The notes beneath the pieces are model-generated. The model was not told the DNA's origin. It made no database searches and saw only the letters and a list, made by a program, of their open reading frames with translations. From assembly GCF_029892095.1 (NCBI RefSeq), contig NZ_JARZAE010000004.1, forward strand, positions 620,001-684,000: a stretch of DNA of 64,000 bases, read 5' to 3'. This document shows, piece after piece, positions 1 through 64,000 of the stretch (its first letter is position 1; every line of letters begins with the position of its first letter). The DNA comes from Kitasatospora sp. MAP12-44. Its GTDB lineage: Bacteria > Actinomycetota > Actinomycetes > Streptomycetales > Streptomycetaceae. The position numbers and the translations under genes are program-made.

Positions 1-407
1 ACACCGCCACCTTCGCGCTGCCCGAGGCCAAGCTCGGGCTGATCGCCGGAGCCGGCGGTGTCTTCCGGCTCGCCCGGCAGGCACCGTACCGGGTCGCCCT
101 GGGCCACCTGATCACCGGCCGTCCGATGACCGCCGACCGCGCCTACGAACTGGGCCTGGTCAACGAGGTCGTGCCGGCCGCGGATCTGGACGCCTGTGTG
201 GACGCCTGGGTCGCGGACATCCTTCGCTGCAGCCCGCTGGCTGTCCGCGCGATCAAGGAGGCCGCGGCGTCCGCGGCGACCACGCCCCTGGAGCAGGCGT
301 TCCGGACCCGCTACCCGTGGGAGGAACGCCGCATGCACAGCGAGGACGCGCTGGAGGGCCCGCGCGCGTTCGTGGAGAAGCGGACGCCGCACTGGAACGC
401 CCGCTGA
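1..407 (+). CDS. enoyl-CoA hydratase/isomerase (crotonase), 3' part only
   Basis: The frame is open from the first bases and ends with TGA at 405-407, so the N-terminal half lies outside the window. The visible ~134 residues carry the crotonase signature region: [13 protein letters not shown] near base 25, the [24 protein letters not shown] block around 105-180, and a C-terminal tail ending in [11 protein letters not shown], as in acyl-CoA hydratases. The family hydrates or isomerises enoyl-CoA thioesters in beta-oxidation or polyketide and fatty-acid side pathways. It reads toward the NRPS genes with a 239-bp gap, so a role in shaping an acyl starter is possible but unproven; ordinary fatty-acid catabolism is equally likely. 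Confidence 0.88.
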
Positions 408-646
408 GTCTCTTGCGGGACACGCGAGTTGTTCGAGAGTTTGACCCTGGTTCACCCAGCGGGCTCCCGAGATGACTCTGCCTCAGGCAGCGTGACGCCT
501 GAGCATGATCCACAGCAGAACCACTGAAACCACTGGATCCTCTCCCACCCGAAGAGACCGCCCCCGAGCCGTCAAAGGCCGAGGCGTGGTTCCCCGTTGC
601 CGCTGCCAGTCGCGCGGCCGGCGCTAGACGAACCGGAGCACTGAAC
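408..646. promoter_or_regulatory. NRPS leader and likely promoter region
   Basis: This is a 239-bp non-coding stretch between the crotonase stop and the first NRPS gene. It is less GC-rich than its surroundings and contains the 9-bp palindromic motif GCCTCAGGC near 480, followed by related GCCTGAGC sequence. A GGAG ribosome-binding site lies 8 bases before ATG 647. I cannot name a -10/-35 pair with confidence. Confidence 0.45.
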
Positions 647-36180
<35,534 letters not shown>

Positions 36181-36198
36181 CCGAAGGACGCAGCTTCC

Positions 36199-36242
36199 GG
36201 GGCGGGCAGGCGGGCGGGCGGGCGGGCAGGCGGGCAGGCGGG
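36199..36242 (+). repeat. G-rich tandem repeat with G-quadruplex potential
   Basis: Just past the NRPS stop the plus strand has about eight GGG runs separated by C, CA or CAGGC. It fills most of the 74-bp gap between the convergent NRPS and methyltransferase genes. It may act as a terminator or roadblock, but this is a guess. Confidence 0.7.
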
Positions 36243-36254
36243 CCGCCCACCCGC

Positions 36255-36965
36255 CTACGGCCTGCGCGCCAGCACCAGCCGGCACCGCGGGCTGCCGTCC
36301 TCGCGCCACCCCAGGAGCTCCAGCGGCTCGGTCGTCACGGTGAAGCCGGCCGCCGCCAGGTCCGTGCGCAGCGCCTGCAACGGGGCGGTACGGTAGTACA
36401 TGACGAAAGGGGGCCGCCACAGCGCGTTCCGTACCCGCATCGCCGCGTCGAACCCGGCCAGCACCCAGTACCAGGGCGAGGTGATCGGCGGGGGCGCGCC
36501 GACCGGAACGGCGAAGAGCCCGCCGGGCCGCAGCGCGCGGTACACCCCGGCGAAGAGCGCGGGCCGCTCGGCGGGCAGGAAGTGGCCGAGGGCTCCGAAG
36601 CTGACCGCGAGGTCGAAGGCCTCCGCGAAGGGCAGCGCCCGCGCGTCGGCGCGGACCCACTCCGCGCCCGGGTACGCCCGGCCGGCCTCCGCGAGCATGC
36701 CGGCGCTGGAGTCGACGCCCGTCGACCGGCCCTGGCACACCGTCTCCAGGACCCGCAGGCCGGCGCCGGTCCCGCAGCACACGTCCAGTCCCCGGCCGAA
36801 CGGCCCGAGCGGGCGCAGCGCGTGGGCGGTCGCGTCGAGGATGCGGTCGGGCGTGCGAAAGGGCGTGTGGTCGAACCGGGGAGCGAGCAGGTCGTAGCCG
36901 TGCTCGACCGAGGACAGCGCCTGGACGATCAGGTCTCGCAGTGAGGGGCCTTCTGGAGAGAACAC
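36255..36965 (-). CDS. class I SAM-dependent methyltransferase
   Basis: 236 aa with the SAM-binding motif I LDVCCGTGAGL near residue 60, a following GVDSS acidic loop and the ALRPGGLF motif, as in small-molecule methyltransferases of the UbiE/Methyltransf_11 kind. The GTG start at 36965 lies only 15 bp after the response-regulator stop, and no good ribosome-binding site is visible, so translation may depend on the upstream gene or be nearly leaderless. It could act on the NRPS product or on something linked to the two-component system. The target is unknown. Confidence 0.85.
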   Translation of the reverse strand: MFSPEGPSLRDLIVQALSSVEHGYDLLAPRFDHTPFRTPDRILDATAHALRPLGPFGRGLDVCCGTGAGLRVLETVCQGRSTGVDSSAGMLAEAGRAYPGAEWVRADARALPFAEAFDLAVSFGALGHFLPAERPALFAGVYRALRPGGLFAVPVGAPPPITSPWYWVLAGFDAAMRVRNALWRPPFVMYYRTAPLQALRTDLAAAGFTVTTEPLELLGWREDGSPRCRLVLARRP

Positions 36966-36980
36966 CGGCCCAGCGTAAGG

Positions 36981-37682
36981 CTAGGCGAGGAGTCGGGCGG
37001 TGGAGCGGTAGCGGTGTTCGGGCCGCCCGGTGGTGCCGTAGCGCAGCTCAAGGCTCACGAGGCCCTCGCGCACCAGGTAGGAGAGGTAGCGCTGGGCGGT
37101 GGCCCGGGAGACGCCGGTCCGGGTCGCGACCTGGCTGGCCGACAGGTCACCCGGCTCCGCGCGGACCGCGGCCAGCACCACCGAGAGGGTCGGCGCCGAG
37201 TGGCCCTTGGCCGGGACGGCGGGCAGCGCGGCGGGGCGCACCGCGCTGAAGAGGGCGTCCACCTCGGCCTGGCCGTTCTCGGCGGCCGGGTCGAGGGCGG
37301 CCATCCGGGTCCGCAACTCGCGGTAGCCGTCCAGCCGTTCGGCGAGCGCGGTGAAGCCGAACGGCTTGACCAGGTAGCCGGTGGCGCCGAGTTGCATGGC
37401 GGCGCGGACCGAGGCGACGTCGCGGGCCGCCGTGATCACCAGGGCGTCGGGCCGGCTGCCCTCCGGGTCGGCGGTCAGGGTGCGCAGCACGTCGAGGCCG
37501 CTGCCGTCGGGCAGATAGACGTCCAGCAGCAGCAGGTCGGGGCGCAGCGACCGGACGGCCTCGACGGAGCCGGCCACGGTGGCCTGCTGTCCGACCACTT
37601 CGAAGCCGGGCACCCGGCCCACGTAGGCGCAGTGGATGGCGTTGACCCGGAAGTCGTCGTCGATCACCAGGGTTCTGATCAC
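36981..37682 (-). CDS. response regulator, CitB/DcuR type
   Basis: 233 aa. The receiver domain (residues 1-120) has the acidic pair DDD at 8-10, the phospho-acceptor Asp in LLLDVYLPDG and the conserved Lys in VKPFGF. The C-terminal half carries a helix-turn-helix (LSASQVATRTGVSRATAQRYL) as in CitB/DcuR/DctR regulators. Its ATG overlaps the stop of the sensor kinase gene (ATGA), so the two are co-translated. The divergent ABC transporter at 39721 is the likely target. Confidence 0.93.
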   Translation of the reverse strand: MIRTLVIDDDFRVNAIHCAYVGRVPGFEVVGQQATVAGSVEAVRSLRPDLLLLDVYLPDGSGLDVLRTLTADPEGSRPDALVITAARDVASVRAAMQLGATGYLVKPFGFTALAERLDGYRELRTRMAALDPAAENGQAEVDALFSAVRPAALPAVPAKGHSAPTLSVVLAAVRAEPGDLSASQVATRTGVSRATAQRYLSYLVREGLVSLELRYGTTGRPEHRYRSTARLLA

Positions 37683-39379
37683 AACGCGCCCTCCAGGATG
37701 GCGGTTTCGGGGCTTGCGGGCTCAGGCCTCACGGGTACGGCGCTCGCAGGTTCGGGGATGAGCGGCGGCACCGTGAAGAGGGCGCCGAGAGGTGCGGGTT
37801 CGTGGTCGGGCAGCGGGAGTCGGACGGTGAAGACCGCCCCCGGGCCCTCGCTCACGGTGATGATTCCGCCGTGGCGCTGGACCAGCCGGTGCACCAGGGC
37901 CAGGCCCAGGCCGCGGCGGGCGGTGCCGCGGTCGGGGCTGGTGGACCAGCCGTCCTCGAAGATCCGCTCGGCCGAGCCCGGCGGGATGCCCGGGCCGGTG
38001 TCCTGGACCCGCACGGTGATCGCCTCGGGGCTCTCGACCAGCGCGAGCCGCACCTCGCACCGGCCGTGTCCCCGGGCCGCCTCGACGGCGTTGTCCAGCA
38101 GGTTGCCGGTGATGGTGAGCAGCCGGCGCAGGTGGCCGGGCTGCTCACCGAGCCGGGACTCATCGGTGAGCTCGATCCGCACTCCCCGCTCGGCTGCCAC
38201 CGTGGTCTTGGCCACGATCAGCCCCACCATCAGGGGGTTGCCGATCCGGTCGCGGACCTCTGCGGCCATCGGCGGGTCGGTCCGGCCGAGTTCGACCGCG
38301 TAGTCCAGGGCGGCCTGGTGCTCGCCGAGTTCCAGCAGGCCGGCCAGCGTGTGCAGGCGGTTGGCGAACTCGTGCTGCTGGGCGCGGAGCGCGTCGGTGA
38401 GGCCGCGGACCGAGTCCAACTCCCTGAGCAGGCCGACTAGTTCGGTGCGGTCGCGGACCGTGACGACGGCGCCCAGCGCGCGGCCGTGCAGCGCGACCGG
38501 CATCCGGTTGACGGCCAGGCAGTGGCTGTCGGTGAGGACGGTGAGGTCGGCGCCCTCCAGGGTGCCGTCCAGGGCCCGTCGCAGCCGGCCGTCCGGGAGC
38601 AGCTCCTCGAGGCGGGAGCCGAGCGCGGTGCCGAACCCGAGCAGGCAGCGGGCCTCGTCGTTGACCACGGTGATCCGGTCCTGCGGGTCGAAGGCCAGGA
38701 CGCCCTCCCGGATGCCGTGCAGCATCGCCTCGCGGTCCTGGAGCAGGCCGGCTATCTCCTCCAGTTCCAGTCCGAAGGTGGAGCGCTTGAGCCGGCGGGC
38801 CAGGACGTAGGAGGCGACGGAGCCGACCGCCAGCGCGATCGCGGCGTACAGGCCGAAGCTGGAGAGCTCGTGGCGAAGCTGTCCGAGGACGTCGCGCTCG
38901 TTGATCCCCACGGACACCTCACCGGCCAGCGTGCCCGTCGGCCCGTACAGCGGCGCCTTGGCGTTGGCCGAGCGGCCGGTCGCGCCGTTGTCCATCCCGG
39001 TGTACGACCGGCCGTCCAGCACGGCGATCGGCTCGTTCACCGCCTTGCCGATCAGGTCGGGGTGCGGGTGGGAGTGCCGGATCCCGTGGAGGTCGATGAC
39101 CACGACGTAGGCCGCGCCGGAGGCGGTCTCGATCCGGTTGGCCACCCGCTGCACGACGTCCCCGCCCCCGCCGTCCGCCATGGCCTGGCTGATCTGCGGA
39201 TCGGCGGCCGCGGTCCTGGCGATGGCGAGCGCCCGCTGCTCGTACTCGCGGTCCAGCTGAGCCCGCTGCGCGTAGGCCAGCAGCACGAAGCCGATCGCGC
39301 TGGTGATGGCCAGGATGACCAGCTGGCTGACCAGGATCCGCGCCGAGAGCTTCCGGCCCTGCCCGCTCGATCGGGCCAT
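37679..39379 (-). CDS. sensor histidine kinase, CitA/DcuS type
   Basis: 566 aa from ATG 39379, which has GGAGG 8 bases upstream; a GTG at 39388 is less well placed. A first membrane helix lies at about residues 10-32. An extracellular sensor domain with HGIRHSHPHPDLIGK, the pattern of carboxylate-sensing CitA/DcuS kinases, is followed by a second helix near 175-195, a PAS domain, the H-box QHEFANRLH and an ATPase domain with LLDNAVEAA and DTGPGI. It phosphorylates the adjacent regulator. Family precedent suggests a di- or tricarboxylate ligand; the actual ligand is unknown. Confidence 0.92.
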   Translation of the reverse strand: MARSSGQGRKLSARILVSQLVILAITSAIGFVLLAYAQRAQLDREYEQRALAIARTAAADPQISQAMADGGGGDVVQRVANRIETASGAAYVVVIDLHGIRHSHPHPDLIGKAVNEPIAVLDGRSYTGMDNGATGRSANAKAPLYGPTGTLAGEVSVGINERDVLGQLRHELSSFGLYAAIALAVGSVASYVLARRLKRSTFGLELEEIAGLLQDREAMLHGIREGVLAFDPQDRITVVNDEARCLLGFGTALGSRLEELLPDGRLRRALDGTLEGADLTVLTDSHCLAVNRMPVALHGRALGAVVTVRDRTELVGLLRELDSVRGLTDALRAQQHEFANRLHTLAGLLELGEHQAALDYAVELGRTDPPMAAEVRDRIGNPLMVGLIVAKTTVAAERGVRIELTDESRLGEQPGHLRRLLTITGNLLDNAVEAARGHGRCEVRLALVESPEAITVRVQDTGPGIPPGSAERIFEDGWSTSPDRGTARRGLGLALVHRLVQRHGGIITVSEGPGAVFTVRLPLPDHEPAPLGALFTVPPLIPEPASAVPVRPEPASPETAILEGAL

Positions 39380-39720
39380 CGGGCCCACCTCCGTACCGCT
39401 CCGGCTCCCCGATGCCCGCCTGCATGTCCCGGCGATTGTGCCTGGTGGCGGCCGGTTTGCCCACCCCTGCGGCGGTGCGCAGAACGAGCAGAACCCGCAG
39501 CAACGCGATGAAGCCGCGCAATGCTCGCAAGACTGCCGCCGGCCAGCCGCCCTGTCCTACGGTCCGGACACCACGCAACACCCCCGAAACAAACGGGGGG
39601 TTGCGCAGGAAGCAGTAAGCAACAAGCAACAAGCAACAAGCAACAAGCAGCAGGCAGCAAGCAGGCAGACCCGGCGCCCGGCACCGGACTGCCTCGGTCC
39701 CAGACGAGGAGACGGATTCG
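39380..39720. promoter_or_regulatory. divergent promoter region between kinase and ABC transporter
   Basis: About 340 bp without a gene. It holds the divergent start sites of the two-component system (minus) and the transporter (plus). Its most notable content is a block of eight 7-bp direct repeats (39610-39665). A CGAAACAAACGGGGGG stretch near 39586 breaks the local composition. Confidence 0.6.
39610..39665 (+). repeat. eight head-to-tail 7-bp direct repeats
   Basis: Consensus AAGCAAC. Copies 2-5 (39617-39644) are identical; copies 1 and 6-8 differ by one to three bases. The block ends 55 bp before the ABC ATPase start codon, so it lies in the 5' untranslated region or promoter. Possible roles are a phase-variable spacer, a regulator array or simple slippage. 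Confidence 0.95.
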
Positions 39721-40581
39721 ATGGCTGTGCGAGACGACGTCGCGACGAGCCCGGCCACCGGCCGCAGCGGTCGGGCAGACGCCCGGATCGAGATATCCGG
39801 GGTGACCAAGAGGTTCCTGTCCCCCAGCGGCGAGGCCTTCACCGCGCTGAGCGAGGTGACCTTCGACGTCGAGCCGGGCCAGTTCTGCGCGGTGGTCGGG
39901 CCGACCGGCTGCGGGAAGTCGACGACGCTGGGCCTGGTGTCCGGCCTGGACCGGCCGAGCGAGGGCACGGTCCGGGTCGGCGGCCGCGAGGTGGACGGCA
40001 TCACCGACGGCATCAGCTTCATGTTCCAGGCCGACGCGCTGCTGCCCTGGAAGACCGTGCTCGGCAACGTGGCGATGGGCCCGATGTTCCGCGGCGTCGG
40101 AAAGAAGCAGGCCCACACCTCGGCACGGGACTGGCTGCGCCGGGTCGGCCTGGCCGGCTTCGAGGACCACCACCCCCACCAGCTCTCCGGCGGCATGCGC
40201 AAGCGGGTGGCGATGGCCGCCGCGCTGATCAACGAACCGTCGATCCTGCTGATGGACGAGCCGTTCGGGGCGCTCGACGTCCAGACCAAGGCGATCATGT
40301 CGAACGAGCTGATCGGCCTCTGGGAGCAGCTGCGGCCCTCGGTCCTCTTCATCACCCACGACCTGGAGGAGGCCGTCGCCCTCGCCGACCGCGTGGTCGT
40401 CATGACCTCCGGTCCCGGCTCGGTGAAGGCCGTCTACGACATCGACCTGCCGCGCCCGCGCGGCTCGGTGCAGGACATCCGCTTCATGCCCCGCTTCCTC
40501 GAGCTCCACCACCAGATCTGGGCGTCGCTTCGCGAAGAGGTGGAGCGCGCCTACGCACGCACGACGGGAGAGAAGTCATGA
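39721..40581 (+). CDS. ABC transporter ATPase, TauB/SsuB/NrtD family
   Basis: 286 aa with Walker A GPTGCGKST, signature LSGGMRKR, Walker B ILLMDEP and the switch His in FITHDLEEA. The sequence is typical of ATPases that power import of taurine, alkanesulfonates, nitrate or thiamine precursors. The ATG has GAGGAG 9 bases upstream. It overlaps the permease gene by ATGA and heads a three-gene importer operon. Confidence 0.93.
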   Translation: MAVRDDVATSPATGRSGRADARIEISGVTKRFLSPSGEAFTALSEVTFDVEPGQFCAVVGPTGCGKSTTLGLVSGLDRPSEGTVRVGGREVDGITDGISFMFQADALLPWKTVLGNVAMGPMFRGVGKKQAHTSARDWLRRVGLAGFEDHHPHQLSGGMRKRVAMAAALINEPSILLMDEPFGALDVQTKAIMSNELIGLWEQLRPSVLFITHDLEEAVALADRVVVMTSGPGSVKAVYDIDLPRPRGSVQDIRFMPRFLELHHQIWASLREEVERAYARTTGEKS

Positions 40582-41474
40582 GCAGTGCCTCCACGGCACC
40601 TGCCGACAAGGTCGCGGCCAAGGCCCCGGCCGCGGAACTCGCCGCCACCGGCGCGGGGGTCCGCGCGGTCCGGCGGCGCAGGCTGCTGGTGCTGGCGGCC
40701 CGGCTCGCGGTGGCCGTGCTGGTCGTCGGCGGCTGGCAGCTGGTCACCACGCTGGGGTGGCTCGACCCCTTCTTCTTCGGGCAGCCCAGCGGGATCGCCG
40801 GGCGGTTGGTCGACTACTTCTCGCAGGGGGACCAGGCCACCGAGTTCGGCTCGTACTGGGTCCAGATCGAGACCACCCTGCGGGAGGCGCTGTTCGGCTT
40901 CGTGCTCGGCTCGGTCACGGGAATCGTGCTGGGTGTCGCGCTGGGCCAGAACCGGTTCCTCGCCGACGTGTTCGGGCCGTACATCAAGGTCGTGAACGCC
41001 ATTCCGCGCATCGTGCTCGGGTCGATCTTCGTGGTGGCCTTCGGCATCGGTCAGACGCCCAAGGTGCTGCTCGCCGCGGTGCTGGTGTTCTTCGTGGTCT
41101 TCTTCAACGCGTTCCAGGGCGTGCGGGAGGTGGATCGCAACATCCTCGCCAACGCGAGGGTGCTCGGCGCGTCGCCGCTGCAGGTCGTGCGCCACGTGGT
41201 TGTGCCCTCCGCCCTCACCTGGATCATCGCCAGCCTGCACACCGCCTTCGGATTCGCCATCGTCGGCGCGCTCGTCGGCGAGGTGCTGGGCGCCCAGAGC
41301 GGTCTGGGGCTGGTCATCAAGACCGCCCAGAACAGCTTCGACCCCAACGGGGTGTTCGCCACGATGTTCGTGATCGCGATCATCGCGCTGACCGCCGAGT
41401 GGCTCATCACCAAGCTGGAGCGGCGGCTGCTCTCCTGGCGCCCGCCGGCGCCGTCCGAGGCCGCGGCCCTCTGA
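40578..41474 (+). CDS. ABC transporter permease, TauC/SsuC type
   Basis: 298 aa with a basic N-terminus, about six membrane helices and the EAA-loop region VDRNILANARVLGASPLQVVRHVVVP, as in BPD_transp_1 permeases of sulfonate or nitrate importers. The long Ala-rich N-terminal extension (about 30 residues) before the first helix is cytoplasmic. ATG 40578 overlaps the ATPase stop. Confidence 0.92.
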   Translation: MSSASTAPADKVAAKAPAAELAATGAGVRAVRRRRLLVLAARLAVAVLVVGGWQLVTTLGWLDPFFFGQPSGIAGRLVDYFSQGDQATEFGSYWVQIETTLREALFGFVLGSVTGIVLGVALGQNRFLADVFGPYIKVVNAIPRIVLGSIFVVAFGIGQTPKVLLAAVLVFFVVFFNAFQGVREVDRNILANARVLGASPLQVVRHVVVPSALTWIIASLHTAFGFAIVGALVGEVLGAQSGLGLVIKTAQNSFDPNGVFATMFVIAIIALTAEWLITKLERRLLSWRPPAPSEAAAL

Positions 41475-41526
41475 CGCCCCCACCCCCACTGCCAGACCAC
41501 CCGAACTCCCCCACCACGAACGGGAC

Positions 41527-42618
41527 GTGACCCCCATGTTCAAGCGGACTCTCACCAGCTCACTGGCCGGCGCCCTCACCCTCTGTGCCGCACTCACCGC
41601 CTGCTCCGGCTCGACGGGCGCCTCCAGCGCCAGCGCCGGCGTGCCGACGGTCAGACTGATGGTCGGCGGCATCGACAAGCAGATCTACCTGCCGTACAAG
41701 CTCGCCGACCAGCTCGGCTTCTACAAGAAGTACGGCGTCAACGTCGTGCTCAGCACCGAGACCGACGGCGGCGTCGGCGCCGAGGACGCGATGGCCTCGG
41801 GCCAGGTCGACATGGCCGGCGCGTGGTACGTCCACACCATCGACTTCCAGGTGAAGGGCAAGGCGGTGGAGGACATCGTCAACCTCTCCGGGGCACCGGG
41901 CGAGCGCGAGATGTGCGCCACCAACAGCGGCGTCCACTCGGCCGCCGACTGGGCCGGCAAGACCCTCGGCGTCACCGACCTCGGCTCGGGCACCGACACC
42001 CTCACCCAGTTCCTGGCCGGGCAGAACAACCTCAAGACCAGCCAGTACACCCGGATCGGCGTCGGCGCCGGAGCCACCGCGGTCGCCGCCCTGCAGAATG
42101 GCAAGACCGCCTGCGTCATGACCACCCAGCCGACGGTGGTCGCCATGGAGAAGAAGAAGATCGGCTACTCGGCGGTCGACCTGGCCACCACCGCCGGCGC
42201 CCAGCAGGCAATGGGCGGCACCTGGCCCTCGGCGGGCGTGCTCGCCACGAGCGCCTGGGTGAGCTCCCACAAGGACGCCGCACAGAAGGTGGTCGACGCG
42301 CTGGTCGCCACGATGCACTGGATCGACACGCACTCCGCCGCCGACATCGCGGGCGCTCTGCCGCCCTCCTACGTCTCGAACGGCACGGTGTCCAAGGACG
42401 ACTACATCGCCGCGCTCACCGAGGACAAGGGCCAGTTCCTGCCGGACGGCATCATGCCGGCCGGTGGCCCCAAGACCGTCCTGGCGACCGAGAAGCTGGT
42501 CGGCGTGAAGACCGACTCCGTCAACCTGGGTCCGACCTTCACCAATGACTTCGCCATCGCGGCCAACAAGTCCGAGGGCTTCACCACCACGACGACCCCG
42601 GCCGACGCGAACGGCTGA
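41527..42618 (+). CDS. substrate-binding lipoprotein, NMT1/THI5-SsuA type
   Basis: 363 aa with a signal peptide and the lipobox LTAC, so the mature protein is anchored by Cys. The body matches periplasmic-binding family 2 proteins (YLPYKLADQLGFYKKYGVNV; domain crossing near WAGKTLGVTDLGSG). It delivers substrate to the permease 52 bp upstream. An in-frame ATG at 41536 is an alternative start. The ligand cannot be read from the sequence; the neighbouring kinase hints at a carboxylate, the family at a sulfonate or pyrimidine precursor. Confidence 0.9.
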   Translation: MTPMFKRTLTSSLAGALTLCAALTACSGSTGASSASAGVPTVRLMVGGIDKQIYLPYKLADQLGFYKKYGVNVVLSTETDGGVGAEDAMASGQVDMAGAWYVHTIDFQVKGKAVEDIVNLSGAPGEREMCATNSGVHSAADWAGKTLGVTDLGSGTDTLTQFLAGQNNLKTSQYTRIGVGAGATAVAALQNGKTACVMTTQPTVVAMEKKKIGYSAVDLATTAGAQQAMGGTWPSAGVLATSAWVSSHKDAAQKVVDALVATMHWIDTHSAADIAGALPPSYVSNGTVSKDDYIAALTEDKGQFLPDGIMPAGGPKTVLATEKLVGVKTDSVNLGPTFTNDFAIAANKSEGFTTTTTPADANG

Positions 42619-42637
42619 CACCCGCTGTACCGCCTCC

Positions 42638-42666
42638 CGCCCGGTCCGCCTCGTTGCGGCCGGGCG
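42638..42666. terminator. bidirectional hairpin terminator
   Basis: Perfect CGCCCGG/CCGGGCG stem with an inner CCGC/GCGG stem separated by one bulged T, so about 11 paired bases. It lies between the convergent SBP and ArsR genes. There is no U-run, as is common in streptomycetes. Confidence 0.65.
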
Positions 42667-42695
42667 ACGGGGCTGTGTCACCGCGTCGCGGGCAA

Positions 42696-43031
42696 TCAGG
42701 GAGATTCAGGCTCGGCTGCGTGCCGGATCGCGTCCAGCACGATGTGCGCGACGTGCTCGTCCGTGAGCGAGTACTCGATCTCGCGGGATCTTCGGTGGGC
42801 CGTGACGATCCGCGAGGTCCGCAGGACTCTCAGGTGCTGCGAGACCAGGGGCTGACTCACGCCGAGGGCTTCGACGAGCTCGTAGACCCGCCTGCGGCCG
42901 CCGGCCAGTTCGCGCACGATGCCCAGGCGTACCGGCGCGGCCAGGGCGCGCAGCAGATCGCTGGCGGCCTGGAGATCGGCGTGCGGCTCGTCCTGCTGAC
43001 CGCTGGGGGCTGGGTGCATCGCCATATGCAT
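42696..43031 (-). CDS. ArsR/SmtB-family metal-sensing repressor
   Basis: 111 aa with a winged helix: LLRALAAPVRLGIVRELA, then the recognition helix VSQPLVSQHLRVLR. His-rich ends (MHMAMHP at the start; DEHVAHIVLDAIRHA near the C-terminus) fit the alpha-5 metal site of zinc sensors such as SmtB or CzrA. It stands downstream of the His-rich protein gene and next to the zinc uptake island, so zinc sensing is the best guess. A second ATG at 43025 is better spaced from AAGG. Confidence 0.88.
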   Translation of the reverse strand: MHMAMHPAPSGQQDEPHADLQAASDLLRALAAPVRLGIVRELAGGRRRVYELVEALGVSQPLVSQHLRVLRTSRIVTAHRRSREIEYSLTDEHVAHIVLDAIRHAAEPESP

Positions 43032-43065
43032 ACCTTAATACCTGGTAATGGATATCATCCCCTCC
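43024..43065. promoter_or_regulatory. AT-rich ArsR promoter with TATGCATA palindrome
   Basis: This is an unusually AT-rich patch. The palindrome TATGCATA (43025-43032) overlaps the start codon of the ArsR gene and is followed by ATACC repeated directly (ATACCTTAATACC). A related half-site pattern lies before the His-rich gene, so autoregulation is plausible. Confidence 0.5.
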
Positions 43066-43153
43066 ACGGCCGAGCGCTCTTGGCGGGAACGCCGAGGGCG
43101 GGCCGGCCCCGAAGAGCCGACCCGCCCGACGTTCCCGCGATCGTCAGTGATCG

Positions 43154-43459
43154 TCAGTGGTCGTCCCAGTGCCCCTCGTGGCTCGCATGGCGGTGCCCGT
43201 CGTGGATGTAGTCGACATGGCCCTCGTGCGGCACGGCCACGTGACCGCACTGCGCCCCGTGCTGGTGGCCCTCGTGACCCTCGTGCACCGTGTGCTCGGC
43301 AACCGCGCACTCGTCCGCGTGGCCGTCGTGCACCCGGTGGATGTGGCTGTCGTGCGCGTAGTCGACGTGGTCGCCGTGCGGGATGGCGACGTGACCACAG
43401 CCTTCGCCGTGCGTGTGCGGGTGGTCGGTGTGCGTCTCGTGCTGCGTAGCGGAGGACAT
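43154..43459 (-). CDS. His-rich metal-binding protein with duplicated motif
   Basis: 101 aa, about a quarter histidine. Two copies of a pattern CGHVA(I/V)PHxxHVDYxHDxHxH are present, the first about residues 20-45, the second about 68-95. No signal peptide or membrane helix is visible, so it is a cytosolic zinc/nickel store or chaperone. The start ATG 43459 is preceded by AAGGAG 11 bases upstream; an in-frame start 26 codons further up lacks the pattern. It is oriented toward the ArsR gene and likely shares its control. Confidence 0.8.
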   Translation of the reverse strand: MSSATQHETHTDHPHTHGEGCGHVAIPHGDHVDYAHDSHIHRVHDGHADECAVAEHTVHEGHEGHQHGAQCGHVAVPHEGHVDYIHDGHRHASHEGHWDDH

Positions 43460-43645
43460 CTGAGGAACGCTCCTTCTGGTCTCTGGTGCCATGCCGGCCG
43501 CGGCACGCGTGCCTCCGGGATGGCTGCTGCGGAACATCTACAGGTCAGCATATAGCGATGTATGCATGTGTTGCACTCACCGCACCCACTGAAGCTCACG
43601 ATGTCCTGAATTCATCGTCCTGAATTCAACGCGGCCCGCACCACG
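43460..43645. promoter_or_regulatory. upstream region of His-rich gene with GCATA/TATGC operator candidate
   Basis: GCATA-8 bp-TATGC at 43548-43565 is an inverted repeat about 90 bp before the start, in a locally AT-rich patch. It shares the ATGCAT core with the ArsR promoter palindrome. SmtB-type repressors bind such interrupted dyads. Confidence 0.45.
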
Positions 43646-44404
43646 TCAGCGCACCGCCACCAGGACGCAGCTGTCCCCGCACCGCCACACCGTGCCGACC
43701 TCGCGGAACCCCGCCTCGCGCAGCAGCTCCTCGTGCCCGCGCACCGACAGGCCGTTGCCGTCACCGCTCGCCGGGGCCGGCCGCAGCTCGCGGGCCGCCA
43801 TCAGGTCGGCGAACTCGGGGACCTCGCGCGCGTCGGCCCACCAGCTCGCCCAGTCCTCGCCGCTGCCCGAGCCCTGGCGCCGCTCGCGGGAGCGGCCGAC
43901 GGCCGCGGCGAGGCCGGCGAGCGCCGGGTCCGCGGGCGCCAGGTGGTCCCCGTTGACCAGCACCCCGCCCGGGCGCAGCACGGCCGCCAGCTCACGGTAG
44001 ATCGCGCGCAGCCGATCCGGCTCCGGGTAGTGCAGGGCCGTGGTGGAGACGGCGGCGTCCAGCGGCCCATCCAGGTCCAGCGCCGCGAGCCAGCCCTCCT
44101 CGCCGATCAGCGCCTCGACATAGCGGGCGGCGTCCGGCGCGTGGGTGCGGCCGAGTTCCAGGAGCAGCGGGTCGACGTCGACCGCGAGGATCCGCGCGTG
44201 CGGCAGGCGGGCGGACAGCCGCATCGAGAGCGAGCCGGGCCCGCTGCCGAGGTCGACCAGGAGCGGCTCCGGGTGGCCCACGGTCACCGACTCGACCACA
44301 TCGGCGATCACCGTGAAGCGCTCCTCGCGGTCCACCGCGTACCGCTCCTGCTGGCGCTCCCAACGGCGCACCCAGGCCTCGGCCAACGCCATGCTGACAC
44401 CCAT
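43646..44404 (-). CDS. class I SAM-dependent methyltransferase in the zinc island
   Basis: 252 aa with motif I LLVDLGSGPGSLS (about residues 48-60), acidic loop AVDVDPLLL, motif STTALHYP and VLRPGGVLVNGDH, a small-molecule methyltransferase. GAGGAG lies 5 bases before ATG 44404. A 17-bp inverted repeat resembling a Zur box is centred about 66 bp upstream, so it may be zinc-regulated. It follows the PLP enzyme genes on the same strand with a 138-bp gap, which suggests a shared pathway. Confidence 0.87.
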   Translation of the reverse strand: MGVSMALAEAWVRRWERQQERYAVDREERFTVIADVVESVTVGHPEPLLVDLGSGPGSLSMRLSARLPHARILAVDVDPLLLELGRTHAPDAARYVEALIGEEGWLAALDLDGPLDAAVSTTALHYPEPDRLRAIYRELAAVLRPGGVLVNGDHLAPADPALAGLAAAVGRSRERRQGSGSGEDWASWWADAREVPEFADLMAARELRPAPASGDGNGLSVRGHEELLREAGFREVGTVWRCGDSCVLVAVR

Positions 44405-44461
44405 CGCTACTCCTCGGCTCGCCGGGCCCGGCTCTCTCGGCTCCTATCGTAGCTCTAGATG

Positions 44462-44478
44462 GAAACGAAAACCGTTTC
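44462..44478. promoter_or_regulatory. putative Zur-like operator of the methyltransferase gene
   Basis: Perfect inverted repeat GAAACG-5 bp-CGTTTC within GAAACGAAAACCGTTTC, in the 138-bp gap between the SufS-like stop and the methyltransferase start. The overlapping 14-mer TGGAAACGAAAACC agrees at 11 of 14 positions with a hybrid Zur half-site TGAAAACGATTACC, and less well with either box at 53077-53128. Confidence 0.4.
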
Positions 44479-44542
44479 GAATGATGGGTCAGGGGCCCGC
44501 CCCGGCCTGTGTCCTGCCTGTGTCCTGCCACCGGAGGCGGCG

Positions 44543-45766
44543 TCAGCTCCTCCGCAGCACGTCGAGCAGGCGGTCGATCTCCTCCGGCGTGTTGTAGGCG
44601 TGCAGGCTCACCCGGACCGTGCCTTCCCGCGCGGCGGCTCCGGCCTGGCAGAGGCTGTCGGCGCGGACCAGGAGACCGTGGTCGGCCAGCACGAACCCCA
44701 GGTCGTCGGACCGGATCCCGTGGTGCCGGAAGCTCACGATCCCGTGCCGCTGCTGGACCAGCGAGTGCGCGGCCAGGCTCAGTTGGCAGCCGAGCACCTC
44801 ATAGCGGTCCAGGTGGCGCAGCCCTTCGGTGAGGCAGGCGGCCAGCGCGACCGTCCAGCGTTCGATCTGCTGCACACCGGCCTCGTCCAGCCAGTCCAGG
44901 GCCGCCACCAGGCTGACGATGCCGCTGGTGTTCGGGGTGCCGGCCCAGCCGCCGGGCTCGAACCTCGGCCCTCGGGCGTTGCGCGCCCAGACGGCGCCGA
45001 TGCCCGGCAGGGCCATCGCCTTGTGGCCGGAGAAGACCACGAAGTCGACGTCGAGCCGGCCGACGTCCACCGGCAGGTGGCCGACGGCCTGCGCGGCGTC
45101 CAGGCAGACCGGGACCCGGGGTCCGACCGCCTCGCGGATCCGGTGGACGTTCATGTCGCCGCCGTAGACGTGGTGGACGTGCGTGGCGGCGACGAACGCG
45201 GTCCGCTCGGTGACCAGCTCGGCGAGGGCCGCCGGATCGTAGTCGTGCGAGGACGCCTGGTACGGCAGCTCGCGCACGGTGATCCGCGTGCCGCGGGCCG
45301 CGAGCAGGCGCTGCGCCTCCAACCAGGGGTGCAGATTGGCCTGGTGGTCGGCGAACGGCACGATGATCTCGTCCCCGTCGCTCAGCTGCTCGGCCAGCCA
45401 GTCCCTGGCCACCGTGCGCAGGCCCTCGCTCGTACCGCCGGTGAAGTGCACCGCCGAGCTGTCCGGAGCACTGTCGCCGAGGAAGCGGGCGACCCGCCTG
45501 CGGGCCTGTTCCACCAGCGCGGTGGTGCGGTTGGCCCACGGGTAACTGCCGCGCCCGGCATTGGCGTTGGCGGTGGTCAGGTAGTTCCGTGCGGCGTCGA
45601 GCACGGCCCGCGGCTTCTGCGCGGTCGCCGCACTGTCCAGGTAGGCCAGCTCGGGGTGGTCCACGACGATCGGGAACTGCTCACGCAACGCGCGCTGCCA
45701 GTCCCGCAGTTCGTCGATCGTCTCGTTCGCGTTGCTCGTCTCGTTCGCCTTGTTCGCCTCGCCCAT
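44543..45766 (-). CDS. class V aminotransferase / SufS-like cysteine desulfurase
   Basis: 407 aa, fold-type I PLP enzyme. It has YLDSAATAQKP near residue 35, the PLP-binding Lys in FSGHKAMALPGIG, and RADSLCQAG near the C-terminus, where SufS enzymes hold their persulfide-forming Cys. It could release sulfur from cysteine or act on a cysteine-like intermediate. The start ATG 45766 shares one base with the CysK-rhodanese stop (TGATG). An unusual N-terminus (NKANETSNANET) is built from near-repeated codons. Together with the next two genes it forms a tight PLP-enzyme operon with no suf partners nearby. Confidence 0.82.
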   Translation of the reverse strand: MGEANKANETSNANETIDELRDWQRALREQFPIVVDHPELAYLDSAATAQKPRAVLDAARNYLTTANANAGRGSYPWANRTTALVEQARRRVARFLGDSAPDSSAVHFTGGTSEGLRTVARDWLAEQLSDGDEIIVPFADHQANLHPWLEAQRLLAARGTRITVRELPYQASSHDYDPAALAELVTERTAFVAATHVHHVYGGDMNVHRIREAVGPRVPVCLDAAQAVGHLPVDVGRLDVDFVVFSGHKAMALPGIGAVWARNARGPRFEPGGWAGTPNTSGIVSLVAALDWLDEAGVQQIERWTVALAACLTEGLRHLDRYEVLGCQLSLAAHSLVQQRHGIVSFRHHGIRSDDLGFVLADHGLLVRADSLCQAGAAAREGTVRVSLHAYNTPEEIDRLLDVLRRS

Positions 45767-47085
45767 CAGTCCCGCACCAGCGGAGCGCCCGCGTCGCGCC
45801 AGCCGACCACGCCACCCGCCAGGCTGCGCGCGTCGCGGTGTCCCATCCGGGTCAGCAGAGCCGCGTAGGCGAGCGACTTCTCGCCCACCGGGCAGGCCAG
45901 CAGCACGGGTTGGGTCCGGCTGAACGGGAGCCCGCCGTGCAGGAGTTCGTCGAACAGCTCGTCCACGATGTTGATCGAGCCCTCGATGTGCAGCGCGGCG
46001 TAGGCGAACGGGCCGCGCAGGTCGACCACCAGCGGGCGCTCGGCGGCGATCCACTTGCGCGCCGCCTCCACGTCGACCGCCCGGGCGGCGGCGAGGTCGG
46101 CGGCGGTCAGCGTGGCGACGGAGTTGGGGCGCGGCGGCTGGTTGAACAGCTCCGGGCGGCGCCGGCGGATATAGCTCAGATAGCTCTCCACCCGGTCGCA
46201 GACGATGAAGACGGCGGTCCGGCGCCCGGTCAACTCGGCGTCCAGAGAGCGCAGATGGCGCACCGCGCCGTAGTACGCGGCGCCGCCGGTCGGGCCGGCC
46301 AGCAGGCCGCAGCGGCGGATCAGGGTGAGCATGCCGTCGATCGCCTCGTCGGAGGTCACCGACTCGATCGCGTCATAGGTGGCCGGGTCGAAGAGGCCGA
46401 CCTCGTGCACCTCGTCGATGGTGCGGATGCCCGGGATGAAGTCGGACTTGTGGGCGACCAGCCCGAGCACCTCGACCCCGGGATCGCCGGCCCGCAGTGC
46501 GGCGGCCACGCCGGTGGACGAACCGGCCGTGCCGACGCAGGCGATGAAGTGGTCGGGGGCCCGCCCGTCCAGGTCGCGCAGGATCTCCGGACCGGTACCG
46601 GTCAGGTGCGCCTGCGTGTTGAGCGCGCTGTAGTACTGGTCGGTGTGTAGGTAGCCGCCGTCCGCCTCGGAGAGCATCCGGTGCACCCGGGTGAGCGGAT
46701 CGTCGGGGTCGGTCGGGTCCAGGCACTCGGCCTGGCCCGGCAGTTCCTCGATCTCGGCACCGAGCAGCAGGAGCAGCTCCTTGACCTCCGGCACCTTCAT
46801 CCGGTTGGTCACGCTCCTGAAGGGCAGCCCGTGCATCCCGGCGATCAGCGCGAGCGCCTTGGCCGTGTTGCCGCTGGACAGTTCGACGATGGTGTCCCCG
46901 CGCTCGACGGCGGCGGGCAGCGCCTGGCGGGTCATCTGCCACGCGGCGCGGTCCTTCACCGAGCCGAACGGGTTGAGCATCTCCAACTTGGCGTACAGGT
47001 CGATGTTCCGCAGGCCGTGTACCTGCTCATCGATCCGCACCAGCGGAGTGTCGCCGATCGCCTCGGTGATGCTGTCGTATCTCAC
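45766..47085 (-). CDS. cysteine synthase-like PLP enzyme fused to a rhodanese domain
   Basis: 439 aa. The N-terminal ~330 residues are a fold-type II beta-synthase: NPFGSVKDRAAW with the PLP Lys, SSGNTAKAL for the substrate carboxylate, and GTAGSSTG for the phosphate. Residues ~350-435 are a single rhodanese domain with LVVDLRGPFAYAALHIEG and the active Cys in LACPVGEKS. The fusion suggests direct delivery of persulfide sulfur to an O-activated serine, or use of the fold for another beta-replacement as in SbnA. It overlaps the upstream decarboxylase-like gene by 4 bp (ATGA). Confidence 0.85.
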   Translation of the reverse strand: MRYDSITEAIGDTPLVRIDEQVHGLRNIDLYAKLEMLNPFGSVKDRAAWQMTRQALPAAVERGDTIVELSSGNTAKALALIAGMHGLPFRSVTNRMKVPEVKELLLLLGAEIEELPGQAECLDPTDPDDPLTRVHRMLSEADGGYLHTDQYYSALNTQAHLTGTGPEILRDLDGRAPDHFIACVGTAGSSTGVAAALRAGDPGVEVLGLVAHKSDFIPGIRTIDEVHEVGLFDPATYDAIESVTSDEAIDGMLTLIRRCGLLAGPTGGAAYYGAVRHLRSLDAELTGRRTAVFIVCDRVESYLSYIRRRRPELFNQPPRPNSVATLTAADLAAARAVDVEAARKWIAAERPLVVDLRGPFAYAALHIEGSINIVDELFDELLHGGLPFSRTQPVLLACPVGEKSLAYAALLTRMGHRDARSLAGGVVGWRDAGAPLVRD

Positions 47086-48575
47086 CTTGTCTCCCCCAGG
47101 GCGTGGACGGGCCAGTACTGGTCGTCAAGCCGCCACCGCCAGGATCCGCTCTCCCGGTAGAGGGCGGCGGTGCGGGCGATGGGCTGGCGCATCGCCCGGT
47201 TCGCGGTGAAGTCCATGCAGTAGCCGGCGGTGTTGGCGAAGGCCAGCAGGTCGCCGGCGCGCGGCAGTTCGGGGAGGAAGACCTGGCGCCGGGTGATCAG
47301 GTCGCTCTCCAGGCAGAGGTTTCCGACCAGGTAGACACCGACCGCGCCCCCTGCCCCGGTCGGCGCCGGGGCGTGCGCCGGGGCCTGACGCGGGACGAGC
47401 AGCGGATCCATCAGCACGCCGTGCTGTTCGAGACCGACATCGGCGGCGTTCAAGTCCAGCCGGACCAGCGGCTCACCGGCCGGGGTGCGGCGGACCTCGA
47501 CGACCTTCGCCAGCACCGCGCCGCACTGGTCGACCAGCGCACGGCCGGGCTCGATGTGCAGGTCGTAGAGGTTCTCCAGCAGCAAGGTGGCGAGCGGGCG
47601 GCCGAGCGAGGGCGCGTCGAGCGACAGCAGCTCGTCGAGATAGCCGTCGGCGGCGACCGCCCGGTGGGCCGGGTAGAGGCTCAGCGCGCCGCGCAGCCGG
47701 CCCGACTCCGCGCGCAGCCCGTAGCCGTGCCGCTGCCAGGTCAGTGCGGGCCGCCGACCGAGCACGGACTCGCTCAGCTCGGTCGTGTAGCGCTCCCACT
47801 GGGCTTGGCTGGCCAGGTAGTTGACGCCGAAGCCGCCGCCGATGTCCACGGCTGCGGGGCGCAGGCCGCGCCGCCGGCACTCGTCCAGCACGCGGACGCA
47901 GGCCTCCAGCGCGACCGCCTTCTCCGGCAGGCCGACGGTGTCGAGGTGGTAGGCGGCGCCGGTCAGCTCGATGGCGTCCTGATGCCGCTCGACCGCGTCG
48001 AGCAGCGCGGCCGACTCGGCGAGGTCGGTGCCGAAGCGGCTGGGCCGGCTGAGCACCGCCGTGCCCGGTGAGCGAAAACCCGACAGGCGCAGCAGGACCG
48101 GCACCCGGGGCAGCCCCTGCTTGCGGACCAGCGCGGACAGTTGCTCCAGCTCGGCCTGGGAGTCGAGGTTGACGGTGGCGCCGACCCGGGCGGCCAGCCA
48201 GAGGAACTCCGGGTTCTTGGGGCCGGTCGCCATGATCCGGGGGCCGGTGAACCCGGCGCCGAGCGCGTGCTGCAGCTCGGCTGCCGAGGCGACGTCGATG
48301 CCCGCGTCGGTCGCGGCGAGTTGGCGGACCAGTGCGCTGGAGCGGTTCGCCTTGTGCGCGAAGTAGATCTCTCCCGAGAGGTGGTGGCGTCGGTGGACCG
48401 CGCGGAACCGCGCGACGTTCTCGGCCAGTTGCTCGGGGAGCACGACGTTGAGCGGGGAACCCAGCGCGTCCACCAGCGTGTGCAGCAGGCCGGTGGAGTC
48501 CAGGGCCGATCGGAGCAGCGGCTCCAGGCGCGGTTCCAGGTACAGCGGTTCGTCAGGTAACGGCGGCTGTTGCAT
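47082..48575 (-). CDS. LysA/Y4yA-like PLP-dependent (fold-type III) decarboxylase homologue
   Basis: 497 aa from ATG 48575. The alanine-racemase-like barrel carries the PLP Lys in IYFAHKANRS, GGGFGVNY and EPGRAL. The C-terminal barrel has LCLESDLI and NTAGYCMDF, which replace the CESGD and GAY motifs of diaminopimelate decarboxylase. I recall the Y4yA family of rhizobia as the closest named group, there also beside a cysteine synthase-like gene. SbnH of staphyloferrin B synthesis is another paralogue of this fold. The substrate is unknown; decarboxylation of an amino acid built by the two downstream enzymes is a reasonable guess. Confidence 0.8.
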   Translation of the reverse strand: MQQPPLPDEPLYLEPRLEPLLRSALDSTGLLHTLVDALGSPLNVVLPEQLAENVARFRAVHRRHHLSGEIYFAHKANRSSALVRQLAATDAGIDVASAAELQHALGAGFTGPRIMATGPKNPEFLWLAARVGATVNLDSQAELEQLSALVRKQGLPRVPVLLRLSGFRSPGTAVLSRPSRFGTDLAESAALLDAVERHQDAIELTGAAYHLDTVGLPEKAVALEACVRVLDECRRRGLRPAAVDIGGGFGVNYLASQAQWERYTTELSESVLGRRPALTWQRHGYGLRAESGRLRGALSLYPAHRAVAADGYLDELLSLDAPSLGRPLATLLLENLYDLHIEPGRALVDQCGAVLAKVVEVRRTPAGEPLVRLDLNAADVGLEQHGVLMDPLLVPRQAPAHAPAPTGAGGAVGVYLVGNLCLESDLITRRQVFLPELPRAGDLLAFANTAGYCMDFTANRAMRQPIARTAALYRESGSWRWRLDDQYWPVHALGETR

Positions 48576-48753
48576 GGCGACGTGACTCCCCTGCCCCTCC
48601 CACCGGAACGACGTGCTCCGGGCGCGCGCGTGCCGGCGGGGCGGGAACGCGTCCACGCCCCGCACCACCGCGTCCGCAACGGTAGCCGCTCCGCCCGCTC
48701 GAAGACAGGCCGCGTGTCAACAGCCGTCGGGCCCGGGCGCCCGGCCCGGGAGT

Positions 48754-49278
48754 TCAGCTGCCGGCCTGCGCCGCCGCGCAGCCCGTACAGATTCCGGCCA
48801 GCTCCACGGTGTGCTGGACGTCCGCGAAGCCGGAGGTCTGTGCGATCGTGTCGACCCAGCTCTCGACCGGGCCGGCGTCCACCGGGACGCTGATCCCGCA
48901 CCGGCGGCACAGCAGGTAGTGGCGGTGGTCGGCATCGGGGCGGTAGCGGAAGAGGCGCTCGCCGTTGGAGTCGCGGACCACGTCTGCCCGGCCGCCTGCG
49001 GCGAGCGCGGTGAGCGTGCGGTAGACGGTGCTCAGACCCACCCGCGAGCCGGCCACCAGCATCCCGGCGTGCAGTAACTGGGCACTGATGAACTCCTGGT
49101 AGCCGGCCAGTGCTTGGAGGACTTCGGTGCGCTGGGGTGTCGGTCGCCAGAGCATCTCGGCCGCGTCCGGTGGCGGCGGCGGCGGTGGGCCGGTGGCGCG
49201 GTCGACCGCGGTGGTGGCCGCGTTGACCGCCCGGCGATCAGCTGTCGCCGCGAGCGCGGAGGCGTGGGTGTCGTGCAC
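48754..49278 (-). CDS. zur: zinc uptake regulator, Fur family (Zur)
   Basis: 174 aa from GTG 49278 with GGGGGA upstream. The winged helix contains TPQRTEVLQALAGYQEF and GLSTVYRTL. Metal sites show HRHYLLCRRCG and the second pair ICTGC, the structural zinc cysteines of Fur-family proteins. When zinc is bound it represses zinc import genes. It ends the zinc importer operon (26 bp after the permease stop), the usual streptomycete arrangement. A proline run (PPPPPPP) in the N-terminal extension is unusual. Confidence 0.9.
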   Translation of the reverse strand: MHDTHASALAATADRRAVNAATTAVDRATGPPPPPPPDAAEMLWRPTPQRTEVLQALAGYQEFISAQLLHAGMLVAGSRVGLSTVYRTLTALAAGGRADVVRDSNGERLFRYRPDADHRHYLLCRRCGISVPVDAGPVESWVDTIAQTSGFADVQHTVELAGICTGCAAAQAGS

Positions 49279-49304
49279 GGTGTTCCCCCGTTGCGAGTTG
49301 GCGG

Positions 49305-50183
49305 TCAGGCCGCTGTCATGGCCCTCTCCCCGGCCGGAGGCTGAGAGAGGTTCGGAGCCGAGCCCGCGCGCCTGGGCCGCTTGAGGAAGGTGGCGGCATA
49401 GACCGCGCTTGCGGTGGCCATGATGGCGAAGCTCGGCGGCAGCTTCGGGAACTGCGCGCTGATGAGCAGCCCGCCCCACATCTCGGCGACCGCGAGGCCG
49501 GCGGAGAGCGCGAGAGCGCGGAACGGGCGGTCGGTGAGGCGGATCGCGGCGCCGGCCGGGGCGGCGAGCAGGCCGAGCAGCAGGAGCGAGCCGACCGCCT
49601 GGGTGGCCTCACCGGCGGTGGCGCCGACCAGGGCGAGGAAGCCGAAGCCGAGCAGGCGTACCGGGACCCCGCGGGCGGCGGCGACGGCTTCGTCCAGGGT
49701 GGCGAAGAGCAGCGGCCGGGCGATCAGCAGGATCAGCAGGCAGACGACGCTCGCGATGGCGACGGCCACGGAGGTCTGGTCACCGTGCAGGCCGAATATC
49801 GAGCCGAAGAGCACGCTGGTGCCCGCACCGCCCTGGCCGGAGCCGCTGCGGGAGGTGGTGTAGATGGTCAGGAAGAACGCGCCCAGGCCGAGGATCCAGG
49901 CGAAGACGTTGCCGATCACCACGTCGTCCGGCCGACCGCGTCGCCCGAGCCCGCCGATCAGCAGCCCGACGCCGATGGTGGCGGCGAACAGGCCGAGCCG
50001 CAGGTCGTACCCGCCGGCCAGGGCCGCCATCGCACCGGTGAACGCGACGTGGCTGAGCGCGTCGCCGGTGAAGAGCTGGGCGCGCAGGACCAGGAAGTAG
50101 CCCACCAGGCCGCAGGCGAGCGCGATGAACGTGCCGGCCAGCAGGGCGTGCTGGAAGAACGGCTGGGTGAACACGGAACTCAT
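49305..50183 (-). CDS. znuB: zinc ABC transporter permease 1 (ZnuB/ABC-3 family)
   Basis: 292 aa with eight or so membrane helices and the ABC-3 hallmarks: GDALSHVAF early, ARGVPVRLLGFGFLALVGATAGEATQAVG in the middle and LLAAPAGAA later. ATG 50183 overlaps the stop of the second permease (ATGA). It forms the membrane channel together with that permease, powered by the ATPase at 51093. Confidence 0.92.
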   Translation of the reverse strand: MSSVFTQPFFQHALLAGTFIALACGLVGYFLVLRAQLFTGDALSHVAFTGAMAALAGGYDLRLGLFAATIGVGLLIGGLGRRGRPDDVVIGNVFAWILGLGAFFLTIYTTSRSGSGQGGAGTSVLFGSIFGLHGDQTSVAVAIASVVCLLILLIARPLLFATLDEAVAAARGVPVRLLGFGFLALVGATAGEATQAVGSLLLLGLLAAPAGAAIRLTDRPFRALALSAGLAVAEMWGGLLISAQFPKLPPSFAIMATASAVYAATFLKRPRRAGSAPNLSQPPAGERAMTAA

Positions 50184-51109
50184 ACGGTGCCTCCGATGGC
50201 GGGCAGCGCGCTGCCTGGGGGCGCCGCGCGCCGCCCCCAGGCCTCGCGGGCCCAGCGCAGCAGGTGCGCCAGGACGTAGCCGGTGAACGCGAAGCCGGTG
50301 ACGAAGAACCCCAGCGGGTAGGGCTGGTAGTACGCGGCGACCAGCCCGGCCCAGCAGGCGCCCAGCGCGAGCAGGACGGCCAGCAGCATGCTCAACGCAG
50401 GCCGGGCGGTGAGCTGTTGGGCGGTGGCGGCGGGTATCACCATCAGCGCGAAGACCAGCAGCGTCCCGGTCATCTCGCTGGCCTCGGCGGTCGCCGCGCC
50501 CAGCAGCACCAGGAAGACCGCACCCAGCAGCCGCACCGGCACGCCGCGCCCGGCAGCCACCTCGGGATCGATCGAGGCGAACAGCAGCGGCCGGCCGATC
50601 AGCGCCAGCACGGCGAGGACCAGCACGCCGGCGATCGCCAGCACCAGCACCTGGCCGGTGGTGATGCCCAGGAAGTCGCCGAACAGCAGGGCGGTGGGCC
50701 CCTCCAGCAGGCCCTTGTAGAGACTGATGAAGAGGAAGCCGCAGGCCAGGGCGAACGCCTGCACCGTCCCGGTGACGGCGGACTCCTCCGCGCCGCTCTC
50801 GCGCCCCTTGCGCCCGAGCGCCGCGATGACCAGCGCCGCTCCGACGCAGAAGCCGAAGTAGCCGAGCGTGAGGCTGAATCCGGCCAGCGTGGCGAGCGCC
50901 GCGCCGGGGAAGGCGGCCACCGACAGGGTGTGCCCGGCGAACGTCTGGCGGCGCAGCACCATGAACCAGCCCACCACCGCGCAGACGACGGACACCACCA
51001 GGCCGGCCCGGAAGGCGTTCACCATGTACAGGTAGGAGCAGATGTCCTGGAAGTCCGCAATCAGGTTCCAGGAGAAGATGGGTGACGCAGCATCAGATGC
51101 CAGCAGCAC
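50180..51109 (-). CDS. znuB: zinc ABC transporter permease 2 (ZnuB/ABC-3 family)
   Basis: 309 aa. I chose GTG 51109 because GGGAGG lies 8 bases upstream; GTG 51118 abuts that site. Motifs match permease 1: MVLRRQTFAGHTLSVAAFPGA and AGRGVPVRLLGAVFLVLLGAATAEASEMTG. The start overlaps the ATPase gene by 17 bp. Two non-identical permeases imply a heterodimeric channel. Confidence 0.9.
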   Translation of the reverse strand: MLLASDAASPIFSWNLIADFQDICSYLYMVNAFRAGLVVSVVCAVVGWFMVLRRQTFAGHTLSVAAFPGAALATLAGFSLTLGYFGFCVGAALVIAALGRKGRESGAEESAVTGTVQAFALACGFLFISLYKGLLEGPTALLFGDFLGITTGQVLVLAIAGVLVLAVLALIGRPLLFASIDPEVAAGRGVPVRLLGAVFLVLLGAATAEASEMTGTLLVFALMVIPAATAQQLTARPALSMLLAVLLALGACWAGLVAAYYQPYPLGFFVTGFAFTGYVLAHLLRWAREAWGRRAAPPGSALPAIGGTV

Positions 51110-52025
51110 GAACCGCACCTCCCAGGCCCAGCTCGGCGTGGCGGTCGCTGTGCAGCGCCGGCGCCTCGGGCTGACCGACCACCACCAGCCGGCCGTCACT
51201 GGTGTGCAGCACCTCAACCGGCGTGCGGTACAGGCGGGTCAGCGTCTCGGAGGTGATCACCTCGGTCGGCGAGCCGGAGACGGCGCCGCCCTCGGCGATG
51301 TAGACCACCCGGTCCAGGTGGTGGAGTATCGGGTTCACGTCGTGCGCGACCATCACCACCGCCACCTGCTCCTGGTGGCAGATCCGGCCCAGCAGCGCCG
51401 CGATCGCGCTCTGGTTGGGCAGGTCCAGGCTGTCCAAGGGTTCGTCCAGGAGCAGCACTTGGGGGCGCCGTATCAGCGCCTGGGCGATCAGCAGGCGCTG
51501 CTGCTCGCCGCCCGAGCACTGGCCGATCGGCCGGTGCGCGTACGCTGCGGCGCCCACCAGCTCGATCACCGCCTCGACGCGGGCACCCGCCGCCCGCCGC
51601 CTGGCACGACCCAGGCCCGGGACGGGGATCCCCCACTGATCCCCGTCCAGGCCCAGCCGCACCACGTCCACCCCGCGGATGCGCACGCTCGCGTCGAAGC
51701 TGCGGCGCTGCGGCAGGTACCCCACTGCGCTGCTGTGCGCCCCGGGCGCGCCGCCGAGCACCCGCACCTCGCCGGCTGCCGCCGGGAGCACCCCGAGCAG
51801 CACCTTCACCAGGGTCGACTTGCCGACCCCGTTGGGGCCCAGCACGGCGGTGAACTCCCCGGCCCCCACGGTCAGATCGACACCCGACCAGAGGGTCCGC
51901 CCGCCCACCCGCACGGCCGCGCCGCGCAGGGACAGCACCGGCTCCGCGCCGGGTGCCGGCGACGTGGCGACGGGGACGGAGCGGTCCTGGTCCGTTCGAG
52001 CCTTCTCGGTCGGGTGAATGCTCAC
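51093..52025 (-). CDS. znuC: zinc ABC transporter ATPase (ZnuC)
   Basis: 310 aa with Walker A GPNGVGKST, signature CSGGEQQR, Walker B LLLDEPLDSLD and switch VMVAHDVNPI. The first 30 residues are an extra hydrophilic tail. The ATG overlaps the stop of the binding-protein gene (ATGA), and the gene lies in the znuA-C-B-B-zur order. Confidence 0.93.
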   Translation of the reverse strand: MSIHPTEKARTDQDRSVPVATSPAPGAEPVLSLRGAAVRVGGRTLWSGVDLTVGAGEFTAVLGPNGVGKSTLVKVLLGVLPAAAGEVRVLGGAPGAHSSAVGYLPQRRSFDASVRIRGVDVVRLGLDGDQWGIPVPGLGRARRRAAGARVEAVIELVGAAAYAHRPIGQCSGGEQQRLLIAQALIRRPQVLLLDEPLDSLDLPNQSAIAALLGRICHQEQVAVVMVAHDVNPILHHLDRVVYIAEGGAVSGSPTEVITSETLTRLYRTPVEVLHTSDGRLVVVGQPEAPALHSDRHAELGLGGAVRAAGI

Positions 52026-52984
52026 TTGCCCGTCGCCGCCTTCAGTGCGTCCTCGATGCCCTGCAGCTCCTTGACCTGCCAGTCCTGGAAGGTGCTGCTG
52101 GCCGGCGCGAGGGTCTCGGTGACCTGGGCGACCGGGATGCCCTGCGCCTTGGCCGCGTTGACCTGGGCCACCACGTCCGGGTCGGAGTTCTGGGTGTTGA
52201 AGACGTAGATCTTGATCGCCTTGGTGGCGATCTGCTGGTCGATCAGGGTCTTGTCGGCGGCGGTCGGGTCGGTGCCCTCGCTCTCCGCGTCCAGGAACGT
52301 CTCGGGGGTGAGCATTTTGAGGCCCACGCTCTCCGCCAGCGGGGTGACGATCGACTCGGAGGCGCCGATCGGGGTGCCGGCGTACTTGGTCTTGATGTCC
52401 GTTTCGAGCTGGTTGTACTGCGCCAGCGTCTGGTTCTCGAAGGTCTGCTTCTGGGTGTCGAAGTAGGCCGCGTCAGCCGGGTCTATCTTCTGGTAGTCGG
52501 CGGTGATCTGGTCGATCACCTTGTAGACGCTGGCGTGCGAGTACCACTGGTGGGGGTTGTCACCCTCCTTCTTGCCCACCAGGTCGCCGACCTTGAGGGC
52601 GGTGCGGGCGCTGTTGGGGTTGGCGGCGAGCAGCTTGTCCGACCACGCGTCGTAGCCGATCCCGTTGGTGATCGCGAAGTCCGCGCCCGCGATCGTGCGG
52701 CCGTCGGCGGCCGTCGGCTCGTAGGAGTGCGGGTCGGTGTCCGGGTTGGTGATGATGCTCGACACCTTCACGTGCGAGCCGCCGAGCTGGGTGGCGATGC
52801 TGCCCCAGAAGTTCTCCGCCGCCACCACCTGGATGGTCTTGGAACCGGAGGCTCCGGACGCGCTCGTCTTCGGCGTGGAGGAGGTGGAGCAGGCGCTGGT
52901 GGCCGCGAGGGCGACGACCGCGGCCGCGGTCAGCGCGAGGCGAGCGGGGTGTCTGCGGACAGCGGCGGGCAGGACGGTGCGCAT
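52022..52984 (-). CDS. znuA: zinc-binding lipoprotein (ZnuA/AztC family)
   Basis: 320 aa with a signal peptide and lipobox ATSAC. Cluster 9 binding-protein features are a first metal His in TDPHSYEP, a second in NPHQWYS and acidic ligands near the C-terminus. There is no long His-rich loop. First gene of the zinc operon, 93 bp below the nearer Zur box. Confidence 0.92.
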   Translation of the reverse strand: MRTVLPAAVRRHPARLALTAAAVVALAATSACSTSSTPKTSASGASGSKTIQVVAAENFWGSIATQLGGSHVKVSSIITNPDTDPHSYEPTAADGRTIAGADFAITNGIGYDAWSDKLLAANPNSARTALKVGDLVGKKEGDNPHQWYSHASVYKVIDQITADYQKIDPADAAYFDTQKQTFENQTLAQYNQLETDIKTKYAGTPIGASESIVTPLAESVGLKMLTPETFLDAESEGTDPTAADKTLIDQQIATKAIKIYVFNTQNSDPDVVAQVNAAKAQGIPVAQVTETLAPASSTFQDWQVKELQGIEDALKAATGK

Positions 52985-53310
52985 GATTTCGGGTACTCCT
53001 CAGGACTGGTGCACAACAACCGGGTGCGGACCCCGTGTGGAGGGGCCCGCCTCGGTGGACGACGCTCACGCTAGACGGTAACGATTTTCAAAACCAGTTC
53101 GATTGAGTCCGAGATGAAAATCATTACCGAACTTTGACCTGGCACCCCCGTCGCCGGAGGCCGACGCCAGGTAGGTCGCATCGCGCGCCCGCCCCCCTCC
53201 TCGCCAGGCCCATCTCCCCTGCGCTTCGAACGAGGACACCGTGACCGCACATCAGATATCCCGCCGATCCACCGACAGCGCCGCGCCCCCGGCACAGCGG
53301 GAAAATCCAG
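52985..53310. promoter_or_regulatory. divergent region between znuA and the exonuclease gene
   Basis: 326 bp without a supported gene. Besides the two Zur-type boxes, the part from 53131 to 53310 is ordinary GC-rich sequence. GGGA lies about 8 bases before ATG 53311, a possible ribosome-binding site for the exonuclease. Confidence 0.6.
53077..53128. promoter_or_regulatory. paired inverted Zur-type boxes upstream of znuA
   Basis: GGTAACGATTTTCA at 53077-53090 and TGAAAATCATTACC at 53115-53128 are inverted copies with one mismatch, 38 bp centre to centre. Both hold the ATGATTTTCA-like half of the actinobacterial Zur consensus (TGAAAATGATTTTCA as I remember it). They sit 93-144 bp before the znuA start. 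Confidence 0.8.
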
Positions 53311-53703
53311 ATGCCCCGACCACCGCTCGTCCCTACGCTTCCCGCCATGGACAGCACCGGGGCCGAGCGCCTCCTGAACGTCGTGGATGTTGAAGCCACC
53401 TGTTGGGCCGGCGGCCAACCGCCGGGCGCGGTCAGCGAGATCATCGAGATCGGGCTGACCGTCGTCGACCTGGCGACCGCGGAGCGCCTCGCCCGGCATC
53501 GGATCCTGGTGCGTCCCGTCCGGTCCACGGTCAGCGAGTTCTGCACGGACTTGACCGGCCTCACGCAAGACGAGGTGGACGGAGGGGTCGGCTTCGCCGA
53601 GGCGTGTCGGCTGCTGGCGGTCGAGCACCACGCCGGGTCCCGCCCGTGGGCCAGTTGGGGCGACTACGACCGCAACCAGTTCACCGGATTACCTCCAAGG
53701 AGG

Positions 53704-53723
53704 CCCTGGCCTTCGGGCCAGGG
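53704..53723 (+). repeat. left-end hairpin of the IS element
   Basis: Eight perfect pairs with a TTCG tetraloop, 20 bases inside the left boundary, as expected for the subterminal structures recognised by Y1 transposases. Confidence 0.85.
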
Positions 53724-53845
53724 AGGAATTGGATTGCCTGCGTGGCAGGGCGAGTTGCGGCGTTTCGCCGCCAGGCGGACCGCCGTGCGGTGGGGCGCGG
53801 ACGTGGTTTTGCGCTGGCCCGTTTGGGTCTACTAGTGTCCTCGGC

Positions 53846-55006
53846 GTGAAGATCGTGGCACAGGTGAAGCTGCTGCCCCGGTCCGCGTATGACGCGGATG
53901 CGATGGCGGCGACGCTGCGAGCCTGCAACCGGGGCGCGCGCCTCGCCTCGGAGATCGCGTTCCGGACCGGGAAGGTCCGGCGCAACGACCTGCACGATGA
54001 GGTGTACTACCGGCTGAAGGCCGAGTTCGACCTCGGTGCGCAGGCGGCGGTCCGCACCGTCAAGAAGGTGTGCGACGCGTACGCGACGCTCGCGGGGAAC
54101 ATCCGCAGCGGTCAGTTGACGGGCAAGTCCCGGCGCAAAGCGGAATCCAAGCCGATCGGCTTTCGCGAGGACGCGGCGCAGCCGTTCGACGACCGGATGC
54201 TGACGTGGAACCTGGACGATCGGACCGTGTCCATCTGGACGGTTGCCGGGCGGATCAAGGGCATCCCGTTCGTGTGCTCGCCGCAGGCGTTGGAGCTCCT
54301 CGCCTCGCGTAAGGGCGAGTCGGATCTGGTGCTGCGGGACGGCCAGTGGTTCCTGTACGCCACCGTCGAGCTGCTTGAGCCCCCGGTGTCCGAGCCGACC
54401 GGTTGGATCGGCGTGGACCTGGGGATCGTCAACATCGCGACCACCAGCGACGGCCAGATCATGTCCGGGCGCCGGGTGGACCGCTACCGCAAGCGGATGC
54501 GCACCACCGTCGCCAACCTGCAGGCCAAACGCACCAAATCCGCCAAACGCCGACTGAAGGCGCTGCGCCGGCGCGAGTCCCGCTTCGCCACCGACACCAA
54601 CCACTGCATCTCCAAGACCATCGTCACGACCGCTGAACGCACCTCGTGCGGGATCGCCCTCGAAGACCTCAAGGGCATCCGGCAGAGGGTTACGGCCAAG
54701 AAGGACCAGCGGTATCGACTGCACTCCTGGGCGTTCGCCCAGCTCGGCGGCTTCGTCGAGTACAAGGCGCGGCGTGCGGGTGTGGCGGTGGTCCATGTGG
54801 ACCCCCGCAACACCTCCCGCCAGTGCTCGCAGTGTTGGCACACCCATCGATCGAACAGGGTGTCGCAGTCCTGGTTCGCGTGCCGCTCCTGCGGGAGCGT
54901 CATGAACGCGGACCTCAACGCCTCCCGCAACATCGCCCACAGGGCCGATGCTGTGTGGCAGCGGGGCAGAGTCAACTGCCCCAGCACCGTCAGGCGACAC
55001 GCCTAG
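53846..55006 (+). CDS. tnpB: TnpB, RNA-guided DNA endonuclease of the IS element
   Basis: 386 aa from GTG 53846; the frame is open upstream but that part is not TnpB-like. RuvC residues are all present: D in GVDLGIVNIA, E in CGIALEDLKG, D in MNADLNASRNIA. The zinc ribbon has CSQC and CRSC. The N-terminal part (VAQVKLLPRSAYDADAMAATLRACN) is typical of the actinobacterial branch. TnpB uses an omega RNA from the element's right end to cut DNA next to its TAM. Nothing suggests inactivation. Confidence 0.93.
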   Translation: MKIVAQVKLLPRSAYDADAMAATLRACNRGARLASEIAFRTGKVRRNDLHDEVYYRLKAEFDLGAQAAVRTVKKVCDAYATLAGNIRSGQLTGKSRRKAESKPIGFREDAAQPFDDRMLTWNLDDRTVSIWTVAGRIKGIPFVCSPQALELLASRKGESDLVLRDGQWFLYATVELLEPPVSEPTGWIGVDLGIVNIATTSDGQIMSGRRVDRYRKRMRTTVANLQAKRTKSAKRRLKALRRRESRFATDTNHCISKTIVTTAERTSCGIALEDLKGIRQRVTAKKDQRYRLHSWAFAQLGGFVEYKARRAGVAVVHVDPRNTSRQCSQCWHTHRSNRVSQSWFACRSCGSVMNADLNASRNIAHRADAVWQRGRVNCPSTVRRHA

Positions 55007-55130
55007 CACGGCGCAGGACGCAGGCGACCCGCGGCAGCCAGCCGCGAGTACGACTTGCAATCAGAGCTCCAGGACCGGGTGACACGCTCGGTCCTTCAGG
55101 GCCGAGAAGTTGACCCGGCAGTGCCAGCAC
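54960..55130 (+). ncRNA. predicted omega RNA of the TnpB element
   Basis: The end of tnpB plus the 108 bp to the right boundary should form the scaffold, with the 55087-55106 hairpin at its end, and bases from 55115 on (CCGGCAGTGCCAGCAC) should serve as guide. This follows the known omega RNA layout; exact 5' end unknown. Confidence 0.6.
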
Positions 55131-55421
55131 ACCCGGACGCCCTATCCCTTCGGCCGGCACCACACCAACGCCAAGGTGGCCTTCACCGAGGCCTACGGCC
55201 TGCGCAAACGGCCCGGCATGGCGCAGGCCCTGGAGATCGCCGGGCGGCGGCTCGAAGGCCGTCACCACCGCGGCGAGGACGATGCCTGGAACATCGCCGC
55301 CCTCGTTCTCCACCTGTCCGAGCGGGGCGTCTGGCCGGATCCGTGCTGACGCGCTGGGCGTCCCTCTGCACGCGGAGGCTAGGCAAAAGCAGACATGTGG
55401 CAGACGACGGGTCGTGCTGTG

Positions 55422-55772
55422 CTACCCCAGCTCCGTCCCAGAGCCCTGCGGGATCAGGCCGGGGCTGTCCAGCTGCCTCCATACGGGGAAGATCACGGGG
55501 CTCAGCGTGGCTAGGAGATACACGCCGCCAAACGTCAGCATCGTGGTGAACAGACCGACCGAGTCCACCAGGAAGCCGGCGGCGAGGCCACCCAGCGGGG
55601 TGATCGTCAGGGTCGAGGCCGTTGTCGCGCTGAGCACGCGGCTGCGCAGTTCTTCGGACACGCCCATCGCGGTGAGCGCGTTTCCGGTGACGGAGACGAC
55701 GTTGGCGGCGAGCACAGCGGCGAAGGGGCGGCGATCGCCGAGCAAGGGCAGCTCCACGGGGGTGCGGAACAC
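55422..55772 (-). pseudogene. remnant of an MFS (DHA3-type) efflux transporter
   Basis: The 116-codon frame joins an N-terminal piece (PVELPLLGDRRPFAAVLAAN, first helix of a transporter) directly to a C-terminal piece (SEELRSRVLSATTAS, LTITPLGGLAAGFLVDSVGL, VIFPVWRQLD). About 250 residues that normally lie between are missing, so it is a deletion derivative. A second ELPLLG-like sequence lies just upstream in another frame (around 55840), a sign of further scrambling. Confidence 0.65.
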
Positions 55773-56062
55773 GGGACGCGGTGCATCCTGGCACGGGCGT
55801 GGGCCTCAGGGCACGGCAGTATTCGCGACTCGGCGCCCAGTAGAGGCAACTCGACGGCCACCGCAAGTCCTGCGATGCCGGCGGTGAGGAAGATGGTCGA
55901 GAGCGCGCCGGTGTCGGCGGTGCGGGCGAGTTCGAGGACGGGGCCGCGTGCCGGCAGGCAGCTGGCAGCTCCGACGGTGTGACCGCCGTCACACTCGCGT
56001 GGTGTCACATCTGACGCCGCTCCGCTGTCCTCCCTACAGAACCGAGAGAAGGGATCGTCAGC
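55773..56062. other. decayed sequence and flavodoxin promoter
   Basis: 290 bp without an intact gene. The left part has short transporter-like fragments in two minus-strand frames (ALSTIFLTAGIAGLAVAV near 55870). The right part, from about 55960, should hold the flavodoxin promoter. Confidence 0.4.
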
Positions 56063-56530
56063 ATGAAGGCCGTCATCGTGTGCGCCTCCGTTTCACACGG
56101 CAATACGCGTCGTGTCGCCGACACCATGGCCCAGGTACTGGGCGCGAAGGTCGTCTCCCCCGAGGAGGCCGAGCCGGCGGAGCTGGCCGGCGCCGAGCTC
56201 GTGGGATTCGGCTCGGGCGTCTTCTACGGCAGGCTCCACCCCAGCCTGACCGACTTCGTCAAGGCACTTCCCACCAGGCGGGGCCGGGCGTTCGCCTTCG
56301 CCACCAGCGGGCTCCCCGAGATACCGCTGGCGCCTTTCACCCGCCCCCTGGTCCAGCTCCTCGAAGGCAAGGGCTTCGAGGTGGACGGGAGCTTCTCGTG
56401 CCGGGCGTTCGACACCTGGACGCCCTTCAAGCTCGTCGGCGGTATCAACAAGCAGCGGCCGAACGTCGGGGACCTGGCCGCCGCGCGGGCGTTCGCCGAG
56501 CAGCTGCGGGCACCTCATTCCTACCGGTAA
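56063..56530 (+). CDS. flavodoxin-domain protein
   Basis: 155 aa. The N-terminal strand and phosphate loop read VIVCASVSHGNTRRVADTM (FMN-binding S-x-x-G-N-T), followed by LVGFGSGVFYGRLHP and FAFATSGLPE, as in flavodoxin_5-type electron carriers. GAAGGGA is 8 bases before the ATG. It converges on the GltB-like gene with only 22 bp between them. It may supply electrons to a nearby enzyme, but no partner is evident. Confidence 0.88.
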   Translation: MKAVIVCASVSHGNTRRVADTMAQVLGAKVVSPEEAEPAELAGAELVGFGSGVFYGRLHPSLTDFVKALPTRRGRAFAFATSGLPEIPLAPFTRPLVQLLEGKGFEVDGSFSCRAFDTWTPFKLVGGINKQRPNVGDLAAARAFAEQLRAPHSYR

Positions 56531-56535
56531 GTGTC

Positions 56536-56546
56536 GTCCGGCGGAC
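56536..56546. terminator. short hairpin between convergent genes
   Basis: GTCCG-G-CGGAC lies in the 22-bp gap between the flavodoxin and GltB-like stops. It is short and weak; a terminator role is only suggested by position. Confidence 0.3.
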
Positions 56547-56552
56547 GTCCCC

Positions 56553-57818
56553 TCATGGCGTTGAGCAGTCGCCGACGCCCCGCGGCAGCCGGACGTCCTC
56601 GGCGCAGACGTCCGCTGCCCGGTACTTGCCCAAAGCGCTGATCAGCAGCCGCAGTTCGAGCGCGATGCTCTCGACCAGGCGTTCCAACCCCGCCTCGGGG
56701 TCCTCGTCCACCGCGAGCAGCGCGGCGCGTCCAAGGCCTGCGGCGCGGGCGCCCAGTGCCAGCGACTTCACGACGCGACTGCCCTCCCACATCCGCCCCG
56801 AGGCCAGCAGCGGCCGCCCCTCGGCGCGGGCGTCCAGCAAGCACTCCCCCAGCGGGAGCCCGACCTGCTGGATGAACGCCGTCGGCGCCCAGCCGGTGCC
56901 GCTCTCGGCGCCGTCGACCGTCACCGCGTCCGCTCCGGCCCGCCACGCCGTCTCGGCGGCGAGTGCGAGGTCCCGGGCGGGGTGCAGCTTCACCCAGACC
57001 CGGGCCCGCGGGAAGTTGTTGCGCATCAGCTGGATCTGCCGGGCGAGGATCTCCGCGGTGAAGGTGCCGGGGCTGCCGCTGCGCAGGAACTGGTCGGCCG
57101 ACTCGCCGAACACGGACTCGATCGTGTACTGCGAGGAGGCCCGGGCCGCTCCCTCGGCGCCCAGCAGCGTCATGCCGCCCAGGCCCGGCTTCGCGCCCTG
57201 ACCCGTCTTCAGTTCAAAGCCCAACCGCCCGCTCTGGAGCAGCGGTTGGACCCTGGGGTCGCTGTAAACGAGGTTCCAGACCTCGGCGTCAGCGTCGTCC
57301 GTGCTCTGCTGCACGACCACTCCACCGACCGCCTCGGACTCGGACGCCTGGGCGTAGGCGAGGATGCGATCGAGCAGCCCCGGGGCCGCAGCGCCCCGGT
57401 AGCCGCTGGTCAGGACGATGTTCTCGCCGATGACCATCGGGATCCCCAGGCGCCCCGCCTGACGGCTCGCCGCCAGGCCGAGGTCACCGCTCGCGACGCG
57501 GGTCGAGCCGAACGCCGAGACGTACAGCGGCAGCGCGGATTCGAACCCGCCGACCGTGCTGCGCAGGTCGACGTCCGTGTGCAGCGGCTCGCGTCCCAGG
57601 TCGATGAGCTTCTCAAGGCGCAGCGGCATGAACACCGGTGGCACCAACCGCGCGGCGTCGAGCAGGTCGGCGACGTCCTCCGAAAGGCCCGGGGAGCACG
57701 AGCGGCCGAACATCGTCGCCCCGTAGCCCGCGCGATCCGGAAACACCGCCTCCGCGCCCACCCGGGCCCGGCGCCGCACGGCCTCCTGCGGAAATCCCGG
57801 CGCGCTGAGCCCGGTCAT
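56553..57818 (-). CDS. glutamate synthase domain-2-like FMN enzyme (stand-alone)
   Basis: 421 aa TIM-barrel flavoprotein. FELKTGQGAKPGLGGMTLL and WVKLHP, then AVTVDGAESGTG and SGRMWEGSRVVKSLALGA are the FMN-binding barrel motifs of the GltB synthase domain. It lacks the glutaminase (domain 1) and the GXGXG domain, and no GltD is adjacent. It may use free ammonia or ammonia from a partner to form an amino acid from a keto acid. ATG 57818 overlaps the AsnA-like stop (ATGA), so the two enzymes are made together and probably act in one path. Confidence 0.82.
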   Translation of the reverse strand: MTGLSAPGFPQEAVRRRARVGAEAVFPDRAGYGATMFGRSCSPGLSEDVADLLDAARLVPPVFMPLRLEKLIDLGREPLHTDVDLRSTVGGFESALPLYVSAFGSTRVASGDLGLAASRQAGRLGIPMVIGENIVLTSGYRGAAAPGLLDRILAYAQASESEAVGGVVVQQSTDDADAEVWNLVYSDPRVQPLLQSGRLGFELKTGQGAKPGLGGMTLLGAEGAARASSQYTIESVFGESADQFLRSGSPGTFTAEILARQIQLMRNNFPRARVWVKLHPARDLALAAETAWRAGADAVTVDGAESGTGWAPTAFIQQVGLPLGECLLDARAEGRPLLASGRMWEGSRVVKSLALGARAAGLGRAALLAVDEDPEAGLERLVESIALELRLLISALGKYRAADVCAEDVRLPRGVGDCSTP

Positions 57819-58861
57819 GGTGCGACCACCCCCGGCAGCTTCGGAAATGCCACCGTCTCCCACGCGTGGTCCAGTCCAGTCACATATCGCGTCAGTCGCT
57901 CGACGCCGATGCCGAATCCGGCACTGCCCGGGATCCCGGCCCGCAACAGCTCGAGATACCACTCGTACTTCGCCGGATTCTCCCCGGTCTCCCGAATGCG
58001 TCCGATGATGCGCTTGTAGTCCGCCTCGCGCTCACTACCGCTGGAGACTTCACCGAACCCTTCGGGCAGGATCAGGTCGAAGTTGTTCAACACACCCGGG
58101 CGCTGCGGGTCTTCCTTGTCGTAGAACCCGCGCGAACCCTTCGGGTAGTCGGTGATGAAGAACGGTCGGTCGGTCTTCTCCGACAGGATCTTCTCCCCCG
58201 ACCAGTCGATCTCGGCATCGGGGTTCTGCCGGTGGTCGAGCTCGACCAGCGTGTCGACCGCCTCGGTGTGGGTGATCCGCCCGAACGGCCCGTCGACCAG
58301 CGGTCGGAAGGCGTCGGGGTCGCGGCCCAGCAGAGCGAGCTCCTCGCTGCGGTCCCGGACCACCCGGGCGACCGCGAAGGCGACCACGCCTTCCGCGGTG
58401 CGCATCGCGGCGGCCCGGTCGCCGCCGGCGATCTCCACATCCAGCTGGTGGAACTCGGCCAGGTGGCGGCCGGTGCCGACGGTCTCCGGCGGTTCCAGGC
58501 GGACGTTCGGGGCGACGCAGAAGATCTTGTCGAAGGCGGTGAGCGCCGCCTGCTTGTACAGGATGCTGCTCGTCATCAGCTTGTAGCGGTGGCCGTAGTA
58601 GTCCACGTCCACCTGCTTGGCACCGCGCGCGCCGGGGTCGGTGACCGGGCCGATGATCGGCAGCAGCAACTCGGTGAAGCCCTGCCCGCCCAGATACTCG
58701 CGGGCCGCGGTGAGCAGGGTGTTCTGCACCCGCAGCGCGGCCTGGGTGATCGGGGAGGCGAGGTGCTCGCGCGGGCTCGGCGGCATACGGTGCGCTGACG
58801 CGGGGGCGTAGGACGCAGGACCGGACTGCGTCGAAAGGTCGGTACTCGGCTCGATGTCCAC
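57815..58861 (-). CDS. archaeal-type asparagine synthetase A (AsnRS paralogue)
   Basis: About 348 aa from GTG 58861; ATG 58786 is an alternative and neither has a clear ribosome-binding site. It is a class II synthetase catalytic core without an anticodon-binding domain. It aligns along its length with the Pyrococcus AsnRS-like asparagine synthetase: ELLLPIIGPVTDPG, KIFCVAPNVRLE, EFHQLDVEIAGG, NNFDLILPEGFGEVSSG and motif 3 GFGIGVERLTRY. That enzyme makes Asn from Asp, ATP and ammonia. Beside glutamate mutase, a beta-methyl-Asp substrate is tempting. Confidence 0.85.
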   Translation of the reverse strand: MDIEPSTDLSTQSGPASYAPASAHRMPPSPREHLASPITQAALRVQNTLLTAAREYLGGQGFTELLLPIIGPVTDPGARGAKQVDVDYYGHRYKLMTSSILYKQAALTAFDKIFCVAPNVRLEPPETVGTGRHLAEFHQLDVEIAGGDRAAAMRTAEGVVAFAVARVVRDRSEELALLGRDPDAFRPLVDGPFGRITHTEAVDTLVELDHRQNPDAEIDWSGEKILSEKTDRPFFITDYPKGSRGFYDKEDPQRPGVLNNFDLILPEGFGEVSSGSEREADYKRIIGRIRETGENPAKYEWYLELLRAGIPGSAGFGIGVERLTRYVTGLDHAWETVAFPKLPGVVAP

Positions 58862-59187
58862 GAGGTGGACGCTAGCCGCGCGGCGCCGGGCACCTCGGCG
58901 GCCTCGCAGGTTCCTGACGCCCCGAAGGGGCCGGGTCGCGGCGGCTCGCAGGTTCCTGCCGGGGCGACGTTTGCCGGTCGGTCTCATTCCCAGCAAATCA
59001 TCAGGAACCGTACACGGACCATCTTGTGTGCCATTAGCGAGGAGGACTTGCAGATCCTTAACGGCGGCGATGGGGAACGGACTCGCCACGTTCAAAGCGC
59101 ACCCGTATGCTTCCGCCCGGTGTGGTGCTCATTCGAGCTTTTTGGCGGACTGATGTCCGTTCAGAGCCGGTTCTACGGAGTCTGCGC
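58862..59187. promoter_or_regulatory. divergent promoter with three GGTTCCTG operator-like elements
   Basis: 326 bp between the AsnA-like (minus) and regulator (plus) genes. CTCGCAGGTTCCTG occurs at 58903-58916 and 58945-58958, exactly 42 bp apart, and its core is repeated inverted as CAGGAACC at 59002-59009. Each full copy holds the dyad CAGG-TT-CCTG. A regulator probably binds here. Confidence 0.6.
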
Positions 59188-60165
59188 GTGAGGGATGTTG
59201 TGAGAAAACTGTCTACTAGTAGCACAGTTCAGGATTCAACCGACCAGCACCTGTACGGAGGATCGCGAAGACTGGCGGATTTCATCGACTCCCGGTGTTG
59301 CGCGATCCTCGACGATCACGAAAGCGGCCTGACGACGCTGGGGAACGCCCTCGCGGACGAGGCCAGGGAGAGAGCGCTCCCGACGGCGATCACGGCGCCG
59401 ACCGCCGACCCGGAGCCGTCGGGCGGCACCGGGATCGAGCGAGCACTCTCGGAAGCCCTGAGCCTGATCGACAACGCCCTCGCCGAGCACCGCAACGTCG
59501 GTGGCGTTCGAGCCGAGCTGGAACTGGCCGACAGCGACGAGGCCGCCGCACTGACCGTCAAACAACTGGTGTGCGAGGCACGCCGCGAGCTCATCTGCGT
59601 GGGCTCGCCGGCCCGGATGGCCCGCGGCCCGCTGCGCCCGGCCGCCGAGGCGCTGCGGGCACCGTCCGGAGCCACCGCGCCGATGCGGGTGCTGTTCCCG
59701 GTCCGCGGCAACGACGACCGCCATCGGGTCCGCGCACTGCTCCCCGGTGACGGCCAGAACGAGTCCCGCGTCACCGAGGCGAAGCTGCACGAGATGCTGC
59801 TCGCCGATCGCCAGACCGGCCTGCTCATCTCCCGGTTCGGGCCGGACCAGTGGCAGACCCTGATCGTCCGCAGCCCGGTGATCCTCACCGCGCTGCACGC
59901 GCTGTTCTCGCACAGCTGGGAGTCCGCCACTCCCCTGCTGCCGGTATCGCTGCTGGACGATCCGCGCCAGAGCGAGAAGACCCGGCTCATCCTCGCCTCG
60001 CTCAGCGAGGGGCAGACGGACGACGTGGCGGCGCGTGAACTGGGCATCTCGGTGCGCACCTACCGCAAGTACGTCGCGGACTTCATGCGCGACATCAACG
60101 CGACGTCGCGCTTCCAAGCCGGCGTGCGGGCAGCGCAGTTGCGGCTACTGCCCGCCGCCTCCTAG
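59188..60165 (+). CDS. LuxR-type helix-turn-helix regulator
   Basis: 325 aa from GTG 59188, with GGAG 7 bases upstream; GTG 59200 is an alternative. The C-terminal ~60 residues have ILASLSEGQTDDVAARELGISVRTYRKYVADFM, a LuxR/GerE-type helix-turn-helix. The central part (KQLVCEARRELICVGSPARM, then VLFPVRGNDDRHRV) resembles the sensor-like region of actinobacterial TrmB/LuxR stand-alone regulators and has no receiver domain. It stands between the two biosynthetic operons and is the best candidate for binding the GGTTCCTG sites. A CTACTAGTAG palindrome (59213-59222) lies in its first codons. Confidence 0.8.
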   Translation: MRDVVRKLSTSSTVQDSTDQHLYGGSRRLADFIDSRCCAILDDHESGLTTLGNALADEARERALPTAITAPTADPEPSGGTGIERALSEALSLIDNALAEHRNVGGVRAELELADSDEAAALTVKQLVCEARRELICVGSPARMARGPLRPAAEALRAPSGATAPMRVLFPVRGNDDRHRVRALLPGDGQNESRVTEAKLHEMLLADRQTGLLISRFGPDQWQTLIVRSPVILTALHALFSHSWESATPLLPVSLLDDPRQSEKTRLILASLSEGQTDDVAARELGISVRTYRKYVADFMRDINATSRFQAGVRAAQLRLLPAAS

Positions 60166-60179
60166 GCGCGGCGCCGGGC

Positions 60180-60695
60180 TCAGCGAGCCCGCCGGAACTG
60201 TCGCAGCGCCGAGGCGAACAGGAGCCCCCAGATGAGGAACGACAGGTCCCAGACCCACAGGTGCCACCACAGGGCCTTCCACTCGATCGGCGTGGACGGC
60301 TTGACCACGTGGGTGGCCGCGAGCACGTTCGTCACTTCCAGTACCCCGCCGTAGAGCGTCAGTCCGACCGCGGCGATCCACGCGAAGAACAGCACCACGC
60401 GGCGCGGCAGCCGGCGGCCCCAGGGCCGCAGCAGCGCCAGCGCCAGCGCGGCGCCGACCAGTTTCAACACCCCGGTGACCCAGACCGCCACGTAGATGGC
60501 GGTGTCGCCGGCCAGCGCGCTCCGCTCGATCGCCCCGCCGACGGTGTCGAGCAGAGCGCGCCCGCCGCACCCCCAGTAGAAGCTGATCCCGGCGAAGATC
60601 AGGCCCCACCCGCACGCCGCGTAGGCGGGCCAGGTGGATGGACGCGTCCCGGAGGTCGTGGCGGGCTTCCCGGCACTGGCTGCTTCGATGTTCAT
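60180..60695 (-). CDS. DUF3995 membrane protein
   Basis: 171 aa from ATG 60695, with AAGGTGAG just upstream; GTG 60755 would add 20 residues. Four membrane helices, with YAACGWGLIFAGISFYWGCGG at the start and WVWDLSFLIWGLLFA near the end, as in DUF3995 proteins of streptomycetes. Function unknown. It follows the SRPBCC gene in the same direction and ends 14 bp from the convergent LuxR stop. Confidence 0.8.
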   Translation of the reverse strand: MNIEAASAGKPATTSGTRPSTWPAYAACGWGLIFAGISFYWGCGGRALLDTVGGAIERSALAGDTAIYVAVWVTGVLKLVGAALALALLRPWGRRLPRRVVLFFAWIAAVGLTLYGGVLEVTNVLAATHVVKPSTPIEWKALWWHLWVWDLSFLIWGLLFASALRQFRRAR

Positions 60696-60768
60696 GGGCT
60701 CACCTTCGTCGTCGAGGCTGAACAGTTGGCTAACGGAGGGTGGCGCCATCGACACAGCGCGTACTCAC

Positions 60769-61338
60769 TTACGGCACTAGCGCGTTGTTGACGGCTCGTA
60801 GGATGTCTCTGCGGATCAGCCCGCTGCCGGCCCGGATCGCCAGCCAGTAGGCCGTGAAGCTCCGCTTGGTCGCGGCGTCGGTGCTGAGGACGCGGGTCTC
60901 GGTGATCAGCTCGGTGCCGCCGTCCTTGGCGGTGAACCGGAAGTTCATCGCCACCTTCGACCAACCGGGCTCGGCGTACGCGGCGAACTCCTCGGCCGTC
61001 CACTCCGTCTGCGGTGGCTGCGCCGGGCGCATCGCGGCGTAGCGGGCGACCTGGACCAGCACCATCTCGTGCGGCTCCTCGGCGATCAGCAGGGTCGGCG
61101 CCATCGAGTCCATCACCCGGGCGTCGCCGTCGCCCGGCACGACGCCGCTGCGCCACACGCGCGGACCGCCGCGCAGGCGCATCAGCGCGGTCGTGACCGA
61201 CAGGTCGCGCACCCGCAGGTCCCACAGGGCGTCCCACACCTGCTGCGAGCTCGCCGCGAACTGCCGCCGATGGACCTCGTGTTGATCCCACTGCGGCATG
61301 AGCAGATCGAGCTGGGTCGGCTGGTCAGCGTGCTCCAT
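60769..61338 (-). CDS. SRPBCC-fold (START/polyketide cyclase-like) protein
   Basis: 189 aa: opening QFAASSQQVWDALWDL, central strand WSKVAMNFRFTAKDGGTELITETRVL and C-terminal helix FTAYWLAIRAGSGLIRRDIL are the hallmark of SRPBCC helix-grip proteins. These bind hydrophobic ligands; some are cyclases or carriers. GGAGG lies 4 bases before ATG 61338, inside the 3' end of the mutase gene, so it belongs to the mutase operon. Role unknown. Confidence 0.78.
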   Translation of the reverse strand: MEHADQPTQLDLLMPQWDQHEVHRRQFAASSQQVWDALWDLRVRDLSVTTALMRLRGGPRVWRSGVVPGDGDARVMDSMAPTLLIAEEPHEMVLVQVARYAAMRPAQPPQTEWTAEEFAAYAEPGWSKVAMNFRFTAKDGGTELITETRVLSTDAATKRSFTAYWLAIRAGSGLIRRDILRAVNNALVP

Positions 61339-62665
61339 CGGTCCTCCGTCCGCCCGGCAGGGCTGTTGTCCCTCCGACGAGGCTCCACCTGTCGGCGTCC
61401 CCGTCGTAGCGGTCTCTCATGCAGGACAGCGCGCTCAGCAGCTCCATGCTGCCCAGGCGCGCGGAACGCGAGCGTCGAGCCGCCGCGCCCAGGGGCAGGT
61501 GCCCGGTGTCGGACCAGGCCAACCGCCCGTCCGGCTCGATCCGGCTGCGGGTGCGGCCGGGGTTGTCGGGGTGCAGGCAGTACGGCACGTCGAGGAAGCC
61601 GCGCTCCACGCCGAGGGCCAGCGCCTGGCCCACGTCGCCGTGCAGGTTCAGCACCGCTTCGATCAGGGCAGTGGCCTCCGCCAGGACACCGCTCTCCGTC
61701 GCCGGCTCGGCCGGCCCCAGCAGCAGCCGCTGCGAGGCCGCGGCGACCGCGCCGGCCAGTTCCAGCGCCTCGATGTTCTCCGCGACGGTCGGCACCCGGG
61801 TGGCCTCGGCGGAGGTCTTGACGATGAGCCGGGCCGCGTCGCCGCGCACCGCGAGCTCGGCCGAGTCGCACAGCAGCCGCAGCGCGCCGTCCCGGGAGGT
61901 CGGATACACACCCATGTAGGTGTACAGCACGATGTGCCAGTCCAGGTCGCCCAGGTACTCGGCGGCGAGGACCCGCAGGGCGGCGAGCGCCTCAAGGTCC
62001 TGGCTCCTGCTCGTCTGCTGCGCGTAGCTCAGCGAGACACTGCGCAGGCCGTGCGCGCGGAAGAACACGCATTCGAGCACGGAGATCGCGATCAGCAGGC
62101 TCGGCGGACACAACTGGCCGAGCATGCAACCGCCGAAGCTCTCCAGGTGGGGCTCGGTCCCGAAGGTGTCGCGCAGCCGCAGGAACAGCCGGCAGGCTCG
62201 CGACCACTCCCGAATCGAGTCGCGCACCGGGACTCGGCCGTACGGCAGGCAGTAGGAGATCGGCCCGCCCTCGGTGGCGTCCAGACCCAGGGCGGTGAGC
62301 GCCTCGATGATCTCGCAGGGCTGCGCCGAGCCGTGCCGGACCTGGACCGGAAAGTCCGGCCCCGCGAGCCCGCCGAGCACGCCACGGGTCACCGCGGCCG
62401 GGTGGTTGACGATCGGGTAGCCGTTGAGCCGCGTGCCGTCGGCGAGGGCGGTCCGCGCGCTGGCGTAGTCGCGGACCCGGGTGTAGCTGTCCAAGGTGAT
62501 CGTGCCCACCGAGGTGGCCCGCGCGGCACGGGTCGCGAGCAGCCCGCGCCGCATGTCCGCCGGGTCGCTGAAGCCCATCCGCGGCTGCACCACCAGCTCA
62601 CCCCGGCGATGGGCCGCGGCGACGAACGCCGCGAACGGCCCCGGCGCCTCGATCGATGTGGTCAC
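61325..62665 (-). CDS. glmE: glutamate (methylaspartate) mutase, large subunit E
   Basis: 446 aa from GTG 62665, which overlaps the small-subunit stop (GTGA). Family features are VQPRMGFSDPADMRRGLL, the VRHGSAQPCEIIEAL strand, GGPISYCLPYGR with the active-site region, and FGGCMLGQLCPPSLL. With the cobalamin-binding S subunit it rearranges L-glutamate to (2S,3S)-3-methylaspartate. Antibiotic clusters such as friulimicin and vicenistatin use such mutases to supply 3-methylaspartate. An isolated mutase pair of this kind usually signals secondary metabolism in streptomycetes. Confidence 0.88.
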   Translation of the reverse strand: MTTSIEAPGPFAAFVAAAHRRGELVVQPRMGFSDPADMRRGLLATRAARATSVGTITLDSYTRVRDYASARTALADGTRLNGYPIVNHPAAVTRGVLGGLAGPDFPVQVRHGSAQPCEIIEALTALGLDATEGGPISYCLPYGRVPVRDSIREWSRACRLFLRLRDTFGTEPHLESFGGCMLGQLCPPSLLIAISVLECVFFRAHGLRSVSLSYAQQTSRSQDLEALAALRVLAAEYLGDLDWHIVLYTYMGVYPTSRDGALRLLCDSAELAVRGDAARLIVKTSAEATRVPTVAENIEALELAGAVAAASQRLLLGPAEPATESGVLAEATALIEAVLNLHGDVGQALALGVERGFLDVPYCLHPDNPGRTRSRIEPDGRLAWSDTGHLPLGAAARRSRSARLGSMELLSALSCMRDRYDGDADRWSLVGGTTALPGGRRTDGAR

Positions 62666-63153
62666 CGCGTCACGGCCAGGGGCCCGCCGGCGAGAACGGA
62701 AAGGTAGTGCGTGAACGAGCCGATGTCGACGCCGTCCTGGAACACGGCGTCGAAGCCGGCTGCCAGCAGCGCCACCACCCGGTCGGCGCCGACCTCGCCG
62801 GCCACGCCGAGCTTGCCGCCGATGACCGCGGGGATCCCGAACAGCTCCTCGACCTCGCGCAGCGCCGTGATCAACCGGACGCCGTCGATGTGCCCGTGCC
62901 CGTTGACCGAGCTGACCACCAGCAGCTGCGGCCGATGCCGCAGGCAGGCCTCGATGACCTCGCCATCGGGCGTGGTGGCGCCGAGATTGACCACCTCCCA
63001 GCCCAGTTCCTCCAGCAGCAGGCGCAGATACACCAGGTTCCAGGTGTGCGCATCGGAGGAGACCCCGGTCAGCACCACCGTGGGGCGGCCATCCGCGTCG
63101 GGCGCGGCCGGCTGAGGCGCCGCGCATCCGGCCCGGGCCGGCAGAGGAGGCAT
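62662..63153 (-). CDS. glmS: glutamate (methylaspartate) mutase, B12-binding subunit S
   Basis: 163 aa. The B12 motif reads SSDAHTWNLVYL: Asp and the cobalt-ligating His of DxHxxG are kept, but Gly is replaced by Asn. Further B12-fold motifs are SSVNGHGHID and IGGKLG. The extended N-terminus (about 30 residues) is Pro/Ala-rich. ATG 63153 shares a base with the aminotransferase stop (TGATG). It binds adenosylcobalamin and pairs with the E subunit encoded next. Confidence 0.87.
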   Translation of the reverse strand: MPPLPARAGCAAPQPAAPDADGRPTVVLTGVSSDAHTWNLVYLRLLLEELGWEVVNLGATTPDGEVIEACLRHRPQLLVVSSVNGHGHIDGVRLITALREVEELFGIPAVIGGKLGVAGEVGADRVVALLAAGFDAVFQDGVDIGSFTHYLSVLAGGPLAVTR

Positions 63154-64000
63154 CAGCACGCCTCCGTCACACGGGAGGCATGCACGGACGCCTGCCCGGA
63201 CGCCGACCCGGGCGCCGGCTCGGACGCCGGGGCCGGGAGCCGGTCCAGCCAGCCATGGCGGTCCGGGACCCGGCCGCGCTGCACATCGGCCAGGACGGCA
63301 TGCAGCCGGGAGGCCACCGGCCCGACCTGGCCGCTGCCGATCGTCCACGACCCGGCCGAGGACTCCGCGCGCGCGACCGGGGTCACCACCGCCGCGGTGC
63401 CGCACGCGAACGTCTCCGTCATGGCACCGCTCTCGGCGTCGGCCCGCCACTGGTCGACGGTCAGGCGCCGCTCCTCGACCGCCAGGCCCAACTCCCGGGC
63501 CAGCGTCAGCAGCGAGTCGCGGGTCACCCCGGGCAGCAGGGTGCCGGTCAGCGGCGGCGTCACCAGGACCGCCTCGGCGCCGGAGCCGTAGACGAAGAAC
63601 AGGTTCATGCCGCCCATTTCCTCGACCCAGCGGTGCTCGGCGGCGTCCAGCCACACCACCTGCTGGCAGTTGTGCTCGGCCGCCTCGGCCTGCGCGAGGT
63701 ATCCGGGGGCGTAGTTGCCCGCGCACTTGGCCTCACCGGTGCCGCCGGGCGCGGCGCGGGTGTACTGCTCGCAGATCCAGACCGACACCGAGGGCGCGTC
63801 CGCTCCGAAGAACGCGTCGGTGACGCACGCCATCAGCAGGAACTCGTAGCTGCGCGAAGGCCGCAGCGCCAGCGAGACGTCGGTGGCGAACATCAGCGGC
63901 CGCAGGTAGAGGCTCTGCGTCGGATGCGACGGCACCCACGGCTCGTCCACGGCCAGCAGCTCCCGGACCGCCTGCACGAACAGCTCCTCGGGCAGCTCCG
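63153..64000 (-). CDS. branched-chain amino acid aminotransferase, C-terminal part
   Basis: The frame is open to the window edge, so the N-terminus is outside. Fold-type IV PLP enzyme: the lysine region TGEAKCAGNYA, then HRWVEEMGGMNLFFVY and ETFACGTAAVVTPV match actinobacterial IlvE. The tail carries a low-complexity linker (APASEPAPGSASGQ). As first known gene of the mutase operon it may handle methylated oxo-acids or aspartate analogues instead of (or besides) valine, leucine and isoleucine. Confidence 0.87.
   Translation of the reverse strand, partial: ELPEELFVQAVRELLAVDEPWVPSHPTQSLYLRPLMFATDVSLALRPSRSYEFLLMACVTDAFFGADAPSVSVWICEQYTRAAPGGTGEAKCAGNYAPGYLAQAEAAEHNCQQVVWLDAAEHRWVEEMGGMNLFFVYGSGAEAVLVTPPLTGTLLPGVTRDSLLTLARELGLAVEERRLTVDQWRADAESGAMTETFACGTAAVVTPVARAESSAGSWTIGSGQVGPVASRLHAVLADVQRGRVPDRHGWLDRLPAPASEPAPGSASGQASVHASRVTEAC

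Follow-up and report, generated by a model that had tools for sequence, protein, structure and literature searches.

What do a glutamate mutase, an AsnRS-like synthetase and a GltB-type flavin barrel make together when their genes adjoin an NRPS cluster? This question is raised by the right-hand end of a 64,000-nucleotide stretch of DNA from Kitasatospora sp. MAP12-44 (hereafter the window), for which an earlier note had proposed a 3-methylaspartate/3-methylasparagine route. Based on family assignments, conserved active-site residues and genetic linkage, from which we infer every reaction, we consider it fairly likely that the four genes feed the NRPS cluster with 3-methylasparagine, made from glutamate by way of 3-methylaspartate. 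The proposed route is thus retained as the best reading, with a four-gene cassette that is conserved elsewhere; the part assigned in it to a branched-chain aminotransferase (BCAT), as well as its supposed lack of precedent, are given up below.

Gene content of the locus

The genes are collected in Table 1. The NRPS cluster that adjoins the four cassette genes begins in the window and extends beyond its right edge, and it includes DsbA-type and ketosynthase genes. The genes of the AsnA-like protein and of the barrel share a strand, with a spacing of 35 bp. The earlier description of a co-translated GltB barrel without a glutaminase is kept with a correction: no glutaminase domain was found by Pfam and NCBIfam scans of the whole barrel protein, and the two genes are separated by this gap instead of overlapping. 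The LuxR-like gene may be tied to the pathway; it has no counterpart in the 82 cassette loci described below, and the same is true of the family-less protein encoded 3' of MutE.

Table 1. Genes of the right-hand end of the window and of its continuation on the contig.
Feature	Position	Strand	Family matches
Flavodoxin-like gene	56063-56530		PF12724, 36.3 bits
FMN barrel, GltB-type, stand-alone, 408 aa	56553-57779	-	PF01645, FMN_dh
AsnA-like class II synthetase core, 323 aa	57815-58786	-	NF005052, PF00152
LuxR/GerE-like gene	59200-60165	+	PF00196, 21.6 bits, and HTH_23, 23.1 bits (both slightly below cut-off)
Family-less protein, 189 aa, 3' of MutE	60769-61338	-	no Pfam or NCBIfam match
MutE/GlmE, glutamate mutase epsilon subunit	61325-62665	-	PF06368, 287.7 bits
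MutS/GlmS, glutamate mutase sigma subunit	62662-63078	-	PF02310 (B12-binding), 39.3 bits
BCAT	63153-64355 (window edge at 64000)	-	NF009897, 438.7 bits
SnoaL-type gene, beyond the window	64352-64720		SnoaL_2, 78.4 bits

The glutamate mutase and the AsnA-like protein

The identification of the mutase genes as GlmE and GlmS, already made in the earlier note, is upheld by the agreement of family matches and active-site residues. The Pfam matches of both MutE and MutS exceed their cut-offs; with the NCBIfam equivalog models, MutE reaches 160 bits (TIGR01503, cut-off 390.1) and MutS 60.3 bits (NF002612, cut-off 110), and we take the two proteins to be divergent members of the glutamate mutase family. 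MutE aligns to the solved GlmE 6h9e (4.3e-32), and the arginine claw of the solved enzyme (R66, R100 and R149) is preserved in it, together with E171 and Y177, residues whose functions are described in passages of PMC10947579. The corresponding positions of the query (R29, R63, R110, E132 and Y138, in hand-counted numbering) are at least 97% conserved among 76 sequences, as are, among 75 sequences, D9 and H11 of the DxH B12-binding motif of MutS.

The second enzyme had been described as an AsnRS paralogue that lacks an anticodon domain and aligns with the Pyrococcus asparagine synthetase, and both statements hold. PF00152 is its sole Pfam match, no anticodon domain was found in the Pfam and NCBIfam scans, and the protein passes the model for 'asparagine synthetase A' (NF005052, 445.7 bits, cut-off 368). 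It aligns to 3p8t, an asparagine synthetase A of archaeal origin, with a value of 8.6e-46 and, more strongly, to AsnRS 1x54 (2.5e-57); similarly, in the Foldseek search with its structural model (pLDDT 83.5), AsnRS takes rank 1 and the archaeal asparagine synthetase appears from rank 17. The overall score places the protein closer to AsnRS than to the archaeal asparagine synthetase, which speaks against the preferred reading. In the motifs QLDxE and SAGxGIG, on the other hand, it matches both of the archaeal synthetases listed and neither of the two AsnRS listed, which read HLELE and MVEPE at the QLDxE site, a position that may be among those deciding between an aspartate-type and an Asn-type pocket. 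The likeness to the archaeal enzyme (Pyrococcus, 3p8t, 1nnh) consists of these two motifs and of a class II core without an anticodon domain; unlike the archaeal enzyme, the AsnA-like protein here is paired with an FMN barrel in all 55 genomes that have it, and its substrate is probably methylated.

Distribution of the cassette and possible roles of the flavin barrel

Cassette loci were gathered using the barrel (n = 82). AsnA is present in 81 of these loci, MutE in 77, MutS in 74 and MbtH in 53. The barrel directly follows AsnA, at a distance below 300 bp, in 77 of the 81, and 61 of the 73 loci having all four genes keep them in the order MutS-MutE-AsnA-GltB, on a single strand and within 6 kb. 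Given this recurrence across the 82 barrel-gathered loci, the co-occurrence of the four genes is more than chance. Protein distance correlations among the four (0.85-0.93, 72 loci), which do not tell the pairs apart, were excluded from the evidence.

A different view of the linkage comes from genomes. Among 297 relatives, AsnA and the barrel occur in the identical 55 genomes, 52 of which also hold MutE; MutE itself is present in 106, and 54 of these are barrel-free. The barrel lies within 600 bp of AsnA at 54 of the 60 places where AsnA occurs, and in a phylum-wide set of 266 genomes the two are again found in the same 2. In its distribution, the barrel follows the amidase and not the mutase. 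Two near-complete genomes (G359 and G400) count against the preferred reading: they hold AsnA and the barrel with no MutE at E<=1e-40, next to genes that by eye are LeuA-, LeuC-, LeuD- and BCAT-like. Conversely, neither AsnA nor the barrel was found in 14 hand-chosen MutE-only stretches, 7 of which resemble, by eye, vicenistatin-type clusters. According to passages of PMC11284099 and PMC9113097, glutamate mutase provides the 3-methylaspartate of the antibiotic in vicenistatin (VinH/VinI) and friulimicin (GlmA/GlmB), and vicenistatin-type clusters load 3-methylaspartate itself (PMC11284099). The likeness to these systems lies in the mutase; the contrast, a cassette with the pair against stretches without it, is drawn with the 14 MutE-only stretches.

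In the streptolydigin cluster, slgE1 and slgE2 encode the glutamate mutase subunits. The earlier note, whose author was aware of no pathway built from precisely these genes, gives way on this point to the cluster of Streptomyces lydicus, for which PMC5357945 reports slgE1-slgE2-slgE3, serving for 3-methylaspartate, and the AsnRS-like SlgZ. A mutase pair, a GltB-like gene and an AsnRS-like gene lie near each other here too. Among the barrel-gathered loci, for which 80 of 118 named matches are listed, the streptolydigin cluster itself was not recognised. Unlike the present cassette, which adjoins an NRPS peptide cluster, the streptolydigin precursor finishes in a tetramic acid; the substrate of SlgN1 is given as 3-methylaspartate in a passage of PMC11253843, so amidation might come at a later stage, a point against the preferred reading. 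The core of the cassette thus has a published precedent, and the flavin enzyme is its unusual component.

In the same descriptions (PMC5357945), SlgE3 is called a ferredoxin-dependent glutamate synthase, which would make the barrel a supplier of glutamate, from 2-oxoglutarate, for a mutase whose substrate is glutamate. The match to PF01645 (61.2 bits, cut-off 20.4) fits this role, and the barrel shares with the synthase domain of GltB this family and a GQGAKPGxGG stretch; FMN_dh also matches (51.2 bits) and NMO stays below its cut-off; the protein is a putative FMN enzyme. Unlike GltB, the barrel has neither the glutaminase nor the CxnCxnC [3Fe-4S] cysteine motif after the barrel, which was found in 0 of 83 aligned family members, although the genome's two remaining long GltB-type proteins do carry it. 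For these reasons the published label does not suit this family, and since 54 of the 106 MutE genomes do without a barrel that accompanies AsnA throughout, we regard glutamate supply as quite improbable. The flavodoxin-like gene was considered as the electron donor of the barrel and rejected, since none of the 82 loci has a counterpart of it at E<=1e-8.

The AlphaFold model of the barrel (pLDDT 88.7) finds its best solved folds in glycolate oxidase (Foldseek) and type 2 IPP isomerase (VIA-align, Z 28.6); no GltB chain is among the 50 VIA-align matches listed, which is no evidence of absence. Like type 2 IPP isomerase, the 2-hydroxy-acid oxidases are FMN enzymes that are not known to need an iron-sulphur cluster. 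With such folds nearest, and with the strict pairing to AsnA even in mutase-free genomes, the barrel might alter the amino acid before or after amidation (by oxidation, deamination, epimerisation or a redox-neutral reaction), giving a modified 3-methylasparagine. The residue of streptolydigin, which is not known to need more than amidation and N-methylation, speaks against such a modification. So does, at the level of the product, omnipeptin (from soil metagenome clusters), a bacterial nonribosomal peptide with beta-methylasparagine itself according to passages of PMC6710260, the main text of which contains no match for 'mutase'. We hold this alternative to be rather unlikely.

A further alternative arises from the arrangement of the window itself, where three genes (the LuxR-like gene on the opposite strand, a DUF3995 gene and the family-less gene) separate the AsnA-barrel pair from the mutase operon. 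The family-less protein is 55% identical over 176 aa to the protein behind MutS-MutE in another locus (L205), which has no AsnA or barrel and whose neighbours, by eye, are DsbA-like and ketosynthase-like, two gene types also found in the right-hand cluster. This gap and this counterpart in a pair-free locus suggest that the mutase here may supply plain 3-methylaspartate to the right-hand cluster, the pair belonging to another pathway or being a relic; the two modules of the left-hand NRPS with the code DATKMGHV also fit this reading. Nevertheless, the four genes form a single ordered block in most loci that have them all, and both genes of the pair are full-length matches here with the conserved residues of their families intact, and we consider this alternative unlikely.

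Proposed pathway, adenylation codes and the aminotransferase

In the preferred reading, that of 3-methylasparagine supply, MutS/MutE would convert L-glutamate into (2S,3S)-3-methylaspartate in an adenosylcobalamin-dependent reaction, and the AsnA-like enzyme would activate the side-chain carboxylate with ATP and amidate it, a step that would also pull the preceding mutase equilibrium towards product. For the FMN barrel we assume an obligate partnership with the amidation and not with the mutase, our preferred guess being the delivery of the amide nitrogen or another service to the amide; the ammonia exchange suggested for it in the earlier note is thus a possible role. The product would be taken up by an NRPS adenylation domain, here perhaps the one with the code DLTKLGTV. 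More speculatively, and with a rather low probability, AsnA and the iron-sulphur-free barrel may form a new two-protein amidation system, in which the barrel frees ammonia (for instance from glutamate) or holds an imine and passes the nitrogen to the glutaminase-free class II synthetase, the acids being 3-methylaspartate and, in mutase-free clusters, others. If the preferred reading is true, a portable four-gene kit would explain 3-methylasparagine in many actinobacteria, and the cassette genes would predict silent clusters with this residue. The FMN partner, for which the SlgE3 label is a poor fit, poses a concrete enzyme question.

The commonest adenylation code near the cassette is D[AS][FY]YWG.., found in 43 of the 68 loci with a captured domain (the DxTK type in 7, neither in 18). 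It is unlike the code DLTKLGTV of the window, which counts against the preferred reading, as do the two DATKMGHV modules of the left-hand NRPS, where the product could be used instead. In 294 genomes searched with one such domain, identity reaches 72% or more at 6 places, all in MutE genomes; 5 of these genomes also have AsnA and the barrel, and in the sixth the contig stops 60 bases past MutE. At 53-58% identity the picture is mixed, with many of the places in AsnA-free genomes. The link of this code to 3-methylasparagine is suggestive only, and as a marker it was set aside; it is absent from the clusters of the window.

The isomerase of the known L-allo-isoleucine pair is of the SnoaL/NTF2 type. 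The earlier note placed a BCAT at the head of the mutase operon, and the gene is indeed one (its NF009897 score is above the cut-off), as is seen on extending the contig past the window edge; its membership of the route is a different matter. It overlaps the SnoaL-type gene, whose SnoaL_2 match likewise exceeds the cut-off, by 4 bp, and an aminotransferase with an isomerase is the L-allo-isoleucine system described in passages of PMC7459860, so BCAT probably stands outside the route, the two genes being more likely a predicted L-allo-isoleucine pair. A part for BCAT in making 3-methylasparagine was set aside on these grounds, which do not disprove it. BCAT matches occur in 5 of the 82 cassette loci (four Lentzea and, partial, one Sphaerisporangium) which, together with the BCAT-like neighbours in G359 and G400, makes a keto-acid role for the enzyme possible.

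Genes of the cassette and their identity

In this 9.04-Mb genome, the window (bases 620001-684000 of contig 4) holds the genes of the two glutamate mutase subunits (MutS and MutE), an asparagine-synthetase-A-like protein (AsnA) and a lone GltB-type FMN barrel, which we refer to together as the cassette. The extension of the contig past 64000, as proposed in the earlier note, completed the branched-chain aminotransferase (BCAT) gene, followed by a SnoaL-type gene, MbtH and two nonribosomal peptide synthetase (NRPS) genes, which have six modules together by motif count, the last one read across an apparent frame shift. The shift is in the larger NRPS gene, ahead of the final A-T-TE module (about 10400-12600 of the collected stretch L006; 686430-688561 of contig 4), so that either the gene is broken or the assembly is wrong there.

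Genes of the cassette region, in window coordinates
Feature	Position	Strand	Family
FMN barrel	56553-57779	-	PF01645
Asparagine-synthetase-A-like protein (AsnA)	57815-58786	-	NF005052
LuxR-like gene	after AsnA	+	
DUF3995 gene	between LuxR-like gene and 189-aa protein gene		
189-aa protein	between DUF3995 gene and MutE		without family
MutE	61325-62665		PF06368
MutS	62662-63078		
BCAT	past MutS, crosses the window edge, to 64355		

The assignment of the mutase genes as GlmE/GlmS is borne out, although both proteins stay under the equivalog cut-offs (MutE, 160 versus 390.1 bits in NCBIfam; MutS, 60.3 versus 110 bits for NF002612): MutE matches PF06368 with 287.7 bits (Pfam) and aligns with the solved epsilon subunit 6h9e at 4.3e-32. 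A crystallographic study describes the arginine claw of this subunit as R66, R149 and R100, and names E171 and Y177 as further contacts (PMC10947579). The corresponding MutE residues, hand-counted off the printed 6h9e alignment, are R29, R110, R63, E132 and Y138, each conserved to 97% or more across 76 sequences. On sequence grounds, we take MutE and MutS to be divergent glutamate mutase members. Elsewhere in the genome, a further protein is distantly homologous to MutE (37% identity; G000:C4:7495727-7496926).

AsnA passes the NF005052 'asparagine synthetase A' model (445.7 bits, cut-off 368) and contains the class II core only (Pfam/NCBIfam), in agreement with its earlier description as a paralogue of asparaginyl-tRNA synthetase (AsnRS) without the anticodon domain. 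The top solved relative by overall score is AsnRS 1x54 (2.5e-57), with the archaeal asparagine synthetase A 3p8t (8.6e-46) behind it; a Foldseek comparison of the predicted model ranks them likewise. In four alignments, QLDxE and SAGxGIG are common to AsnA and two archaeal synthetases, as opposed to two AsnRS, and the SSGSERE region of AsnA agrees with 3p8t (SSGGERE) and nearly so with 1nnh (ASGGERE), whereas AsnRS has IGGSQR. These stretches may mark an aspartate-type pocket.

The barrel scores 61.2 bits against PF01645 (cut-off 20.4), and no NCBIfam model reaches its cut-off on it. A PF01645 profile search of its own genome returned six places. Two of these, a GltB frame of full length and a further GltB-type protein, have a cysteine motif behind the barrel domain; this motif is absent from the window barrel's family (0 of 83 aligned members), whose alignment has one single cysteine column, at 92%. 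Foldseek places the AlphaFold model (pLDDT 88.7) nearest to 2-hydroxy-acid oxidases, and VIA-align places it nearest to type 2 isopentenyl diphosphate isomerase (Z 28.6, rmsd 3.1, 314 aligned), with glycolate oxidase at Z 27.4. As judged from its sequence, the barrel is of the FMN type and lacks the parts which give glutamate synthase its ammonia and electrons. The glutamate synthase label misfits this protein, and the misfit is new; its role may be to deliver nitrogen to AsnA or, alternatively, to act on the amino acid itself.

BCAT passes the BCAT model and overlaps the SnoaL_2 gene by 4 bp. The isomerase of the L-allo-isoleucine system is presumably of the SnoaL/NTF2 type. According to a review, L-allo-isoleucine is made jointly by an aminotransferase and an isomerase (PMC7459860). 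Because of the overlap and this published system, we remove BCAT, previously counted in the route as head of the mutase operon, from the proposed path to 3-methylasparagine, with moderate confidence.

Pairing of AsnA and the barrel across genomes

Draws of 297 relatives were searched separately with each protein (AsnA, E<=1e-60; barrel and MutE, E<=1e-40). AsnA was found in 55 genomes and the barrel in 55, with identical genome lists, and MutE in 106, 52 of them shared with the AsnA-barrel genomes. In a phylum-wide draw (266 genomes), AsnA and the barrel occur in the same 2. Co-occurrence counts of this kind are inflated by the shared ancestry of the genomes, and the hypergeometric value calculated for the pairing therefore overstates its case as a probability. 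The barrel lies within 600 bp at 54 of the 60 AsnA places; at the other six it is on another contig (2), 6.3-7.6 kb off (3) or 766 bp off (1). MutE is missing at E<=1e-40 from three pair-bearing genomes, namely G423 (1290 contigs, with the pair on a 4.2-kb contig) and the near-complete G359 and G400, whose pair clusters hold LeuA/LeuC/LeuD/BCAT-like genes (by eye except BCAT); therefore, the pair can exist without the mutase. That AsnA and GltB go together so strictly, with or without the mutase, is new. Two loci without mutase, L189 and L190, have AsnA and GltB beside LeuA/LeuC/LeuD/BCAT-like genes and a VioC/AsnO-like dioxygenase, with the LeuD frame of L189 continuing into a SnoaL-like part (by eye), and possibly make a homologated amino acid, or a 3-alkylaspartate by a different route.

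For the conservation of the cassette, named genome contigs were scanned with the barrel (best 80 of 118 relatives) and two loci were added from a class-wide genome search (3 of 246 genomes, our own among them), resulting in 82 distinct loci, the short duplicates L010 and L011 excluded. In these best 80 of 118 plus two, tblastn found AsnA in 81, MutE in 77, MutS in 74 and MbtH in 53; some of the absences reflect contig ends, as several of the loci are on short contigs. AsnA directly precedes the barrel on the same strand (<300 bp) in 77 of 81, and in 61 of the 73 four-gene loci the genes share a strand, span no more than 6 kb and are ordered MutS-MutE-AsnA-GltB. Of the remaining twelve, four have the mutase genes behind the pair, five have them on another strand and three have intervening genes. 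As the scan is anchored on the barrel, a dependence of AsnA on it does not follow from these counts alone. The sole locus without AsnA (L076) has the same layout as genome G300, where AsnA is on a separate contig; in G300, NRPS genes run off the end of either contig, and in G512 off the end of the AsnA contig, so that a single broken cluster is likely. None of the 82 loci (best 80 of 118 plus two) had a match to the flavodoxin-like gene at 56063 or to the genes at 59200-61338. The cassette surroundings vary widely (names by eye), including a two-module NRPS with MbtH, exporter-like and phosphopantetheinyl-transferase-like genes, clusters with SbnA/SbnB-like genes, and clusters that hold ATP-grasp-like genes but have no NRPS within reach.

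Product of the proposed route

As a contrast, we used fourteen 20-kb stretches round MutE places without the pair, hand-picked from the list rather than random, and found neither AsnA nor the barrel in any of them (E<=1e-8); the source genome of one (L208) has the pair elsewhere. In seven of the 14, a modular polyketide synthase is accompanied by decarboxylase-like and adenylation genes, and these stretches have a vicenistatin-type look (by eye); clusters of that type activate 3-methylaspartate itself (PMC11284099). The closest parallel to the window's mutase operon is L205, also one of the 14, where MutS and MutE are followed by a protein that shares 55% identity over 176 aa with the 189-aa protein of the window. 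Like the window's right side, L205 has DsbA-like and ketosynthase-like genes nearby (by eye). This likeness favours an alternative in which the mutase supplies plain 3-methylaspartate here and the pair serves another pathway or is a relic. The stretch L007 contains, at 12487-19939, an ABC transporter, a DsbA-type protein, a hydrolase-thioesterase and three ketosynthase-like genes, a set which we take to resemble cinnamoyl-peptide clusters; a similar set, without AsnA or GltB, lies beside MutS-MutE in L205.

We consider a route from glutamate via 3-methylaspartate to 3-methylasparagine rather likely. The adenylation codes, taken from our own alignment rather than from a dedicated predictor, include DLTKLGTV, which is presumably of the Asp/Asn type, in one domain of the larger right-hand NRPS, and DATKMGHV in two domains of the left-hand NRPS. 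For the 68 cassette loci in which an adenylation domain was captured, they are of the D[AS][FY]YWG.. type in 43, of the DxTK type in 7 and neither in 18. As a precedent for the gene set, the streptolydigin cluster is reported to contain slgE1-slgE2-slgE3 for 3-methylaspartate, with SlgE3 labelled a ferredoxin-dependent glutamate synthase, and an AsnRS-like protein, SlgZ (PMC5357945). Beta-methylasparagine is a constituent of omnipeptin, which its authors describe as, to their knowledge, the first bacterial NRPS product with this residue (PMC6710260). In the open-licence literature, nothing matched glutamate mutase, asparagine synthetase and biosynthetic gene cluster together, and the widespread cassette as such was not found among the matches listed.

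Other loci of the window

The left half of the window belongs to a different cluster from that of the cassette. This separate NRPS cluster (window 1-36180 and 14979-20000 of the stretch L008) has two NRPS genes, for proteins of 7354 and 4490 aa. Their adenylation domains number 11, four of them with the code DVWHMSLV, and the genes are preceded by a DpgA-D-like dihydroxyphenylglycine set and an aminotransferase (by eye). The genes at 44543-52984, which perhaps form a metal-responsive metallophore locus, encode a PLP-dependent decarboxylase, a PALP-rhodanese fusion and, as read by eye, a Fur-type regulator, a class V aminotransferase and a metal transporter of the ZnuABC type. Between this locus and the cassette, a TnpB-type transposon protein (53846-55006, by eye) adjoins gene fragments.
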